A stretch of 64,000 bases of DNA from Streptomyces roseicoloratus (GTDB taxonomy: Bacteria; Actinomycetota; Actinomycetes; Streptomycetales; Streptomycetaceae). The stretch lies in the NCBI RefSeq assembly GCF_004117935.1, contig NZ_SDOY01000118.1:1-64000 (forward strand), read 5' to 3'. The notes beneath the pieces are model-generated. The model was given only the letters and a program-made list of their open reading frames with translations. It ran no database searches and was not told the origin of the DNA. The number at the start of each line of letters is the position of its first letter. Position 1 is the stretch's first letter. Below, piece after piece: positions 1-64,000 of the stretch. A program made the translations under genes and the position numbers.

Positions 1-257
1 GCCCGCCGCTGAGGCCGCGCCCGTCGAGGAGGCCGCTCCGGCCCGCCGTACCCGTCGCCGCGCGACCCGCGCCGTGACGTCCCCGGAGCCGGTCGAGACC
101 GCTGCCGAGACCGAGCCCGCTGCCGAGGCCCCGGCCGAGGCCGTGGCGCCCGCCGCTGAGGCCGCGCCCGTCGAGGAGGCCGCTCCGGCCCGCCGTACCC
201 GTCGCCGCGCGACCCGCGCCGTGACGTCCCCTGAGCCGGTCGAGACCGAGACCGCTG
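1..257 (+). repeat. 147-bp-period tandem duplication inside the rne N-terminal arm
   Basis: The segment starting at 1 recurs almost unchanged at 148 (same codons, few substitutions over about 110 bp), a shift of 49 codons. It encodes the Ala/Glu-rich stretch plus RTRRRATR patch. Diverged relatives of the protein unit appear near 305-382 and 3070-3150. Because the repeat starts at the window edge, more copies may lie upstream. Confidence 0.85.
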
Positions 258-3200
258 CCGAGACCGTGGCCGAGACCCCGGCCGAGGAGCCCGCCGCCGG
301 GGCCCCGGCCGCCGAGACCGCCGCTCCGGTCGCCGCGGAGGCCGCCCCCGCGCCCCGTACCCGCCGCCGTGCCACCCGCAGGACCGGGACGCCCGAGGTG
401 ACCCCGGACGTGGCCGCCGAGCTCTCCGCCGAGACCTCCGGCGAGGAGCTGCCCGCCGACACCGTCGAGGAGATCGCCTCGCACGCCGTCGAGGTCGCCG
501 CCGCCGAGCAGGCCGCCACCCGTGGCCGCTCCCGCCGCCGCGCCACCTCGCCGCAGTTCGCCGCGCCGTCCGAGACCGAGGAGGCGCCGCGCTCCCGCCG
601 CGCCACCCGTCCGGCCGTCGCCGTCTTCCAGGCCCCGGTCTTCACCGAGCCCATGTTCCAGACTCCGGAGACCGCCGCGGCCATGGCCGCCGCCGAGGTC
701 GTCGAGGAGGAGCCGGAGGAGGAGACCGCCGAGACTCCCGAGGCCGTCGAGACGGTCGAGGCCGTCGAGGCCGAGGAGTCGCCGCGCTCCCGCCGCCGTC
801 GCCGCCGCCGTGGCGAGCCGGTCGCCGTCGAGCCCGTCCCGGCCACCGTCGCCGACGAGCCCGAGGTCGAGTCCACCCCCGAGGCGGAGGCCGAGGCCGA
901 GGCCGAGGAGGGCGACGAGTACGAGGACCGTCCGTCCCGTCGCCGTCGCCGTGGCGGCCGTCGCCGTCGCCGCGGCGAGCTCTCCGAGGTCGAGGAGACC
1001 GAGGAGGAGGGCGAGGAGACCGACGCCGAGGAGACCGAGTCCGACGCCGAGGAGGAGCCGGAGGAGGGCGAGGAGACCGAGGCCGGCGGCTCCAGCAGCT
1101 CCCGCCGTCGCCGCCGTCGCCGCCGGCGCAGCGGCGACGCCGCCGGCGAGGCCGAGACGACCGACGAGGACGGCGTCCGCACGGTCGTCAAGGTCCGCGA
1201 GCCGCGCCCGGCCCGCGAGAAGGCCGAGCCGTCCGACGAGGTGCAGTCCATCAAGGGCTCCACCCGCCTGGAGGCCAAGAAGCAGCGCCGCCGCGAGGGC
1301 CGCGAGCAGGGCCGCCGCCGCGTCCCGATCATCACGGAGGCCGAGTTCCTCGCCCGCCGCGAGGCCGTCGAGCGCGTCATGGTCGTCCGCCAGAACGGCG
1401 AGCGCACCCAGATCGGCGTCCTCGAGGACAACGTGCTCGTCGAGCACTACGTCAACAAGGAGCAGGCCACCTCGTACGTCGGCAACGTCTACCTGGGCAA
1501 GGTCCAGAACGTGCTGCCGTCCATGGAGGCCGCCTTCGTCGACATCGGCAAGGGCCGCAACGCCGTCCTGTACGCCGGCGAGGTGAACTTCGAGGCGCTC
1601 GGCATGGCCAACGGGCCGCGCCGCATCGAGTCCGCCCTCAAGTCCGGCCAGTCGGTCCTCGTGCAGGTCACGAAGGACCCGATCGGCCACAAGGGCGCCC
1701 GTCTGACCAGCCAGGTCTCCCTCCCGGGCCGCTACCTCGTGTACGTGCCCGAGGGCTCCATGACCGGCATCAGCCGCAAGCTCCCGGACACCGAGCGCGC
1801 CCGTCTGAAGACCATCCTCAAGAAGATCGTCCCCGAGGACGCGGGCGTCATCGTGCGCACCGCCGCTGAGGGCGCGAGCGAGGACGAGCTGCGCCGTGAC
1901 GTCGAGCGGCTGCAGGCGCAGTGGGAGGACATCCAGAAGAAGGCGAAGAGCGGCAACGCGCCGACCCTGCTGTACGGCGAGCCGGACATGACCGTCCGGG
2001 TCGTCCGCGACATCTTCAACGAGGACTTCTCCAAGGTCATCGTCAGCGGTGACGAGGCGTGGGAGACCATCCACGGCTACGTCGGCCACGTCGCCCCGGA
2101 CCTCACCGACCGCCTGTCCAAGTGGACCAGCGAGGTCGACGTCTTCGCGACGTACCGGATCGACGAGCAGCTGATGAAGGCGCTCGACCGCAAGGTCTGG
2201 CTGCCGTCCGGCGGCTCGCTGGTGATCGACAAGACCGAGGCGATGGTCGTCGTCGACGTCAACACCGGCAAGTTCACGGGCCAGGGCGGCAACCTCGAGG
2301 AGACCGTCACCCGGAACAACCTGGAGGCGGCCGAGGAGATCGTCCGCCAGCTGCGCCTGCGCGACCTCGGCGGCATCGTCGTCATCGACTTCATCGACAT
2401 GGTCCTGGAGTCCAACCGCGACCTGGTGCTGCGCCGCCTCCTGGAGTGCCTGGGCCGCGACCGGACCAAGCACCAGGTGGCCGAGGTCACCTCGCTGGGC
2501 CTGGTCCAGATGACCCGCAAGCGGGTCGGCCAGGGCCTCCTGGAGTCCTTCTCGGAGACCTGCGTCCACTGCAACGGCCGCGGTGTCATCGTCCACATGG
2601 AGCAGCCGTCCTCGCACGGCGGCGGTGGCGGCGGCAAGCGCTCGAAGAAGCGCGGCCGCGGCGGCGACGCTCACGAGCACGGTCACGAGCACGCCCACGA
2701 GGCCGTCGCGACCCCGGCCGAGACCCACGAGGCGCCGGCCGAGCAGGTCGAGACGCCGGCCGAGGTCGCGGCGGAGCTCGCGGCCCCGGTGGCCGTGCCC
2801 GAGCTGATCGGCGCGGACGAGGAGCTGTACGGCAGCATCGCCGAGGCCGAGGCGGCCGCCGCCCGCGGCCGTGGCCGTCGCCGGGCGACCCGCCGGGTGT
2901 CGGCTCCCGTCGCCTCGCCGGCGGTGACCGAGACGGAGACCTACGAGGTCGTCGTACCGGAGCCGAAGGGCAGGAAGGCCAGGGCCGAGCAGCAGCCGAA
3001 GGCGGAGGAGAAGGCGAAGGTTGAGGCCCCGGCCCCGGTCGCCGAGACCCCGGCCGCTCCGGCCCCGGCCGCCGAGGCCCCCGTGGCCGAGCCGGCCGCG
3101 GAGGAGACGCCCGCGCCGCGTACCCGCCGCCGTGCCACCCGCAAGGCCACGGCGCCGGTGACCGCCACCGCGGAGCCGGCCGCCGAGCCGGTCGCCGAGA

Positions 3201-3637
3201 CGGCGGTCGAGACGGTCGCCGTCGAGGAGACCCCGGCCGTCGCCGAGGCCCCCGTCGTGGAGCCGGCCGTCGTCGAGGAGGCCCCCGTGGCCGCCCCGCC
3301 GCGGGCGCGCCGCCGGGTGGTCCGCAAGGCGACCGCCCCGGCGGGTGCGTCGGCCGGTGCCGAGGAGGCCGCCGTGGTCGTGGTGGCGTCCGCCGCCCCG
3401 GCCGCCGAGACGGCGGACTCCGGGACCACGGAGCCCGGCGCAGGGTCCGCCCCGTCCGCGGAGGAGGCCGCCGAGGCCGCCGCTCCGGCCAAGAAGACGG
3501 CCCGCAAGACCGCCGCCAAGAAGGCCACCGCGAAGAAGGCCGCCACCAAGAAGACGGCGGCCAAGAAGACGGCGGCGAAGAAGACGACCGCCAAGAAGGC
3601 GGCCGCCAAGAAGACCGCCGCCCCCGCGCAGGACTGA
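2..3637 (+). CDS. rne: Ribonuclease E/G family endoribonuclease (5' end outside window)
   Basis: Endoribonuclease for mRNA decay and rRNA/tRNA processing. The frame is open from the window edge, so the true start lies upstream. Order seen: a long low-complexity N-terminal arm of Ala/Glu/Pro stretches alternating with RTRRRATR-like basic patches; an S1 RNA-binding domain near nt 1430-1640 (SYVGNVYLGKV); the RNase E/G core with the two metal-binding aspartate motifs VVDVNTGKFTG (near 2247) and VVIDFIDM (near 2383); and a Zn-link CVHCNGRG (from 2561). A second disordered arm follows and ends in a Lys/Ala-rich tail of KKTAAKK units resembling histone H1. Disordered arms on both sides of the core are typical of the streptomycete enzyme; the tail suggests nucleic-acid or partner binding (inference). 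The stop is followed by a strong hairpin, so the gene ends its own transcript. Confidence 0.95.
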   Translation, partial: PAAEAAPVEEAAPARRTRRRATRAVTSPEPVETAAETEPAAEAPAEAVAPAAEAAPVEEAAPARRTRRRATRAVTSPEPVETETAAETVAETPAEEPAAGAPAAETAAPVAAEAAPAPRTRRRATRRTGTPEVTPDVAAELSAETSGEELPADTVEEIASHAVEVAAAEQAATRGRSRRRATSPQFAAPSETEEAPRSRRATRPAVAVFQAPVFTEPMFQTPETAAAMAAAEVVEEEPEEETAETPEAVETVEAVEAEESPRSRRRRRRRGEPVAVEPVPATVADEPEVESTPEAEAEAEAEEGDEYEDRPSRRRRRGGRRRRRGELSEVEETEEEGEETDAEETESDAEEEPEEGEETEAGGSSSSRRRRRRRRRSGDAAGEAETTDEDGVRTVVKVREPRPAREKAEPSDEVQSIKGSTRLEAKKQRRREGREQGRRRVPIITEAEFLARREAVERVMVVRQNGERTQIGVLEDNVLVEHYVNKEQATSYVGNVYLGKVQNVLPSMEAAFVDIGKGRNAVLYAGEVNFEALGMANGPRRIESALKSGQSVLVQVTKDPIGHKGARLTSQVSLPGRYLVYVPEGSMTGISRKLPDTERARLKTILKKIVPEDAGVIVRTAAEGASEDELRRDVERLQAQWEDIQKKAKSGNAPTLLYGEPDMTVRVVRDIFNEDFSKVIVSGDEAWETIHGYVGHVAPDLTDRLSKWTSEVDVFATYRIDEQLMKALDRKVWLPSGGSLVIDKTEAMVVVDVNTGKFTGQGGNLEETVTRNNLEAAEEIVRQLRLRDLGGIVVIDFIDMVLESNRDLVLRRLLECLGRDRTKHQVAEVTSLGLVQMTRKRVGQGLLESFSETCVHCNGRGVIVHMEQPSSHGGGGGGKRSKKRGRGGDAHEHGHEHAHEAVATPAETHEAPAEQVETPAEVAAELAAPVAVPELIGADEELYGSIAEAEAAAARGRGRRRATRRVSAPVASPAVTETETYEVVVPEPKGRKARAEQQPKAEEKAKVEAPAPVAETPAAPAPAAEAPVAEPAAEETPAPRTRRRATRKATAPVTATAEPAAEPVAETAVETVAVEETPAVAEAPVVEPAVVEEAPVAAPPRARRRVVRKATAPAGASAGAEEAAVVVVASAAPAAETADSGTTEPGAGSAPSAEEAAEAAAPAKKTARKTAAKKATAKKAATKKTAAKKTAAKKTTAKKAAAKKTAAPAQD

Positions 3638-3655
3638 CCAGTCACCGACGCGACC

Positions 3656-3692
3656 CGTGTGGACCGTCCTCCCGCCGAGGACGGTCCACACG
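3656..3692 (+). terminator. rne terminator
   Basis: Perfect 15-bp inverted repeat (arms 3656-3670 and 3678-3692) with a 7-nt loop, starting 19 nt after the rne stop. There is no U tract, as is common in actinomycetes. Confidence 0.85.
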
Positions 3693-3727
3693 GCATTCAA
3701 CCGGAATCGGAACCAGGAACCAGCCCG

Positions 3728-4648
3728 ATGAACAACACCCCCGCCCCCCGCGTGCGCAAGGCCGTGATCCCCGCCGCCGGCCTCGGCACGCGCTTCCTGC
3801 CGGCCACCAAGGCGACGCCGAAGGAGATGCTGCCGGTCGTCGACAAGCCGGCGATCCAGTACGTCGTGGAGGAGGCGGTTTCCGCCGGGCTGTCGGACGT
3901 CCTGATGATCACGGGCCGCAACAAGCGCCCGCTCGAGGACCACTTCGACCGGAACTACGAGCTGGAGGAGGCGCTGGTCCGCAAGGGCGACGAGGAGCGC
4001 CTGGCGCGCGTCCAGGAGTCCAGCGAGCTGGCCACCATGCACTACGTGCGCCAGGGCGACCCCCGCGGCCTGGGCCACGCGGTGCTGTGCGCGCAGCCGC
4101 ACGTCGGCGACGAGCCGTTCGCCGTGCTCCTCGGCGACGACCTGATCGACCCGCGCGACCCCCTGCTGGCCCGCATGCTGGAGGTCCTCGCCGAGCAGGG
4201 CGGCAGCGTCGTCGCCCTCATGGAGGTCGACCCGGCGCAGATCCACCTGTACGGCTGCGCCGCCGTCGAGCCGGCCGCCGACGCCGACGTCGTACGGATC
4301 ACCGGGCTCGTCGAGAAGCCGGACCCGTCCGAGGCGCCCAGCAACTACGCGATCATCGGCCGTTACGTCCTCGACCCGGCCGTCTTCGACGTGCTGAGCG
4401 GAACCGAGCCGGGCCGCGGCGGCGAGATCCAGCTGACCGACGCGCTGCAGAAGATGGCGGCCGACGAGAGTCTCGGCGGGCCCGTGCACGGCGTGGTCTT
4501 CAAGGGCCGCCGTTACGACACCGGCGACCGCGGCGACTACCTGCGGGCCATCGTGCGCCTTGCGTGCGAGCGCGAGGACCTCGGCCCGGACTTCCGCGCC
4601 TGGCTCAAGGCCTTCGTCGCCGAGAGTGCCGAAACCCCCGGGATTTGA
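3728..4648 (+). CDS. galU: UTP--glucose-1-phosphate uridylyltransferase
   Basis: Makes UDP-glucose from UTP and glucose-1-phosphate in the cytoplasm. 306 aa, usual bacterial GalU length. The nucleotide-binding signature AAGLGTRFLPATKATPKEML is at the N-terminus, followed by VVDKPAIQYVVEEA and the later IVEKP-type motif (LVEKPDPSEAPSNYAIIGRYVL). The ATG at 3728 is chosen because the family motif begins about 15 residues in and AGGAA lies 8 nt upstream; the longer open frame to 3659 runs through the rne terminator. The gene is insulated from rne by that hairpin, and its stop overlaps the likely rplU promoter. Its UDP-glucose could feed galE and the wall-polymer block downstream. Confidence 0.93.
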   Translation: MNNTPAPRVRKAVIPAAGLGTRFLPATKATPKEMLPVVDKPAIQYVVEEAVSAGLSDVLMITGRNKRPLEDHFDRNYELEEALVRKGDEERLARVQESSELATMHYVRQGDPRGLGHAVLCAQPHVGDEPFAVLLGDDLIDPRDPLLARMLEVLAEQGGSVVALMEVDPAQIHLYGCAAVEPAADADVVRITGLVEKPDPSEAPSNYAIIGRYVLDPAVFDVLSGTEPGRGGEIQLTDALQKMAADESLGGPVHGVVFKGRRYDTGDRGDYLRAIVRLACEREDLGPDFRAWLKAFVAESAETPGI

Positions 4649-4674
4649 CCCCCCACGGGAGCCGCCCGTAACCT
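4645..4674 (+). promoter_or_regulatory. Candidate rplU-rpmA promoter
   Basis: TTGACC (4645-4650), an 18-bp spacer and TAACCT (4669-4674) fit the principal sigma factor consensus. The -35 box overlaps the galU stop codon. The start point would be near 4681, giving a leader of about 150 nt before rplU. Confidence 0.5.
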
Positions 4675-4680
4675 AGACCG

Positions 4681-4833
4681 TCGGCGTGTCGACTGATACG
4701 CCGCACCTCTGAGCACCTCCCTCCCGGTTCTCCGGGAGAGGCCGCTCGTCCGATCCCGGACCACCGCAGGCCCCAGGCCCGCGCGTGGGCGGCTGGCGTC
4801 AGAGGTCCCGTTTCCGAGTGAGAGAGAGTCCGC
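4681..4833 (+). promoter_or_regulatory. rplU leader region with hairpin
   Basis: Untranslated leader before rplU. It contains a perfect 7-bp stem (4721-4727 with 4732-4738, 4-nt loop). Leaders of L21 operons are regulated in some bacteria, but I cannot match this one to a known family by eye. Confidence 0.35.
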
Positions 4834-5154
4834 GTGTACGCCATCGTGCGCAGCGGTGGTCGCCAGCACAAGGTTGCTGTCGGCGACATCGTTGAGGTTG
4901 ACAAGATTTCCACCGCCAAGATCGGCGACACGGTCGAGCTCTCGACCCTGCTCGTCGTCGACGGCGACGCCGTGACCAGCGACCCGTGGGTCCTGGCGGG
5001 CATCAAGGTCCAGGCCGAGGTCGTGGACCACACCAAGGGCGCCAAGATCGACATCCTGCGCTACAAGAACAAGACCGGCTACCGCCGTCGCCAGGGTCAC
5101 CGTCAGCAGTACACGGCGATCAAGGTCACGTCCATCCCGACGGCCGCGAAGTAA
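4834..5154 (+). CDS. rplU: 50S ribosomal protein L21
   Basis: 106-aa large-subunit protein that contacts 23S rRNA. It begins with the family signature [14 protein letters not shown] and contains the C-terminal [10 protein letters not shown] motif, both diagnostic of L21. The GTG start gives the canonical N-terminus with no extension. It lies 14 bp upstream of rpmA, the universal rplU-rpmA pair, and the pair is closed by a hairpin at 5439-5477 that separates it from obg. Confidence 0.98.
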
Positions 5155-5168
5155 AGAGGGACTGAGCA

Positions 5169-5423
5169 ATGGCACACAAGAAGGGCGCATCGTCCACCCG
5201 GAACGGTCGCGATTCCAACGCCCAGCGGCTCGGCGTGAAGCGCTTCGGCGGTCAGGTCGTCAACGCGGGTGAGATCCTGGTCCGCCAGCGCGGCACCCAC
5301 TTCCACCCGGGCGCGGGCGTCGGCCGTGGCGGCGACGACACGCTGTTCGCCCTGCAGGCCGGTTCGGTGCAGTTCGGCACCTTCCGTGGCCGCAAGGTCG
5401 TGAACATCGTTCCGGTCGCCTGA
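5169..5423 (+). CDS. rpmA: 50S ribosomal protein L27
   Basis: 84-aa large-subunit protein whose N-terminus reaches the peptidyl transferase centre. It starts directly with [16 protein letters not shown], the mature form without the cleavable extension found in some Firmicutes, and continues with the conserved LGVKRFGGQ and [20 protein letters not shown] segments. AGAGGG lies about 12 nt upstream of the ATG. It is co-transcribed with rplU. Confidence 0.98.
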
Positions 5424-5438
5424 TCGGACACTGTGCGG

Positions 5439-5477
5439 AGGCGGACCTCACTTCCCGGAAGGGAAGCGGGTCCGCCT
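5439..5477 (+). terminator. rplU-rpmA terminator
   Basis: Long hairpin just after rpmA: outer arms AGGCGGACC/GGTCCGCCT and inner arms CTTCCC/GGGAAG around GGAA, followed by TTT. It leaves only about 60 bp for an obg promoter and ribosome-binding site. Confidence 0.85.
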
Positions 5478-5536
5478 TTCGCGTGTTACTAGATAGACAT
5501 TCCCACCCATAGCTTTAGCTCTCTGGAGGCCCAACC

Positions 5537-6976
5537 ATGACCACCTTCGTGGACCGCGTCGAGCTGCACGTCGCCGCGGGTAACGGAGGCCACGGCTGCG
5601 CCTCCGTCCACCGGGAGAAGTTCAAGCCGCTCGGCGGCCCGGACGGCGGCAACGGCGGCCGTGGCGGCGACGTGATCCTGGTCGTCGACCAGTCCGTCAC
5701 GACGCTCCTCGAGTACCACCACTCGCCGCACCGCAAGGCGACCAACGGCAAGCCCGGTGAGGGCGGCAACCGCTCCGGCAAGGACGGCCAGGACCTGGTC
5801 CTGACCGTGCCCGACGGCACCGTCGTCCTCGACAAGAAGGGCAACGTGCTCGCCGACCTGGTCGGCGAGGGCACCACCTACGTCGCTGCCCAGGGCGGCC
5901 GTGGCGGCCTCGGCAACGCGGCGCTGGCCTCCGCCCGGCGTAAGGCGCCCGGCTTCGCGCTGCTCGGCGAGCCCGGCGACCTCCAGGACATCGTCCTGGA
6001 GCTCAAGACGGTCGCCGACGTGGCGCTCGTCGGCTACCCGAGCGCCGGCAAGTCCTCGCTGATCTCGGTCCTCTCGGCCGCGAAGCCGAAGATCGCGGAC
6101 TACCCCTTCACGACCCTCGTGCCGAACCTCGGCGTGGTCACGGCCGGCTCGACCGTCTACACCATCGCCGACGTCCCCGGCCTGATCCCGGGCGCCAGCC
6201 AGGGCCGCGGCCTCGGCCTGGAGTTCCTGCGCCACGTCGAGCGCTGCTCGGTGCTGGTGCACGTCCTCGACACGGCGACGCTGGAGTCCGACCGCGATCC
6301 GGTCACCGACCTCGACGTCATCGAGGAGGAGCTGAAGCAGTACGGCGGCCTCGACGACCGCCCGCGCATCGTCGTCCTCAACAAGATCGACATCCCGGAC
6401 GGCCAGGACCTCGCGGACATGATCCGCCCGGACCTGGAGGAGCGCGGCTACCGCGTCTTCGAGGTCTCCGCGATCGCCCGCACGGGCCTGAAGGAACTCT
6501 CCTTCGCGCTGGCCGACATCGTCGCGAAGGCCCGCGCGGCCAAGCCGAAGGAGGAGGCGACCCGCATCGTCATCCGCCCGAAGGCGGTCGACGACGCCGG
6601 CTTCACCGTCACCTACGACGAGCACGAGGACGTGTACCGGGTGCGCGGCGAGAAGCCCGAGCGCTGGGTCCGCCAGACCGACTTCAACAACGACGAGGCC
6701 GTCGGCTACCTCGCCGACCGCCTCAACCGCCTGGGCGTCGAGGACGAGCTGATGAAGGCCGGCGCCCGCGCCGGCGACGGCGTCGCGATCGGCTCCGAGG
6801 AGAACGCGGTCGTCTTCGACTGGGAGCCCTCGATGGTCGCGGGCGCCGAGATGCTCGGCCGCCGCGGCGAGGACCACCGCATGGAGGCGCCCCGCCCGGC
6901 CGCCCAGCGCCGCCGCGACCGCCAGGCCGAGCGCGACGACGCCCAGCGCGAGTTCGACGAGTTCGACCCGTTCTAG
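5537..6976 (+). CDS. obg: GTPase Obg
   Basis: Essential ribosome-associated GTPase linked to 50S assembly and, in Streptomyces, to growth and differentiation. 479 aa: glycine-rich Obg fold (about 1-160, with NGGRGGDV-type repeats), a G domain with G1 [10 protein letters not shown] near residue 165, switch DYPFTTL, G3 ADVPG and G4 NKID, then the OCT domain (about 350-430, [18 protein letters not shown]) and a basic/acidic tail. SD CTGGAGG (5523-5529) precedes the ATG. A GC hairpin at 6986-7006 follows. Confidence 0.97.
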
Positions 6977-6985
6977 GGCGTGCAG

Positions 6986-7006
6986 GGGGCCGCCGGCCGC
7001 GGCCCC
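6986..7006 (+). terminator. obg terminator
   Basis: Perfect 8-bp GC stem with a 5-nt loop, 9 nt after the obg stop, followed by TT. Confidence 0.65.
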
Positions 7007-7008
7007 TT

Positions 7009-7078
7009 GCCGTACCGCAGGCATACCGAAACGCCGTACCGCAGGCATACGAAACGCCGTACCGCAGGCATGCGAAAG
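7009..7078 (+). repeat. 23-24-bp tandem repeat, three copies
   Basis: Units begin GCCGTACCGCAGGCAT and run 7009-7032, 7033-7055 and 7056-7078, nearly identical. They sit between the obg hairpin and the convergent terminator. No coding role is seen. Confidence 0.85.
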
Positions 7079-7117
7079 GGGCCCGGTCTCCTCGTCAGAG
7101 GAGGCCGGGCCCCTTTC
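7074..7117. terminator. Bidirectional terminator between obg and the glycopolymer block
   Basis: 13-bp outer stem (7074-7086 with 7105-7117) plus a 6-bp inner stem (CTCCTC/GAGGAG). It has A and T runs on both sides, so it can end transcription from obg (+) and from the minus-strand cluster. Confidence 0.85.
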
Positions 7118-7126
7118 ACGGACTCG

Positions 7127-8749
7127 TCAGGCGACCGGGGCCGGTTCCGGTTCCGGGTCGGAGTCCTGCTGCTTCGACTCCGTCGGTCCCGTGGACGTCC
7201 GGTCCGGGCGCGGGCCGAAGCCGGGCTTCGCCCGGAGCAGCGGCAGGATCAGGATGCCGATGAAGATCGGGCCGATCATGTAGCGCCACAGCGGCGCCGG
7301 GTTCGCGGCGAGGACGGTCAGCTGGAGGCCCAGCGTGACCGCGAACAGCGCCGTCGTGCCCTTCAGCTTGGTGCGGCGGCGGAACAGCAGCACGATCGCG
7401 TACGTCGCGTAGCACCAGATCGCCCCGCGGAACAGCAGCCACTGCAGCTGCGGCACCTTGAACGTGCGCCAGGAGAAGTCCGCGACCTTGTGCAGCGGCT
7501 CCGACAGCGGGCGGATCTTCAGCTTCGGCCGGTACTCGCTGCGCTTGATCTCCTCGTTCCACTTGAGGTAGCTGAACAGCGTCTTCGAGGTCTGCGGGTC
7601 GCTCAGCAGCGTGTTCGCCCGCAGCTCCTTCGGGCCGGGGAAGATCGCCCACGCGATGTGCGCCCGGCACACCCGCGCGCCGATGACCAGGTCCGGCGTC
7701 CGCTTCATGACCCGCTCCCACAGGGCCATCAGCTCGTCGTTGCGCTCGGCCGCGAGGGGCCGGTTCATCGGCGGGGACTCCATCGCCCAGTCGGCGTTGT
7801 AGCAGTTGGCCGCGCGGCCCTTCCAGTGGGACAGCGGCGCGATGCTGGACATCAGCGCCTTGTCCTCCTTGGTGAAGAACCCGGGGCGCTGCCCGTAGGC
7901 GACGGCGATGTCCGCGTAGAAGAAGGCGTACACGGCGTCCTTCGGCGGGGTCTTCACCCCGGCCGCCGGGTAGATCACGGCGGTCAGCAGACCGAAGATC
8001 AGCACCGGCACGGCGGTCGCCGCGAGCACCCAGCGCCGCATCGACGGCAGGGCGATCAGCAGGATCGGCGCGGCGACGACGGCGACCAGCATGCCGTTGT
8101 TGCGGAACAGCGCCACGGCCAGGAAGCCCAGGAAGAGCAGGGCGACGGTGCGGTAGAAGTCCTTGTCCCGGACGGTCTGGCGGCCGCGGGCCCGCCGTGC
8201 CGCCAGCCGGCCCGCCGCGCCGAAGGCGAGGATCGAGCCGATGACGAACGGCACGTCCTTCCACACGAAGATGACGAAGACGGCGGTCGGCGGCAGCAGC
8301 GCCGGCACGCACGCGGCGACGGCCGCCCACCGCTGCCGGACACCCCACTTCCGCAGGGTGCCGGCGCAGTAGGCGAGCGTCGCCGACATGGCGACCGTCT
8401 GGGCCAGCGTCAGGATCCACAGATCACCGGTGGTGTTCAGCGACAGCCACACCAGGGAGTCGTAGACCACGGAGTGGTTCGACATCCAGTTGTCGGTGGT
8501 GACGTGCCAGACGTAGGTGATCGAGTCGTAGCTCAGGGCGCCGGGGAAGAACGCCGCCCACCAGAGCAGGAAGAGAACCTGCGTCGTCGCGAAGACCGCG
8601 AAAGGCAGTCGGCGCTTCTCCGGGATTCTCTCCCACTGCTTGCTGAGGAAGGCGTTGCGCGGGAGTTTCAACTCGGCTCCGCTGGGCATAGTGGACGGAC
8701 GGTCGGGACAGTCGAACAGGTTAGCCGGTTCAGACGGTCTCTCGGTCAC
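7127..8749 (-). CDS. DUF6020-like polytopic membrane protein, probable extracytoplasmic glycosyltransferase
   Basis: 540 aa with roughly ten or more hydrophobic segments. After the first segment comes a loop with SYDSITYVWHVTTDNW, the kind of acidic loop motif seen in GT-C glycosyltransferases that use polyprenyl-phosphate sugars outside the membrane. A soluble stretch (about residues 290-430) precedes the last segments and a Pro/Glu-rich tail. The GTG at 8749 has GAGGTG upstream and overlaps the preceding stop by 20 nt; an ATG at 8689 is an alternative. It is the last gene of the minus-strand operon and ends in front of the bidirectional hairpin. Family membership and function are inferred from layout and resemblance only. 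Confidence 0.6.
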   Translation of the reverse strand: MTERPSEPANLFDCPDRPSTMPSGAELKLPRNAFLSKQWERIPEKRRLPFAVFATTQVLFLLWWAAFFPGALSYDSITYVWHVTTDNWMSNHSVVYDSLVWLSLNTTGDLWILTLAQTVAMSATLAYCAGTLRKWGVRQRWAAVAACVPALLPPTAVFVIFVWKDVPFVIGSILAFGAAGRLAARRARGRQTVRDKDFYRTVALLFLGFLAVALFRNNGMLVAVVAAPILLIALPSMRRWVLAATAVPVLIFGLLTAVIYPAAGVKTPPKDAVYAFFYADIAVAYGQRPGFFTKEDKALMSSIAPLSHWKGRAANCYNADWAMESPPMNRPLAAERNDELMALWERVMKRTPDLVIGARVCRAHIAWAIFPGPKELRANTLLSDPQTSKTLFSYLKWNEEIKRSEYRPKLKIRPLSEPLHKVADFSWRTFKVPQLQWLLFRGAIWCYATYAIVLLFRRRTKLKGTTALFAVTLGLQLTVLAANPAPLWRYMIGPIFIGILILPLLRAKPGFGPRPDRTSTGPTESKQQDSDPEPEPAPVA

Positions 8750-11000
8750 GGGGCCGGGTCACCTCGGCCAGCGGCTGCTGTCCCGGCCGCGGCGGCACCG
8801 GACGCTCACCGATCGGCAGCACCGGCGGAACCTCGTTCTGGCCGAGGAACACCTTGCGCACCACCCGCTCGGCCGCCCGGCCGTCGTCGAACTCGCAGAA
8901 GGTCCTGCGGAACTCGGCACGGGCCGCGTCCGACTCGGGCCCGTTCCAGCGGCCCGAGGTGAAGACCTCCAGCAGCTCCTCCTCGGTCTGCACGGTCACA
9001 CCGGGAGTGTCGACGGTGATGTCGAAGTAGGTGCCGCGCGTGGTGCGGTACACCTCCCAGTCGTTCGCGTAGATGACGATCGGCCGGTCGAGGTTCGCGT
9101 AGTCGAACATCACCGACGAGTAGTCCGTGAGCAGGCAGTCCGCGGCGAGGTACAGCTCCTCGACCGACGGGTAGGAGCTCACGTCGACCAGACGCGCGCC
9201 GCCGGCCGAACCGGAGGCCAGCAGGCTCTGGTCGTAGAAGTAGTGCGCGCGCACCAGGAGCGTGAACTCGGAGCCGACCGTCTCCGCGAACTTCTCCAGG
9301 TCCAGCATCTGCTTCGGGGCGTCGTGGTAGTCGCGGTGCGTCGGCGTGTAGAGGATCACCTTGGTGCCCTCGGCGATGCCGAGCTTCTTGCGGGCCGCGG
9401 CCACGTCCGCCGCCGACGCGTTCACGAGCTGGTCGTTGCGCGGGTAGCCGTACTCCAGCGCCTCGTAGTACGAGGGGTAGGCGCGGTCCCAGGCGGCGGT
9501 GGAGAAGCTGTTGGAGGTGAGGCTGTAGTCCCAGCGGTCCACCCGGTCCATCAGCCGGACCAGGTTCATCCCGCGACGGCCGACCGGGTAGTCCGCCAGG
9601 TCGACGCCCATGCGCTTGAGCGGGGTGCCGTGGTGGGTCTGGAGGTGGACCTGACCGGGGCGCTTGACCACGGACGGCGGGAAGTTGACGTTGTTGACGA
9701 AGTACTTGCCGCGCGCCATGGCCTTCCAGAACCCGAGCGAGCCCGGGTGGACGGTCGGCACGCCCTTCGGCGGACGGCTGGTGGCGTCGTTCTTGAGGAT
9801 CCACACCGCCTTCATGCCGGGCGCGAGTTCCTTCATCTTCTCGTGGATCGCCGCCGGGTTGCAGGAGTACGAGCCGTTCCAGTACGCCGCGAAGACGGCG
9901 ACGTCCTGCTGGACCGGGAGCAGGCGCTGGGCCCGGTAGTAGGCCTGGAGGACGCGCTTGCGCAGCTTCTTCTTCAGCTTCGCCGGCACGGACTTCTTCT
10001 GCTTGAGCGAACGGACCGTCTTGCGGGCCTTCTCGCGGTGCTTGGCCGGGATCATCTGGCCCTTGCCGCGCGGGGCGGCCGGGTGGCCCTCGGGACGGAG
10101 ACGTCCCTCCGCCTCGGCCCAGCGCTCGCGGAACTCGGCGCGCGCGTCGTCGGGCAGGCGGCCGGGCGAGACGTCGACCACGCGGAAGTGGTTGACCATC
10201 CGCTCGTACAGGGCGCCGCGGTACTCGTCGAACCGCGGGTTCTCGTCGAGGAACGCGAAGACCAGGTCGTACTGGTCGAACACGTCGAAGTGCTTGCGGC
10301 TCGTGCTGTGCAGGATGCTGCCCTGGCGCCGCTGGCGGTAGTAGACGCAGACGCGGTCGAGCACGGCGATGGTCTCCGCCGCGATCATGACCGGGTAGGT
10401 CCAGGGGGTGTCCTCGTAGTAGCCCGAGGGGTACTGGAAGCCCCACTGCTCGATGAAGTCCCGGCGGTACGCCTTGTTCCACGCGACCTGGAGCAGGTTG
10501 AGCAGCTCCGGCTGGTCCTTCAGCGCGAAGACGCCCTGCTTGGCGGCCTTGGCCAGCACGTCGGCACGGGCGTTCGGCGTGATCCGGCCGTCCCAGTGGG
10601 TGCGCGAGTAGTCGAAGACCACCAGGTCGGGGTTCTCGGCCTCCTCGATGCGGCGGGCGATGGCCTGGAGCGAGCCGGGCAGCATCGTGTCGTCGCTGTC
10701 GAGGAAGAGCAGGTACCTGCCCTTGGCGCGGGCCATGCCCGCGTTGCGCGCCCGGCCGAGACCGACGTTCTGCTCCAGGTGCATCGCCACGACGCGCGGG
10801 TCGGCCTTGGCGTAGTCGTCGATGATGGCGCCGCAGCCGTCCGGCGAGCAGTCGTTCACGACCAGGAGCTCGTAGTCCCGGAACGACTGCTCGAGCACCG
10901 AGTCCAGACAGTCCCGCAGGAACGCCTGCACCTTGTACGTCGGAACGATGATGCTGAACAGGGGGACTTCGGAACCGGAGGAGGAGTGCGTCTGTGTCAT
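8730..11000 (-). CDS. Bifunctional GT2 glycosyltransferase / CDP-glycerol glycerophosphotransferase (TagF-like)
   Basis: 756 aa. The N-terminal GT2 domain (about 10-230) has SIIVPTYK, VNDCSPDG and the LFLDSDDTM metal-binding motif. A basic linker follows, then a Glyphos_transf (TagF/TarF-type) domain (about 340-700) with QTHHGTPLKRMG near residue 453 and TDYSSVMFDY near 625, which carry the family histidine and substrate-binding residues. Such fusions build or extend glycerol-phosphate (teichoic-type) wall polymers at the inner membrane face. The ATG at 11000 is used because the longer open frame runs back through the neighbouring gene. There is a 47-bp gap to the upstream GT2. The polyol used and the order of the two reactions cannot be read from sequence. 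Confidence 0.85.
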   Translation of the reverse strand: MTQTHSSSGSEVPLFSIIVPTYKVQAFLRDCLDSVLEQSFRDYELLVVNDCSPDGCGAIIDDYAKADPRVVAMHLEQNVGLGRARNAGMARAKGRYLLFLDSDDTMLPGSLQAIARRIEEAENPDLVVFDYSRTHWDGRITPNARADVLAKAAKQGVFALKDQPELLNLLQVAWNKAYRRDFIEQWGFQYPSGYYEDTPWTYPVMIAAETIAVLDRVCVYYRQRRQGSILHSTSRKHFDVFDQYDLVFAFLDENPRFDEYRGALYERMVNHFRVVDVSPGRLPDDARAEFRERWAEAEGRLRPEGHPAAPRGKGQMIPAKHREKARKTVRSLKQKKSVPAKLKKKLRKRVLQAYYRAQRLLPVQQDVAVFAAYWNGSYSCNPAAIHEKMKELAPGMKAVWILKNDATSRPPKGVPTVHPGSLGFWKAMARGKYFVNNVNFPPSVVKRPGQVHLQTHHGTPLKRMGVDLADYPVGRRGMNLVRLMDRVDRWDYSLTSNSFSTAAWDRAYPSYYEALEYGYPRNDQLVNASAADVAAARKKLGIAEGTKVILYTPTHRDYHDAPKQMLDLEKFAETVGSEFTLLVRAHYFYDQSLLASGSAGGARLVDVSSYPSVEELYLAADCLLTDYSSVMFDYANLDRPIVIYANDWEVYRTTRGTYFDITVDTPGVTVQTEEELLEVFTSGRWNGPESDAARAEFRRTFCEFDDGRAAERVVRKVFLGQNEVPPVLPIGERPVPPRPGQQPLAEVTRPRDRETV

Positions 11001-11047
11001 CTCAATACCGTGGAATCTGACGGGGGAGACAGGCCGTGACCGCCGGG

Positions 11048-11992
11048 TCAGCGCTGGCTCGTGGACAGGGCGTAGCCGAGGAGCGTGCGTATGGTCTTCG
11101 ACTGCCCGTGCCGCACCGCCCCCGGAACCATTGTCAGCGCGTGCAGTCGCATGGACAGGTGGCGACGCGCGGCGCGCGCGGCCTTCGGCCAGCCGTGGGC
11201 GTCGAGGTCGTCGGCCACTTCGTGGAAGAAGCGCACGGCCTCGCCGAAGCGGGCGCCGGACACGGCTTCCGCCGAGGAGAGGCTGCCGGAGTGCCGGCGG
11301 TAGCGGAACACGGTCGTCGGGTCGACGACCAGCTTTCCGCCGCGCCGGATCAGCTCGATGATCAGCGCGAGATCCTGGATGACCGAGAGGTCCTCCCGGA
11401 AGCTGATCTCCTTGACGGCGTCGGCACGCCAGACGATGGACGGGAAGTAGAGCCAGTTGCCGCCGAGGAGGTTGGCGGCCAGCGACTCGCCGGACAGCAC
11501 CAGGCGCCGCCCGGTGGTCTTCGGCGCGTACAGGCGCTTCTTCACCTCGTCGCCGAGGGTCGTCGAGGGCTTGCCGTGCTCGTCGATGACCTCGACGCCC
11601 GGCTGGTAGATCGTCGCGTGGGGGAACGCCGCGACGGCGGCGCGCATGGTCGCGACGTAGTCCGGCAGCAGCAAATCGTCGCTGCCGAGCATGCTGAAGT
11701 GGCGGGACTCGACGAGGTCGACGCACTTGCGGAAGTTCCGGGTGATGCCCAGGTTCTGCTCGTTGCGCAGGTAGCGGACCCGGCTGTCGCCGAGGGAGGC
11801 GAACCACTCGGGCACGCCGGGCTCCTTGCCGTCGTCGACGACGGTCAGGCGCCAGTTCGGGTCGCTCTGCTCCAGCACGCTGCGCACGGCGGCCTGCATC
11901 AGACCGGTGTCGCCGTAGTGCGGCAGCATGATGTCGAGCGGCTCGCCGGCCGTCGTGCCGTCGGCGCCCCGGGGATTCTGCACCGCGGTCAC
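11048..11992 (-). CDS. Family 2 glycosyltransferase
   Basis: 314 aa, cytoplasmic GT-A fold enzyme. It shows the N-terminal IMLPHYGDTGLMQAAV strand-loop, VVDDGKEPGV (nucleotide binding), LGITRNFRKCV and MLGSDDLLLPDY (DxD-like metal site), then a QDLALIIEL segment and RYRRHSGSLSS. There are no membrane spans. The GTG start forms a GTGA overlap with the stop of the upstream DPM1-like gene, so translation is probably coupled. The donor sugar is unknown; dTDP-rhamnose from the adjacent rml genes is a reasonable guess. Confidence 0.8.
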   Translation of the reverse strand: MTAVQNPRGADGTTAGEPLDIMLPHYGDTGLMQAAVRSVLEQSDPNWRLTVVDDGKEPGVPEWFASLGDSRVRYLRNEQNLGITRNFRKCVDLVESRHFSMLGSDDLLLPDYVATMRAAVAAFPHATIYQPGVEVIDEHGKPSTTLGDEVKKRLYAPKTTGRRLVLSGESLAANLLGGNWLYFPSIVWRADAVKEISFREDLSVIQDLALIIELIRRGGKLVVDPTTVFRYRRHSGSLSSAEAVSGARFGEAVRFFHEVADDLDAHGWPKAARAARRHLSMRLHALTMVPGAVRHGQSKTIRTLLGYALSTSQR

Positions 11993-12723
11993 TTGGTCTT
12001 CCCCTTGGGGCCGAGGGCCGAGCGGCGGCTGAGCGCGAGCAGCAGGATCATGCCGATGCGGCCCAGGTAGAGCGTGGCCTTCCAGGGCGACTGGCTGGGC
12101 GTGCCGGTGGCGCGCGGGCGCATGGCGACGGGCACCTGCTCGACGCGGTAGCCGGCCCGGACGACGGCGATGGTCGACTCGACCGTGTCGCCCAGGTACT
12201 CCACCGGGTACCAGTGCGCGAAGACGTCGATCAGGTCGCGGTTGGAGGCGCGGAAGCCGGAGGTGACGTCGGTCAGCTTGGTCCTGGCCATCTTCGACAG
12301 CCAGAAGGCGAGCACGACCATGGCCCACTTGCGCGGGCCGCGGGTCTCGTAGTCGCCCGTGCCGGCGAAGCGCGCGCCCATGCAGAGGTCGGCGCCCTGG
12401 TCCAGGCGGGCGAGCAGCTCCGGCACGTTGCGCGGGTCGTGCTGGCCGTCGGCGTCGACCTGGATGGCGACGTCGTAGCCGCGGTCGTACGCGTAGCGGT
12501 AGCCGGCGCGCATCGCGCCGCCCACGCCGAGGTTGTAGGGGAGCGTCATCACGGTCGCCCCGGCGGAGCGGGCCACCCGGCTGGTGTCGTCGGCCGAGCC
12601 GTCGTCGACGACGAGGACGTCGACCCCGGGAAGCGTCGCGTAGACCTCCTTGACGACGTCGGCGACGCCCTCGGCCTCGTTCCACGCGGGCATGATGATC
12701 AGTACGCGCTTGCCGTCGATCAC
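11989..12723 (-). CDS. DPM1-like family 2 glycosyltransferase (polyprenyl-phosphate sugar synthase type)
   Basis: 244 aa. Motifs in order: LIIMPAWNEAEGV, VLVVDDGSADDT, YNLGVGGAMRAGYRYA, QVDADGQHDPRNV and TSGFRASNRD, the pattern of dolichyl/polyprenyl-phosphate mannose or glucose synthases. One hydrophobic segment lies near the C-terminus (IGMILLLALS). The GTG start overlaps the DUF2304 stop (GTGA), so the two are translated together, a pairing common in Gram-positive surface-polysaccharide loci. Expected role: charging polyprenyl phosphate with a sugar at the inner membrane face. The sugar is not known. Confidence 0.82.
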   Translation of the reverse strand: MIDGKRVLIIMPAWNEAEGVADVVKEVYATLPGVDVLVVDDGSADDTSRVARSAGATVMTLPYNLGVGGAMRAGYRYAYDRGYDVAIQVDADGQHDPRNVPELLARLDQGADLCMGARFAGTGDYETRGPRKWAMVVLAFWLSKMARTKLTDVTSGFRASNRDLIDVFAHWYPVEYLGDTVESTIAVVRAGYRVEQVPVAMRPRATGTPSQSPWKATLYLGRIGMILLLALSRRSALGPKGKTK

Positions 12724-13124
12724 TTGAGGCCCCCCTGCCCGGCCCGGCCGGCCGCGTCCGCGGACGTGGTGTGCTCCGCGACCTGCTTCTGCAGTTCCTG
12801 TACGTCGATGCGGAGCAGTGCCACCTCCTCCGAAAGGGTGCGGCCCTCCTCCTCGAGGTGACCCACCTCCCAGCTCAGCTGGAGGCAGACGATGAAGAGG
12901 AACGCGACGCTGAGGAAGAGCAGCAGGCTGACGCCGGAGCGGACGCCCACCGCGCGGGCCACCGAGTCGAGGCCGCTCGGGAAGAAGCCCAGCGGGATGA
13001 TCACCAGTCCGGTGAGCACCCAGAGGAAGGCGTACTTCTCCTTGAGCTTGCGGCGGCGCAGCAGCTCGACGATGCACGCGACGAGAAAGACTCCGGTGAC
13101 CGAAGTCAGCATCCACAACTTCAC
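12720..13124 (-). CDS. DUF2304 small membrane protein
   Basis: 134 aa with three hydrophobic segments (about 3-22, 32-50, 65-85) followed by a C-terminal coiled-coil-like stretch (WEVGHLEEEGRTLSEEV and on). It looks like DUF2304, a family usually found beside DPM1-like glycosyltransferases. GTG start with GGAG about 7 nt upstream. First gene of a five-gene minus-strand run whose members overlap or nearly abut. Role is likely as membrane partner, anchor or flipping factor for the lipid-linked sugar; this is inference. Confidence 0.75.
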   Translation of the reverse strand: MKLWMLTSVTGVFLVACIVELLRRRKLKEKYAFLWVLTGLVIIPLGFFPSGLDSVARAVGVRSGVSLLLFLSVAFLFIVCLQLSWEVGHLEEEGRTLSEEVALLRIDVQELQKQVAEHTTSADAAGRAGQGGLK

Positions 13125-13260
13125 GCGGGGCTCCGGTCTATCGGACGACTCATGGAAACGGCCTGTCTACTTTTTCCGGGGGAGGGGCGAAGGACGCCGC
13201 GATACCGCAGCACACTGTCCGTCGCGTTGGTCACGGAGAGTGAGGGAATGGTGATCATTC

Positions 13261-14529
13261 CTATGAGTGCACCGAACGGTAGCGTACACGAGGGCGAAGA
13301 AGGATCGTCATGCAGGCCACCACGGCCAGCGACCCCACGGCGTAGGCGATCTCGACCCTGGTCCGCAGCTCCAGGGGACTCAGCGTGACCGCCAGGAGCA
13401 CCGCCGTACCGATGATCCAGGACACCAGCTGCTGCCGTGCGCCGCCACTCGTGAGCAGCGCCTGACCCAGCACCATCGCCATCATGTAGAGCGTCGTGCC
13501 GACCGACAGCCACAGGAAGTCCACGGGCCCCAGCACGTCCGGAGAGCCGAACAGCACCGGCAGCAGGAACGGTCCCAGCGCCACCGCGACGACCCCGAAC
13601 ACCACGCCCATGCCGCCGGTGAGCGCGCAGGCCCGCAGCAGCAGCCGCCGGTAGCCCTGCGCGTCGCCCTCGGCCTGCGCCGTGGACAGACCCGCCAGCA
13701 GCGAGGCCTGGAAGGCGCCGAACGCGAAGAGCGGCACGCGGGCCAGGACCAGTGCCGACAGCAGCGCCGCGACCAGGGCGCTGTCGTCCGTGGAGATCAG
13801 CTTGGTGCTGATCACCGCGATGTTCACGAGCACCTGGGCGAGCAGCGTCGAACCGACCAGCAGCCCGAGGTGCTCGATCAGCTCGGGCCAGTGCGCGGTC
13901 GAACCCGGCCGCGCCCCGCGCAGCACCGGCGGCAGCGTCACCAGCACCGAGATCAGCGGCGCGACCGTCATCACCGCGGCGAACGCCACCACGGACGTGA
14001 CGCCGGCCAGCGCCAGGGCCACCGAGAACACGATCCTCAGCAGCCCGTCGAGCCCCAGCTGCAGCCCGTACGACTCGAAGCGGCCGAGCCCCGCGAGCAC
14101 ACCGCGGGTCACGTGCGCGCAGGCCAGCGCCGCGAAGGCGCCGCCGAGCGCGGCCACCAGAGCCTTGTCGCCGTGGAAGAGGAGGTCCGCGATCGGACCC
14201 GCCCACACCGCCAGCGGCAGCAGCACCGCCGCCAGCAGCGCGGAAGAGAGGACGGCGCCCCGCCGCAGCACGGGCAGCGCACCGTCGCCGGCCACCACCC
14301 GGGCGGCCACCACACGGGTGACCTCCTGCTCGACCGGGAAGAACAGACCCAGACCTATGGAGGCCACCACGGTCCACAGGACCGAGAAGCTCGCCATGTC
14401 GTCGACGGAGAGCGAATGGCCCGCCGCCGCGAGATGGACGTAGTTCGCCCCGCCGAGCAGCGCGGTGCCGATACCCACGAAGGCGGTACCGCGCGGCAGA
14501 GCGGTGGTGATGCGGTCGAGCACGGTCAC
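13261..14529 (-). CDS. MOP-superfamily lipid/polysaccharide flippase (Wzx-like)
   Basis: 422 aa with about twelve hydrophobic segments and little else. The N-terminal FSVLWTVVASIGLGLFFPVEQE, with its FFPVEQE loop, and the repeated half-structure resemble oligosaccharide flippases of the MOP/MATE superfamily. The GTG start lies in a GTGA overlap with the rmlD stop, so it belongs to the rmlBD transcript. Expected job: moving a lipid-linked rhamnose-containing unit across the membrane. The 136-bp gap to DUF2304 (13125-13260) may hold a promoter for the downstream five genes; no clear consensus was read there. Confidence 0.75.
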   Translation of the reverse strand: MTVLDRITTALPRGTAFVGIGTALLGGANYVHLAAAGHSLSVDDMASFSVLWTVVASIGLGLFFPVEQEVTRVVAARVVAGDGALPVLRRGAVLSSALLAAVLLPLAVWAGPIADLLFHGDKALVAALGGAFAALACAHVTRGVLAGLGRFESYGLQLGLDGLLRIVFSVALALAGVTSVVAFAAVMTVAPLISVLVTLPPVLRGARPGSTAHWPELIEHLGLLVGSTLLAQVLVNIAVISTKLISTDDSALVAALLSALVLARVPLFAFGAFQASLLAGLSTAQAEGDAQGYRRLLLRACALTGGMGVVFGVVAVALGPFLLPVLFGSPDVLGPVDFLWLSVGTTLYMMAMVLGQALLTSGGARQQLVSWIIGTAVLLAVTLSPLELRTRVEIAYAVGSLAVVACMTILLRPRVRYRSVHS

Positions 14530-15446
14530 GCGCCCGACCGTCCGCCCTCGACCGGGGCCGGGCCCGCGCCCGGGGCCATGACCTTCAGCGCCTCGGTGAG
14601 CTGCTCGCGCCAGTGCGGCTGCACCGCCACGCCCGCCTCGGCCCAGCGCTCGTGCGCCAGGACGCTGAAGGAGGGACGGCGGGCCGGCCGGACGAACTTC
14701 TCCGAGGTGGTCGGCCGCACCCGCTCCGGGTCCAGGCCGGTCAGCTCGAACGTCGCCCGCGCCAGGTCACACCAGGTCGCCGTCTCCGACGCGGTGCCGT
14801 GGTAGACGCCCGCCGGGGCCTCGCCCCGCACGGCCGCCGCGCCCAGGTCCCGCAGCTGGCACGCGAGCGCCCGGGTCCAGGTCGGCTGGCCGCGCTGGTC
14901 GTCGACCACGTCGAGGGTCTCGCGCTGGGCCGCCAGGCTCAGCATCGTCGCCACGAAGTTCCGGCCGTGGGCGCCGTACAGCCAGGCGGTGCGCACCACG
15001 TAGCCGCGCTCGGGCAGCAGCTCCAGGACCGCCTCCTCGCCCGCGAGCTTGCTGCGGCCGTAGGCGTTCACCGGAGAGGTCGGGGCGTCGTGGGGGTACG
15101 GCTCGGTCGCGTCGCCCGGGAAGACGTAGTCGGTCGAGACCTGGATCAGCACCGCGCCGGTCACGGCGCAGGCCGCGGCGAGGGCGCGCGGGCCGTCGCC
15201 GTTGATCCGGGTGGCCGCGGCCTCCTCGGTCTCGGCGCCGTCGACGTCGGTCCAGGCGGCGGCGTTGACGACCACGTCGTGGCCGTCGACCGCCGCGCGG
15301 ACCGCGTCGGCGTCGGTGATGTCGAGCTCGGCGCGGGTCAGCGCGGTCACGTCGGCGCCGGCCTCGGCCAGGACCTCGGCGAGGTCGCGGCCGAGCATGC
15401 CGGCCGCGCCGGTGATCAGCCAGCGGGTGGGGGCGTCGGCACTCAT
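14526..15446 (-). CDS. rmlD: dTDP-4-dehydrorhamnose reductase
   Basis: 306 aa. Last step of dTDP-L-rhamnose synthesis, NAD(P)H-dependent reduction of dTDP-4-keto-L-rhamnose. Rossmann motif WLITGAAGMLGRDL at the N-terminus, STDYVFPGD, and the catalytic YGRSK (YxxxK). The ATG at 15446 overlaps the rmlB stop by one base (TGATG) and gives the normal family N-terminus; the longer frame to 15506 is a read-through of rmlB. It couples by GTGA to the flippase gene. Confidence 0.95.
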   Translation of the reverse strand: MSADAPTRWLITGAAGMLGRDLAEVLAEAGADVTALTRAELDITDADAVRAAVDGHDVVVNAAAWTDVDGAETEEAAATRINGDGPRALAAACAVTGAVLIQVSTDYVFPGDATEPYPHDAPTSPVNAYGRSKLAGEEAVLELLPERGYVVRTAWLYGAHGRNFVATMLSLAAQRETLDVVDDQRGQPTWTRALACQLRDLGAAAVRGEAPAGVYHGTASETATWCDLARATFELTGLDPERVRPTTSEKFVRPARRPSFSVLAHERWAEAGVAVQPHWREQLTEALKVMAPGAGPAPVEGGRSGA

Positions 15447-16432
15447 CAGGCCAGCGCCGCCTTGGCCTTCAGCGGCTCCCACCAGGCGCGGTTGTCGCGG
15501 TACCACTGGACGGTGTCGGCGAGGCCCTGCTCGAAGGTGACGAGCGGCTGGTAGCCGAGCTCCTCCTGGATCTTGGCGATCGACAGGGAGTAGCGCAGGT
15601 CGTGGCCCTTGCGGTCCTCGACGTGCTCGACCATGTCCCAGCCGGCGCCGCAGGCGTCCAGCAGCAGACCGGTGAGCTCCTTGTTGGTGACCTCGGTGCC
15701 GCCGCCGATGTGGTAGACCTCACCGGCGCGTCCGCCGCGGAGCACCATCTCGATGCCACGGCAGTGGTCCGAGACGTGCAGCCAGTCGCGGATGTTCAGG
15801 CCCTCGCCGTACAGCGGGACCTTCTTCCCGTCCAGCAGGTTCGTGGTGAACAGCGGGATCATCTTCTCGGGGAAGTGGTACTGCCCGTAGTTGTTGGAGC
15901 AGCGGGTCACCACGACGTCCATGCCGTGCGTGCGGTGGTACGACAGCGCCAGCAGGTCCGAGCCGGCCTTGGAGGCCGAGTACGGGGAGTTCGGCGCGAG
16001 CGGCCAGTCCTCGGTCCAGGAACCCTCGGCGATCGAGCCGTACACCTCGTCCGTGGAGACGTGCACGAACCGGCCGACGCCGTGCCGCTTGGCCGCGTCG
16101 AGGAGCACCTGGGTGCCCAGCACGTTCGTGGTGACGAACGGCGAGGAGTCCAGGATCGAACGGTCCACGTGGGACTCGGCGGCGAAGTGCACCACCGCGT
16201 CCTGGCCGCGCATGACGTCGTCGACGGTGGCGTAGTCGCGGATGTCGCCCTGGACGAAGGTGTATCCGGGCTTGTCCGCCACGGGGGCGAGATTGGCCTC
16301 GTTACCCGAATAGGTGAGGTTGTCCAGGACGGTGACCTGGGCGCCCTCGCTGGTGGGCAGCTCTCCGGAGAGCAGTGCCCGCACGAACTGTGAACCGATG
16401 AACCCGGCGCCGCCGGTGACCAGAATCCTCAT
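15446..16432 (-). CDS. rmlB: dTDP-glucose 4,6-dehydratase
   Basis: 328 aa, NAD-dependent short-chain dehydrogenase family enzyme making dTDP-4-keto-6-deoxyglucose. Shows [37 protein letters not shown] and the catalytic YSASKAGSD (YxxxK). The ATG at 16432 is chosen: it gives the standard N-terminus and has GGTGG five bases upstream. An in-frame ATG at 16444 would add four residues. It heads the minus-strand rml-wall-polymer run, divergent from rmlA across about 150 bp. Confidence 0.95.
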
Positions 16433-16568
16433 AAGGGCCACCATTCTATGGGCTCGGGTGCCGGCACCAGTTCGCCCGGTGTTCCGTGGCCGTTCTCACG
16501 CGGAGGGCCAGTGGCCCTTCTCACGCGGGGCGGGGGCGGGGGTGGCGGTGGGCCCGTCGGTGCTGCCG

Positions 16569-16582
16569 TAGGCTGCGTGCCC
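16569..16582 (+). promoter_or_regulatory. rmlA -10 element, leaderless arrangement
   Basis: TAGGCT (16569-16574) ends 8 bp before the rmlA ATG, which would place the transcript start at or next to the start codon. The same TAGGCT box stands in front of galE and nadD. Confidence 0.5.
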
Positions 16583-17461
16583 ATGCGTGGAATTTTGCTT
16601 GCCGGTGGTACCGGCTCCCGACTGTGGCCGATCACCCGAGCCGTGTCGAAGCAGCTGATGCCGGTCTTCGACAAGCCGATGATCTATTACCCCCTGTCGA
16701 CCCTCGTGATGGCGGGCATCAGGGAGATTCTGATCATCACCGGCCCCGAGGAGCGTCCGCAGTTCGAGCGGCTTCTGGGCGACGGGTCCGATTTCGGACT
16801 GGACATCCAGTTCGCGACCCAGGAGAAGCCGAACGGAATTGCCGAGGCCTTCGTCATCGGTGAGGAATTCATCGGTGACGACCCGGTCGCCCTGATCCTC
16901 GGCGACAACATCTTCCACGGCGTCGGCCTCGGCCGGCAGCTCGCGAAGTACGGGCAGCCCGAGGGCGGCGTGGTCTTCGCCCACGCCGTCTCCGACCCCA
17001 CCGCCTACGGTGTCGTCGACTTCGACGAGAACGGCGTCGCCCGTTCCATCGAGGAGAAGCCGAAGAACCCGAAGTCCCGCTACGCGGTGCCGGGCCTCTA
17101 CTTCTACGACAGCCGGGTCGTCGAGATCGCCAGGAACCTCGAGCCGAGCGCCCGCGGCGAGCTGGAGATCACCGACGTCAACAAGTACTACCTCGACCGC
17201 GGCGAGCTCCAGGTCTCCGTCCTGGACCGCGGCACCGTCTGGCTGGACACCGGCACCTTCCAGTCCCTGGTCCAGGCCTCCGAGTACGTCCGCGTGGTCG
17301 AGGAGCGCCAGGGCATGAAGATCGGCTGCCTCGAGGAGGCCGCCTGGCGCGCCGGCTTCATCGACGACGCCCACCTGCGCACCCTCGCCGAGCCGCTGAC
17401 GAAGAGCGGATACGGCGACTACCTGCTCGACCTGCTGGCGCACGAAGCCGAGCAGGCCTGA
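16583..17461 (+). CDS. rmlA: Glucose-1-phosphate thymidylyltransferase
   Basis: 292 aa, the usual RmlA length. Makes dTDP-glucose from dTTP and glucose-1-phosphate. N-terminal [18 protein letters not shown] with the [17 protein letters not shown] segment, [16 protein letters not shown] and [13 protein letters not shown] are all hallmark RmlA motifs. The ATG at 16583 gives the exact family start; the open frame further upstream is Gly/Pro-rich spacer. Followed after 27 bp by rmlC, so the four rhamnose genes form a divergent rmlAC/rmlBD set. Confidence 0.97.
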
Positions 17462-17488
17462 GACCCGAGAGAGGAAACGGCTCTTTCC

Positions 17489-18094
17489 ATGAAGGTCAAC
17501 CCCCTTGGTATCGAGGGCGCCTGGGAGTTCGTCCCGCAGCAGCACGGCGACGCCCGCGGTCTCTTCCTGGAGTGGTACAAGGCGGAGCGCATGGCCGAGG
17601 CGGTCGGCCACCCGCTGAACCTGAAGCAGGGCAACCTCTCGGTGTCCGCCGCCGGTGTCGTCCGCGGCATCCACTTCGCCGACGTGCCGCCCGGCCAGGC
17701 CAAGTACGTGACGTGCGTGCGCGGCGCGGTCCTCGACATCATCGTGGACGTCCGGGTCGGCTCGCCGACCTTCGGCCGCTGGGAGGCCGTGCGCCTCGAC
17801 GACCAGGACCGCAAGGCCGTCTACCTCTCCGAGGGCCTCGGCCACGGTTTCTGCGCGCTGACGGACGACGCCACCGTGACGTACCTCTGCTCCGAGGGCT
17901 ACGCGCCGGAGCGCGAGCGCACCGTCTACCCGCTGGACCCGGAGATCGGCATCGAGTGGCCGGTCGACGGCGTGCCCGAGCTGTCCGCCAAGGACGCCGA
18001 GGGCCCGACCCTCGCGCAGGCGCGCGAGGCGGGCATCCTGCCGGTGTACGAGGAGTGCGTGGCGTTCCGCGCGTCGCTGGCGGAGCGCGGCTGA
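17489..18094 (+). CDS. rmlC: dTDP-4-dehydrorhamnose 3,5-epimerase
   Basis: 201 aa cupin epimerase, third step of dTDP-rhamnose synthesis. Conserved GDARGLFLEWYK, GVVRGIHFADVPPGQAKYV (with the catalytic His), VYLSEGLGHGF and the SEGYAPERERTV region are present. Co-transcribed with rmlA and closed by a strong hairpin at 18122-18162. A 3-epimerase-only variant cannot be excluded by eye, but the complete rml set favours RmlC. Confidence 0.93.
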   Translation: MKVNPLGIEGAWEFVPQQHGDARGLFLEWYKAERMAEAVGHPLNLKQGNLSVSAAGVVRGIHFADVPPGQAKYVTCVRGAVLDIIVDVRVGSPTFGRWEAVRLDDQDRKAVYLSEGLGHGFCALTDDATVTYLCSEGYAPERERTVYPLDPEIGIEWPVDGVPELSAKDAEGPTLAQAREAGILPVYEECVAFRASLAERG

Positions 18095-18121
18095 CGCCCC
18101 GTCGGATCCCAGTCGTGCGGC

Positions 18122-18162
18122 GGCGGCCCGGCGGTCTCCCTCCGGGGAGCGGCCGGGCCGCC
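18122..18162 (+). terminator. rmlAC terminator
   Basis: 11-bp stem (18122-18132 with 18152-18162) plus an inner CTCCC/GGGAG stem, 28 nt after the rmlC stop. Confidence 0.8.
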
Positions 18163-18183
18163 CTGCTTCGTCCCCGTTCGCGT

Positions 18184-18195
18184 TAGGCTGCCCGA
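18184..18195 (+). promoter_or_regulatory. galE -10 element, leaderless arrangement
   Basis: TAGGCT (18184-18189) lies 6 bp before the galE ATG, directly after the rmlC terminator, so galE has its own promoter. Confidence 0.5.
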
Positions 18196-19218
18196 ATGAC
18201 GTGGCTCATCACCGGCGGCGCCGGCTACATCGGCTCCCATGTGGTCAAGTCCATGACGGAGGCCGGTGAGCGGGTGGCCGTCCTCGACGACCTCTCCACC
18301 GGCGACCCGGCCCGCGTCCCGGCGGGCGTACCGCTGGAGCGCGGCAGCGTCCTCGACCGCACGGCCGTCGACCGGGTGCTGCGCGAGCACGCCGTCACCG
18401 GGATCGTCCACCTCGCCGCGAAGAAGGCCGTCGGCGAGTCCGTCGAACTCCCGCTCCTCTACTACCGCGAGAACGTCACCGGCCTCCAGGTCCTCCTCGA
18501 GGCCGCGGCCGGGGCCGGCGTCCGGTCCTTCCTCTTCTCCTCCTCCGCCTCCGTGTACGGCATGCCCGACACTGACCTGGTGACCGAGGACACCCCGTGC
18601 GCCCCGCTCAGCCCCTACGGCGAGACGAAGGTCACGGGCGAGTGGATGGTGCGCTCGGCGGGCCGCGCCCACGGCATGGCCACGGCCTGTCTGCGCTACT
18701 TCAACGTGGCCGGCACCGCCGCCCCCGAACTTGCCGACACCGGCGTCAACAACCTCGTGCCGATGGTCTTCGAACGGCTCGACGCCGCACGGCCGCCGCT
18801 GATCTTCGGCGACGACTACCCGACACCCGACGGCACCTGCGTCCGCGACTACATCCACGTCGCCGACCTCGCCGACGCCCACCTGGCCGCCGCCCGCCGA
18901 CTCGCCGAGCGGGCCGCGAAGGGCGCGTACGACGACCTCACGCTCAACATCGGCCGCGGCGAAGGCGTCTCCGTACGGGAGATGATCGGCCTGGTCCGCG
19001 AGGTCACCGGCCGCGACGTCGAGCCCGAGGTCGTCGCGCGGCGACCCGGCGACCCGGCGAAGGTGGTCGCCTCCGCCGAGCGGATCTCCGCCGAACTGGG
19101 CTGGACCGCCCGCCACGACGTCCGTTCCATGATCGCCTCCGCCTGGGAAGCCCGCGCCCGGGGCACCGACGGCGCCGTCCGCGGCGCCGCTCCGGCCGCT
19201 GTCCAGCCGGCGGAATAG
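18196..19218 (+). CDS. galE: UDP-glucose 4-epimerase
   Basis: 340 aa. Interconverts UDP-glucose and UDP-galactose with bound NAD. Starts MTWLITGGAGYIGSHVV; has SSSASVYG and the catalytic SPYGETK (YxxxK), ACLRYFNVAG, and the DYPTPDGTCVRDYIHVADL block that is diagnostic for GalE. A C-terminal Ala-rich extension of about 20 residues is not part of the fold. Own promoter, own transcript; proB follows 77 bp later. Confidence 0.93.
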   Translation: MTWLITGGAGYIGSHVVKSMTEAGERVAVLDDLSTGDPARVPAGVPLERGSVLDRTAVDRVLREHAVTGIVHLAAKKAVGESVELPLLYYRENVTGLQVLLEAAAGAGVRSFLFSSSASVYGMPDTDLVTEDTPCAPLSPYGETKVTGEWMVRSAGRAHGMATACLRYFNVAGTAAPELADTGVNNLVPMVFERLDAARPPLIFGDDYPTPDGTCVRDYIHVADLADAHLAAARRLAERAAKGAYDDLTLNIGRGEGVSVREMIGLVREVTGRDVEPEVVARRPGDPAKVVASAERISAELGWTARHDVRSMIASAWEARARGTDGAVRGAAPAAVQPAE

Positions 19219-19295
19219 GCGGGCGGGGCCCGAACCGGCTCGCGTAGATTGCCTGTCGAGGCGAGAGCACGAGCACGACGGCGAGGACCACGCAG

Positions 19296-20417
19296 GTGAC
19301 AGAGGCAAGGCAGTACGTGACGGAAGCCCGCAGGATCGTCGTGAAGGTCGGCTCGTCCTCGCTGACCACGGCGTCCGGCGGCCTCGACGCCGACCGCGTC
19401 GACGCCCTCGTGGACGTCCTCGCCAAGGTCCGCAGCGGCGGCGAGAAGGAGATCGTCCTGGTCTCCTCCGGCGCCATCGCCGCGGGACTCGCCCCGCTCG
19501 GCCTCACCCGCCGCCCCAAGGACCTGGCCCGCCAGCAGGCCGCCGCCAGCGTCGGCCAGGGCCTGCTCGTCGCCCGCTACACGGCCTCCTTCGCCCGGTA
19601 CGGGGTACGCGTCGGCCAGGTCCTGCTCACCACCGACGACACCAGCCGCCGCGCCCACTACCGCAACGCCTACCGCACCCTCGACCAGCTCCTGGCCATG
19701 GGCGCCCTGCCCGTCGTCAACGAAAACGACACCGTGGCCACGGACGAGATCCGCTTCGGCGACAACGACCGGCTCGCCGCGCTCGTCGCCCACCTCGTCC
19801 GCGCCGACCTGCTCGTCCTCCTCTCCGACGTCGACGGCCTCTACGACGGCGACCCGTCCAGGCCCGGCACCTCGCGCATCCAGGAGGTGAGCGGTCCGGC
19901 CGACATCGCCCACGTCGAGATCGGCTCGGCCGGCAAGGCGGGCGTCGGCACCGGAGGCATGGTCACCAAGGTCGAGGCCGCCAGGATCGCCGCCGCCGCC
20001 GGCATCCCGGTGGTGCTCACCTCCGCCGTCCGCGCCGCCGACGCCCTCGCCGGCCGCGACACCGGCACCTACTTCCACCGCACCGGCCGCCGCTCCGCCG
20101 ACCGGCTGCTGTGGCTCGCCCACGCGTCCACCCCGCAGGGCCACCTCACCCTCGACGACGGCGCCGTACGGGCCGTGGTCGAGGGAAAGAAGTCGCTGCT
20201 CGCGGCGGGTGTCGCGGCCGTCGCCGGCGAGTTCACCGCCGGCGATCCGGTGGAGCTGCGGGACACCACGGGCCACGCCGTCGCCCGCGGCCTCGTCAAC
20301 TTCGACGCCAAGGAGATCCCCCGGATGCTCGGCCGCTCCACCCACGATCTGGCCCGCGAGCTCGGACCGGAGTACGAGCGCGAGATCGTGCACCGGGACG
20401 ACCTCGTCGTCATGTGA
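19296..20417 (+). CDS. proB: Glutamate 5-kinase
   Basis: 373 aa. Phosphorylates glutamate, the first step of proline synthesis. Amino-acid kinase domain with VVKVGSSSLTT at the N-terminus, SSGAIAAGLAPLG, NENDTVATDEIRFGDND and GTGGMVTKVEAA, then a C-terminal PUA domain (about 285-365), so it is the long, PUA-containing form. The GTG at 19296 has GCGAGGA upstream; a second GTG at 19317 is possible. A TAGATT box sits at 19245-19250. proA lies about 1 kb downstream, separated by one hypothetical gene. Confidence 0.95.
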   Translation: MTEARQYVTEARRIVVKVGSSSLTTASGGLDADRVDALVDVLAKVRSGGEKEIVLVSSGAIAAGLAPLGLTRRPKDLARQQAAASVGQGLLVARYTASFARYGVRVGQVLLTTDDTSRRAHYRNAYRTLDQLLAMGALPVVNENDTVATDEIRFGDNDRLAALVAHLVRADLLVLLSDVDGLYDGDPSRPGTSRIQEVSGPADIAHVEIGSAGKAGVGTGGMVTKVEAARIAAAAGIPVVLTSAVRAADALAGRDTGTYFHRTGRRSADRLLWLAHASTPQGHLTLDDGAVRAVVEGKKSLLAAGVAAVAGEFTAGDPVELRDTTGHAVARGLVNFDAKEIPRMLGRSTHDLARELGPEYEREIVHRDDLVVM

Positions 20418-20520
20418 GCCGCCATGGGAGCGACCGGGGGAGCCGCTATGGGAGCGACCGGGGGAGCCGCCATGCGAGCGGCCGTGCGAGCCGGCGCGGG
20501 AGCAGCCGCGGGAGCAGCCT
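20417..20520 (+). repeat. 24-bp tandem repeat directly after proB
   Basis: Units of AGCCGCCATGGGAGCGACCG plus four G start at the last base of the proB stop codon: 20417-20440, 20441-20464 and 20465-20488, then more decayed copies. The period is a multiple of three but no supported reading frame uses it. Confidence 0.8.
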
Positions 20521-20775
20521 CGCGAGCGACACGTGGGTCGTCGTGAGGGCGGCCGTGTGGGTCGCCGCTCGGGCCGCGGCGCGGGTCGTCACCCGCGCCG
20601 CCGTGTGAACCGAAACGGCTGAAACTCTGGTCATCCCGCAGGGACCTTCACCAAAACCGCCCCATGCGCCGCCCCGGGCTGGTCAACTTTGTCTCGGGGG
20701 CAACGGAGGGTGGGGACCACCAGCACGCGCAGCAGATCGCAGCACGCAGCACAGGCATCACACAGGAGGCCGCCG
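20521..20775 (+). other. Gap after the repeat: no gene recognised
   Basis: GC-rich spacer with alternating GCCGC-type runs up to about 20610, then a less repetitive stretch that ends in a strong Shine-Dalgarno AGGAGG (20764-20769) for the next gene. No clear promoter consensus was found. Confidence 0.5.
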
Positions 20776-21264
20776 GTGAGACGAGCGCGCCCTGGGGCAT
20801 CGCCCCGCGGGACGGCCGAACGCGCCCTGACGAGCGTCGAGGCCGGAGCCGACTTCGACGAGGAATCCTTCGACAAGACCCCCGAGAACACCGGGGCGGA
20901 CACGAGGACACCGGAGCGGGAGGTGTCCAAACTCTGGCACATCACCCTCAGCGTCTCCGGTGCGGCCGCCCCGCTGCAGGAGGTGCGCCGGGCCCTCGAA
21001 CAGCTGGCCCACGACCACCCCTTCCTGCTGACCAGCCGCTATGCGACCGACCACGCGGAGATCCGCTACTGGGAGGAGGCCCGCGACCTCCACGACGCCG
21101 CCGCCGTCGCCCTGCGCCTGTGGGGCGAGCACCGGCAGAGCGCCAAGCTGCCGCCGTGGGAGATCGTCGGCCTGGAGGTCATCGACCGGGAGACTTACCA
21201 CCAGCGGATCGCCGAGGGCTACGGCCCGCCCCCGGCCGCCCCGGTCGGCGTCCACCCGTACTGA
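20776..21264 (+). CDS. Conserved hypothetical protein between proB and proA
   Basis: 162 aa from the GTG at 20776, which has a perfect AGGAGG six bases upstream. A shorter 113-aa version from the GTG at 20923 (MSKLWHITLSVSG) covers only the compact, well-ordered part; the first 49 residues are Arg/Glu-rich and look disordered. The ordered part has alternating strands and helices (ITLSVSGAAAPLQEVRRAL, FLLTSRYATDHAEIRYWEEA) and ends GYGPPPAAPVGVHPY. I recall it as a streptomycete core hypothetical but know of no function. No membrane span, no known motif. Confidence 0.7.
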   Translation: MRRARPGASPRGTAERALTSVEAGADFDEESFDKTPENTGADTRTPEREVSKLWHITLSVSGAAAPLQEVRRALEQLAHDHPFLLTSRYATDHAEIRYWEEARDLHDAAAVALRLWGEHRQSAKLPPWEIVGLEVIDRETYHQRIAEGYGPPPAAPVGVHPY

Positions 21265-21372
21265 CGCGGCCCCCGGCACCGACGAGAACCGGCCTTTCGC
21301 CATCCGGTCGGCGGACGTCTCGCAGTACGGGATGGAAGCGGGATACGTGAGGGATGTCCGCAGTGGTGCCAG

Positions 21373-21384
21373 TACCCTGCGGGC
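21373..21384 (+). promoter_or_regulatory. proA -10 element, leaderless arrangement
   Basis: TACCCT (21373-21378) lies 6 bp before the proA ATG. Confidence 0.45.
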
Positions 21385-22668
21385 ATGACCTCGCTCATGC
21401 CCTTCGACAACATGTCCCCGGTCGCCCAGGCCGCCTACCGGGCCCGCGCAGCGGCCGCACAGATCGCGCCACTCCCGCGCGCGACCAAGGACGACGCCCT
21501 GCTGGCCATGGCGGACGCCCTGGAGGTCCGCACGGCCGAGATCGTCGAGGCCAACGCCGAGGACATCGCCCGCGCCCGCGAGGCCGGCACCAGCGAGGCC
21601 ATCATCGACCGGCTCACCCTCACGCCGGAGCGGGTCCGGGCCATCGCCGCCGACGTCCGGCACGTCGCCGCACTGCCCGACCCGGTCGGCGAGGTCGTCC
21701 GCGGCTCGACCCTGCCCAACGGCATCGACCTGCGCCAGGTCCGCGTCCCGCTCGGCGTCGTCGGCATCATCTACGAGGCCCGGCCCAACGTCACCGTCGA
21801 CGCCGCCGCCCTCTGCCTCAAGTCCGGCAACGCCGTCCTGCTGCGCGGCTCCTCCTCCGCGTACTCCTCCAACTCCGCCCTGGTGACGGTGCTGCGCGAC
21901 GCCGTCGGCGGCGCCGGGCTGCCCGCCGACGCCGTCCAGCTCGTGCCCGGAGAGTCCCGCGACTCCGTCCGCGAGCTGATGCGCGCCCGCGGCCTCGTCG
22001 ACGTCCTCATCCCGCGCGGCGGCGCCTCGCTGATCAAGACCGTCGTCGAGGAGTCCACGGTCCCGGTCATCGAGACCGGCACCGGCAACTGCCACGTCTA
22101 TGTCGACGCCGAGGCCGACCTCGACACGGCCGTCGACATCCTGATCAACTCCAAGGCCCACCGGGTCAGCGTCTGCAACGCCGCCGAGACCCTGCTGGTC
22201 CACCGCGACATCGCGGACGCCTTCCTGCCGCGCGCCCTGGACGCCCTGGCCGAGGCCGGCGTCACCGTCCACGCCGACGAGCGGGTCCTCGCCCGCGCCG
22301 AGGGCACCAAGGCCACCGTCGTCCCGGCCACGCCCGAGGACTGGGAGACCGAGTACCTCTCCTACGACATCGCCGCCGCCGTGGTCGACTCCCTCGACCG
22401 GGCCGTCGAGCACATCCGCCTGTGGTCCTCCGGCCACACCGAGGCCATCGTCACCACCTCGCAGGCCGCGGCCCGCCGTTTCACCCAGCTGGTGGACTCC
22501 ACCACCGTCGCCGTGAACGCCTCCACCCGCTTCACGGACGGCGGACAGTTCGGCTTCGGCGCCGAGATCGGCATCTCCACCCAGAAGCTGCACGCCAGGG
22601 GCCCCATGGGCCTTCCGGAACTCACCTCCACGAAGTACATCGTGACCGGCGACGGTCACGTACGGTAA
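21385..22668 (+). CDS. proA: Glutamate-5-semialdehyde dehydrogenase (gamma-glutamyl phosphate reductase)
   Basis: 427 aa. NADPH-dependent reduction of gamma-glutamyl phosphate, second step of proline synthesis. Aldehyde-dehydrogenase fold with [30 protein letters not shown], and the catalytic cysteine in [15 protein letters not shown]-terminal [20 protein letters not shown] is diagnostic of ProA. Transcribed separately from proB, with its own -10 box and probably no leader. Confidence 0.97.
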
Positions 22669-22745
22669 CCGACCCCGGCCCGCCGGACGCCCGACCGGGG
22701 TGGGGACAGTTTGCGCTCTCCCTGCCCAAATCCCCCTCCCCGGTC

Positions 22746-22757
22746 TACTCTGAACCC
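22746..22757 (+). promoter_or_regulatory. -10 element of the 22758 gene
   Basis: TACTCT (22746-22751) lies 6 bp before the GTG start, suggesting a leaderless transcript. Confidence 0.4.
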
Positions 22758-23345
22758 GTGCCGGACGACGTGGGGGGCATGCCGTTCCAGGACGGCGGGG
22801 ACCCCGATGACTCTGTCGACCGCGGCGGCGCCGACGAGGATTTCGCCACCGTGGTCTTCGACGAGGACTTCGTGCGGGCCGCCGAGTTCCACGAGCCCAC
22901 CGCCGTCGAACGGCTGCTCGCCGCCGCCCAGGCCCGCGCCGAGGCCGAGGCCGCCCGGGCCCGCGCCGTCGCCGGCCTCGCCGACGAGGACCCCTACGAG
23001 GACGGCTACGACCTCTCCCGCCACCCCGACGGCTACGACCCGGACACCGCCGACGACGACTTCGGCCCCTACGGCCCCCACGGCGGCGCCCTGCGCCCCT
23101 ATCGCGGCACCGCCCGCTGGCACCGGCCCGTCGCCTGGGTGCTCGCCCTCGTCATGGGCGTCGGCATGGTCGCCCTCGCCTTCAGCGCGGTCTACCGAGG
23201 CGCCTCCGCCAACCGCCAGGACCGCATGCCCCCGCCGGCCACCACCGGTGTCGACAAGCCCCGGGCCGTCCCCTCCGCCGCCACGGTGTCCTCCGCGCCT
23301 CCCGTCCCCACAGCGCCGGTTCCCGCAGCTCCGAGCGCTCCCTGA
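22758..23345 (+). CDS. Single-span membrane protein with FDExFVRAA motif (paralogue 1)
   Basis: 195 aa. Acidic cytoplasmic N-terminus containing ATVVFDEDFVRAAEFHEP (about residues 30-50), an Ala/Glu/Arg helix, an Asp/Tyr-rich linker, one membrane span (PVAWVLALVMGVGMVALAF, about 125-145) and a short Pro/Ala-rich outer tail. The next gene carries the same motif in the same position, so the two are tandem paralogues. No enzymatic motif. GTG start supported by the adjacent TACTCT box. Function unknown. Confidence 0.75.
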   Translation: MPDDVGGMPFQDGGDPDDSVDRGGADEDFATVVFDEDFVRAAEFHEPTAVERLLAAAQARAEAEAARARAVAGLADEDPYEDGYDLSRHPDGYDPDTADDDFGPYGPHGGALRPYRGTARWHRPVAWVLALVMGVGMVALAFSAVYRGASANRQDRMPPPATTGVDKPRAVPSAATVSSAPPVPTAPVPAAPSAP

Positions 23346-23411
23346 GGAGCCCTTCGCCCATTCGCCGCAGCAGCATCGGAGATTCTTCCGAAGTTGTCGT
23401 GTACCTGGGCG

Positions 23412-23445
23412 TTTACCGAAGCGCCCGCCGACCTACCCTGAAGGT
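23412..23445 (+). promoter_or_regulatory. Promoter of the 23446 gene
   Basis: TTTACC (23412-23417), 16-bp spacer, TACCCT (23434-23439), then 6 bp to the ATG: a leaderless arrangement. Confidence 0.45.
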
Positions 23446-24525
23446 ATGGCAGGGCGTGGCGACCCGCCTGAGGGGACTCCCGAAGGACTCCCCGGCGGTG
23501 AGGACGAGTACCGATACCTCGTCTTCGACGAGGCGTTCGTCCGCGCTGCCCGGCTCCAGGAGTTCTCCGCCGAGGAGCGGATGGGAGAGCACTCCCAGGC
23601 GGTCCGCTCCCGCCCCGCCCATGAGGGCCGCGGCGGCTCCCGGCAGGCCCTGCTGCTCGTCCTGCTGATCGTGCTGGCCTTCGGTACCGCCGTCTACCTG
23701 GGCGTCCGCAACCCCTACCAGCCGCCTGCCGACCAGCGTGCCGAACCGCTCCGCATCACGATGGTCCCGCTCGCCCCGCAGGGACCGGTCCCCGGCGGCA
23801 CCCCCGCCGGCCTCTTCGCCCACAGTCCCGTCGCCGGATACCCCTCCGGCGCCGCCGGCATCAACCTCCCCCTCGCCGCGCGCACCACGCACTTCTCCGA
23901 GAGCCAGGTGGTCGCCGCCCTCGGCATCGCCAAGGACTACCTGGTCGCCTCCTCCCTCGAACCCGACGTCCTGACCGGACGCACCGTCCGCCCGCCCCGG
24001 CTCCTCCTCGACCCCGACCAGCTGGAGCAGTTCGACCGCAGCGTCGAGGCGCCCCAGGACGACGGCGGTCACGCCGTCTCCGGCTGGCTGATCCGCTTCG
24101 ACCCGCACGAGGTCGCCCTCGCCGACCCGGCCGTCCGCGTCCAGGGAACCCTGCGGTTCGCGGAGGTCGACACCGACGTCCTCGACGTCACCGCGGACCA
24201 CACCTTCACCTACGCCGTCCGGCCCGCCACCTCGGGCAGCGGCCCGGCACCGCAGGCCTCCCTGTTCACCGTCCACCGCATGGTCCACTTCCGCTTCGAC
24301 CGCGAGGACCTGCGGATGCACCGGGCCGAACTGCTGACCAGCACCGTCGAGGCCGGCCCGCAGTCCTGCGACGCCGACACCACCGGCGCGCTGCGACCGC
24401 TCCTCGCGGGCGAGCGGGCCGCCGACCCGAGCCGCCAGGCGGTCACCGACCCGTACGCCACGGGCCGGCCCACCACCTCCTCGCTCTGCGGCGCGCTGGC
24501 CCCGAGCGCTCAGCCCTCGTTCTGA
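23446..24525 (+). CDS. Membrane-anchored extracytoplasmic protein with FDExFVRAA motif (paralogue 2)
   Basis: 359 aa. The cytoplasmic part contains YRYLVFDEAFVRAARLQEFS, matching paralogue 1. One span (ALLLVLLIVLAFGTAVYLGV, about 65-85) is followed by a 270-residue outer domain with no motif I recognise; it has a mixed alpha/beta look and two late cysteines (SCDADT, SLCGAL) that could form a disulfide. It ends in a 16-bp 3' overlap with the convergent M48 peptidase gene. The shared motif suggests both proteins bind the same cytoplasmic partner. Confidence 0.75.
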   Translation: MAGRGDPPEGTPEGLPGGEDEYRYLVFDEAFVRAARLQEFSAEERMGEHSQAVRSRPAHEGRGGSRQALLLVLLIVLAFGTAVYLGVRNPYQPPADQRAEPLRITMVPLAPQGPVPGGTPAGLFAHSPVAGYPSGAAGINLPLAARTTHFSESQVVAALGIAKDYLVASSLEPDVLTGRTVRPPRLLLDPDQLEQFDRSVEAPQDDGGHAVSGWLIRFDPHEVALADPAVRVQGTLRFAEVDTDVLDVTADHTFTYAVRPATSGSGPAPQASLFTVHRMVHFRFDREDLRMHRAELLTSTVEAGPQSCDADTTGALRPLLAGERAADPSRQAVTDPYATGRPTTSSLCGALAPSAQPSF

Positions 24526-25676
24526 CCGGGCTCCGCGCCGTCCGCACCCCGCGGGCCCTGGGATCCCTGAGATCCCTGAGATCCCTCCGGCCCTTGCGAT
24601 CCCTTCGCGCCGCCCTGGCCGCCCGCGCCGCCCTGGCCGCCCGAGGCGCCGCCGAACCGGCCGAAGAGCTTCCCGCCGAGGTCGCCCGCGAGGTCTCCGG
24701 CCCCGCCGGCTATGTCGCTGACCAGCTTCATCAGCGGATCCTTGCTGCTGCGCACGTGGTCCGCGTAGTGCCGCCCGGACTCCCGGAAGGTGTCGGTCAC
24801 CGAGGTGTCCTTGTCCTCGGAGCGCCGCGGATAGTGGCCGTCCATGAGCCGCTGGTAGTCACGCGTCTCGGACCACTTCTTCAGCTCGGCCGCCCGCACG
24901 GTCGTGAAGGGATGGGTGCGCGGCAGCACGTTGAGGATCTTCAGGACGGAGTCGCGCAGGTCGCCACCCTTCTCGTACTCGTCGGCCTGGGCGAGGAACG
25001 CGTCCACGTTCATCTCGTGGAGGTGGTTGCCGCCGGCGATCTTCATCAGACCGCGCATCGAGGCCTGCAGGTCCTGGCCGACGAGCAGCCCCGCCCGGTC
25101 GGCCGACAGCTCCGACTTGCGGAACCACTCGCGCAGCGCCGTGACGATCGCCATGATCGCCACGTTCCCCAGCGGGATCCAGGCGACCTTGAGCGCCAGG
25201 CTGGTGAGGAAGAGGAGGATCGTCCGGTAGACCGAGTGGCCCGACAGCGCGTGCCCTACCTCGTGTCCGACGACGGCCCGCATCTCCTCCTCGTCGAGCA
25301 GCTCCACCAGGCCGGTCGTGACCACGATGATCGGCTCGTCGAGACCGATGCACATCGCGTTCGGCTTCGGGTCCTGCGTGACGTACATCGGCGGGACCTT
25401 CTCCAGGTCCAGGATGTAACAGGCGTCCCGCAGCATGTCGTTGAGGTGGGAGAACTGGGCGTCGCTCACTCGCACGGAGTCGGAGAGGAACAGCAGCCGC
25501 AGGCTCCGCTCGGGCAGCAGCCCGCTCAGTGCCTTGAAGACCGTGTCGAAGCCGCTCAGCTTGCGCAGCGCGACCAGCGCCGAGCGGTCGGCCGGGTGCT
25601 CGTAGGCCCGTGAGGAGATCCCGGGGAAGCGCTTGCGCTGCCGCCCGGGCAGATGGCCCTGATGGTTGTCGGTCAT
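24510..25676 (-). CDS. M48 family metallopeptidase (HtpX-like)
   Basis: 388 aa. Zinc protease with the HExxH motif in VVGHEVGHALSGHS and the third ligand in the SELSADRAGLL helix. Two or three hydrophobic segments flank the active site (TILLFLTSLALKVAWIPL, IMAIVTAL), so the catalytic site is at the membrane. Long C-terminal tail of Gly-Gln/Gly-Ser collagen-like triplets (GSQGSQGSQGPRG). The ATG at 25676 has GGGGG upstream. A TAGTCT box on the minus strand (25732-25727) may be its promoter, and two DnaA-box-like 9-mers lie just beyond it. Likely membrane-protein quality control. Confidence 0.88.
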   Translation of the reverse strand: MTDNHQGHLPGRQRKRFPGISSRAYEHPADRSALVALRKLSGFDTVFKALSGLLPERSLRLLFLSDSVRVSDAQFSHLNDMLRDACYILDLEKVPPMYVTQDPKPNAMCIGLDEPIIVVTTGLVELLDEEEMRAVVGHEVGHALSGHSVYRTILLFLTSLALKVAWIPLGNVAIMAIVTALREWFRKSELSADRAGLLVGQDLQASMRGLMKIAGGNHLHEMNVDAFLAQADEYEKGGDLRDSVLKILNVLPRTHPFTTVRAAELKKWSETRDYQRLMDGHYPRRSEDKDTSVTDTFRESGRHYADHVRSSKDPLMKLVSDIAGGAGDLAGDLGGKLFGRFGGASGGQGGAGGQGGAKGSQGPEGSQGSQGSQGPRGADGAEPGQNEG

Positions 25677-25741
25677 GGATGCCCCCTGTTCGTACGAGTC
25701 GTGCTCGTCCCCCTGACGCAACCCAGACTAGGCGAGGGGGC

Positions 25742-25747
25742 TACCGT
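25742..25747 (+). promoter_or_regulatory. Candidate -10 for the 25804 gene
   Basis: TACCGT at 25742-25747 would start transcription near 25754, just before the DnaA-box-like pair. Confidence 0.3.
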
Positions 25748-25758
25748 GTGCCGGAGCC

Positions 25759-25785
25759 TGTGGATAACTCGGGCACTGTGGACAA
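25759..25785. promoter_or_regulatory. Pair of DnaA-box-like 9-mers
   Basis: TGTGGATAA (25759-25767) and TGTGGACAA (25777-25785) are, on the other strand, TTATCCACA and TTGTCCACA, the E. coli and Streptomyces DnaA-box consensus forms. Same orientation, start-to-start 18 bp. They lie between the divergent M48 and 25804 genes. Confidence 0.55.
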
Positions 25786-25803
25786 CCGAGGAGCACGACC
25801 GCC

Positions 25804-26040
25804 ATGCCGGACATCGCGACCACCGTCGCCACGCCCCTGCTCGCCGCGGCCGCCGAGCCGCAGGGCCTCGGCGGCCCGCTGCGGATCGTCCTGGTCGTCT
25901 CGATCCTCGGCGGTGCCCTCCTCGCCTGGTTCCTGCTCCGGGGCTACGCCAACGGTGGCGAGGACCCCGCGGCGGCCGCGAAGGACCGGCGGACCGCCGC
26001 CGCGCGCACCGAAAACGACCCCGGTGACGCCAACGCCTGA
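25804..26040 (+). CDS. Small membrane protein
   Basis: 78 aa. Short N-terminus, one membrane span (IVLVVSILGGALLAWFLLRG, about 28-47) and a charged tail (KDRRTAAARTENDPGD). GAGGAG lies about 9 nt before the ATG. Sits between the M48 peptidase and a second small membrane protein. No known function. The DnaA-box-like pair lies just upstream. Confidence 0.7.
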   Translation: MPDIATTVATPLLAAAAEPQGLGGPLRIVLVVSILGGALLAWFLLRGYANGGEDPAAAAKDRRTAAARTENDPGDANA

Positions 26041-26123
26041 GTCGGCGTGAGCGCTCCGCGACGCGCCGCATACGATGTGCGCGAAGTCTCCGCTCCCATC
26101 CCCGATCGAAGGTCCTGCCGAAG

Positions 26124-26288
26124 ATGAGCCTCCACGCCACCGCCGCCAACCTGGTCACGCTCGCGAACGAGGGTGCCGAGCACGGCGGCAACCACGAAAG
26201 CCTCAACCCGTACGTGACGGGTGGCGGCACCCTGCTCGCGCTCCTTCTGCTCCTGTGGATCACCACCCGCTTCAACCGGGACCGCTGA
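26124..26288 (+). CDS. Very small membrane protein
   Basis: 54 aa: [17 protein letters not shown], a His/Asn-rich stretch ([17 protein letters not shown]), one span ([13 protein letters not shown]) and a basic end (RFNRDR). The stop is 52 bp before nadD. The orderly topology, with a positive tail after the span, and the tight fit between neighbours support it as a real gene. A TACGAT box at 26071-26076 may be its -10. Function unknown. Confidence 0.7.
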
Positions 26289-26326
26289 GCCCGAGGCCGC
26301 TGATCCGGCGTTCGCCGCCGTGCCAG

Positions 26327-26340
26327 TAGGCTCTGCACGC
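26327..26340 (+). promoter_or_regulatory. nadD -10 element, leaderless arrangement
   Basis: TAGGCT (26327-26332) ends 8 bp before the nadD ATG, the same arrangement as rmlA. Confidence 0.45.
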
Positions 26341-26961
26341 ATGGGAGAGCAGGAAGTGCCTACTGGCGGTCGCGGCAAGCGCCGACTCGGCGTGATGGGC
26401 GGAACGTTTGACCCGATCCACCACGGACACCTGGTGGCCGCCAGCGAGGTGGCCGCCCTGTTCCACCTCGACGAGGTGGTGTTCGTGCCGACCGGGCAGC
26501 CCTGGCAGAAGAGCCACAAGGCCGTCTCGCCGGCCGAGGACCGCTATCTGATGACGGTCATCGCCACCGCGTCCAACCCGCAGTTCTCCGTCAGCCGCAT
26601 CGACATCGACCGCGGCGGCGCGACGTACACCATCGACACCCTGCGGGACCTGCGCTCCCTCAACAGCGACTCGGATCTCTTCTTCATCACCGGCGCCGAC
26701 GCGCTGTCGCAGATCCTCACCTGGCGCGACGCCGAGGAGCTCTTCGCCCTCGCCCACTTCATCGGTGTCACCCGCCCGGGTCACGACCTCACCGACGACG
26801 GCCTGCCCAAGGGCGGCGTGTCGCTGGTCGAGGTCCCCGCGCTCGCCATCTCCTCCACGGACTGCCGGGCGCGGGTCGCACAAGGCGACCCGGTCTGGTA
26901 TCTGGTCCCGGACGGTGTGGTGCGCTACATCGACAAGCGCCAGTTGTACCGCGGCGAGTGA
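26341..26961 (+). CDS. nadD: Nicotinate-nucleotide adenylyltransferase
   Basis: 206 aa. Adenylates nicotinate mononucleotide in NAD synthesis. Nucleotidyltransferase motifs [17 protein letters not shown] (with the HxGH-type site) and [13 protein letters not shown] (ISSTxxR). The 15-residue N-terminal extension before the fold ([14 protein letters not shown]) is usual in Streptomyces. Starts the nadD-LCP-rsfS-phosphatase run that is conserved in actinomycetes. Confidence 0.96.
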
Positions 26962-26980
26962 GCCTCGGGGAGGGGCACCG

Positions 26981-28771
26981 GTGAACGATCAGCAGAACCC
27001 GTACGACCCGTACTATCCGCAGCCGCAGATCATCGGCTACGACGCGTACGGGCAGCCGGTGTACCAGCAGCAGGTGCCGCAGCAGCACTACGACCCGTAC
27101 GCGCAGCAGCCGCAGCAGACCCAGCAGCCGCAGCACGAGCAGCAGGGCTACGGCTACGACCCGTACGGCCGGCAGTCCGGCGAGCCGTACCAGCCGCACC
27201 AGACCCACCAGCCGCCGCAGGCGCCCCACGCTCCCCAGCAGCCGCCGTACGACCCGTACGGCGGGCAGCCGTCGTACGACCAGCGGTCCTACGACACGGG
27301 ACAGGGACAGCAGTACGGCGTCGGTCAGCAGTACGAAACGGGCCAACCGCAGTACGACACGGCGCAGCAGTACGACACGGGCACCCAGTGGGCGGTCCGC
27401 ACGGAACCCGCGCCCGTGCCGCCCGCCCGGACTCCCGATCCGGCCGCACAGCCCGCGCCGCCCGCGGCCGTGCCCGGGCAGCGTCCCGCGCCCGACAGCG
27501 ACAGCCGCGACTACCGCACCGAGCAGTTCTCGTTCATCGAGGAGCCCGACGAGGACTCCGAGGACGTCATCGACTGGCTCAAGTTCACCGAGAGCCGGTC
27601 CGAGCGGCGCGAGGAGGCCCGCCGCCGCGGCCGCAACCGCGTCGTCGCCCTCGTCGTGGTCCTCGTGCTCGCCGCCGTCAGCGGGGTCGGCTACCTCTGG
27701 TCGGCCGGCAAACTCCCCGGCATGGGCGGCGACGACCCCCGGCAGAACACCGCCACGGGCCCGCAGCAGCGCGACACCATCGTCGTCCACCTGCACGACA
27801 CCAAGAACGGCGGCACCTCCACCGCCCTCCTCGTCGACAACGCCACCACCAAGCAGGGCACCACCGTCCTGCTCCCCAACTCGCTCGCCGTCGCCGACGA
27901 CGAAGGCGCCACCACCACGCTCGCCAAGTCCGTCGAGGACGACGGCTCCAGCGGCACCCGGGAGGCGCTCGGCAACCTTCTCGGCGCGAAGATCACCGGC
28001 ACCTGGCGGCTCGACACGCCCTACCTGGAGAACCTCGTCGAACTCGTCAGCAACATCGACATCACCACCGACACCGACGTCCCCGGCGACAAGCCCGGCG
28101 CCGAGCCGCTGGTGAAGAAGGGCGAGAACCAGACCCTCAACGGCCGCGCCGCCGTCGCCTACGCCACCTACCGGGCGCCCGGCGAGGCCGAGGCCAAGCA
28201 GCTCCAGCGCTTCGGCGCGGTCATGTACGGCGTGCTGCGGAAGATCTCCGACGACCCCAAGGCCGCCACCGTCACCATCGAGACCCTGGCCCAGATCCTC
28301 GACCCGTCGCTGCCCGAGAAGGACCTCGGCGCCTCCCTCGCCAAGCTCGCCGAGCACGCCAAGATCGGCGACCACAAGACCGCGCTGCTGCCCGTCGAAC
28401 CCGACGGCTCCCTCAGCGGCGCCACCAGCGACAGCGTCGTCAAGGACATCCTCGGCGGAAAGGTCAGCGCCCCCGAACAGGGCGCCGCGACCCGGGTCGC
28501 CATCCGCGACGCCACCGGCGAGGACGCCACCGAGGCCGCCCGCGTGGTCCTGATCAACGGCGGCTACGCCGTGGTCGGCGGCACCAAGGCCGACACCCAG
28601 GAGAAGTCACAGGTGGTCTACGCGGACGACGCCCAGAAGACGACCGCCGCGGAGGTCGCCAAGACCCTCGGGCTGCCCGCCGGATCCGTCACCAAGGGCA
28701 AGGCAGGCGGAAACGCCGAGGTCACGGTGATCCTGGGCGAGGACTACAAGATCCCCGGCGCCAAACGGTGA
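26981..28771 (+). CDS. LCP (LytR-CpsA-Psr) family glycopolymer transferase with LytR_C domain
   Basis: 596 aa. Attaches lipid-linked anionic glycopolymers to peptidoglycan outside the membrane. N-terminal Gln/Pro/Tyr-rich arm with YDPYG repeats (1-190), acidic patch, one span (VVALVVVLVLAAVSGVGYLW, near 220), a diverged LCP domain (about 255-410, DTIVVHLHDTK, YATYRAPGEAEAKQLQRFGAV) and a LytR_C domain near 500-590. GTG start with GGGGAGGGG five bases upstream. The gene at this position in S. coelicolor has been studied as the poly-diglycosylphosphate transferase PdtA, as I recall. The substrate may be the polymer made by the upstream block (inference). Confidence 0.88.
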   Translation: MNDQQNPYDPYYPQPQIIGYDAYGQPVYQQQVPQQHYDPYAQQPQQTQQPQHEQQGYGYDPYGRQSGEPYQPHQTHQPPQAPHAPQQPPYDPYGGQPSYDQRSYDTGQGQQYGVGQQYETGQPQYDTAQQYDTGTQWAVRTEPAPVPPARTPDPAAQPAPPAAVPGQRPAPDSDSRDYRTEQFSFIEEPDEDSEDVIDWLKFTESRSERREEARRRGRNRVVALVVVLVLAAVSGVGYLWSAGKLPGMGGDDPRQNTATGPQQRDTIVVHLHDTKNGGTSTALLVDNATTKQGTTVLLPNSLAVADDEGATTTLAKSVEDDGSSGTREALGNLLGAKITGTWRLDTPYLENLVELVSNIDITTDTDVPGDKPGAEPLVKKGENQTLNGRAAVAYATYRAPGEAEAKQLQRFGAVMYGVLRKISDDPKAATVTIETLAQILDPSLPEKDLGASLAKLAEHAKIGDHKTALLPVEPDGSLSGATSDSVVKDILGGKVSAPEQGAATRVAIRDATGEDATEAARVVLINGGYAVVGGTKADTQEKSQVVYADDAQKTTAAEVAKTLGLPAGSVTKGKAGGNAEVTVILGEDYKIPGAKR

Positions 28772-28851
28772 CCCTCCCGTAAACCTTTTCAAGGCCGTCG
28801 GCGGTACATGAGACCCTTGAGGTGTCTCTGACCGCCGACGAAAGCCTGCTT

Positions 28852-29289
28852 GTGACCGCCACGGACCGCTCCATCGAGCTCGTCAACGCCGCCGCCCAGG
28901 CGGCGGCCGACCGGCTCGCGCACGACATCATCGCGTACGACGTCAGCGACGTGCTGTCGATCACCGACGCCTTCCTGCTCGCCTCCGCGCCCAACGACCG
29001 CCAGGTCAAGTCGATCGTCGACGAGATCGAGGAGCGACTCCTCAAGGAGCTCGGCGCCAAGCCGGTGCGCCGCGAGGGCGACCGCGACGCCCGCTGGATC
29101 CTCCTCGACTACGTCGACATCGTGATCCACGTCCAGCACAGCGAGGAGCGGGTCTTCTACGCCCTGGAACGGCTGTGGAAGGACTGCCCCGAGCTGCCGC
29201 TGCCCGAGGACGCCCTCAAGACCCGCGGCAAGGCCGAGGAGCACGCCCGGCTCATGGGCACCGACGGGACGGACGGTGAGCTGAGCTGA
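28852..29289 (+). CDS. rsfS: Ribosome silencing factor RsfS
   Basis: 145 aa. Binds L14 and blocks subunit joining, lowering translation under stress. DUF143/Iojap motifs: DIIAYDVSDVLSITDAFLLA, DRQVKSIVDEIEE, RREGDRDARWILLDYVDIVIHVQ and YALERLWKDC. The GTG at 28852 gives the usual MTATDRS start; a GTG at 28822 would add ten residues. Followed by the phosphatase gene with a 4-base overlap if the CTG start there is right. Confidence 0.92.
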   Translation: MTATDRSIELVNAAAQAAADRLAHDIIAYDVSDVLSITDAFLLASAPNDRQVKSIVDEIEERLLKELGAKPVRREGDRDARWILLDYVDIVIHVQHSEERVFYALERLWKDCPELPLPEDALKTRGKAEEHARLMGTDGTDGELS

Positions 29290-29939
29290 CCAGCGGGAAG
29301 GGCGGCGCCGGCCGCCGCATCGTGCTGTGGCGCCACGGCCAGACCTCCTGGAACCTCGAGCGCCGCTTCCAGGGCAGCACGGACATCGAGCTCACCGAGA
29401 CCGGTGTCCTCCAGGCCCGCCGGGCCGCCCGCCTGCTCGCCGCCCTGAAGCCGGACGCGATCGTCGCCTCCGACCTCAAGCGGGCGGCGGGCACGGCCGC
29501 CGAGCTCTCCGCGCTCACCGGTCACGCCGTCGCCCACGACTCCGCGCTGCGCGAGACGTACGCGGGGGAGTGGCAGGGCCTGACCCACGACGAGATCACC
29601 GCGCGATACGGCGAGCAGTACGCCGCCTGGAAGCGCGGCGAGCCCGTGCGCCGCGGTGGCGGGGAGCTGGAGACCGAGGTGGCCGACCGGGCCGCCCCGG
29701 TGGTCCTGGCGCACGCCGAGAAGCTGCCCGAGGACGGCACGCTCGTCGTGGTCAGCCACGGCGGCACCATCCGCACCACCATCGGCCGGCTGCTGGGCCT
29801 GGAGGCCCGCCACTGGGAGAGCCTGGGTGGCCTCTCGAACTGCTGCTGGTCCGTCCTCGGCGAGGGAGCGCGTGGCTGGCGCCTCCTGGAGCACAACGCG
29901 GGAACGCTGCCCGAGCCCGTTCTCGGCGACGACGACTGA
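29286..29939 (+). CDS. Histidine phosphatase family protein (possible CTG start)
   Basis: 217 aa if it starts at CTG 29286, which forms a CTGA overlap with the rsfS stop. The active-site strand and loop are RIVLWRHGQTSWN and the second catalytic His is in VVVSHGGTIRTT. There is no ATG/GTG/TTG between the in-frame stop at 29277-29279 and the GTG at 29322, and that GTG would leave only two residues before RHG and cut into the first beta strand. Substrate unknown; phosphoglycerate-mutase-like enzymes at this locus are conserved after rsfS. Confidence 0.85.
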   Translation: MTSGKGGAGRRIVLWRHGQTSWNLERRFQGSTDIELTETGVLQARRAARLLAALKPDAIVASDLKRAAGTAAELSALTGHAVAHDSALRETYAGEWQGLTHDEITARYGEQYAAWKRGEPVRRGGGELETEVADRAAPVVLAHAEKLPEDGTLVVVSHGGTIRTTIGRLLGLEARHWESLGGLSNCCWSVLGEGARGWRLLEHNAGTLPEPVLGDDD

Positions 29940-30020
29940 GACCCGCGGCCGCCCTTGCCCGGACCCGGGGCGGCTGCCACCGGCTCCCGAGGACCGGCGG
30001 CAGGCCCGCCGAAGCCGGAT

Positions 30021-30050
30021 TTCACTTTCCGGCAGGTCACAGGCTAAAGT
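30021..30050 (+). promoter_or_regulatory. tRNA-Ala promoter
   Basis: TTCACT (30021-30026), 18-bp spacer, TAAAGT (30045-30050), 35 bp before the tRNA. Confidence 0.5.
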
Positions 30051-30085
30051 TCTTCTTGTTCACGGCGCGCAGCGCGGGAACGCGA

Positions 30086-30158
30086 GGGGCTATAGCTCAG
30101 TTGGTAGAGCGCCTGCATGGCATGCAGGAGGTCAGGAGTTCAATTCTCCTTAGCTCCA
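30086..30158 (+). tRNA. tRNA-Ala(GGC), copy 1
   Basis: 73-nt cloverleaf: acceptor GGGGCTA/TAGCTCC, D arm, anticodon stem CCTGC/GCAGG with loop ATGGCAT (anticodon GGC, 30119-30121), T arm AGGAG/CTCCT with TTCAATT, discriminator A. CCA is not encoded. Reads GCC and GCT alanine codons. Confidence 0.97.
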
Positions 30159-31069
30159 CAGTCACCGGATCCCGTCCCCAGCAGGGGGCGGGATTCGTCG
30201 TTCCGTCGCTCTTCGGCCTGCAGCACGTCCACGGCCCGGCGGCTCTGCTCGTCGCACGGCGTGTACGTGACGATCCGGCACTCCGGCATCCCGTTGATCG
30301 ACAGCGACACCGAGGTCATCCGTACCTCGCCGACCAGCTCGTGGCGGAAGGTCTTCACCCGGGTGCCCGGCGGCACCACGTCGCCGCTCCGCCACAGTTC
30401 CGCGAAGTACGGGCTGGCCTCGGACAGCAGCCGGACGAACGACTCCCACGCGGGCTCCCCGACGTGGCGGCCGTACGCGCCCCGCAGCTGCGCCACCATC
30501 AACGGCAGCTCCACCCGCCTGCCGACCACCGGGCACTTCACGTCCGGCGTCGTGAACAGCGACCACAGCACGTTGGGCACCCCGAGCGGACCCGTCCAGG
30601 TCTTCCCGTCGCGCCGGTCGAACAGCAGGTCGTACGTCCCGTTGGTCGCCAGGACGTCGTACCGCGCGTTGTAGACCACGGCCGGGAGCGGCGCCAGAGC
30701 GTCCAGGATGCCCTGGATCTCCGGGCTGACCCCGGCCACGTGCTCGGGGACCGCCTCGGGCTCGTACGCCACCTCCGCGAGGTGGTACAGGTGCTCGCGC
30801 TCCGGCCGGTCCAGCCGCAGCGTGCGGGCCACCGCGTCGAGCACCTGGGCCGAGGCGTTGATCGGCCGCCCCTGCTCCAGCCACGTGTACCAGGTCACCC
30901 CGACGCCGGAGAGCTGGGCCACCTCCTCGCGGCGCAGCCCCGGTGTGCGCCGTCTCAGGCCCGGCGGCATGCCCACGTCCTCGGGCGTCACCCGGGCCCG
31001 GCGGCTGCGCAGAAAGGCCGCCAGCTCCGGCCTGCGACGCGGTCGGGTCGGTACTGCCACAGTCGTCAC
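30140..31069 (-). CDS. XRE-type helix-turn-helix regulator with MmyB-like ligand domain
   Basis: 309 aa. N-terminal HTH of the HTH_31 type (FLRSRRARVTPEDVGMP, TPGLRREEVAQLSGV, WYTWLEQGR) followed by an MmyB-like sensor domain (about 110-280) with SPEIQGILDALAPLPAVVYN and YDVLATNGTYDLLF. GTG start at 31069 in the 100-bp gap facing a divergent MFS gene, the usual arrangement for a local repressor. Its last seven codons lie antisense to the 3' end of tRNA-Ala copy 1. Small-molecule ligand unknown. Confidence 0.85.
   Translation of the reverse strand: MTTVAVPTRPRRRPELAAFLRSRRARVTPEDVGMPPGLRRRTPGLRREEVAQLSGVGVTWYTWLEQGRPINASAQVLDAVARTLRLDRPEREHLYHLAEVAYEPEAVPEHVAGVSPEIQGILDALAPLPAVVYNARYDVLATNGTYDLLFDRRDGKTWTGPLGVPNVLWSLFTTPDVKCPVVGRRVELPLMVAQLRGAYGRHVGEPAWESFVRLLSEASPYFAELWRSGDVVPPGTRVKTFRHELVGEVRMTSVSLSINGMPECRIVTYTPCDEQSRRAVDVLQAEERRNDESRPLLGTGSGDCGAKEN
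30168..30195 (+). terminator. tRNA-Ala copy 1 terminator
   Basis: ATCCCGTCCCC (30169-30179) pairs with GGGGGCGGGAT (30184-30194), one G-U. It also lies inside the 3' coding end of the opposing regulator gene. Confidence 0.6.
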
Positions 31070-31106
31070 ACCCCCATGGTCGACTCTCCGTGCCGCCGTT
31101 GCCAGG

Positions 31107-31152
31107 TGCTGTCGATACCAGCATCGGCGGGCTCTCGTTACCCGTATCGGGT
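31107..31152. promoter_or_regulatory. Candidate operators between the XRE regulator and the MFS gene
   Basis: Two inverted repeats in the divergent gap: TGCTG-N7-CAGCA (31107-31123) and ACCCG-TAT-CGGGT (31140-31152), the second 19 bp before the MFS ATG. Likely binding sites for the divergent regulator. Confidence 0.4.
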
Positions 31153-31170
31153 CGGCGTCACGCTCCTCGT

Positions 31171-32604
31171 ATGACGACGACCACCACACGTCCCGTACTC
31201 AGTAAAGACCGTGGCACCGACAACCGGCCCGGCCCGCTGCTCGGCGTCGTGCTGGCCGCCCAGTTCATGGCCCTGCTCGACGTCTTCATCGTCAACGTCG
31301 CCGCCCCCGCCATCCGCACCGAACTCGGTGCCACCGGCGCCGGGATCCAGCTCGTCGTCGCCGGATACACCATCGCCTACGCGGTGTTGCTGATCACCGG
31401 AGCCCGGCTCGGCGACCTCCTCGGCCACCGGCGCGTGTACCTCGGGGGACTCGCCCTGTTCACCGCCGCCTCGCTCGCCTGCGGACTGGCGGCCGGAACG
31501 GGCCAGTTGATCGCCTTCCGGATCGCCCAGGGCGCGGGCTCGGCCCTGATGATCCCGCAGGTCCTCAGCCTCATCCAGCGGAACTTCGCGGGAGAGGCCC
31601 GGGTCCGGGCGCTCAGCGCCTACTCCGCCGTCCTCGCCACCGGGGCCGCGGCGGGCCAGGTCCTCGGCGGCGTCCTCGTGAGCGCCGACCTGTTCGGCAC
31701 CGGCTGGCGCCCGGTCTTCCTGGTCAACGTGCCCATCGGGGTGGCGCTCCTCGCCCTCGGCGCCCGGCTGCTGCCCCGCGACGACCGTACCGACGCCGGA
31801 CGGGCCCGCCCCCTCGACCTGCCCGGACTGCTCCTGCTCGGCGCCTCCGTCTCGCTCCTGACCGTCCCGCTCGTCCTCGGCCAGGAGGAGGGCTGGCCGC
31901 CGTGGACCTGGCTGTCGCTCGCCGGCTCCCTGCTGCTCTTCGCCGGCTTCGGCGCCCATCAGACCCGCCTGGCCCGGAGAGGCGGCGCCCCGCTCGTCGC
32001 GCCCGGGGTGCTGCGGGTCCCCGGCTTCGGCCGCGCCGTCTTCCGGATCGCCGCCGTGATGGCCGTCAACGCCGGCTTCCTGTTCACCCTCACGCTGCAC
32101 TTCCAGGGCGCCCTCGGGCACAGCGCGCTGCGCGCCGGACTCTCCTTCGCGCCCACCGCCGCCGTCTTCGGTCTCGTCGGCCTCACCTGGCGGCGCTGGC
32201 CCGCCCGGTGGCAGCGTTCCCTGGTGCCCGGCGGCTTCCTCCTGAGCGCCGCCGCCCTGCTCGGGGCCGGTGCGGCCCTCCGCGACGGCGATACGGGCGG
32301 CTGGGTGCTCCACCCGCTGCTCTCCGCCCTGGGCGCCGGTCTCGCCCTGGCCTTCAGCCCCGCCCTCACCGGCGCGCTCGCGACCGTACGACCCGAGTAC
32401 GCCGCCGACGCCAGCGGACTGCTCGCCACCGTCACCCAGCTCGGCCAGCTGGCCGGCGTCGCGGCCTTCGGCACGCTCTTCCTCGGCGGGATCGCCGGAC
32501 CGGGGCCCCAGGCGTCGGCGGAGGCGCTCTGGACGTGTGTGATCGTGCTGGCGGCGACAGCCGTGACGGGTGCCTCGACGAGCCTGGTTCGGCGACGGCG
32601 CTGA
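31171..32604 (+). CDS. MFS drug transporter, DHA2 (14-TMS) type
   Basis: 477 aa with about 14 hydrophobic segments. LLDVFIVNVAAPAIRTEL in the first helix, GARLGDLLGHRRVYLGG (MFS motif A) between helices 2 and 3, and GAAAGQVLGGVLV (motif C of proton antiporters) in helix 5. Divergent from, and probably controlled by, the XRE regulator. Substrate unknown. Neither gene belongs to the conserved rsfS-leuS order, so the pair is probably accessory. Confidence 0.88.
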   Translation: MTTTTTRPVLSKDRGTDNRPGPLLGVVLAAQFMALLDVFIVNVAAPAIRTELGATGAGIQLVVAGYTIAYAVLLITGARLGDLLGHRRVYLGGLALFTAASLACGLAAGTGQLIAFRIAQGAGSALMIPQVLSLIQRNFAGEARVRALSAYSAVLATGAAAGQVLGGVLVSADLFGTGWRPVFLVNVPIGVALLALGARLLPRDDRTDAGRARPLDLPGLLLLGASVSLLTVPLVLGQEEGWPPWTWLSLAGSLLLFAGFGAHQTRLARRGGAPLVAPGVLRVPGFGRAVFRIAAVMAVNAGFLFTLTLHFQGALGHSALRAGLSFAPTAAVFGLVGLTWRRWPARWQRSLVPGGFLLSAAALLGAGAALRDGDTGGWVLHPLLSALGAGLALAFSPALTGALATVRPEYAADASGLLATVTQLGQLAGVAAFGTLFLGGIAGPGPQASAEALWTCVIVLAATAVTGASTSLVRRRR

Positions 32605-32674
32605 CCCCCTTGCGGTGCCATGGCAGAATCGGACCGCCGGAGGGGAACCCGGGTCCGGGCGGGAGGGAGCGCGC

Positions 32675-32776
32675 ATGGCCGTGGACGGTGCCGAGGAGAT
32701 CGATGCCGATGCCGTCGCGGAATCCGCTCCCGGGTCACCTACCCGCCGCACGTCCCGCACTCACAGCGGGAGCTGA
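32675..32776 (+). CDS. Possible 33-aa upstream peptide
   Basis: Short frame MAVDGAEEIDADAVAESAPG plus a basic end (TRRTSRTHSGS). It has a strong GGGAGGGAG ribosome-binding site six bases before the ATG, and its stop lies four bases before the start of the next gene, so it could couple translation. No homology recognised; may not be a real protein. Confidence 0.4.
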   Translation: MAVDGAEEIDADAVAESAPGSPTRRTSRTHSGS

Positions 32777-32779
32777 GTG

Positions 32780-33013
32780 ATGGGTGCACACAGGCGGAAG
32801 TGCGACTGGTGCGGCAGCGGCACGCCCATCGTCCGGGACATGGACCCGGTCAACCCCGAGTTCCAGTACTGGTGCGAGGAATGCGCGCGGGCGCTGATCA
32901 TAAAAGGCGACCCCATCGAGACCTACCGTGAGCTCGAAGGGGAGCCGATCTACGGCCGGCTCCTCGACGAGCACTGCACCCTGAAGCGCTTCTACTCCTT
33001 CGCGACGGCCTGA
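32780..33013 (+). CDS. Small protein with two CxxC pairs (zinc-ribbon-like)
   Basis: 77 aa. CDWCGSG near the N-terminus and WCEECAR about 25 residues later could hold one zinc. The rest (DPIETYRELEGEPIYGRLLDEHCTLKRF) is predicted soluble. ATG at 32780 with GGGAG about 7 nt upstream; a GTG at 32777 is directly adjacent. Overlaps the convergent GT87 gene by 22 bp. Not recognised as a named family. Confidence 0.7.
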   Translation: MGAHRRKCDWCGSGTPIVRDMDPVNPEFQYWCEECARALIIKGDPIETYRELEGEPIYGRLLDEHCTLKRFYSFATA

Positions 33014-34359
33014 CGCCCGCCCACGGGCACCCGGGGCCCCACGACGCCTGCCCGGGACCCGTCCCGGCGCCCTTCCGCGCCCCGCTCCAGGTCCTCGTGC
33101 CCGTCCGGCTCCGCGGCCCCGCGCCCGCCGGGACGCGATTCCCGCGCCCGCCACCGCGTCAGCGCGTACGCCGCGAACACCGCGAGCGCCGTCAGCGGAT
33201 AGACCGCCGAGAGCAGCATCTGCCCGGCGTTCTGGTCGAGTTCGGGGCGGCCCGGGTCGTGCGGCACCCACCACAGAGCGAAGGAGGCGAAGGCCAGCGC
33301 CACGGCTCCCGTCACCGTCCACGCGCGCGTGCAGCGGTCGTACAGCAGGATCAACAGGGGCACGCACCACACCCAGTGGTGGGACCAGGAGATCGGGCTG
33401 ATCATCAGCGCGGTGAACGCGGTGACGGTCACCGCCACCGCCTTGTCGCCGCGGAGCGCCGCCCGGACCGCGAGGATCATCGCCGCGCCGCCCAGGAGGG
33501 CCGCGACGGCCGCCCACCACAGGCCCGGCGCGTCGGTGTGCATCAGCCGGGCGAGGACACCGCTGATGGACTGGTTGGCGGTCTCCTCGGCGTGGCCGAC
33601 CCGCCCGGTCTCGAACAGCGTCCCGGTCCAGAACCTCCGCGAGTCCGCCGGCAGGGCCACCGCCATCACCAGCGTCGTCCCCAGGAAGGTGCCGGTGGCC
33701 GTCAGTGCCGTCCGCAGCCACTGGTTCATCGCCCGGTCCCGGCGCCACAGCAGCAGGCCGGCGACGAGCAGCAGGACCACGAAGAGACCCGGGGTGAGCT
33801 TCACGGCGGTGGCGAGCCCGATGCCCAGTCCGGCCCAGCGGCTTCCTTCCCGGCGCGTCAGGTCCCAGAGCACCGCCGCCGCTATCAGCAGGTTGATCTG
33901 CCCGTAGCGCAGCGTCGTCCACACCGGCTCGGACCAGACGACGACCGCGGCGACCAGCAGGGTCAGGCGCCACAGCTCGGCGCGGGCCGCCGGGCGGGCG
34001 AGCGCGGGGCGGACCAGCTGGAGCGAGAGCCGGACCAGCGCCACCACCAGGAGCAGGTTCCCCGCGGTGGTCAGCGTCCGCATCAGCGGCACGCCCACCA
34101 GGGTCAGCGGCAGGAACAGCACGGCGGCGAACGGCGGATACGTCATCGCGAGGTTCGCCGAGGTGGCACGCATCGCGTAGAGGTCCTCACCGGCGCGCAG
34201 CGTCTCGGCCTCGGCCCGGTAGACCATCACGTCGAGCATGTTCACGTGGGCGAGGCGTTGCGCCACCCAGAAGGCCGTGAACGAGAGCAGGCAGACGGCC
34301 GCGGCGACGGCCAGGGGCCGGCGGCGGGCGCGGGTCGGAGGGGGCGCGGAGACGGACAC
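32992..34359 (-). CDS. GT87 (DUF2029) polyprenol-phosphate-dependent glycosyltransferase
   Basis: 455 aa with about ten membrane segments. Signature AMTYPPFAAVLFLPL after the first outer loop, and NMLDVMVYRAEAETLRAGEDLY, whose aspartate sits where GT-C enzymes hold the catalytic residue. Family members are alpha-mannosyltransferases for lipoglycans or related glycans in actinomycetes. GTG start at 34359, 8 bp after a minus-strand TAGGGT box (34373-34368), a leaderless arrangement. C-terminal tail basic and disordered. Confidence 0.8.
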   Translation of the reverse strand: MSVSAPPPTRARRRPLAVAAAVCLLSFTAFWVAQRLAHVNMLDVMVYRAEAETLRAGEDLYAMRATSANLAMTYPPFAAVLFLPLTLVGVPLMRTLTTAGNLLLVVALVRLSLQLVRPALARPAARAELWRLTLLVAAVVVWSEPVWTTLRYGQINLLIAAAVLWDLTRREGSRWAGLGIGLATAVKLTPGLFVVLLLVAGLLLWRRDRAMNQWLRTALTATGTFLGTTLVMAVALPADSRRFWTGTLFETGRVGHAEETANQSISGVLARLMHTDAPGLWWAAVAALLGGAAMILAVRAALRGDKAVAVTVTAFTALMISPISWSHHWVWCVPLLILLYDRCTRAWTVTGAVALAFASFALWWVPHDPGRPELDQNAGQMLLSAVYPLTALAVFAAYALTRWRARESRPGGRGAAEPDGHEDLERGAEGRRDGSRAGVVGPRVPVGGRQAVAKE

Positions 34360-34481
34360 AGTCGGCGACCCTACCCAACGCTCCGGACGGCTCCGGAGAA
34401 ACGGATTTGGAGAACCGTCGGAGGGCCGGTTACTGTTCTGTCCGTCGCCGCGACGCACGCCGGAGCGGGGACGAGCAGCAA

Positions 34482-34554
<73 letters not shown>

Positions 34555-34561
34555 CAGAAGG

Positions 34562-34599
34562 GAAGCGGGTCATCCGGAAGGATCGGCTCGCACCGCTTC
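34562..34599 (+). terminator. Hairpin after tRNA-Ala copy 2
   Basis: GAAGCGG (34562-34568) pairs with CCGCTTC (34593-34599), with a shorter ATCC/GGAT stem inside. Confidence 0.5.
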
Positions 34600-34604
34600 T
34601 GCGG

Positions 34605-34610
34605 TACTCT
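34605..34610 (+). promoter_or_regulatory. -10 element of tRNA-Ala copy 3
   Basis: TACTCT, 13 bp before the tRNA. The -35 region is weak. Confidence 0.35.
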
Positions 34611-34623
34611 GAATCCCTCGCAC

Positions 34624-34696
<73 letters not shown>

Positions 34697-34703
34697 CAGA
34701 TGA

Positions 34704-34736
34704 GAAGCGGGTCATCCGGATCGGATGGCCCGCTTC
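34704..34736 (+). terminator. Terminator after tRNA-Ala copy 3
   Basis: GAAGCGGG/CCCGCTTC outer stem with CATCCG/CGGATG inner stem, almost perfect over 33 bp. Confidence 0.8.
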
Positions 34737-34786
34737 GTCGTGTGCCACTCCCCGGAACGCCGGTGCGGCCCGCTCGGGCCCTGCGG

Positions 34787-34798
34787 TACCCTGACGCC
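34787..34798 (+). promoter_or_regulatory. leuS leader promoter (-10)
   Basis: TACCCT (34787-34792) lies 6 bp before the leader-peptide ATG, so the transcript probably begins at the leader start codon. Confidence 0.5.
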
Positions 34799-34837
34799 AT
34801 GCGTGCCGTACGCCTTCTGCTTAGCGAGCCGCGCTGA
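34799..34837 (+). CDS. Leucine leader peptide of leuS
   Basis: 12-residue open frame MRAVRLLLSEPR with three consecutive leucine codons, CTT CTG CTT (34814-34822). It starts right after a -10 box and is followed by an 11-bp helix and an intrinsic terminator before leuS, the classical layout of a translation-coupled attenuator that senses charged tRNA-Leu. Two of the three codons are CTT, a rare codon in this genome. Confidence 0.75.
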   Translation: MRAVRLLLSEPR

Positions 34838-34904
34838 TCAGTCCCGACGGATGAAGATCCGGTCGGCATCGGCGCGGCGTCCCCTCCTGTGCGAGGGGAT
34901 TTTT
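34828..34904 (+). terminator. leuS attenuator
   Basis: Helix 1: GCCGCGCTGAT (34828-34838) with ATCGGCGCGGC (34868-34878), overlapping the leader-peptide end. Inside it is a small GAAG-loop hairpin (34845-34863). Next comes terminator TCCCCTC/GAGGGGA (34880-34886 with 34893-34899) followed by five U and C. It is the clearest U-tract terminator I saw in the window. Confidence 0.75.
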
Positions 34905-34959
34905 CATTTCGTGGCAGTGCCGGCAGTGGGCAGAGACGATCGATGGAGCTTCAAGGACC

Positions 34960-37830
<2,871 letters not shown>

Positions 37831-37857
37831 GGACGGCCGGGACTGACGTCGGACGGA

Positions 37858-37877
37858 CCCGTCCCCTAGGGGACGGG
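37858..37877 (+). terminator. leuS terminator
   Basis: Perfect 20-bp palindrome (CCCGTCCCC-TA-GGGGACGGG) 27 nt after the leuS stop. Confidence 0.65.
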
Positions 37878-37970
37878 GTCGGGGCAGGTTGAGGGTTCGA
37901 AGGGAACCGTCCGCCTGCCCCTTCCGTTTACGGTGGAAGAACCACAACCGCGGCCGGAGGGGCGAGCCAC

Positions 37971-38693
37971 ATGGAAGCCTTGATCACGATCTTGGCGCTG
38001 CTCTTCGTCGCCCTCGTGGCGCTCGGGGTCTATGCCACGGTGAAGGTGGCCAAGGCGGCCAAGCGCGGGGTCGACCGCACCATCGATCATGCGCGCCGCA
38101 CGGTCGAGGACACCACGCTGCGGGCCAAGAGCTTCGGCCAGACCGGCGTGGCCGGCGACCTGGCCCAGATGAGGCTCTCGCTGCGCACGTCCATGCGCGC
38201 CACCCAGGAGGCGCTCCACGCGGGCGTGGCCGAGGACGCCTCGCTGAGGGAGTCCCTGGACCTCTTCCACCGGCTGAGCGCGCACGGGCGGGAACTCGAC
38301 GAAGACCTCAAGCGGCTGGAGCGTGAGCCCGACCGGTCCCATGTCGCGGCCAAGCTGCCGGAGCTGCGGCAGCGCACCGAGCAGATCACCCACTCCGCCG
38401 ACGCGCTGCGCTTCGCGGCGCGCGACCGGGCCCGCAGATTCGCCGACGACGACCTGTCCTCGCTGAGCGCCCAGATCGACATGGAGGCGGGCGCGCTGCG
38501 GCACTGGACGCGCGCCGACGGTCTCGACGACGGTCACGGGGGTCACGAGGGCCACGAAGACCACCGCGCGGGCGGCGCCGCCGGGCCCGCCGGCTCCGGA
38601 CAGTCCGCCCGACCGCAGGCGATCAACGCACCGGACCCGCGTGCGACGGCGTATCCGTGGGAGAAGACGACCCGGCCGGAGACGACCACCTGA
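37971..38693 (+). CDS. Membrane-anchored coiled-coil protein
   Basis: 240 aa. N-terminal span (LITILALLFVALVALGVYAT), basic juxtamembrane patch (VKVAKAAKRGVDRTIDHARR), then a long charged helical region (about 50-180) with heptad-like Leu/Ala spacing, and a His/Gly-rich then Pro-rich tail. No enzyme motif. Follows leuS but is separated from it by a terminator. Function unknown. Confidence 0.75.
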   Translation: MEALITILALLFVALVALGVYATVKVAKAAKRGVDRTIDHARRTVEDTTLRAKSFGQTGVAGDLAQMRLSLRTSMRATQEALHAGVAEDASLRESLDLFHRLSAHGRELDEDLKRLEREPDRSHVAAKLPELRQRTEQITHSADALRFAARDRARRFADDDLSSLSAQIDMEAGALRHWTRADGLDDGHGGHEGHEDHRAGGAAGPAGSGQSARPQAINAPDPRATAYPWEKTTRPETTT

Positions 38694-38724
38694 GGGCCGG
38701 CCGGTGGCCCGGGCTGCGCCGCGG

Positions 38725-38785
38725 ATTTGCTGGGTTGCGGGTTGAGGGTCGCGGGTTACGGGTTGCGGGGTGCGGGTTGCAGGCG
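38725..38785 (+). repeat. Short tandem repeat of CGGGTTG-type units
   Basis: About seven degenerate 7-9-bp units (GGGTTGC, GGGTTGA, GGGTTAC and so on) in the gap before degV. The rest of the gap (to 38937) shows no gene. Confidence 0.7.
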
Positions 38786-38937
38786 CGGCGGGGCCACGCC
38801 GGGGCATGTGCTGCGGCGGGGCGCCGGGCCGGGATCTGCGACGTGCCGGTGCGCCCTGGGGCGGGTTCCGGTTGAGGCGTCCGGGGCTGCCTGGGGAGTG
38901 GCGGGGGCCCGGGCTGCCGTGCGGCGGCCTCGGCGGG

Positions 38938-38950
38938 TAACCTCCCGCTC
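38938..38950 (+). promoter_or_regulatory. degV -10 element, leaderless arrangement
   Basis: TAACCT (38938-38943), 7 bp before the ATG. Confidence 0.4.
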
Positions 38951-39796
38951 ATGTCCCGGCATGTCGCGATCGTCACCGATTCCACGGCCTACCTGCCACC
39001 CCAGACGATGGAGCGGCACGCCATCACGGCCGTTCCGCTCACCGTCGTCATCGGCGACCGCGCGTGGGAGGAAGGGACGGAGATCTCGGCCCGCTCGCTC
39101 GCGGAAGCCCTGCAGAAGCGGCGCCTGGTGACCACCAGCCGACCCTCGCCCGAGGTCTTCGCGGCGACCTACCGCGCCGCCGCGGAGGCGGGCGCCGCCG
39201 GCATCGTCTCGCTGCATCTGTCCGGCGAGATCTCCGGTACCTACGACGCCGCCGTACTCGCCGCCAAGGACGCCCCGGTGCCCGTACGGGTCGTCGACAC
39301 GCGGATGGTGGGCATGGCCCTCGGCTTCTGCGCGCAGGTGGCGGCCGAGGTGGTGGACGCGGGCGGCTCTCTCGACGAGGCCGTCGCGGCCGCCGAGAAG
39401 CGCGCCGCGGGCACGTCCGCCTTCTTCTATGTCGACACGCTCGACTACCTGCGCCGTGGGGGCCGCATCGGCGCCGCTCAGGCGCTTCTCGGATCCGCGC
39501 TGGCCGTGAAGCCGCTGCTCGAACTCGAGGGCGGCCGGATCGAGCTGCGCGAGAAGGTACGGACGGCGTCCAAGGCGATCGCACGGCTGGAGGAGATCGC
39601 GGTGGAGAGGGCCGGTAACGGCGCCGTCGACGTCGCCGTGCACCACCTGTCCGCACCCGACCGAGCCGCCGCTCTCGCCGAGCGGCTGCGCGAACGCCTG
39701 CCGACCGTCGAGGACCTCCAGGTCACCGAGGTGGGCGCGGTCATCGGTGCCCACACCGGCCCGGGGCTGCTCGCGGTGGTCGTGTCCCCTCGCTGA
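38951..39796 (+). CDS. DegV family fatty-acid-binding protein
   Basis: 281 aa. Binds a single fatty acid; in Firmicutes related proteins (FakB) present the acid to a kinase. Shows VAIVTDSTAYLP at the N-terminus, VTTSRPSPEVF, the LSGEISGTYDAA signature around the carboxylate site and DTLDYLRRGGRIG. A FakA kinase is not in the window. Leaderless start predicted. Confidence 0.92.
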   Translation: MSRHVAIVTDSTAYLPPQTMERHAITAVPLTVVIGDRAWEEGTEISARSLAEALQKRRLVTTSRPSPEVFAATYRAAAEAGAAGIVSLHLSGEISGTYDAAVLAAKDAPVPVRVVDTRMVGMALGFCAQVAAEVVDAGGSLDEAVAAAEKRAAGTSAFFYVDTLDYLRRGGRIGAAQALLGSALAVKPLLELEGGRIELREKVRTASKAIARLEEIAVERAGNGAVDVAVHHLSAPDRAAALAERLRERLPTVEDLQVTEVGAVIGAHTGPGLLAVVVSPR

Positions 39797-39849
39797 CCCG
39801 GATGCCACGGCCTGTGGCGTCGGCGGGGGCGTGGCAGTCCTCGTCCCGG

Positions 39850-39925
39850 CCGTTCGTCGTCTCGGCCGTCTGTCGTTCGGCTGTCTGTCGTTTCGGCCGT
39901 CTGTCGTTTCGGCTGTCCCTTGTCC
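39850..39925 (+). repeat. Tandem TCGGCCGTCTGTCGT-type repeats
   Basis: Three to four diverged 16-20-bp units in the gap between degV and comEA. The remainder of the gap holds the DnaA-box-like pair at 39953-39979 and the comEA promoter. Confidence 0.65.
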
Positions 39926-39952
39926 CGGTCGTCCCTCTTGAGGGTGACGGGG

Positions 39953-39979
39953 TTTTCCACAACTGGGCGGTTATCCACG
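39953..39979. promoter_or_regulatory. Pair of DnaA-box-like 9-mers upstream of comEA
   Basis: TTTTCCACA (39953-39961) and TTATCCACG (39971-39979), same orientation, 18 bp start to start, each one step from TTATCCACA. They lie about 50-80 bp upstream of the predicted comEA transcript start. Confidence 0.45.
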
Positions 39980-40018
39980 GGAATCAGGTGATCTCGGGGG
40001 ATCGGCGCGAGGTCGGCC

Positions 40019-40030
40019 TACCGTCAAGTC
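40019..40030 (+). promoter_or_regulatory. comEA -10 element, leaderless arrangement
   Basis: TACCGT (40019-40024), 6 bp before the ATG at 40031. Confidence 0.4.
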
Positions 40031-41251
40031 ATGACTCTTCGCACACACATCGCAACACATCGCAGCGGGCCGACAAGCGGGCCGGGCAGGCCGCCCGGTT
40101 CGGACGGACGAGCCCGGTCGCGGCCGGCGGCCGCCCGGACCCGCCGGAGGCGGGCGCCTGGGGCGCCCGCAGGACCGACGGTGGCACGGCGGCGGGGCGA
40201 GGCCCTGTTCCCGTCCACGGCGTCGTCATCTGGGCCTGTGCAGGGACCGGAACAGGAGCCGCCGGGGACGTCGGGACCGGCGCCGGGGCCGGCCCCGGCA
40301 CGGCCACCGGGACTGGCGCCAGGCCCTGCACCGGCCCCTGCGCAGGCCCCGGGATCGGTCGCGGGACCGGCACCGGGGTTGCCGTCGTCGGCACAGACGT
40401 CGCCGTCGCCGTGCTCGCCGCCGCTAGGGCCGCCGGTGGGGGTCGCGGCGGGTGAGCGGAGGCGGGCGGGGCCCGAACCGCCCGTGGGGCGCGTGGAGAT
40501 GACCCGCCTCGCGGTGCGCGACAGGCTGCCCCTGTGGGTCCAGTCGCGGTGCGGGATCGAACGGCGGTCGCTGGCCGCGCTCGCCGTGGTCCTGGCCGTG
40601 GCCGCGGGAGGCGCGGGGGCCTACTACTGGACGGGGCGGCCGGAGCAGGTCAGGGCCCCCGAGGTGGTCGCGGCCGCCCGGCCGCTGCCCGGGACGGCGG
40701 CGTCGTTCCCGGAACCGGAGGGGACGTCACCGACGGCGGCGGGCTCAGGCCCGCGCCCTGCCCCGGCCGCAGGACCGAGCCCGGGCGCGGACGCGGTCGT
40801 CGTGGTCGACGTCGGCGGGAAGGTCCGCCGTCCAGGAGTGTTCACCCTGCCCGCCGGGTCACGGGTCACCGACGCCTTACGCGCGGCAGGCGGTATTCGA
40901 CCGGGTACCGATCTGACGGGCCTGAACCGGGCGCGCGTCCTCCTGGACGGCGAGCAGGTCGTGGTCGGGCTTCCCGCCGCGGCCGCCGGTGCGGCCGGAA
41001 GTGTCGTCGGGGGAGCCGCGGGTGCTCCGGGTGCCGCGCCGGGGGTGCCGAGTGCGGCCAATCCGCTGAGTCTCAACGCGGCGACCGTCGAGCAGCTCGA
41101 CGCGCTGCCCGGTGTCGGTCCCGTCCTTGCCCGGCACATCGTGGAACACCGCGCCGAGCACGGGGGTTTCCGCTCGGTGGCCGAGCTTCGGGACGTCAAC
41201 GGCATCGGCGCACGCCGGTTCGCGGAGCTCGAGCCTCTGGTCCGGCCATGA
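40031..41251 (+). CDS. comEA: ComEA-like DNA-binding protein (SLBB plus helix-hairpin-helix)
   Basis: 406 aa. Long Pro/Ala/Gly- and Arg-rich cytoplasmic arm (1-175), one span (LAALAVVLAVAAGGAGAYYW), a spacer, an SLBB domain (VVVVDVGGKVRRPGVFTLPAG, near 260-320) and two C-terminal HhH motifs (LSLNAATVEQLDALPGVGPV and the FRSVAELRDVNGIGARRF stretch). Double-stranded DNA binding outside the membrane is expected. The low-complexity arm is much longer than in model ComEA proteins, so an internal start cannot be excluded. Overlaps comEC by ATGA. Confidence 0.85.
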   Translation: MTLRTHIATHRSGPTSGPGRPPGSDGRARSRPAAARTRRRRAPGAPAGPTVARRRGEALFPSTASSSGPVQGPEQEPPGTSGPAPGPAPARPPGLAPGPAPAPAQAPGSVAGPAPGLPSSAQTSPSPCSPPLGPPVGVAAGERRRAGPEPPVGRVEMTRLAVRDRLPLWVQSRCGIERRSLAALAVVLAVAAGGAGAYYWTGRPEQVRAPEVVAAARPLPGTAASFPEPEGTSPTAAGSGPRPAPAAGPSPGADAVVVVDVGGKVRRPGVFTLPAGSRVTDALRAAGGIRPGTDLTGLNRARVLLDGEQVVVGLPAAAAGAAGSVVGGAAGAPGAAPGVPSAANPLSLNAATVEQLDALPGVGPVLARHIVEHRAEHGGFRSVAELRDVNGIGARRFAELEPLVRP

Positions 41252-43710
41252 GCGGGGACTTCCGTGCGGCGCCCTGGGACGAGGGTCCGGCCGATCTGCG
41301 GCTCGTGCCGCCGGCCCTCGCCGCCTGGGCGGGGGCGGCGCTCGCGCTGGGCGTGGCCGGCTGGTGGACGGTCGCGGGCGTGCTGCTCTGTCTGGCCGGT
41401 GCGGTGCTGCTTCTGATCCCGGCCGCCCGGCGCGGACTACGGGCGACCGCCGTCGCAGGCGTGCTGCTGTGTGCGGCGGCCGGGGCGGCGTCCGCCGGGC
41501 TGCACGCGGCGGACCTGCACCGGGGACCGCTGCCCGCCCTGGCCCGCGACGGCGACCGGGTGGTGGCGGAGGTGGAGGTCACCTCCGACCCGAGGCTCAC
41601 CTCACCCAGGGTGCGCGGGAGCCGGGCGGCGCCGGTGTCCGTGGTCGTGGAGGGCAAGGCGACACGGGTCGAGGAGCGGGACGGCGCGGCGCACCGGACC
41701 AGGGCTCCGGTCCTGCTCGTCGTGCCGGTGGGGGAGGAGCGCGAGGCCTGGCTGCGGCTGCTGCCGTCGACCCGGCTGTGGGTGTCGGGCCGGCTCGCCG
41801 TCCCGGCGCGGGCAGGAGACCCGTTCGCCGCGGTGCTGCGGGCCGACAGCGCGGGGGAGCCCCGGATCATCGGGCCGCCGAGCACGCTCCAGCGCACGGC
41901 GGGCGGGCTGCGCGCCGGACTCCGGCAGGCCACGGCGGACCTCGCGCCGGACGCCCGGGCGTTGCTGCCGGGACTGGTGGTCGGCGACACCTCCAGGATC
42001 GAGGCCGACCTGAAGGCGGCGTTCGAGGCCACCGATCTGACTCACCTCCTGGCCGTCTCGGGCTCGAACCTCACGATCGTCCTGTTGCTGCTCATCGGAA
42101 GACCGGGCACCGCGCAGCTGGCCGAGCGCGGCGGGCTCGCTCCTCGCCTCGGCATTCCGCTGCGGGCGACGGCGTTCGCCGGAGGAGGGCTGACGCTGGC
42201 GTTCGTGGTGGTGTGCCGGCCCGATCCGAGCGTGCTGCGTGCGGCGGCCTGCGGGCTCGTCACCCTGCTCGCCGTCGCGACGGGCCGGCGGCGGTCGCTC
42301 ATTCCCGCGCTCGCCGCCGTGGTGCTGGTCCTGGTGCTTTACGACCCCTGGCTGGCACGGAGTTACGGCTTCCTGCTGTCGGTCCTGGCCACCGGGGCGC
42401 TGCTCACGGTCGCCCCGCGCTGGAGCGAGGCGCTGCAGCGGCGGAGGGTGCCGGGGAGGATCGCGGAGGCGCTGGCCGCGACGCTTGCGGCGCAGGCGGT
42501 GTGCGCGCCCGTGGTGGCGGTCTTCGCGGCGCGGGTGAGCCTGGTCGCGGTCCCGGCCAATCTGCTCGCGGAGCCGGCGGTGGCCCCGGCCACGGTGCTC
42601 GGGTTCCTCACGCTGGCACTGGCGGCCGTATGGCCCGGAGCGGCACAGGCGGTGGCCTGGCTCGCCGGGCTGCCCGCCGGGTGGATCGCGGGCGTGGCCC
42701 GCACCGGGGCGGAGCTGCCCGGCGCGGAGACGTCCTGGCCGGACGGCTGGTGGGGCGGGCTGCTGCTCGCGCTGCTGACCGGGCTCGCGGTCCTGGCCGT
42801 CCGTGGGTTGCCGTGGCGGCGGTGGATCGGGGTGGCCTGCGCGGCCGTGCTGCTTCTGGCGGTGGTGCGGCCGCCGCCGCTGGTCCGGTTGGTCTCCGGA
42901 TGGCCGCCGCCGGGGTGGGTGTTCGCGATGTGCCAGGTCGGCCAGGGAGACGCGACGGTGCTCGCGGCGGGCGGTGACGCGGCCGTCGTGGTGGACGCCG
43001 GGCCCGATCCGGTGGCGGTGGACCGGTGTCTGCGGGACCTCGGGGTGCGGCGGATCCCGCTCCTGGTGCTCACCCACTTCCACGCGGACCACGTCGTCGG
43101 GCTGCCGGGTGTCCTGCGGGGGCGGTCGGTCGGCGCGATCCAGACGACGGGGCTCGAAGAGCCGCGGGGGCAGGCCGCGTTCGTGCGGCGGACGGCACGG
43201 GCGGCCGGCGTTCCGGTGGTGCGGGCCGTGGCGGGCGAGCGTCGCAGGGTGGGCCCGCTGGAGTGGTCGGTGCTGTGGCCGCGGTCGGGGGAGGGGGGTC
43301 GGTCGGGCGGGCCCGGGTCGGCGGGTGAGTCCGGGGCCAATGACGCGAGCGTGACGTTGTTCGTGCGGGCGGCCGGCGGGGTGAGCCTGCTGCTGCTCGG
43401 GGATCTCGAACCTCCGGCCCAGCAGGGGCTGTTGCGGGCGTATCCGGCGCTGCTGCCCGTGGACGTGCTCAAGGTCGCCCATCACGGTTCGGCCCATCAG
43501 GACCCGGGGCTGATACGGGCGGTGCGGCCCAGGTTCGCGCTGGTGTCGGCGGGCCGGGACAACCCGTACGGCCATCCCTCGCCGATGACGGTGCGGTCGC
43601 TGCGGCTGGGCGGGGCCCGGGTGCTGAGCACCGACCGGGACGGGGCGATCGCGGTCAGCGGTGCCGGATCGGGGCTCGTGGCCCACACCTTCGCCGTCGA
43701 CGCCGGTTGA
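41248..43710 (+). CDS. comEC: ComEC/Rec2 family DNA-uptake channel protein
   Basis: 820 aa. N-terminal spans, an OB-like outer domain, the Competence domain of multiple spans (LLAVSGSNLTIVLLLL, about 265-530), and a C-terminal metallo-beta-lactamase domain with LTHFHADHVVGLPG and VLKVAHHGSAHQD, the presumed nuclease that degrades one strand. Its start codon overlaps the comEA stop (ATGA), so the two are coupled. Streptomyces is not known for natural transformation, so the real substrate is open. Confidence 0.93.
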   Translation: MSGDFRAAPWDEGPADLRLVPPALAAWAGAALALGVAGWWTVAGVLLCLAGAVLLLIPAARRGLRATAVAGVLLCAAAGAASAGLHAADLHRGPLPALARDGDRVVAEVEVTSDPRLTSPRVRGSRAAPVSVVVEGKATRVEERDGAAHRTRAPVLLVVPVGEEREAWLRLLPSTRLWVSGRLAVPARAGDPFAAVLRADSAGEPRIIGPPSTLQRTAGGLRAGLRQATADLAPDARALLPGLVVGDTSRIEADLKAAFEATDLTHLLAVSGSNLTIVLLLLIGRPGTAQLAERGGLAPRLGIPLRATAFAGGGLTLAFVVVCRPDPSVLRAAACGLVTLLAVATGRRRSLIPALAAVVLVLVLYDPWLARSYGFLLSVLATGALLTVAPRWSEALQRRRVPGRIAEALAATLAAQAVCAPVVAVFAARVSLVAVPANLLAEPAVAPATVLGFLTLALAAVWPGAAQAVAWLAGLPAGWIAGVARTGAELPGAETSWPDGWWGGLLLALLTGLAVLAVRGLPWRRWIGVACAAVLLLAVVRPPPLVRLVSGWPPPGWVFAMCQVGQGDATVLAAGGDAAVVVDAGPDPVAVDRCLRDLGVRRIPLLVLTHFHADHVVGLPGVLRGRSVGAIQTTGLEEPRGQAAFVRRTARAAGVPVVRAVAGERRRVGPLEWSVLWPRSGEGGRSGGPGSAGESGANDASVTLFVRAAGGVSLLLLGDLEPPAQQGLLRAYPALLPVDVLKVAHHGSAHQDPGLIRAVRPRFALVSAGRDNPYGHPSPMTVRSLRLGGARVLSTDRDGAIAVSGAGSGLVAHTFAVDAG

Positions 43711-43714
43711 GGGA

Positions 43715-43760
43715 ACTTCTAAAGAAGTCGTTGTAAAGGAGCCTTTCTAAAGATATGTTT
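43715..43760 (+). promoter_or_regulatory. Promoter and operator of the ArsR/MFS pair
   Basis: Palindrome ACTTCT-AA-AGAAGT (43715-43728) and a second copy of its core, TTCTAAAGA, at 43745-43753. Between and around them is a consensus promoter: TTGTAA (43731-43736), 17 bp, TATGTT (43754-43759). The sites flank and overlap the promoter, as expected for autorepression. This is the most AT-rich patch nearby. Confidence 0.65.
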
Positions 43761-43766
43761 TCATCC

Positions 43767-44363
43767 ATGATGGAGCAGCCTCGGAGCATCCGGCTCACCG
43801 ACCCGCGCGCCCTTCGCGCCTACGCCCATCCGACGCGGATGACCCTCGTGGGTCTGCTGCGGAGCGAAGGGCCGTTCACCGCCACGCGCGCGGCCGAGCT
43901 GACCGGCGAGTCCGTCGCCAGTTGCTCGTACCACCTGCGGATACTCGCGAAGTACGGGCTGGTGGAGCAGGCTCCCGGCGGCAAGGGGCGGGAGAAGCCC
44001 TGGCAGGCGACGGCGCGGTACACCGAATGGCCCGGCCACAGCGAGGACCCGGCCGTCGCCGAGGCGGCGGACGCGCTGAGCGGGGCCGCGATGGAGCTCA
44101 ACTTCCAGCGCGTCCTCCGGGCCGTGGAGAAGCGACGCACGCTGCCCAGGGAGTGGCAGGAGGCCGAAGTGTTCGGCGACTCGCTGCTCCACCTCACGCC
44201 CGAGGAGCTGGCGGACCTCGGGCGGCGGATGGAGGAGCTGCTGCGGCCCTACGAGGACCGCGCCACCGACGCGGCCCTGCGGCCCGAGGGCGCGCGTCCG
44301 GTCAGCATCCTGAGGATCGCCTACCTGGAGCGGGAGAACCCCGGTCGCGGAGAGGAGGAGTGA
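43767..44363 (+). CDS. ArsR-family winged-helix regulator
   Basis: 198 aa. N-terminal winged helix: LRAYAHPTRMTLVGLLRSEG, TATRAAELTGESVASCSYHL (recognition helix), ILAKYGLVEQAPGG and a wing GREKPWQAT. The C-terminal half (about 90-198) is helical with no metal-binding cysteines, so it probably senses a small molecule. The ATG at 43767 is preferred over 43755 because TATGTT lies 7 bp upstream, a leaderless start. Four bases separate it from the MFS gene. Confidence 0.85.
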   Translation: MMEQPRSIRLTDPRALRAYAHPTRMTLVGLLRSEGPFTATRAAELTGESVASCSYHLRILAKYGLVEQAPGGKGREKPWQATARYTEWPGHSEDPAVAEAADALSGAAMELNFQRVLRAVEKRRTLPREWQEAEVFGDSLLHLTPEELADLGRRMEELLRPYEDRATDAALRPEGARPVSILRIAYLERENPGRGEEE

Positions 44364-44366
44364 CCC

Positions 44367-45626
44367 ATGGCGATCGCCGCACGCATACCCGCGCTGCTGC
44401 GTGAGCGGTCGTTCCGGCGGTACTGGAGCGGGCAGACCGTCTCCCTCGTCGGCGACCAGATCTCGCTCATGGCGCTGCCGCTGGCAGCTGTGCTCGTCCT
44501 GGGCGCCGACGCGGCCGAGATGGGCTGGCTCAAGACGGCCGAGCTGCTGCCCGCGCTGCTGCTCAACCTGCCGCTGGGGGCCTGGGCCGACCGCCACGCC
44601 CACCGCCGGCGCGCGATGATCGTGGCCGACCTCGGAAGGGCGGCACTGCTGCTGACCCTGCCCGCCGCCCACTTCCTCGACGTGCTGACGCTCGGCCAGC
44701 TGTACGCCGTGGCGTTCGCGGTGGGCGCGTTGAGCGTGCTGTTCGAGGCGTGCAACACCACGCTGTTCGTGGCGCTGGTGCCCACCGATCACTACGTGCA
44801 GGCGAACTCGCTGGTCAACGGCAGCCGTTCGATGGCCTGGCTGGCGGGGCCGGGGATCGGCGGCGTCCTGGTGCAGGTGCTGACCGCGCCGTTCGCGCTG
44901 CTGGCCGACGCGCTCACGTACCTGGTCTCGGCCGGTTACCTGGCCAGGATCCGCCCGGTCGAGCCGGCTCCCGCGCTGGTCGAGAAGGGGCACTTCACCG
45001 AAGGGCTTCGCTGGGTGCTGCGGGACCCCTCGATGCGTGCGCTGTTCGCGGCATCGGGCACGGTGCAGTTCTTCAACTACATGTTCCACACGCTGTTCGT
45101 CCTCTACGCGACGACCGAACTCGGCCTGAGCGCGGGCGTGCTGGGCGCGCTACTGGCGGCGGGGGCCGTCGGCGGACTGATCGGGGCGGCGTTCAGCGGG
45201 GCAACCGTCAGGCGGATCGGCATCGGTCCTTCGGTCGTCGCCGGCTTCGTGGGCTTCACCGTGCCGCTGCTCCTCATACCGGCGGCGAGCGGTCCGACGC
45301 CGTGGGTCGTCGGGCTGCTCTTCGTCGCCGAGTTCCTGTCCTGCGCGGGCGTCATGATGGTCGATGTCGCCGCGGGATCGCTCCAGATGGCCGTGATACC
45401 CGACGCCGTCCGGGCGCGGGTGATGGGTGCCTTCCGCACGCTCAACCACGGCTTCCGTCCGGTTGGCGCGCTCGCCGGCGGCGTGCTCGGCACGGCACTC
45501 GGGCTGCGGCCCACGTTGTGGATCGCGACCGTGGGCGGGCTGTTCGCCGTGCTGTGGCTGCTGCCCTCGCCGGTCCCGCGGCTCCGGGAGCTGCCGGAAC
45601 AGACGCCGGTCGCCTCGCCCGTGTAG
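44367..45626 (+). CDS. MFS exporter (MFS_3, EntS-like)
   Basis: 419 aa, about 12 spans. RERSFRRYWSGQTVSLVGDQ at the N-terminus and LPLGAWADRHAHRRRAM (motif A) are typical of the MFS_3 exporters related to enterobactin and macrolide efflux proteins. Co-transcribed with the ArsR-type regulator three bases upstream, so export is likely induced by its substrate. Substrate unknown. Confidence 0.87.
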   Translation: MAIAARIPALLRERSFRRYWSGQTVSLVGDQISLMALPLAAVLVLGADAAEMGWLKTAELLPALLLNLPLGAWADRHAHRRRAMIVADLGRAALLLTLPAAHFLDVLTLGQLYAVAFAVGALSVLFEACNTTLFVALVPTDHYVQANSLVNGSRSMAWLAGPGIGGVLVQVLTAPFALLADALTYLVSAGYLARIRPVEPAPALVEKGHFTEGLRWVLRDPSMRALFAASGTVQFFNYMFHTLFVLYATTELGLSAGVLGALLAAGAVGGLIGAAFSGATVRRIGIGPSVVAGFVGFTVPLLLIPAASGPTPWVVGLLFVAEFLSCAGVMMVDVAAGSLQMAVIPDAVRARVMGAFRTLNHGFRPVGALAGGVLGTALGLRPTLWIATVGGLFAVLWLLPSPVPRLRELPEQTPVASPV

Positions 45627-45739
45627 GCGAGGTCGAGCGGGAGCCGCGGGAATCCTCAATTCGGACCTCCGGTAACACTTCCGCCGTTTGCCTCGAACAA
45701 CGCAACAGTGATCGAATGTGGATTCGTTGAAGCGGAGAC

Positions 45740-46660
45740 GTGGGCGAGGGTGTCCGGGGGTATGTGGCGGTGTTCGGTCTGTTCGGCAAGCGTGGTGCGG
45801 GAGTCTCTCGGGGCGGTCCGTTCGCGGGGGTCGCGGTGCCCGCGACGGCGGGCGTCCTGAGCTGCCGGGTCCTCGATCCCGTCGACGAGCCGGTCCGCCA
45901 GGCCGGGTTCACGCTCTCCGACACGGCCGGCCGCAAGGTCCTCGGCGGGGAGACCGATCCGTACGGCAGCGTCCTCGCGACCGTGCCGGCCGGGGAGTAC
46001 CGGCTCGCGGTCACCGCCGAGGGCTACACCCCGTACCACGGCAGCGCCGTCGTCGAGGAGGGCGGGCACGCGGGCCTGGGTGACGTACGGCTCGAGGTCG
46101 CGCCGCGGCAGGCGCTGCCCGAGCCGGGCGACTGGGAGATCGACCCCGCGCACTCGCAGATCGGCTTCACCGCGCGGCACATCGGCCTCGCGCGGATCCA
46201 CGGCCGGTTCAACAGGTTCGCGGGCGCGGTCCGGATCGCCGAACGGATGGAGCAGTCGGCCATGCACGTCGTGATCGACGCGGCCTCCATCGACACCGGC
46301 GTCCGGATGCGCGACGACCACCTGCGCTCCGGCGACTTCCTCGACGTCGGCGCGTACCCGACGATGGAGTTCTCCAGCGAGCGCTTCGTCCACAAGGGCG
46401 GCAGCCGCTGGGCCGTCACCGGCGCGCTCACCCTGCACGGCGTCAGCCGTACGGTCACGCTCGACACCCAGTACCTGGGCCTGGGCAACGGGCTGCAGGG
46501 CGAGACCCGCGGGGCCTGCCGGGCGACCACCGAGCTGCACCGCGAGGACTTCACCCTCACCTGGCAGACCCTGCTCGCCCGCGGCATCGCCGCGGTCGGC
46601 TCCAGCATCACCGTCGACCTGGACGTCCAGATCATCCCGAAGGCCCCGCCGACCGCCTGA
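45740..46660 (+). CDS. YceI-family protein with N-terminal carboxypeptidase-regulatory-like domain
   Basis: 306 aa. N-terminal part (about 35-120) with CRVLDPVDEPVRQAGFTLSD and VPAGEYRLAVTAEGYTPY reads as a CarboxypepD_reg-like beta domain; the C-terminal part (about 130-300) is a YceI lipocalin-like barrel with WEIDPAHSQIGFTARHIGLA, SIDTGVRMRDDHLRS and GALTLHGVSRTVTLD. YceI proteins bind isoprenoid-like lipids. No signal peptide is evident, so it may be cytoplasmic. GTG start with GGAG close by; a GTG at 45764 is an alternative. Confidence 0.82.
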   Translation: MGEGVRGYVAVFGLFGKRGAGVSRGGPFAGVAVPATAGVLSCRVLDPVDEPVRQAGFTLSDTAGRKVLGGETDPYGSVLATVPAGEYRLAVTAEGYTPYHGSAVVEEGGHAGLGDVRLEVAPRQALPEPGDWEIDPAHSQIGFTARHIGLARIHGRFNRFAGAVRIAERMEQSAMHVVIDAASIDTGVRMRDDHLRSGDFLDVGAYPTMEFSSERFVHKGGSRWAVTGALTLHGVSRTVTLDTQYLGLGNGLQGETRGACRATTELHREDFTLTWQTLLARGIAAVGSSITVDLDVQIIPKAPPTA

Positions 46661-46673
46661 GGCGGCCCGAGAC

Positions 46674-46705
46674 GGCGGCCCGAGACGGCGGCCCGAGGCG
46701 GCCGA
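46674..46705 (+). repeat. 13-bp tandem repeat GCCCGAGACGGCG
   Basis: About two and a half copies just after the YceI gene. Confidence 0.65.
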
Positions 46706-46792
46706 CGGCGATCCGGCGCCCGAAGGGGCCGGAGACCAGCGGCCGCGTCGGCTCCTGGTCCGGGGCTTACCCGTGTGGGCCCCTGGGCCGGC

Positions 46793-47038
46793 TTACGGGG
46801 CTTCGAGCCAGCCCTCGTACTCGGCGGCCAGTGCGTCGAGTGCCGACGGGTCCAGGCGGCCCTCCGGGTCCTCGACCACCACCAGCCACTGGGCGTCCTC
46901 GGCGTCGTCCTCGCCCGCCAGGGCGTCCCGGACCAGCTGGGGCTCCTCGGCCACGCCGAAGCGGTCGGGCAGTTCCTCGACGACCTCCTCGGCCGCGTCG
47001 CGGTCGGGCAGGACCAGTACGTGTCTCACATCGCTCAC
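46793..47038 (-). CDS. Small acidic conserved protein divergent from holA
   Basis: 81 aa from the GTG at 47038 (a GTG at 47044 adds two residues). Reads MSDVRHVLVLPDRDAAEEVV, then DRFGVAEEPQLVRDALAGED, DAQWLVVVEDP and a C-terminal LDALAAEYEGWLEAP. Strongly acidic, with two or three beta strands and helices, like small immunity or regulatory folds, but no family is recognised. Placed back to back with holA. Confidence 0.72.
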   Translation of the reverse strand: MSDVRHVLVLPDRDAAEEVVEELPDRFGVAEEPQLVRDALAGEDDAEDAQWLVVVEDPEGRLDPSALDALAAEYEGWLEAP

Positions 47039-47093
47039 GGCCACATTCTCGACGACGTCCCGCTGTCGGTGGCGCGTGGGATGCTGGAGCGCG

Positions 47094-48083
47094 ATGGCCA
47101 CCAAGAAGTCTTCCCCCGACGATCTCCTCGCCCCCGTCACGCTCGCCGTGGGCCAGGAGGACCTGCTGCTCGACCGCGCCGTGCGCGAGGTGGTGGCGGC
47201 CGCGCGGGCCGCCGACGCCGACACGGACGTGCGCGACCTGTCTCCCGAACAGCTCCAGCCCGGCGCGCTCGCCGAGCTCACCAGCCCGTCGCTCTTCGCG
47301 GAGCGCAAGGTCCTGGTGATGCGGAACGCCCAGGACCTGCCGGCGGAGACGATCAAGGAGATCAAGGCGTACCTCGACGCACCGGCCGAGGAGATCATCC
47401 TCGTGGTGCTGCACGCGGGCGGCGCCAAGGGAAAGGGGCTCCTCGACGCGGTCCGCAAGGCGGGCGCGCGGGAGGTGGCGTGCCCGAAGACGACGAAGCC
47501 GGCGGAGCGGCTGACGTTCGTGCGGCAGGAGTTCCGGTCGCTCGGCCGCTCGGCCACGCCCGAGGCGTGTCAGGCGCTCGTCGACTCGATCGGCAGCGAC
47601 CTGCGGGAGCTGGCCTCCGCCGTGGCGCAGCTCACCGCGGACGTCGACGGCACCATCGACGAGGCGGTCGTCGGGCGCTACTACACGGGCCGCGCCGAGG
47701 CCTCGTCCTTCACGGTCGCGGACCGCGCCGTCGAGGGACGCGCCGCGGAGGCCCTGGAGGCCCTGCGCTGGTCCCTGTCGACCGGCGTCGCGCCCGTCCT
47801 GATCACCAGCGCGCTCGCGCAGGGCGTCCGGGCGATCGGCAAGCTCTCCTCGGCCCGTGGCGGCCGTCCCGCCGACCTCGCACGCGAACTGGGCATGCCG
47901 CCCTGGAAGATCGACCGCGTCCGGCAGCAGATGCGCGGCTGGACCCCGGACGGCGTCTCCGCCGCCCTGCGCGCCGTCGCCGAGGCCGACGCGGGCGTCA
48001 AGGGCGGCGGCGATGATCCCGAGTACGCCCTGGAGAAGGCCGTCGTCACGATCGCCCGCGCCGCCCGCATGCGCCGCGGCTGA
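47094..48083 (+). CDS. holA: DNA polymerase III subunit delta
   Basis: 329 aa clamp-loader subunit that opens the beta clamp. VTLAVGQEDLLLDRAVREVV, LFAERKVLVMRNAQDL, EEIILVVLHAGGAKGKGLL and the C-terminal collar region (LGMPPWKIDRVRQQMRGWT, YALEKAVVTIARA) match HolA. The ATG at 47094 has CTGGAG upstream. A copy of its last codons is found after the stop, 47 bp downstream. Confidence 0.93.
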   Translation: MATKKSSPDDLLAPVTLAVGQEDLLLDRAVREVVAAARAADADTDVRDLSPEQLQPGALAELTSPSLFAERKVLVMRNAQDLPAETIKEIKAYLDAPAEEIILVVLHAGGAKGKGLLDAVRKAGAREVACPKTTKPAERLTFVRQEFRSLGRSATPEACQALVDSIGSDLRELASAVAQLTADVDGTIDEAVVGRYYTGRAEASSFTVADRAVEGRAAEALEALRWSLSTGVAPVLITSALAQGVRAIGKLSSARGGRPADLARELGMPPWKIDRVRQQMRGWTPDGVSAALRAVAEADAGVKGGGDDPEYALEKAVVTIARAARMRRG

Positions 48084-48138
48084 ACCCGCGGCCCGCACCC
48101 CGCCGCCGAGCCGGCGTGCGCCGCGGCTGAACCCGCGG
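48070..48138 (+). repeat. Duplicated 3' end of holA
   Basis: 22 bp spanning the last codons and stop of holA (48070-48091) recur exactly at 48117-48138. Confidence 0.75.
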
Positions 48139-48200
48139 GCCTGGGGCCCGTCGCTCAGCCGCACGTGCCGCCGGGTGAGCGCACGCCACGGCTCGGCCGG

Positions 48201-48285
48201 CCCGGACGCTCGGGCGCCGTGCGCACGGCCCGGGCGCTCGGGCGCCGTGCGCACGGCCCGGGCGCTCGGGCGCCGGCGCGCACGG
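48201..48285 (+). repeat. 28-bp tandem repeat, three copies
   Basis: CCCGGGCGCTCGGGCGCCGT plus GCGCACGG repeats at 48201-48228, 48229-48256 and 48257-48285 (last one longer by a base). Together with the duplicated holA end this fills most of the 380-bp gap between holA and rpsT; no gene is seen in it. Confidence 0.85.
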
Positions 48286-48298
48286 CCCGTACGTACGG

Positions 48299-48344
48299 CG
48301 AAGGCCCCGTCGCCTCCTGGGGAAGGAGGGCGGCGGGGCCTTCG
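48299..48344. terminator. Terminator between convergent holA and rpsT
   Basis: CGAAGGCCCCG (48299-48309) with CGGGGCCTTCG (48334-48344), and an inner CGCC/GGCG stem. Works for both strands. Confidence 0.75.
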
Positions 48345-48465
48345 TCGTACAACGGAGGTGGCTCGTACACGCGTGGCGAACGCGTCTCGCGTACGGAGCC
48401 GGGGTGGCCGGGCGGGAGCGGTTAGAGGGCCCGCTGGGTCCCGTGCGGCCGTGTCACATCAGAGC

Positions 48466-48732
48466 TCAGCCCTGGAGGGAGGCAACCTTGGTGGCCAGCG
48501 CCGACTTCTTGTTGGCGGCGGCGTTCTTGTGGATGACACCCTTCGAGACAGCCTTGTCGAGCTGACGCGAAGCGGCACGAGCGGCCACGGTGGCCTTCTC
48601 GAGGTCGCCGGCGGCGACAGCCTCGCGGGCCTTGCGGATCGCGGTCTTGAGCGACGACTTGACGGCCTTGTTGCGCAGGCGCGCCTTCTCGTTGGTCTTG
48701 TTCCGCTTGATCTGGGACTTGATGTTCGCCAC
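48466..48732 (-). CDS. rpsT: 30S ribosomal protein S20
   Basis: 88 aa, helical 16S rRNA-binding protein. [20 protein letters not shown] start, [11 protein letters not shown] and the [20 protein letters not shown] end are the S20 signature. GTG start at 48732 with AAAGG upstream. Divergent from lepA across 184 bp. Confidence 0.98.
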
Positions 48733-48808
48733 GAAAGAGCCTTTACAGGTTCGATGTTTCTTCAGGACGTGTCGCGCAGCTGAGAGGGCACACGAGACAC
48801 AGCCGTCC

Positions 48809-48838
48809 ACGATATCAGCCGCCCCGCACGCCGCCCAA
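48809..48838 (-). promoter_or_regulatory. Candidate rpsT promoter
   Basis: On the minus strand TTGGGC (48838-48833), 18 bp, TATCGT (48814-48809), leaving a leader of about 70 nt before rpsT. Confidence 0.4.
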
Positions 48839-48916
48839 ACCGACCGAGGTCCCGCGGTCATGGGACGATGGAGCCTACGTATCCGTTCTGAACATCGCCC
48901 GAGACGAGAACCCTGC

Positions 48917-50788
48917 GTGCCCGCGACTCCTACCAACGTGCCCGAGCCGAGCCGTACCGACCCGGCTCTGATCCGCAATTTCTGCATCATCGCGCACATC
49001 GACCACGGCAAGTCGACGCTTGCCGACCGGATGCTCCAGCTGACCGGTGTGGTCGACCAGCGGCAGATGCGCGCCCAGTACCTCGACCGGATGGACATCG
49101 AGCGTGAGCGCGGCATCACGATCAAGTCCCAGGCGGTCCGTCTGCCCTGGGCCCCGACCGAGGGGCCGGAGCAGGGGCGCACGCACATCCTGAACATGAT
49201 CGACACCCCCGGGCACGTCGACTTCACCTACGAGGTCTCGCGCTCGCTCGCCGCGTGCGAGGGCACGATCCTGCTCGTGGACGCCGCCCAGGGCATCGAG
49301 GCGCAGACGCTGGCCAACCTGTACCTGGCGATGGAGAACGACCTCACCATCGTCCCGGTGCTCAACAAGATCGACCTTCCGGCCGCCCAGCCCGAGAAGT
49401 TCGCCGAGGAGCTGGCCAACCTCATCGGCTGCCAGCCGGAGGACGTCCTCAAGGTCTCCGCGAAGACCGGCATGGGCGTCGAGGCGCTGCTCGACCGCGC
49501 CGTCCGCGACATCCCGGCTCCGGTGGGCGTCGCCGACGCCCCGGCCCGCGCGATGATCTTCGACTCGGTCTACGACTCGTACCGCGGCGTCGTCACGTAC
49601 GTCCGTGTCGTCGACGGCAAGCTCAACAAGCGCGAGCGCATCCGGATGATGTCGACCGGCGCCACCCACGAGCTCCTGGAGATCGGCACCAACTCGCCCG
49701 AGATGCTGCCGGCCGACGGCCTCGGCGTCGGCGAGGTGGGCTACCTCATCACCGGCGTGAAGGACGTCCGGCAGTCCAAGGTCGGTGACACGATCACCTC
49801 GCAGTCCAAGGGCGCCGAAGAGGCGCTCGGCGGCTACAAGGACCCGAAGCCGATGGTCTTCTCCGGTCTGTACCCGCTGGACGGCTCCGACTACCCGGAG
49901 CTGCGCGACGCGCTCGACAAGCTCCAGCTCAACGACGCCGCGCTGGTCTACGAGCCCGAGACGTCCGCCGCCCTCGGCTTCGGCTTCCGCGTCGGCTTCC
50001 TCGGCCTGCTCCACCTGGACGTGATCCGCGAGCGCCTGGAGCGCGAGTTCGGCCTCGACCTGATCGCCACCGCCCCCAACGTGGTCTACCGCGTGGTCAT
50101 GGAGGACGGCAGCGAGCACACGGTCACCAACCCGAGCGAGTTCCCCGAGGGCAAGATCAGCGAGGTGTACGAGCCGGTCGTGCGCGCCACGATCCTCGCG
50201 CCCACCGAGTTCATCGGCTCGATCATGGAGCTGTGCCAGAACCGGCGCGGCACCCTCCTCGGCATGGACTACCTCTCCGAGGACCGGGTCGAGATCCGCT
50301 ACACCCTGCCGCTGGCCGAGATCGTCTTCGACTTCTTCGACCAGCTGAAGTCCAAGACCCGCGGCTACGCCTCGCTGGACTACGAGCCCACCGGCGAGCA
50401 GTCCTCCAGCCTGGTGAAGGTCGACATCCTGCTGCACGGCGACAAGGTGGACGCCTTCTCGGCGATCACCCACAAGGACGCCGCGTACGCCTACGGTGTG
50501 CGACTGGTCGCCAAGCTGCGCGAGCTCATCCCGCGGCAGGCCTTCGAGGTGCCCATCCAGGCCGCCATCGGCTCCCGGGTCATCGCCCGCGAGACCATCC
50601 GCGCCATCCGCAAGGACGTCCTCGCCAAGTGCTACGGCGGTGACATCTCCCGTAAGCGGAAGCTGCTGGAGAAGCAGAAGGAAGGCAAGAAGCGGATGAA
50701 GATGGTCGGCTCGGTGGAGGTGCCGCAGGAGGCCTTCATCGCCGTCCTGTCGAGCGACGAGGCGGGCGGCGGCAAGGCCAAGAAGTAG
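48917..50788 (+). CDS. lepA: Elongation factor 4 (LepA)
   Basis: 623 aa ribosomal back-translocase GTPase. G1 [30 protein letters not shown] (switch I), [11 protein letters not shown] (G3), LNKIDLPAA (G4), and the LepA-specific C-terminal domain with [20 protein letters not shown]. The GTG at 48917 gives a 17-residue lead before the fold. A strong hairpin follows at 50827. Confidence 0.98.
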
Positions 50789-50826
50789 TCTTCCCGATAG
50801 CTGCCCCGTACATTCACATGTACACC

Positions 50827-50863
50827 GAACGGGTCTGTGCGCCGCCGGCGTGCAGACCCGTTC
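50827..50863 (+). terminator. lepA terminator
   Basis: GAACGGGTCTG (50827-50837) pairs with CAGACCCGTTC (50853-50863), followed by GTTAT. Confidence 0.8.
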
Positions 50864-50878
50864 GTTATATGCAAGCCC

Positions 50879-50907
50879 TTACGCGCCAGTCTCCGGCGCT
50901 CTAACCT
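50879..50907 (+). promoter_or_regulatory. Candidate promoter of the acyl-CoA ligase gene
   Basis: TTACGC (50879-50884), 17 bp, TAACCT (50902-50907); leader of about 105 nt that includes a duplicated CCGCCTGACCGCA motif near 50970-51000. Confidence 0.45.
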
Positions 50908-51019
50908 GAAGCCGCTCGAAGGTTACTCGCCAGTTAGCCACGTCAGTCAGCCACGCCTTGCGCGTACGCCCCGCCTGACCGCACCGCCTGACCGCACCGC
51001 CGCCGCCCGGAGGACGTCG

Positions 51020-52897
51020 ATGAGCGACACACAGACCCTGATCGAGAACCGGCCGCCGTCCGTGGCGGCGCTCTTTCTTGAGCGCGTCGAGCGGACCCCG
51101 GACGCCGAGGCCTATCGCTATCCGGTACCCGCCGCTTCCGGGCAGGGGCCCGACGACTGGAAGTCGCTCAGCTGGGCACAGGCCGCCGAGCGGGTCCACG
51201 CCATCGCCGCCGGACTGATCGACCTCGGCGTCGAGCCCGAGGAGCGGGTCGCCCTCGCCTCCGCGACCCGGGTCGAGTGGATCCTCGCCGACCTCGGCGT
51301 GATGTGCGCCGGCGCCGCCGTCACCACGGTCTACCCGCAGACCAACGCCGAGGAGTCGGCCTTCATCCTCTCCGACTCCGCCTCGCGCGTGCTGATCGCG
51401 GAGAACGCCGACCAGCTCGCCAAGGCCGTCGAGCGCCGTGCCGACCTCCCGGACCTCCACCACGTCGTGGTCATCGACCCCGAGGGCGCGGACACCTCCG
51501 ACGAGTGGGTGCTCACGCTCGCCGAGCTGGAGGCGCGCGGCAAGGCGTACCTGGAGAAGCACCCCGAGGTCGTCAAGGAGCGCGTCGCCGCGATCACCGC
51601 GGACCAGCTCGCCACCCTCATCTACACCTCGGGCACCACCGGCCGCCCCAAGGGCGTGCGGCTGCGGCACGACAGCTGGTCGTACATGGCGAAGGCCATC
51701 GCCGCCACCGGCCTGGTCACCAAGGACGACGTCCAGTACCTGTGGCTGCCGCTCGCCCACGTCTTCGGCAAGGTGCTCACCTCCGGCCAGATCGAGGTCG
51801 GTCACGTCACCGCCGTCGACGGCCGCATCGACAAGATCATCGTCAATCTGCCGATCGTGCAGCCCACCTACATGGCCGCCGTGCCGCGGATCTTCGAGAA
51901 GGTCTACAACGGCGTGGCCGCCAAGGCCCGCGAGGGCGGCGGCGCGAAGTACAAGATCTTCCAGTGGGCGGTCGGCGTCGCCCGCGAGTACGCCAAGGTC
52001 ACCCAGGACAACTTCCGCCGCACCGGCACCGCCTCCGCGCCCTTCGGCCTCACCGCCAAGCACAAGGTCGCCGACGCGCTCGTCTACAAGAAGCTCCGCG
52101 AGGCCTTCGGCGGGCGGCTGCGCGCCGCCGTCTCCGGCTCCGTCGCCCTCGCGCCCGAGATCGGCTACTTCTTCTCCGGCGCCGGCATCCACATCCTGGA
52201 GGGCTACGGCCTGACGGAGTCCTCCGCCGCCTCCTTCGTCAACCCGGGCGAGGCGTACCGCACCGGCACCGTCGGCAAGCCGCTGCCCGGCACCGAGGTC
52301 CGCATCGCCGACGACGGCGAGATCCTGCTGCGCAGCCCCGGCATCATGGAGGGCTACCACGGCCTGCCGGAGAAGACCGCCGAGGTGCTGGAGTCCGACG
52401 GCTGGTTCCACACCGGTGACATCGGCGAGCTGTCCGCCGACGGCTACCTGCGGATCACCGACCGCAAGAAGGACCTGTTCAAGACCTCCGGCGGCAAGTA
52501 CATCGCGCCGACGGAGATCGAGGGCCAGTTCAAGGCCGTCTGCCCGTTCGTCTCGAACATCGTGGTGCTCGGCGCAGACCGGAACTACTGCTCCGCGCTC
52601 ATCGCCCTCGACGAGCCGTCCATCCTCGGCTGGGCCGCCGAACACGACCTCGCCGGCAAGTCGTACGCGGAGGTCGTCGCCGCCCCGCAGACCGAGAAGC
52701 TCATCGAGGGTTACGTCGCCCGCCTCAACGAGGGCCTGCAGCGCTGGCAGACCATCAAGAAGTTCCGCCTCCTGCCGCGCGACCTCGACGTCGAGCACGG
52801 CGAGCTCACCCCGAGCCTGAAGATGAAGCGGCCCGTGGTGGAGCGGACCTACCAGCACCTGATCGACGAGATGTACGCGGGAGCGCGGGAGGCCTGA
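51020..52897 (+). CDS. Long-chain acyl-CoA synthetase (AMP-dependent)
   Basis: 625 aa adenylate-forming enzyme, activates fatty acids to acyl-CoA. Motifs: LIYTSGTTGRPKGV (AMP/phosphate loop), YGLTESSA, DGWFHTGDIG and ITDRKKDLFKTSGGKYIAP (hinge region). The lysine of the C-terminal domain is in SLKMKRP. Belongs to the FadD15-like bacterial long-chain group by its length and the ILEGYGLTESSA region. The ATG at 51020 has GGAGG six bases upstream. Confidence 0.9.
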   Translation: MSDTQTLIENRPPSVAALFLERVERTPDAEAYRYPVPAASGQGPDDWKSLSWAQAAERVHAIAAGLIDLGVEPEERVALASATRVEWILADLGVMCAGAAVTTVYPQTNAEESAFILSDSASRVLIAENADQLAKAVERRADLPDLHHVVVIDPEGADTSDEWVLTLAELEARGKAYLEKHPEVVKERVAAITADQLATLIYTSGTTGRPKGVRLRHDSWSYMAKAIAATGLVTKDDVQYLWLPLAHVFGKVLTSGQIEVGHVTAVDGRIDKIIVNLPIVQPTYMAAVPRIFEKVYNGVAAKAREGGGAKYKIFQWAVGVAREYAKVTQDNFRRTGTASAPFGLTAKHKVADALVYKKLREAFGGRLRAAVSGSVALAPEIGYFFSGAGIHILEGYGLTESSAASFVNPGEAYRTGTVGKPLPGTEVRIADDGEILLRSPGIMEGYHGLPEKTAEVLESDGWFHTGDIGELSADGYLRITDRKKDLFKTSGGKYIAPTEIEGQFKAVCPFVSNIVVLGADRNYCSALIALDEPSILGWAAEHDLAGKSYAEVVAAPQTEKLIEGYVARLNEGLQRWQTIKKFRLLPRDLDVEHGELTPSLKMKRPVVERTYQHLIDEMYAGAREA

Positions 52898-52993
52898 CCA
52901 GGGCGGGCCTGACCGGGACGGGCCCGACCGAGAGGCTCTGCCCCGGAGGTCCTGACCTGCGGGTACCGCGCCGGGCAGGGGCCCGGCGCGGGG

Positions 52994-53016
52994 TTTTCCA
53001 CAGGAGGTTGTCCACA
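52994..53016. promoter_or_regulatory. Pair of DnaA-box-like 9-mers upstream of hemW
   Basis: TTTTCCACA (52994-53002) and TTGTCCACA (53008-53016), same orientation, 14 bp start to start, 40-60 bp before the hemW ATG. The second matches the Streptomyces DnaA-box consensus exactly. Confidence 0.5.
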
Positions 53017-53056
53017 GGCGCGGCGGTGCTGTCGGGCGGTACGGGACAATGGCCTC

Positions 53057-54289
53057 ATGCCTTCCGTACTGCCCGATGGCGAGCCCATGCCCGAGGACGG
53101 TGCGCTGCCCGCGAGCGCCCTGCAGGGCGCCGGGGAGCGACCGCTCGGGTTCTATCTGCACGTGCCGTACTGCGCCACCCGGTGCGGTTACTGCGACTTC
53201 AACACCTACACCGCGAGCGAGCTGCGCGGTGCGGGAGGCGTGCTCGCCTCCCGGGAGAACTACGCGGGGCAGGTCGCGGAGGAGATACGGCTCGCGCGCA
53301 AGGTCCTGGGCGACGACCCGCGGCCGGTGCGGACCGTCTTCGTCGGCGGCGGCACGCCCACGCTGCTCGACGCGGCCGACCTGGTGTCGATGCTGTCGGT
53401 CATCCGGGAGGAGTTCGGTCTCGCGGACGACGCCGAGGTGACGACGGAGGCGAATCCGGAGTCCGTGGACCCCGCCTATCTCGCCACGCTGCGGGAAGGC
53501 GGCTTCAACCGGATCTCCTTCGGCATGCAGAGCGCCCGGCAGCACGTCCTGAAGGTCCTCGACCGCAGCCACACGCCGGGACGGCCCGAGGCGTGCGTCG
53601 CGGAGGCGCGGGCGGCGGGCTTCGAGCACGTCAACCTGGACCTCATCTACGGCACGCCCGGCGAGTCCGACGACGACTGGCGGGCCTCGCTCGACGCGGC
53701 GATCGGCGCCGGACCCGACCACGTCAGCGCCTACGCGCTGATCGTCGAGGAGGGCACGCAGCTGGCGCGGCGCATCCGGCGCGGCGAGATACCCATGACC
53801 GACGACGACGTGCACGCCGACCGGTACCTGATCGCGGAGGAGGTGCTGTCCGGAGCCGGCTTCGCGTGGTACGAGGTCTCCAACTGGGCCACCTCCGACG
53901 CCGGCCGCTGCCTCCACAACGAGCTGTACTGGCGCGGCGCCGACTGGTGGGGCGCCGGTCCGGGCGCCCACAGCCACGTGGGCGGGGTCCGCTGGTGGAA
54001 CGTCAAGCACCCGGGCGCGTACGCGGCGGCCCTCGGCGCCGGGAAGTCGCCCGGGGCCGGACGCGAGCTCCTGTCGGAGGAGGACCGGAGGGTCGAGCGG
54101 GTCCTGCTGGAGCTGCGGCTGCGGGAGGGCGTGGAGCTGGCCCTGCTCAAGCCGGCGGGCCTCGCCGCGGCCGGGCGGGCCCTCGGCGACGGCCTCCTGG
54201 CCTCCGAGCCGTACGCCGCGGGGCGGGCGGTCCTGACCCTGCGCGGGCGGCTGCTGGCGGACGCGGTGGTGCGGGACCTGGTGGACTAG
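53057..54289 (+). CDS. hemW: Radical SAM heme chaperone HemW (HemN-like)
   Basis: 410 aa. N-terminal radical SAM domain with FYLHVPYCATRCGYCDFNTY (CxxxCxxC cluster site), FVGGGTPTLL, TEANPES and RISFGMQSA, then the HemN C-terminal domain. Long thought to be coproporphyrinogen oxidase, HemW proteins act as heme chaperones. ATG at 53057, with GACAAT at 53045-53050 as possible -10 of a leaderless transcript. Confidence 0.92.
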   Translation: MPSVLPDGEPMPEDGALPASALQGAGERPLGFYLHVPYCATRCGYCDFNTYTASELRGAGGVLASRENYAGQVAEEIRLARKVLGDDPRPVRTVFVGGGTPTLLDAADLVSMLSVIREEFGLADDAEVTTEANPESVDPAYLATLREGGFNRISFGMQSARQHVLKVLDRSHTPGRPEACVAEARAAGFEHVNLDLIYGTPGESDDDWRASLDAAIGAGPDHVSAYALIVEEGTQLARRIRRGEIPMTDDDVHADRYLIAEEVLSGAGFAWYEVSNWATSDAGRCLHNELYWRGADWWGAGPGAHSHVGGVRWWNVKHPGAYAAALGAGKSPGAGRELLSEEDRRVERVLLELRLREGVELALLKPAGLAAAGRALGDGLLASEPYAAGRAVLTLRGRLLADAVVRDLVD

Positions 54290-54678
54290 ACGGCGCGTCG
54301 CCCCTCGCCGGGCCCAGGACGTTCCTGTGCCGTGACGGTCACGGTCACCGATACGGCGCGGCGTCCCGGTGGCGCGGGCAGGCGCGGGGCGCTCAGGCGC
54401 CGCTGAGCGCGCCGTCCCGTGTGCCCACCCGTCCCGCCCCGCGGGACGATCGCCCACACGGCGGGGTGCGACGACCGCACCGTCCCGCCGGGTGCGGGGC
54501 CACCCGGAGGTGTGCGACACCCGCACGCCCCGCAGAGCGGGCCCGGCTCACGCGGAGGTGCGACGGCCGCACCGTCCAGCAGGGTGCGGGGTCCACCCGG
54601 GGGTGCGAACGCGGTGGCGTCGCGCCGTCGTGTGGGGGGCTTGTGCGGGGTGTCGGGGTGGGGTGGTCGGTCGGGTGG
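54290..54678 (+). other. 389-bp gap with repeats, no gene recognised
   Basis: Contains an imperfect direct repeat of about 42 bp, at 54465-54507 and 54557-54600 (GGTGCGACGACCGCACCGTC and GGTGCGACGGCCGCACCGTC starts), both with internal GTGCG/CGCAC pairs able to form hairpins. Several open frames cross the region on both strands but have no Shine-Dalgarno or protein-like composition. Confidence 0.6.
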
Positions 54679-55482
54679 TCACGGGGCCGTGACGAAGTCG
54701 ATCAGTTCTTCCACGCGGCCCAGGAGGGCCGGTTCCAGGTCCTTGTAGGAGTGGACCCTCGACAGGATGTGCTGCCAGGCGGCGCCCGTGTTCTCCGGCC
54801 AGCCGAGGGCGCGGCAGACGCCCGTCTTCCAGTCCTGGCCCCGGGGGACGGACGGCCAGGCGGGGATGCCGACCGACGAAGGCTTCACCGCCTGCCAGAC
54901 GTCGATGTACGGGTGGCCCACGATCAGGACGTCGGGCGATGTGACCTGCGCGGCGATGCGGGACTCCTTCGAGCCCGTCACCAGGTGGTCGACGAGGACG
55001 CCCAGCCGGGCGTCCGAGCCGGGGGCGAAGTCCGCGACGACTGCCGGGAGGTCGTCGACGCCCTCCAGGTACTCGACGACCACGCCCTCGATGCGCAGGT
55101 CGTCGCCCCACACCCGCTCCACCAGCTCGGCGTCGTGGCGGCCCTCCACGTAGATGCGGCCGGCGCGGGCGACCCGCGCCCGGGCGCCCGGGACCGCGAT
55201 CGAGCCGGAGGCCGTACGGGCGGGGCGGGTCGCGGCGGGCCGGACGGGGCGGACCAGGGTGACGGCCCGGCCCTCCAGGAGGAAGCCGCGCGGTTCCATC
55301 GGGAAGACCCGGTGTTTGCCGAAGCGGTCCTCCAGCGTCACCGTGCCCGCCTCGCAGCGGATCACCGCCCCGCAGAAGCCCGTCGTGACCTCCTCCACGA
55401 CGAGGTCGGGGTCCGCCGGGACCTCCGGCACGGGGGCCGACTTCTTCCAAGGAGGCGTCAGATCCGGGTCGTAGCTGCGCAT
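54679..55482 (-). CDS. DUF3097 family protein
   Basis: 267 aa, conserved actinobacterial protein. Starts [20 protein letters not shown]; has [52 protein letters not shown] and [15 protein letters not shown]. The [14 protein letters not shown] and [13 protein letters not shown] segments resemble Toprim-like strands, with acidic residues at strand ends, so a nucleic-acid role is possible but unproven. ATG at 55482 with CAGAAT on the minus strand 7-8 bp before it, a leaderless arrangement. Confidence 0.85.
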
Positions 55483-55561
55483 GGGCACGATTCTGCCCGG
55501 TGAGGGCGGCGGAAGCGCAGCCGAGGGGACGTCAGGTCCCGCGCGCCGCCGCCCCCTTCCG

Positions 55562-55645
55562 GCGCCGAGCGTCCGCCGCCCGAGCGTCCGCCGCCCGGGC
55601 GACGACGGGAGGGTGGCGACGGGAGGGGGACGACGGGAGGGTGGC
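55562..55645 (+). repeat. Two adjoining short repeats
   Basis: GCGTCCGCCGCCCGA-type units (two and a half copies), then GACGACGGGAGGGTGGCGAC-type units (two to three copies), between two minus-strand genes. Confidence 0.65.
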
Positions 55646-55654
55646 GACCAGGAC

Positions 55655-56380
55655 CTACGGCGACACCTCGAAGCGGCGGGCGAGTTCGTCGCGCTGACGT
55701 CGCACGAAGTCCGCGTCCACCACCGCGCCGTGCCCCGGCACGTATACCGCGTCCTCGCCGCCCAAGGACAGCAGGCGGTCGAGGGCGGCCGGCCAGCGGG
55801 ACGGGATCGCGTCGGGGCCCGCCTGGGGCTCGCCCGACTCCTCCACCAGGTCCCCGCAGAAGACGACCTCCCGTTCCCCGGAGACGAGCACGGCAAGGTC
55901 GTGACCCGAATGGCCCGGGCCGACGTTCGCGAGGAGGACCTGGCGGCCGCCCAGGTCCAGGGTCCACTCACCGGTCACCGTGTGCCGCGGCGCCACCAGG
56001 ACCTCGGCGGCCTCCGCCGCCTCCCGCTCGTCCACCCCCATCTTCACCGCGTCCCGGCGCAGCTCCTCACGCTCCCGCGGCAGCAGCGTGTCCATGCCCA
56101 CCGCCCCGAAGACCTCGGCGTCCGCGAACACCGCCGTCCCCAGCACGTGGTCGAAATGCGGGTGACTCAGTGCGACATGCGTCACCCTCCGCCCGCCCGT
56201 GAGCGCCGTCACCTGATTCCGCAGCTCGGTGCCCTGCGCGAGCGTGGCCCCCGTGTCGTACAGGAGCACCGCGTCCCGCCCGATGACCAGGCCCGACGTG
56301 CAGTCCCAGCCCGCCAGCCGGCACCTCCCCACGCCGTTCCCCAGCCGCTCCCACCCCTGTGCTTCCCAATCGATGTCCAT
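55655..56380 (-). CDS. MBL-fold metallohydrolase
   Basis: 241 aa. Metallo-beta-lactamase fold with [14 protein letters not shown] (HxHxDH-type motif), [12 protein letters not shown] and [14 protein letters not shown] as later metal ligands. No signal peptide, so a cytoplasmic hydrolase rather than a secreted lactamase. Substrate unknown. Faces hrcA divergently across 147 bp. Confidence 0.87.
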
Positions 56381-56412
56381 GACGTGACGCTAACCGCTCC
56401 GAGCCCGCCTCC

Positions 56413-56443
56413 TTGCCAGGAGCGATGTACGCCGCCGTACACT
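56413..56443 (+). promoter_or_regulatory. hrcA-dnaJ promoter
   Basis: TTGCCA (56413-56418), 19 bp, TACACT (56438-56443), just upstream of the CIRCE element. Confidence 0.5.
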
Positions 56444-56456
56444 GGCCGGGGGATTC

Positions 56457-56483
56457 CTGGCACTCGAACAGGGCGAGTGCCAA
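56457..56483. promoter_or_regulatory. CIRCE operator
   Basis: CTGGCACTC-N9-GAGTGCCAA, matching the heat-shock CIRCE consensus (TTAGCACTC-N9-GAGTGCTAA) with a perfect TGGCACTC/GAGTGCCA pair. It covers the predicted transcript start region of hrcA and is the HrcA-binding site. Confidence 0.92.
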
Positions 56484-56527
56484 AACCGGAGCAACCGGAA
56501 CCGGAACGACAGCTGGAGGTGCGCGCG

Positions 56528-57547
56528 ATGCTCAGTGAACGCAGGCTCGAGGTGCTGCGCGCCATCGTCCAGGACTACGTCGGGACGGAGGAGCCGGTCG
56601 GCTCCAAGGCGCTCACCGAGCGGCACAAGCTGGGCGTCTCGCCCGCCACCGTCCGCAACGACATGGCGGTGCTCGAGGAGGAGGGCTACATCGCCCAGCC
56701 CCACACCAGCGCCGGACGCATCCCCACCGACAAGGGCTACCGGCTGTTCGTGGACCGGCTGGCCGGGGTCAAGCCCCTGTCGACGCCCGAGCGGCGGGCG
56801 ATCCACAACTTCCTCGACGGAGCCGTCGACCTCGACGACGTCGTCGGCCGCACGGTCCGGCTGCTCGCGCAGCTGACCCGGCAGGTCGCGGTCGTGCAGT
56901 ACCCCTCGCTGACCCGTTCGACGGTCCGGCACGTGGAACTGCTGTCGCTGGCGCCCGCCCGGCTGATGCTGGTGCTGATCACCGACACCGGCCGGGTCGA
57001 GCAGCGGGTGATCGACTGCCCGGCGCCCTTCGGCGAGGCCTCCCTCGCCGATCTGCGGGCCCGGCTGAACAGCCGCGTCGTCGGCCGCCGCTTCGCGGAC
57101 GTGCCGCAGCTGGTGCAGGACCTGCCCGAGTCCTTCGAGGACACGGAGGACCGCGGCACGGTCTCGACCGTGCTCGCGACCCTGCTCGAAACCCTGGTGG
57201 AGGAGCAGGAGGAGCGGCTGATGATCGGCGGAACCGCCAATCTGACCCGCTTCGGACATGACTTCCCCCTCACGATCAGGCCCGTCCTTGAAGCTCTCGA
57301 GGAGCACGTGGTGCTGCTCAAGCTGCTCGGCGAGGCCAAGGAATCCGGCATGACCGTACGCATCGGGCACGAGAACGGCCACGAGGGCCTGACCTCCACG
57401 TCCGTCGTCTCGGTCGGCTACGGTTCCGGCGGCGAGGCAGTCGCCAAACTCGGCGTGGTCGGACCGACCCGCATGGACTACCCCGGAACGATGGGAGCGG
57501 TACGCGCAGTGGCACGTTACGTCGGACAGATCCTGGCGGAGTCGTAA
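56528..57547 (+). CDS. hrcA: Heat-inducible transcription repressor HrcA
   Basis: 339 aa repressor of chaperone genes. Winged helix [40 protein letters not shown] (recognition helix) and the family box [21 protein letters not shown]-terminal GAF-like part ends [24 protein letters not shown] seven bases before the ATG. Controlled by its own CIRCE site; dnaJ follows directly after the stop. Confidence 0.97.
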
Positions 57548-58684
57548 GTGGCCACGGACTACTACGCCGTACTCGGCGTGCGCCGAGACGCGTCCCAGGA
57601 CGAGATCAAGAAGGCCTTCCGCCGGCTCGCCCGCGAGCTTCACCCGGACGTGAACCCGGACCCGAAGACGCAGGAGCGGTTCAAGGAGATCAACGCCGCG
57701 TACGAGGTGTTGTCGGACCCGCAGAAGAAGCAGGTCTACGACCTCGGCGGCGATCCCCTGTCCAGCTCGGGCGGCGGCGGGGCCGGTGGCTTCGGCGCGG
57801 GCGGCTTCGGCAACTTCTCGGACATCATGGACGCCTTCTTCGGAACGGCGTCCCAGCGCGGCCCGCGCTCGCGCACCCGGCGCGGCCAGGACGCGATGAT
57901 CCGTCTGGAGATCACCCTCGACGAGGCGGCCTTCGGCACCACCAAGGACATCCAGGTCGACACGGCCGTCGTCTGCACCACCTGCTCGGGCGAGGGCGCC
58001 GCGCCCGGCACCTCCGCGCAGACCTGTGACATGTGCCGCGGCCGTGGCGAGGTCTCCCAGGTCACCCGGTCCTTCCTGGGCCAGGTCATGACCTCCCGGC
58101 CCTGCCCGCAGTGCCAGGGCTTCGGCACCGTCGTCCCGACCCCGTGCCCGGAGTGCGCGGGCGACGGCCGGGTCCGTTCCCGCCGCACGCTCACGGTCAA
58201 GATCCCGGCCGGTGTCGACAACGGCACCCGGATCCAGCTGGCCGGCGAGGGCGAGGTCGGCCCGGGCGGCGGTCCGGCCGGCGACCTGTACGTGGAGATC
58301 CACGAGACCCCGCACGAGGTCTTCCAGCGGCGCGGCGACGACCTGCACTGCACGGTGACGCTGCCGATGACGGCGGCCGCGCTCGGCACGAAGGTGCAGC
58401 TCCAGACCCTCGACGGGCTGGAGGACGTCGACATCCGTCCGGGCACCCAGTCCGGCCAGTCGATCCCGCTGCACGGCCGCGGCGTCACCCACCTCCGCGG
58501 CAACGGCCGCGGCGACCTGATCGTGCACGTCGAGGTCCAGACCCCGACGAAGCTCGACCCGGAGCAGGAACGCCTGCTGCGCGAGCTGTCCGAGCTCCGC
58601 GGCGAGGAGCGCCCGCAGGGACAGTTCCAGCCGGGGCAGCAGGGCCTGTTCTCGCGGTTGAAGGATGCGTTCAACGGACGGTAG
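57548..58684 (+). CDS. dnaJ: Chaperone DnaJ (DnaJ2 type)
   Basis: 378 aa co-chaperone of DnaK. J domain with YYAVLGVRRDASQDEIKKAF and HPDVNPD, Gly/Phe region (GGGGAGGFGAGGFGNFSD), four CxxCxGxG-type zinc modules (CTTCSGEG, CDMCRGRG, CPQCQGFG, CPECAGDG) and the C-terminal substrate domains. GTG start abuts the hrcA stop, so it is in the CIRCE-controlled operon. The last codons and stop are repeated 105 bp downstream. Confidence 0.97.
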   Translation: MATDYYAVLGVRRDASQDEIKKAFRRLARELHPDVNPDPKTQERFKEINAAYEVLSDPQKKQVYDLGGDPLSSSGGGGAGGFGAGGFGNFSDIMDAFFGTASQRGPRSRTRRGQDAMIRLEITLDEAAFGTTKDIQVDTAVVCTTCSGEGAAPGTSAQTCDMCRGRGEVSQVTRSFLGQVMTSRPCPQCQGFGTVVPTPCPECAGDGRVRSRRTLTVKIPAGVDNGTRIQLAGEGEVGPGGGPAGDLYVEIHETPHEVFQRRGDDLHCTVTLPMTAAALGTKVQLQTLDGLEDVDIRPGTQSGQSIPLHGRGVTHLRGNGRGDLIVHVEVQTPTKLDPEQERLLRELSELRGEERPQGQFQPGQQGLFSRLKDAFNGR

Positions 58685-58800
58685 GCGCCGCTCTGCCGGG
58701 GGTCCGGGGGTCGTCCCCCGGGCAGGCACTGTCAGCCGGGGCAGCAGGGGCTGTTCTCGCGGTTGAAGGATGCGTTCAACGGGCGGTAGGCGCTCTGCCG
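58628..58800 (+). repeat. Duplicated 3' end of dnaJ
   Basis: About 70 bp from 58628, covering the last 18 codons, the stop and the first bases after it, recur at 58733-58800 with few changes (one 3-bp deletion). The second copy keeps a stop codon in the same frame but has no start. Confidence 0.88.
58704..58721 (+). terminator. dnaJ terminator between the two repeat copies
   Basis: CCGGGGG/CCCCCGG stem with TCGT loop. Confidence 0.55.
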
Positions 58801-58811
58801 GTACGTTCCGT

Positions 58812-58845
58812 GAAGGGCGTCCCGCACTTGTGCGGGGCGTCCTTC
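58812..58845 (+). terminator. Second terminator before the nitronate monooxygenase gene
   Basis: GAAGGGCGTCCCGCA pairs with TGCGGGGCGTCCTTC over 15 bp with two wobble pairs, CTTG loop. Confidence 0.65.
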
Positions 58846-58885
58846 GCGTTTCGGTGGCGCCTGCGTGGCATGGCACGATGCCTGC

Positions 58886-59977
58886 ATGTCCACCGCACTG
58901 AACGATCTCTCGCGTCATCCGATCGTGCAGGCCCCCATGGCCGGTGGCCCCTCCTGCCCGCAGCTCGTCGGCGCCGTCTGCGAGGCGGGGGCGCTCGGGT
59001 TCCTGGCCGGCGGGTACAAGACCGCCGGCGGGCTCTACCAGGAGATCAAGCAGGTCCGCGCACTCACCGCACGGCCCTTCGGCGTCAACCTCTTCATGCC
59101 GCCCGTCGGGCAGTCCGCCGACCGCGCCGCCGTCGAGGTGTACCGCCACCAGCTGGCCGGCGAGTCCGGCTGGTACGAGACCGGGCTCGGCGACCCGGAC
59201 CAGGGCCGGGACGACGCGTACGACGCCAAGGTGGCGATCCTGCTCGACGACCCCGTGCCGGTCGTCTCCTTCACCTTCGGCTGCCCCGACCGCGACGCGC
59301 TCCACGCCTTCGCCCGGGCCGGCACGTTCACGATCGTCACCGTCACCTCCGTCGAGGAGGCCCGGACCGCCGAGCGCGCCGGCGCGGACGCGATCTGCGT
59401 GCAGGGCGTCGAGGCGGGCGGACACCAGGGCACCCACCGCGACGATCCGGCCTGCGGGGCCGCCGGAACCGGCGGGGGCGGTCGCGGGCTGCTCGCGCTG
59501 CTCGCCGAGGTCCGCGAGCACGTCCGGCTGCCGATCGTCGCCACCGGCGGGATCATGCGCGGCCGGCAGATCGCCGCCGTCCTCGCGGCGGGCGCCGACG
59601 CCGCCCAGCTCGGCACCGCGTTCCTGGTCTGTCCCGAGTCCGGCGCCCATCCGCTGCACAAGCGGGCACTGACCGATCCGCTGTTCACCCACACCGAGCT
59701 CACCCGGGCGTTCTCCGGGCGGCCGGCGCGCGGACTGGTGAACCGCTTCCTGCGCGAGCACGGCCCCTACGCCCCCGCCGCCTACCCCGAGGTCCACCAC
59801 CTCACCGCCCCGCTGCGCAAGGCCGCCGCGACCGCCGGGGACCCGCAGGGCATGGCCCTGTGGGCCGGGCAGGGCCACCGACTCGCCCGCGAACTGCCGG
59901 CCGGCCGGCTCGTCGAGGTCCTGGCCGCCGAGCTCGGCACCGCGCTCCACGATCTCGTCCGAAGGAACCCCACATGA
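58886..59977 (+). CDS. Nitronate monooxygenase (NMO/2-nitropropane dioxygenase family)
   Basis: 363 aa FMN-dependent TIM-barrel enzyme that oxidises nitronates. PIVQAPMAGGPSCPQLVGAV, GFLAGGYKT, FGVNLFMPP, VQGVEAGGHQGTH and IVATGGIMRGRQIAAVL (flavin-binding) are family hallmarks. The ATG at 58886 gives the normal start; CACGAT six bases before it may be the -10. Overlaps rsmE by ATGA. Confidence 0.9.
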   Translation: MSTALNDLSRHPIVQAPMAGGPSCPQLVGAVCEAGALGFLAGGYKTAGGLYQEIKQVRALTARPFGVNLFMPPVGQSADRAAVEVYRHQLAGESGWYETGLGDPDQGRDDAYDAKVAILLDDPVPVVSFTFGCPDRDALHAFARAGTFTIVTVTSVEEARTAERAGADAICVQGVEAGGHQGTHRDDPACGAAGTGGGGRGLLALLAEVREHVRLPIVATGGIMRGRQIAAVLAAGADAAQLGTAFLVCPESGAHPLHKRALTDPLFTHTELTRAFSGRPARGLVNRFLREHGPYAPAAYPEVHHLTAPLRKAAATAGDPQGMALWAGQGHRLARELPAGRLVEVLAAELGTALHDLVRRNPT

Positions 59978-60717
59978 CCGCACCCGTCTTCGTCGTCGAC
60001 ACCGTCCCCGGCCCCGGAGGTTTCCTCCTCGACGGAGCCGAGGGCCGGCACGCCGTGTCCGTGAAGAGGCTGCGCGCCGGGGAGGAGCTGGTGCTCACCG
60101 ACGGGCGGGGCGGCTGGGCCGCGTGCGTGGTCACCGCCGCCGAGGGCAAGGACCAGTTGACGGTCGACGTCACCGCCGTCCACGAGGAGCCCGAGCCCGC
60201 GCCCCGGATCACCGTCGTCCAGGCCCTCCCCAAGGGCGACCGCGGCGAGCTGGCCGTCGAGACCATGACCGAGACGGGCGTGGACGCGATCGTGCCGTGG
60301 GCGGCGTCGCGCTGCATCACCCAGTGGAAGGGCGAGCGCGGCCTGAAGGCGCTCGCGAAGTGGCGGGCGACCGCCCGCGAGGCGGGCAAGCAGTCGCGCC
60401 GCACCCGCTTCCCGGAGGTCGCCGAACTCATGACGGGCAAGCAGGTCGCCGCGTTCCTCGCGGAGGCCGACTTCGCCGCCGTGCTGCACGAGGACCGCGA
60501 CCACCCGAGCGGCGCCCTGGCGACCGCCGAACTGCCGGAGCGCGGCTCGATCGTGCTCGTCGTCGGGCCCGAAGGCGGCGTGTCGCCGGAGGAGCTGGTG
60601 CTGTTCGAGGCGGCCGGCGCCCGGCCGTACCGCCTCGGGCCGAGCGTGCTCCGCACCTCCACGGCGGGTACGGCGGCCGCGGCACTGGTCCTGGGACGCA
60701 CCGGCCGCTGGTCCTGA
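59974..60717 (+). CDS. rsmE: 16S rRNA m3U1498 methyltransferase
   Basis: 247 aa SPOUT-class methyltransferase with N-terminal PUA-like domain (HAVSVKRLRAGEELVLTDG). C-terminal knot motifs IVLVVGPEGGVSPEELVLF and RLGPSVLRTSTAGTAAAALV are diagnostic of RsmE, and QALPKGDRGELAVETMTETG is the linker region. Coupled to the upstream gene by an ATGA overlap. Confidence 0.95.
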   Translation: MTAPVFVVDTVPGPGGFLLDGAEGRHAVSVKRLRAGEELVLTDGRGGWAACVVTAAEGKDQLTVDVTAVHEEPEPAPRITVVQALPKGDRGELAVETMTETGVDAIVPWAASRCITQWKGERGLKALAKWRATAREAGKQSRRTRFPEVAELMTGKQVAAFLAEADFAAVLHEDRDHPSGALATAELPERGSIVLVVGPEGGVSPEELVLFEAAGARPYRLGPSVLRTSTAGTAAAALVLGRTGRWS

Positions 60718-60780
60718 GCGGCGCGGCGCGGACGCCGCCGGGCCGGGCCCCGGGACCGCCGGCCGTACGAACCGGCAGGC

Positions 60781-60850
60781 GTACGGCCCCGGGCGTACGG
60801 CCCCGGGCGTACGGCCCCGGGCGTACGGCCCCGGGCGTACGGCCCCGGCC
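60781..60850 (+). repeat. 14-bp tandem repeat, five copies
   Basis: GTACGGCCCCGGGC repeated at 60781, 60795, 60809, 60823 and 60837, the first four identical. Each unit is a partial palindrome, so the array could fold. Confidence 0.92.
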
Positions 60851-60976
60851 ATCACGCACGTCGTGAGCCGCCGCCGTACGGCGCCGGCCACCGGCCCGCC
60901 GGTCGTGAGCGGTGTCCGACCGCACCGATAACATGCGCGTGTACGGATGACCGACGGAGGCGAGGAGGCCCGGGCC

Positions 60977-61336
60977 ATGGCCGGAGAGCCGCAGAGCGAC
61001 TGCCTGTTCTGCAGGATCGTGGGAGGGGAGGTCCCCGCGACGATCGTGCGCGAGACGGAGACGACCCTCGCGTTCCGCGACATCAACCCGCAGGCGCCGA
61101 CCCACGTCCTGGTCATCCCGCGCCTGCACTACCCGGACGCCGCCTCCCTCGCCGCCGCCGCGCCCACCGTCGCCGCCGACATACTGCGCGAGGCCGGCGA
61201 GGTCGCGGCGCAGGAGAAGGTCGACGGCAGCGGGTTCCGGATCGTGTTCAACACCGGGGCCGGCGCCGGGCAGACCGTCTTCCACGCCCACGCCCACGTC
61301 CTCGGCGGCCGTGGCCTCAACTGGCCGCCCGGATAG
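60977..61336 (+). CDS. HIT family protein (HINT-like)
   Basis: 119 aa nucleotide hydrolase/transferase. CLFCRIVGGEVPATIVRETE, INPQAPTHVLVIPRLHY and the active-site VFHAHAHVLGGRGLNWPPG (HxHxHxx) mark it as an HINT-type purine nucleoside phosphoramidase. The ATG at 60977 is preferred because GAGGAGG lies eight bases upstream; an ATG at 60947 adds ten residues. Confidence 0.93.
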   Translation: MAGEPQSDCLFCRIVGGEVPATIVRETETTLAFRDINPQAPTHVLVIPRLHYPDAASLAAAAPTVAADILREAGEVAAQEKVDGSGFRIVFNTGAGAGQTVFHAHAHVLGGRGLNWPPG

Positions 61337-61366
61337 GCCCGGACGGACCGGACGGAGTAAGCACCC

Positions 61367-62269
61367 TTGTCCGTACGCGAACTGGTCGTCCTCGGCACGG
61401 CCAGCCAGGTCCCGACCCGGCACCGCAACCACAACGGCTACCTGCTGCGCTGGGACGGCCACGGCATCCTCTTCGACCCCGGCGAGGGCACCCAGCGGCA
61501 GATGCTCAGGGCCGGGGTCGCCGCGCACGACCTGAACCGGATCTGCGTCACGCACTTCCACGGCGACCACTCGCTCGGTCTGGCCGGGGTGATCCAGAGG
61601 ATCAACCTCGACCAGGTGCCGCACCAGGTCACCGCGCACTATCCGGCGAGCGGGCAGCGCTTCTTCGAGCGGCTGCGGTACGCCACGGCCTACCGCGAGA
61701 CGGTGAAGCTCACCGAGGCGCCGGTGACCGCCGACGGGCCGCTCGCCGTCACCGGCGCGTTCGCGCTCGACGCGCGCCGGCTCTCGCACCCCGTGGAGTC
61801 CTACGGCTACCGGCTCACCGAGCCGGACGGGCGCCGCATACTGCCCGAACGGCTGGCCGCGCACGGCATCGCGGGCCCCGACGTGGGCCGGCTCCAGCGG
61901 GACGGCGCCCTGAACGGCGTCACGCTGGAGGACGTGAGCGAGGTGCGGCGCGGGCAGCGGTTCGCGTTCGTCATGGACACCCGGCTGTGCGACGGCGTGT
62001 ACGCGCTCGCCGAGGGCGCGGACATGCTCGTCATCGAGTCGACCTTCCTCGACGAGGACGTGCAGCTCGCCGTGGACCACGGGCACCTGACGGCCGGCCA
62101 GGCCGCCGCGGTCGCCCGGGACACGGGTGTGCGGCACCTCGTCCTGACGCACTTCTCGCAGCGGTACGCCGATCCCGGGGAGTTCGAACGGCAGGCGCGG
62201 GCGGCCGGGTTCGAGGGGGAGCTGAGCATCGCGCAGGACCTGATGAGGATTCCGGTACCGAAGCGATAG
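61367..62269 (+). CDS. Ribonuclease Z-like MBL-fold nuclease
   Basis: 300 aa. MBL fold with [20 protein letters not shown] at the start, [20 protein letters not shown] (HxHxDH), a [10 protein letters not shown] strand and [11 protein letters not shown] as later metal ligands. It matches RNase Z (tRNA 3' processing) in order and length, although the flexible exosite arm is short. TTG start at 61367, the only usable start near a GGAG. No CCA is encoded in the tRNAs here, consistent with an RNase Z pathway. Confidence 0.82.
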
Positions 62270-62292
62270 GGCCCGCACGGAGCCCGTACCGG

Positions 62293-62360
62293 CGCACCGA
62301 CGTCGTACAGGTGCACCGACGCACCGACGTCGTACAGATGCACCGCGCACCGGCGCACCG
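62293..62360 (+). repeat. Direct repeats of CGCACCGACGTCGTACAG
   Basis: Two full copies and fragments in the 148-bp gap before the deaminase gene. Confidence 0.7.
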
Positions 62361-62417
62361 GGCGAGACCCCCTTCCCGCACCCCGCACCCCGAAGAAGCA
62401 CGGACGGACCGGCGATC

Positions 62418-63422
62418 ATGCCCGTACCCAAGGCCGAACTCCACCTCCACATCGAAGGCACCCTCGAACCCGAGCTCGCCTTCGCCCTCGCCGAGCGCAA
62501 CGGCGTGCCCCTGCCGTACGCCGACACGGCCGCGCTGCGCGAGGCGTACCGCTTCAGTGACCTGCAGTCCTTCCTGGACCTGTACTACGGGCTGATGGCG
62601 GTGCTGCGCACCGCGGACGACTTCACCGAACTCGCCGACGCCTATCTGGCGCGGGCGGCGGAGCAGGGCGTGCGGCACGCCGAGATCTTCTTCGACCCGC
62701 AGGCGCACATCGCCCGGGGCGTGCCGATGGGCGTGGTCGTGGAGGGGCTCGGCGCGGCGCTCGACCGCGCGGAGGAGCGGCACGGGGTCTCCACCCGGCT
62801 CATCATGTGCTTCCTGCGCGACGAGCCGGCCGCGTCCGCGATGGCCACGCTGGAGGCCGCGAAGCCGTACCTCGGCCGGATCACCGGGGTGGGCCTGGAC
62901 TCCGCGGAGGTCGGGCATCCGCCGGTGACGTTCCGCGAGGTGTACGAGGAGGCCGCGCGGCTCGGCCTGCGGCGCGTCGCCCACGCGGGCGAGGAAGGCC
63001 CTCCGGAGTACGTCCGCGAGGCGCTCGACGTGCTGGGCGTGGAGCGCGTCGACCACGGCCTGCGCTGCCTGGAGGACCCCTCGCTCGTCGAGCGCCTGGT
63101 CCGCGAACGGGTGCCGCTGACGCTGTGCCCGCTGTCGAACGTACGGCTGCGGGCCGTCGACGTCCTGGAGGCGCACCCGCTGCGGACGATGCTGGACGCC
63201 GGGCTCGTGGCGACGGTCAACTCCGACGACCCGGCGTACTTCGGCGGGTACGCGGGCGACAACTTCGACGCGGTGCGGGCGGCGTTGGGGCTCGGCCCGG
63301 AGGAGCTGAGGACGCTCGCCCGGAATTCCTTCCTGGCGTCGTTCCTGGAGGACGACGAGGGGCGGCGGGAGCGGTATCTGGCGGAGGTCGAGGCGTACGA
63401 GTTCGGCGCGGCCGGGGCGTAA
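62418..63422 (+). CDS. Adenine deaminase (adenosine deaminase superfamily)
   Basis: 334 aa zinc hydrolase. ELHLHIEGTLEPELAFALAE (metal-binding HxH), VGLDSAEVGHPPVTF, RVAHAGEEGPPEYV, CPLSNVRL and NSDDPAYFGGYAGDNF. The HAGEEGPP and DPAYFGGY blocks are typical of the adenine deaminase branch (known from fungal Aah1 and the Pseudomonas aeruginosa homologue) rather than of adenosine deaminase, so adenine is the likelier substrate. Adenosine cannot be ruled out from sequence alone. Confidence 0.85.
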   Translation: MPVPKAELHLHIEGTLEPELAFALAERNGVPLPYADTAALREAYRFSDLQSFLDLYYGLMAVLRTADDFTELADAYLARAAEQGVRHAEIFFDPQAHIARGVPMGVVVEGLGAALDRAEERHGVSTRLIMCFLRDEPAASAMATLEAAKPYLGRITGVGLDSAEVGHPPVTFREVYEEAARLGLRRVAHAGEEGPPEYVREALDVLGVERVDHGLRCLEDPSLVERLVRERVPLTLCPLSNVRLRAVDVLEAHPLRTMLDAGLVATVNSDDPAYFGGYAGDNFDAVRAALGLGPEELRTLARNSFLASFLEDDEGRRERYLAEVEAYEFGAAGA

Positions 63423-63783
63423 GCCGGCGCGGCCGGGGCGGTGGTCAGGCAGGTCGGTGGCCAGGCGGTCGGTGGTCAGACGGGCCGGTGGTCAGACGGG
63501 GCCGGCGGACAGACGGCGCCGGCGGCCAGGCGGGGGCGGTGGTCAGGCTCGCCGTAAGCCTCGCGCGTGGGGGGCTGGACGGCTCCTCGCGTTCCACTCA
63601 CCGGACACCGCAGTGAGACGGAGCCCCGGTGATCCACTGCGGCGCGGCACCATGGATACCGGGCACTCCGCGGGCCGACGTGGCGAACTCGTTGCGACAC
63701 GTTCGTCTCACCGTCCCCTTCGGGCACACTGTCAAAACCAGCACCACGTGCCGATCCGCCGCACCACGACCGGGGAGCCTGCC
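63423..63783 (+). other. 361-bp gap: repeats and a probable promoter region
   Basis: From 63435 to about 63546 there are degenerate GGTGGTCAGGCGG-type units (period 10-15 bp). The rest is less repetitive. GGGGAG at 63773-63778 serves the next gene. No open frame with supporting signals was found. Confidence 0.6.
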
Positions 63784-64000
63784 GTGACCGAACGCGACAC
63801 CGACGTCGACCCCCTGGTGTGCCTGCGCGAGCCCACCGACCCCGATTGTGACGTCTTCCTCACCGGCACGGTCTTCCTCGACATCATCTTCACCGGCCTC
63901 GACTCCGCCCCCGTCCGCGGCACCGAGTCCTGGGCCCGCGGCATGGGCTCCAGCCCCGGCGGCGTCGCCAACATGGCCACCGCCCTCGCCCGGCTCGGTC
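63784..64000 (+). CDS. PfkB-family carbohydrate kinase (3' end outside window)
   Basis: First 72 codons. GTG start with GGGGAG about five bases upstream. After an acidic lead (ERDTDVDPLV) the ribokinase fold starts with DVFLTGTVFLDIIFTGLDS, and the substrate loop GSSPGGVANMATALARLG is the PfkB family signature. The sugar substrate cannot be told from this fragment. Confidence 0.8.
   Translation, partial: MTERDTDVDPLVCLREPTDPDCDVFLTGTVFLDIIFTGLDSAPVRGTESWARGMGSSPGGVANMATALARLG

What the first reader, a model, noticed from the sequence alone, without database searches (positions are those of the whole stretch)
7127..13124. Candidate three-component extracytoplasmic glycosylation system in one operon
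A DPM1-like GT2, a DUF2304 small membrane protein (GTGA-coupled to it) and a polytopic DUF6020 protein with an acidic first outer loop sit in one run with a TagF-like fusion. Known: CsbB/GtcA/YfhO-type systems use a GT2 to charge polyprenyl phosphate, a small membrane protein to flip it and a GT-C enzyme to glycosylate wall polymer outside. Inference: the DUF2304 and DUF6020 proteins are the actinobacterial counterparts, modifying the polymer made by the TagF-like enzyme.
Basis: inference. Interest (0 to 1): 0.7.

Follow-up and report, generated by a model that had tools for sequence, protein, structure and literature searches.

The report
Four-part Streptomyces wall-polymer sugar-decorating operon
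A soil bacterium carries an operon that probably loads a sugar onto a membrane lipid, flips it outward with a dedicated flippase and attaches it to a cell-wall polymer with a previously unassigned membrane enzyme; the kind of system is known, but this version and its last enzyme appear new.

Summary
The central idea, sugar transfer outside the membrane, is supported; the part assignment is partly wrong. (1) The polytopic protein has a GT-C fold: AlphaFold model pLDDT 92.6; VIA rows 1-43 are GT-C-fold chains (ArnT, Pmt4 Z 16.9), then a fall to Z 5.2. Its Pfam label DUF6020 is below cut-off (21.7 of 28.3 bits). (2) DUF2304 is unlikely to be a GtcA-like flippase: it is typical of GacJ-like GT2 activators, and 11 of 11 DUF2304 loci carrying the GT-C gene encode a separate flippase candidate. 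So this looks like a four-component GacI/J/K/L-type system, not CsbB/GtcA/YfhO. Actinobacterial relatives are known (PpgS/Rv3632/Rv3779). New here: the GT-C assignment, its link to TagF-like and rhamnose genes, GtrA/Wzx exchange, and a flippase/GT-C fusion. DUF2304 and this GT-C often occur apart. Sugar and acceptor are inferred.

The parts
15446..16444 (-). rmlB (dTDP-glucose 4,6-dehydratase-like), upstream end of the run
   Evidence: Frame; used as the RmlB reference. The name rests on recall and on the neighbouring rmlA/C/D; this ORF was not itself scanned against Pfam.
14526..15446 (-). rmlD (dTDP-4-dehydrorhamnose reductase), taking the ATG at 15446 as start
   Evidence: PF04321, 332.6 bits. 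One search used 15452 as its upper end and so printed a gap of -7 to rmlB; with the ATG it is -1.
13261..14529 (-).
   Evidence: No Pfam or NCBIfam match; AF2 pLDDT 83.9; Foldseek 58 PDB hits with E<=1e-3, the 50 listed being MOP-superfamily chains (MATE, MurJ, WzxE); VIA top WzxE Z 33.4, rmsd 3.5, 395 aligned
12720..13124 (-). DUF2304 protein (134 aa, 3 TM plus hydrophilic tail), GacJ/WpsB-type partner of the GT2
   Evidence: PF10066 79.1 bits; 3 TM by hydropathy; DUF2304 typical of GacJ-like proteins per PMC8327497
11989..12723 (-). DPM1/PpgS-like GT2 (244 aa, no TM by hydropathy), DxDxQ motif DADGQ at residue 90; GTGA overlap with DUF2304
11048..11992 (-). second GT2 (314 aa), GTGA overlap with the first; candidate rhamnosyltransferase extending the lipid-linked sugar
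   Evidence: PF00535 53.4 bits; no DxDxQ; present in 7 of 7 rml-bearing and 0 of 4 rml-free DUF2304+GT-C loci
8730..11000 (-). TagF-like fusion: N-terminal GT2 and C-terminal Glyphos_transf; candidate maker of the acceptor polymer
   Evidence: PF04464 411.8 bits, PF00535 123 bits
7127..8689 (-). GT-C-fold polytopic transferase (520 aa from ATG 8689; alternative GTG start 8749), distant DUF6020 relative
   Evidence: AF2 pLDDT 92.6, pTM 0.91; Foldseek/VIA to GT-C enzymes; invariant D55, K144, D145, R196 in 46 of 46
7066..7135 (-). strong hairpin at the end of the run, between the GT-C gene and the convergent obgE; candidate terminator
   Evidence: -47.1 kcal/mol, z -6.8, 0 of 200 shuffles as stable (stretch chosen by eye); not found by the T-tract terminator scan
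16448..18094 (+). rmlA and rmlC (divergent), completing dTDP-rhamnose supply
   Evidence: PF00483 and PF00908

Best explanation
A four-component transmembrane glycosylation system of the GacI/GacJ/GacK/GacL (WpsA/B/G/J) type, placed in a teichoic-acid-like locus. Step 1: the DPM1-like GT2, held at the membrane and activated by the 3-TM DUF2304 protein, moves a sugar from a nucleotide donor to polyprenyl phosphate. Step 2: the second, GTGA-coupled GT2 probably adds rhamnose made by rmlABCD. Step 3: the Wzx-like MOP protein flips the lipid-linked saccharide. Step 4: the GT-C enzyme transfers it, outside, to a wall polymer, most likely the one made by the TagF-like fusion. Shown here computationally: gene content and order, the folds of the flippase and GT-C proteins, the DxDxQ signature, conserved linkage in several genera, exchange of the flippase type. 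Inferred: every biochemical step, the identity of the sugar, the rhamnose step and the acceptor.
For: GT-C fold: (VIA rows 1-43 of 50 are GT-C-fold chains, Z 16.9 to 7.9, then 5.2; four of the 43 are GPI-transamidase chains, GT-C-like but, as recalled, not sugar transferases). Flippase fold. GT2: DxDxQ, proposed in PMC10821137 as a possible hallmark of polyisoprenyl-phosphate transferases, found in the GT2 nearest DUF2304 in 19 of 19 loci listed; relatives DPMS and PpgS. DUF2304 as GT2 activator. Linkage: of 45 named loci of the GT-C family, 32 have a polyprenyl-phosphate-sugar-type GT2 module (DUF2304-linked 11, GT2 of the GT2-GtrA fusion type 17, GtrB-type 5, one locus having two kinds), and 30 of these 32 also show a flippase gene or domain. 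In the window's genome there are 1 DUF2304, 2 GtrA and 6 DPM-like GT2 matches in 7.6 Mb, so such linkage is not expected by chance. In Nonomuraea endophytica (L070) the order is GT2-DUF2304-GtrA-GT-C-TagF x3, so GtrA (75.5 bits) takes the flippase slot. In Streptomyces jeddahensis (L059) the flippase and the GT-C are one 949-aa open frame. TagF-like hits in 20 of 45.
Against: 13 of 45 loci show no such GT2 module in the DNA held, several being short contigs. Actinacidiphila epipremni (L057) keeps flippase, TagF and GT-C but has no DUF2304, GT2 or second GT2 there, only a GtrB/GtrA pair further on. 25 of 45 loci have no TagF-like hit, and a TagF hit may rest on its GT2 half alone, so the acceptor need not be a TagF product. 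Foldseek's GT-C matches have E-values of 6.9e-3 or worse and TM of 0.3-0.4; the case rests on the VIA ranking. Sequence profiles alone find no solved relative. Loci of one genus are related, so counts are not independent.
Confidence: 0.72

Rival explanations
1. One reading: a three-component CsbB/GtcA/YfhO-type system in which the DUF2304 protein is the flippase.
For: DUF2304 is a small membrane protein; one annotation paper calls the mycobacterial Rv3632 a 'putative flippase' (PMC8562490 passage).
Against: DUF2304 has 3 TM and no GtrA match at E<=10; DUF2304/GacJ/WpsB activate the GT2; a separate Wzx- or GtrA-type flippase candidate is encoded in 11 of 11 DUF2304+GT-C loci; the GT2 shows no membrane anchor.
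Confidence: 0.05
2. The module makes a lipid-linked oligosaccharide whose GT-C enzyme acts as polymerase or as the ligase joining a second glycan chain (as WpsJ joins PSP to rhamnan), not as a decorator with one small unit.
For: A second GT2 is coupled to the first, Wzx-type flippases are known for oligosaccharides, and WpsA/B/G/J is the closest described layout. GT-C enzymes of the Emb/Aft type are among the VIA rows.
Against: No separate polymerase or chain-length regulator was recognised in the run; the best VIA rows are ArnT and Pmt4, recalled as single-sugar transferases.
Confidence: 0.2
3. The GT-C enzyme glycosylates exported proteins, as PMT enzymes do.
For: Pmt4 and Pmt1/Pmt2 are among the best structural matches.
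Against: The neighbourhood is wall-polymer and rhamnose genes, TagF-like hits in 20 of 45 loci; S. coelicolor SCO2589-2590, TagF-like, are described as wall teichoic acid genes (PMC3937824 passage).
Confidence: 0.03

Closest known systems
GacI/GacJ/GacK/GacL of Streptococcus pyogenes (and EpaI/EpaJ of Enterococcus)
   Same: GT2, small DUF2304-type activator, Wzx-type flippase and polytopic GT-C enzyme encoded together; GT2 and DUF2304 genes adjacent
   Different: There the acceptor is a rhamnan and GlcNAc is added; here a TagF-like gene and a second GT2 lie in the run. GacL itself was not compared with the window GT-C
WpsA/WpsB/WpsC/WpsG/WpsJ of Lactococcus
   Same: Same four roles plus cytoplasmic GTs that extend the lipid-monophosphate sugar, rhamnose first in strain NZ9000
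   Different: No polymerase pair recognised here; acceptor polymer probably different
PpgS (Rv3631)/Rv3632/Rv3779 of Mycobacterium tuberculosis and cgp_0391-0396/cgp_0658 of Corynebacterium glutamicum
   Same: Actinobacterial GT2 (best NCBIfam match of the window GT2 is PpgS, 106 bits) with a small membrane partner and a later transferase acting on a wall polymer
   Different: Score far below the PpgS cut-off of 370 bits; transferase gene elsewhere by number, acceptor arabinogalactan; the flipping factor there is called unidentified
gsf cluster of Actinoplanes missouriensis
   Same: A proposed actinobacterial multi-component extracellular glycosylation system (PMC13390465 passages)
   Different: GtrA-type flippase; its transmembrane transferase is stated not to be GT-C; no DUF2304 mentioned in the passages seen
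CsbB/GtcA/YfhO three-component systems
   Same: GT2 charges the lipid, a flippase moves it, a GT-C enzyme transfers the sugar
   Different: Membrane-anchored GT2, GtrA-type flippase and YfhO family: none found among the window locus proteins scanned
S. coelicolor SCO2589-SCO2592 region
   Same: TagF-like genes described for wall teichoic acid; that they lie near obgE (SCO2595) is recalled
   Different: DUF2304 is over cut-off in only 11 of 199 genomes of the genus; gene content of S. coelicolor was not compared here

Membership tests
Four-component Gac/Wps-type glycosylation system | GT-A GT2 of DPMS type with DxDxQ and no membrane anchor | tested here: met
   DADGQ at residue 90, 0 TM by hydropathy, DPMS/PpgS relatives
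Four-component Gac/Wps-type glycosylation system | Adjacent DUF2304 3-TM partner | tested here: met
   79.1 bits, 4-base overlap, 3 TM by hydropathy
Four-component Gac/Wps-type glycosylation system | Wzx-type flippase in the cluster | tested here: met
   Fold: WzxE Z 33.4; position conserved. Transport itself not testable here
Four-component Gac/Wps-type glycosylation system | GT-C-fold transferase in the cluster | tested here: met
Four-component Gac/Wps-type glycosylation system | Makes polyprenyl-P-sugar and glycosylates a wall polymer | not testable with these tools
   needs membranes, lipids and wall analysis
CsbB/GtcA/YfhO three-component system | GtrA-type flippase in the locus | tested here: not met
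   No GtrA match in the 6 window proteins scanned at E<=10; the 2 GtrA matches of the genome lie on other contigs
CsbB/GtcA/YfhO three-component system | GT2 with C-terminal membrane anchor | tested here: not met
   0 TM by hydropathy in the 244-aa GT2
CsbB/GtcA/YfhO three-component system | YfhO-family GT-C | tested here: not met
   The only Pfam match at E<=10 is PF19484
DUF6020 (PF19484) | Score over the curated cut-off | tested here: not met
   21.7 of 28.3 bits; of 4 distant relatives scanned 2 pass (L044, L046) and 2 do not match (L043, L047)
GT-C superfamily | GT-C transmembrane core | tested here: met
   VIA rows 1-43 of 50 are GT-C-fold chains
GT-C superfamily | DxD or modified DxD in an outer loop | tested here: inconclusive
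   Single invariant D55 in the loop after TM1, 46 of 46; no DxD there; which loop faces out is inferred
DUF2304 (PF10066) | Score over the curated cut-off | tested here: met
   79.1 against 25.5 bits
MOP/Wzx flippase | MOP fold | tested here: met
MOP/Wzx flippase | Pfam Polysacc_synt match | tested here: not met
   0 families for the window protein; 2 of 15 aligned homologues match PF01943 at E<=0.1
PpgS (NF058614) | Score over the curated cut-off | tested here: not met
   106 of 370 bits

The most novel reading that the evidence does not exclude
The 7127-8689 protein belongs to an actinobacterial GT-C family, not described before, that works with interchangeable charging modules (GT2+DUF2304, GT2-GtrA fusion, GtrB+GtrA) and interchangeable flippases (Wzx-like or GtrA). 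In Streptomyces it attaches a rhamnose-containing disaccharide, built on polyprenyl monophosphate, to a teichoic-acid-like polymer. By the same logic the Wzx-like gene beside PpgS-like/DUF2304 pairs in other actinobacteria would be the flippase called unidentified in the mycobacterial galactosamine pathway.
Probability: 0.35. Interest if true: 0.68.

Novelty: new variant of a known kind. Interest (0 to 1): 0.52.

Why it matters
No paper in the searched open-licence library names DUF6020, and only one names DUF2304. A GT-C assignment would give a function to a group found in Streptomyces, Actinacidiphila, Kitasatospora, Streptacidiphilus, Actinomadura, Streptosporangium and Nonomuraea. It would offer a compact operon in which charging, flipping and transfer lie together, one relative even fusing flippase and transferase. 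It also gives a testable flippase candidate for DUF2304-type pathways, where the step is described as unidentified in the mycobacterial case (PMC9671496 passage).

Tried and rejected
DUF2304 as flippase: rejected, see rivals. Strict co-occurrence of DUF2304 and the GT-C: rejected. In the genus, DUF2304 matches 14 of 199 genomes (11 over cut-off) and the GT-C 5 of 199, 3 of them strongly, all three with DUF2304 (two GT-C matches, E 7e-6 and 3e-4, dropped as weak; three DUF2304 matches below cut-off and one on a contig edge, L041, not followed). In the class, DUF2304 matches 50 of 246 (42 over cut-off) and the GT-C 4 of 246, 2 strongly, of which one, G502, has no DUF2304 match. In the phylum, 76 and 5 of 198, overlapping in 2, one of them with the two genes on different contigs; only the window's own match there is strong. 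A single-sequence query finds few remote relatives, so these are lower bounds; the profile search that would have been better failed. One search scanned with two peptide patterns only, so relatives without them were missed.

Polytopic proteins of other Streptomyces DUF2304 loci (L035-L040): profile comparison with the GT-C family gave nothing (probability 0.7%), no PDB match; one (L042) matches PF02366 PMT just over cut-off, 23.1 against 22.7 bits. The DUF2304 protein has no meaningful PDB match. One search counts use my own phmmer thresholds; changing them would move some loci. That script scored 32 of 45 loci as having a flippase, because it counted every GT2 of the fusion type; the GtrA half itself was detected in 15 of those 17 (not in L075 and L088), so I report 30. 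Only L056, L070 and L072 had their GtrA confirmed by Pfam. L040's flippase ORF was not picked, so 6 of 7 such loci show it. L034 and L054 are the same place (contigs of equal length), as are probably L044 and L097.
Full report
What is there. The window is a stretch of contig C112 of a 7.6 Mb genome; the closest named relatives of its GT-C gene are Streptomyces. On the minus strand a run reads rmlB, rmlD, a 422-aa membrane protein, DUF2304, a DPM1-like GT2, a second GT2, a GT2-Glyphos_transf (TagF-like) fusion and a polytopic protein, ending in a hairpin before the convergent obgE (5537-6976, named from recall). Gaps in that order are -1 (with the ATG at 15446; one search used a later end and printed -7), -4, 136, -4, -4, 47 and 40 bp. 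rmlA and rmlC diverge upstream, followed by a nucleotide-sugar epimerase and a proB-like kinase.

The polytopic protein. Pfam gives only a sub-threshold DUF6020 match (21.7 of 28.3 bits). A pattern scan of one genome for each of 84,980 species gave 45 loci of relatives. With these and the window (46 sequences) AlphaFold2 built a model of mean pLDDT 92.6 and pTM 0.91. Foldseek found no PDB hit at E 1e-3 or better, but its first ten are all GT-C enzymes (AftB, Pmt1/Pmt2, ArnT, Pmt4). VIA-align placed GT-C-fold chains in rows 1-43 of 50: ArnT 5ezm Z 16.9 (rmsd 4.5, 300 aligned), Pmt4 9i5k Z 16.9 (rmsd 4.3, 320 aligned), down to AftD Z 7.9; row 44 is AmtB, Z 5.2. Four of the 43 (9ub7, 7w72, 8imx, 7wld) are GPI-transamidase chains, GT-C-like by recall but not sugar transferases; for the translocon entries 8b6l and 9n9j I take the chain to be the oligosaccharyltransferase subunit. 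The top Z and the gap below make a chance helical match unlikely. Invariant in 46 of 46 are, among others, D55 in the loop after TM1, K144-D145 in the WKDVPF motif and R196. I take D55 as the likely catalytic acid by analogy with GT-C enzymes; that is inference.

The flippase. The 13261-14529 protein has no Pfam or NCBIfam match. Modelled with ten relatives (mean pLDDT 83.9), it has 58 PDB hits with E<=1e-3; the 50 listed are MOP-superfamily chains (MATE, MurJ, WzxE), the best TM-scores (0.79/0.81) being to WzxE. VIA ranks WzxE first, Z 33.4. A fold shows no function, but its place in the cluster fits a lipid-linked saccharide flippase.

DUF2304 and its GT2. A review states that a DUF2304 domain is typical of GacJ-like proteins, encoded beside the GacI homologue (PMC8327497, passages). 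GacJ and WpsB raise the activity of their GT2, and DxDxQ is proposed as a possible hallmark of GT2 enzymes making polyprenyl-phosphate sugars (PMC10821137, passages). Rismondo et al. describe the variant with a soluble GT-A enzyme, a membrane partner, a Wzx-type flippase and a GT-C (PMC8035078, passages). The window GT2 has DADGQ at residue 90 and no TM segment; the second GT2 and the TagF fusion lack DxDxQ. DxDxQ is present in the GT2 nearest DUF2304 in 19 of 19 loci that one search listed (those whose DUF2304 and GT2 were found by phmmer; two of the 19 are the same place).

Neighbourhoods. Over the 45 named loci (phmmer thresholds in that script): DUF2304 in 11, GT2 of the GT2-GtrA fusion type in 17, GtrB-type GT2 in 5, together 32 of 45; polysaccharide deacetylase in 25; TagF-like in 20 (some hits may rest on its GT2 half). 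A flippase gene or domain is present in 30 of 45: the script's figure of 32 counts all 17 fusion-type GT2s, but the GtrA half was detected in 15 of them. The 13 without a GT2 module are L062, L064, L066, L067, L068, L073, L074, L079, L083, L091, L093, L096 and L097, several on short contigs. Of the 11 DUF2304 loci all have a separate flippase candidate: Wzx-like in 9 (one also GtrA), GtrA alone in 2. L070 has GtrA between DUF2304 and the GT-C, where L061 and L063 have the Wzx-like gene. L059 encodes flippase (residues 7-369) and GT-C (451-933) in one open frame; this is one assembly, and a sequencing error could have removed a stop. The second GT2 occurs in 7 of 7 DUF2304 loci with rml genes and 0 of 4 without, which suggests a rhamnosyltransferase; the 7 are closely related, so they are not seven independent observations. 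For comparison, the window's genome holds 1 DUF2304, 2 GtrA and 6 DPM-like GT2 matches in 7.6 Mb.

Tree. On the GT-C tree the DUF2304 label needs 3 changes (shuffled mean 10.0) and the fusion label 1, with 13 unlabelled rows left out. DUF2304-linked members are found in Streptomyces and Actinacidiphila, Actinomadura, Streptosporangium, Nonomuraea endophytica and a MAG, so the linkage is old or repeated; long branches make details unsure.

Other Streptomyces. Seven further DUF2304 loci of the genus (L035-L040, L042) have rmlB, the second GT2 and a polytopic protein in 7 of 7, and a Wzx-like protein in 6 of 7, but the polytopic protein does not match this GT-C family; in L042 it is PMT, PF02366. 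So the GT-C slot also appears to be exchanged. In three genomes of another genus of the class (G038, G096, G150; loci L050-L052) a Wzx-like gene (E 1e-12, 8e-14, 3e-10) lies beside a DPM-like GT2 and DUF2304. This resembles the order Rv3630-Rv3631-Rv3632; Rv3630 was reported MATE-like (PMC8562490, passages).

Against. In the samples searched the two families mostly do not co-occur; L057 lacks DUF2304 and both GT2 genes but has the rest; most Nonomuraea loci lack TagF-like hits. The acceptor is therefore the weakest step.

Mechanism and likelihood. Four-component system: 0.72. DUF2304 as GT2 partner: about 0.85. GT-C fold: about 0.95. Wzx-like protein as flippase for this module: about 0.75. 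TagF product as acceptor in this window: about 0.5. Second GT2 as rhamnosyltransferase on the lipid: about 0.4. These numbers are judgements; the corrected flippase count (30, not 32) did not change them.

Known or new. The kind is known, in Actinobacteria too: PpgS with Rv3632 and Rv3779 decorates arabinogalactan with galactosamine, and homologues act in C. glutamicum (PMC9671496, PMC3485146 and PMC5964476, passages); a GtrA-type multi-component system is proposed in Actinoplanes (PMC13390465, passages). What I did not find in print (searches, limited to open-licence PMC papers) is a GT-C assignment for this DUF6020-like group or a description of this operon. Hence: new variant of a known kind.

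Noticed in passing
L072:9235-9921 and 24 other loci of L053-L097: A polysaccharide deacetylase (PF01522, 133.5 bits in L072) lies within 7.4 kb of the GT-C gene in 25 of 45 loci, 24 of them Nonomuraea, in 17 together with a GT2 of the GtrA-fusion type; it could deacetylate a lipid-linked amino sugar.
   Followed up: partly
L059:8645-11494: Streptomyces jeddahensis: Wzx-like flippase and GT-C in one 949-aa open frame.
   Followed up: partly
L057:2814-11566: Actinacidiphila epipremni lacks DUF2304, GT2 and second GT2 between flippase and TagF genes, unlike the closely related L056; both have a GtrB/GtrA-like pair downstream.
   Followed up: partly
   Followed up: partly
window 26765-28771 +: LytR-CpsA-Psr domain with LytR_C domain, a possible ligase anchoring the polymer; S. 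coelicolor has PdtA (SCO2578).
   Followed up: no
window 5489-7048 -, 7116-8420 -, 6980-8962 + and similar: Long overlapping frames, probably an effect of G+C-rich DNA; only 5489-7048 was scanned, without a Pfam match.
   Followed up: no
L037:4296-6941: An Amidase_2 protein (PF01510) follows the polytopic protein in the other Streptomyces DUF2304 layout; S. coelicolor SCO2591 is listed as an amidase beside SCO2590.
   Followed up: no
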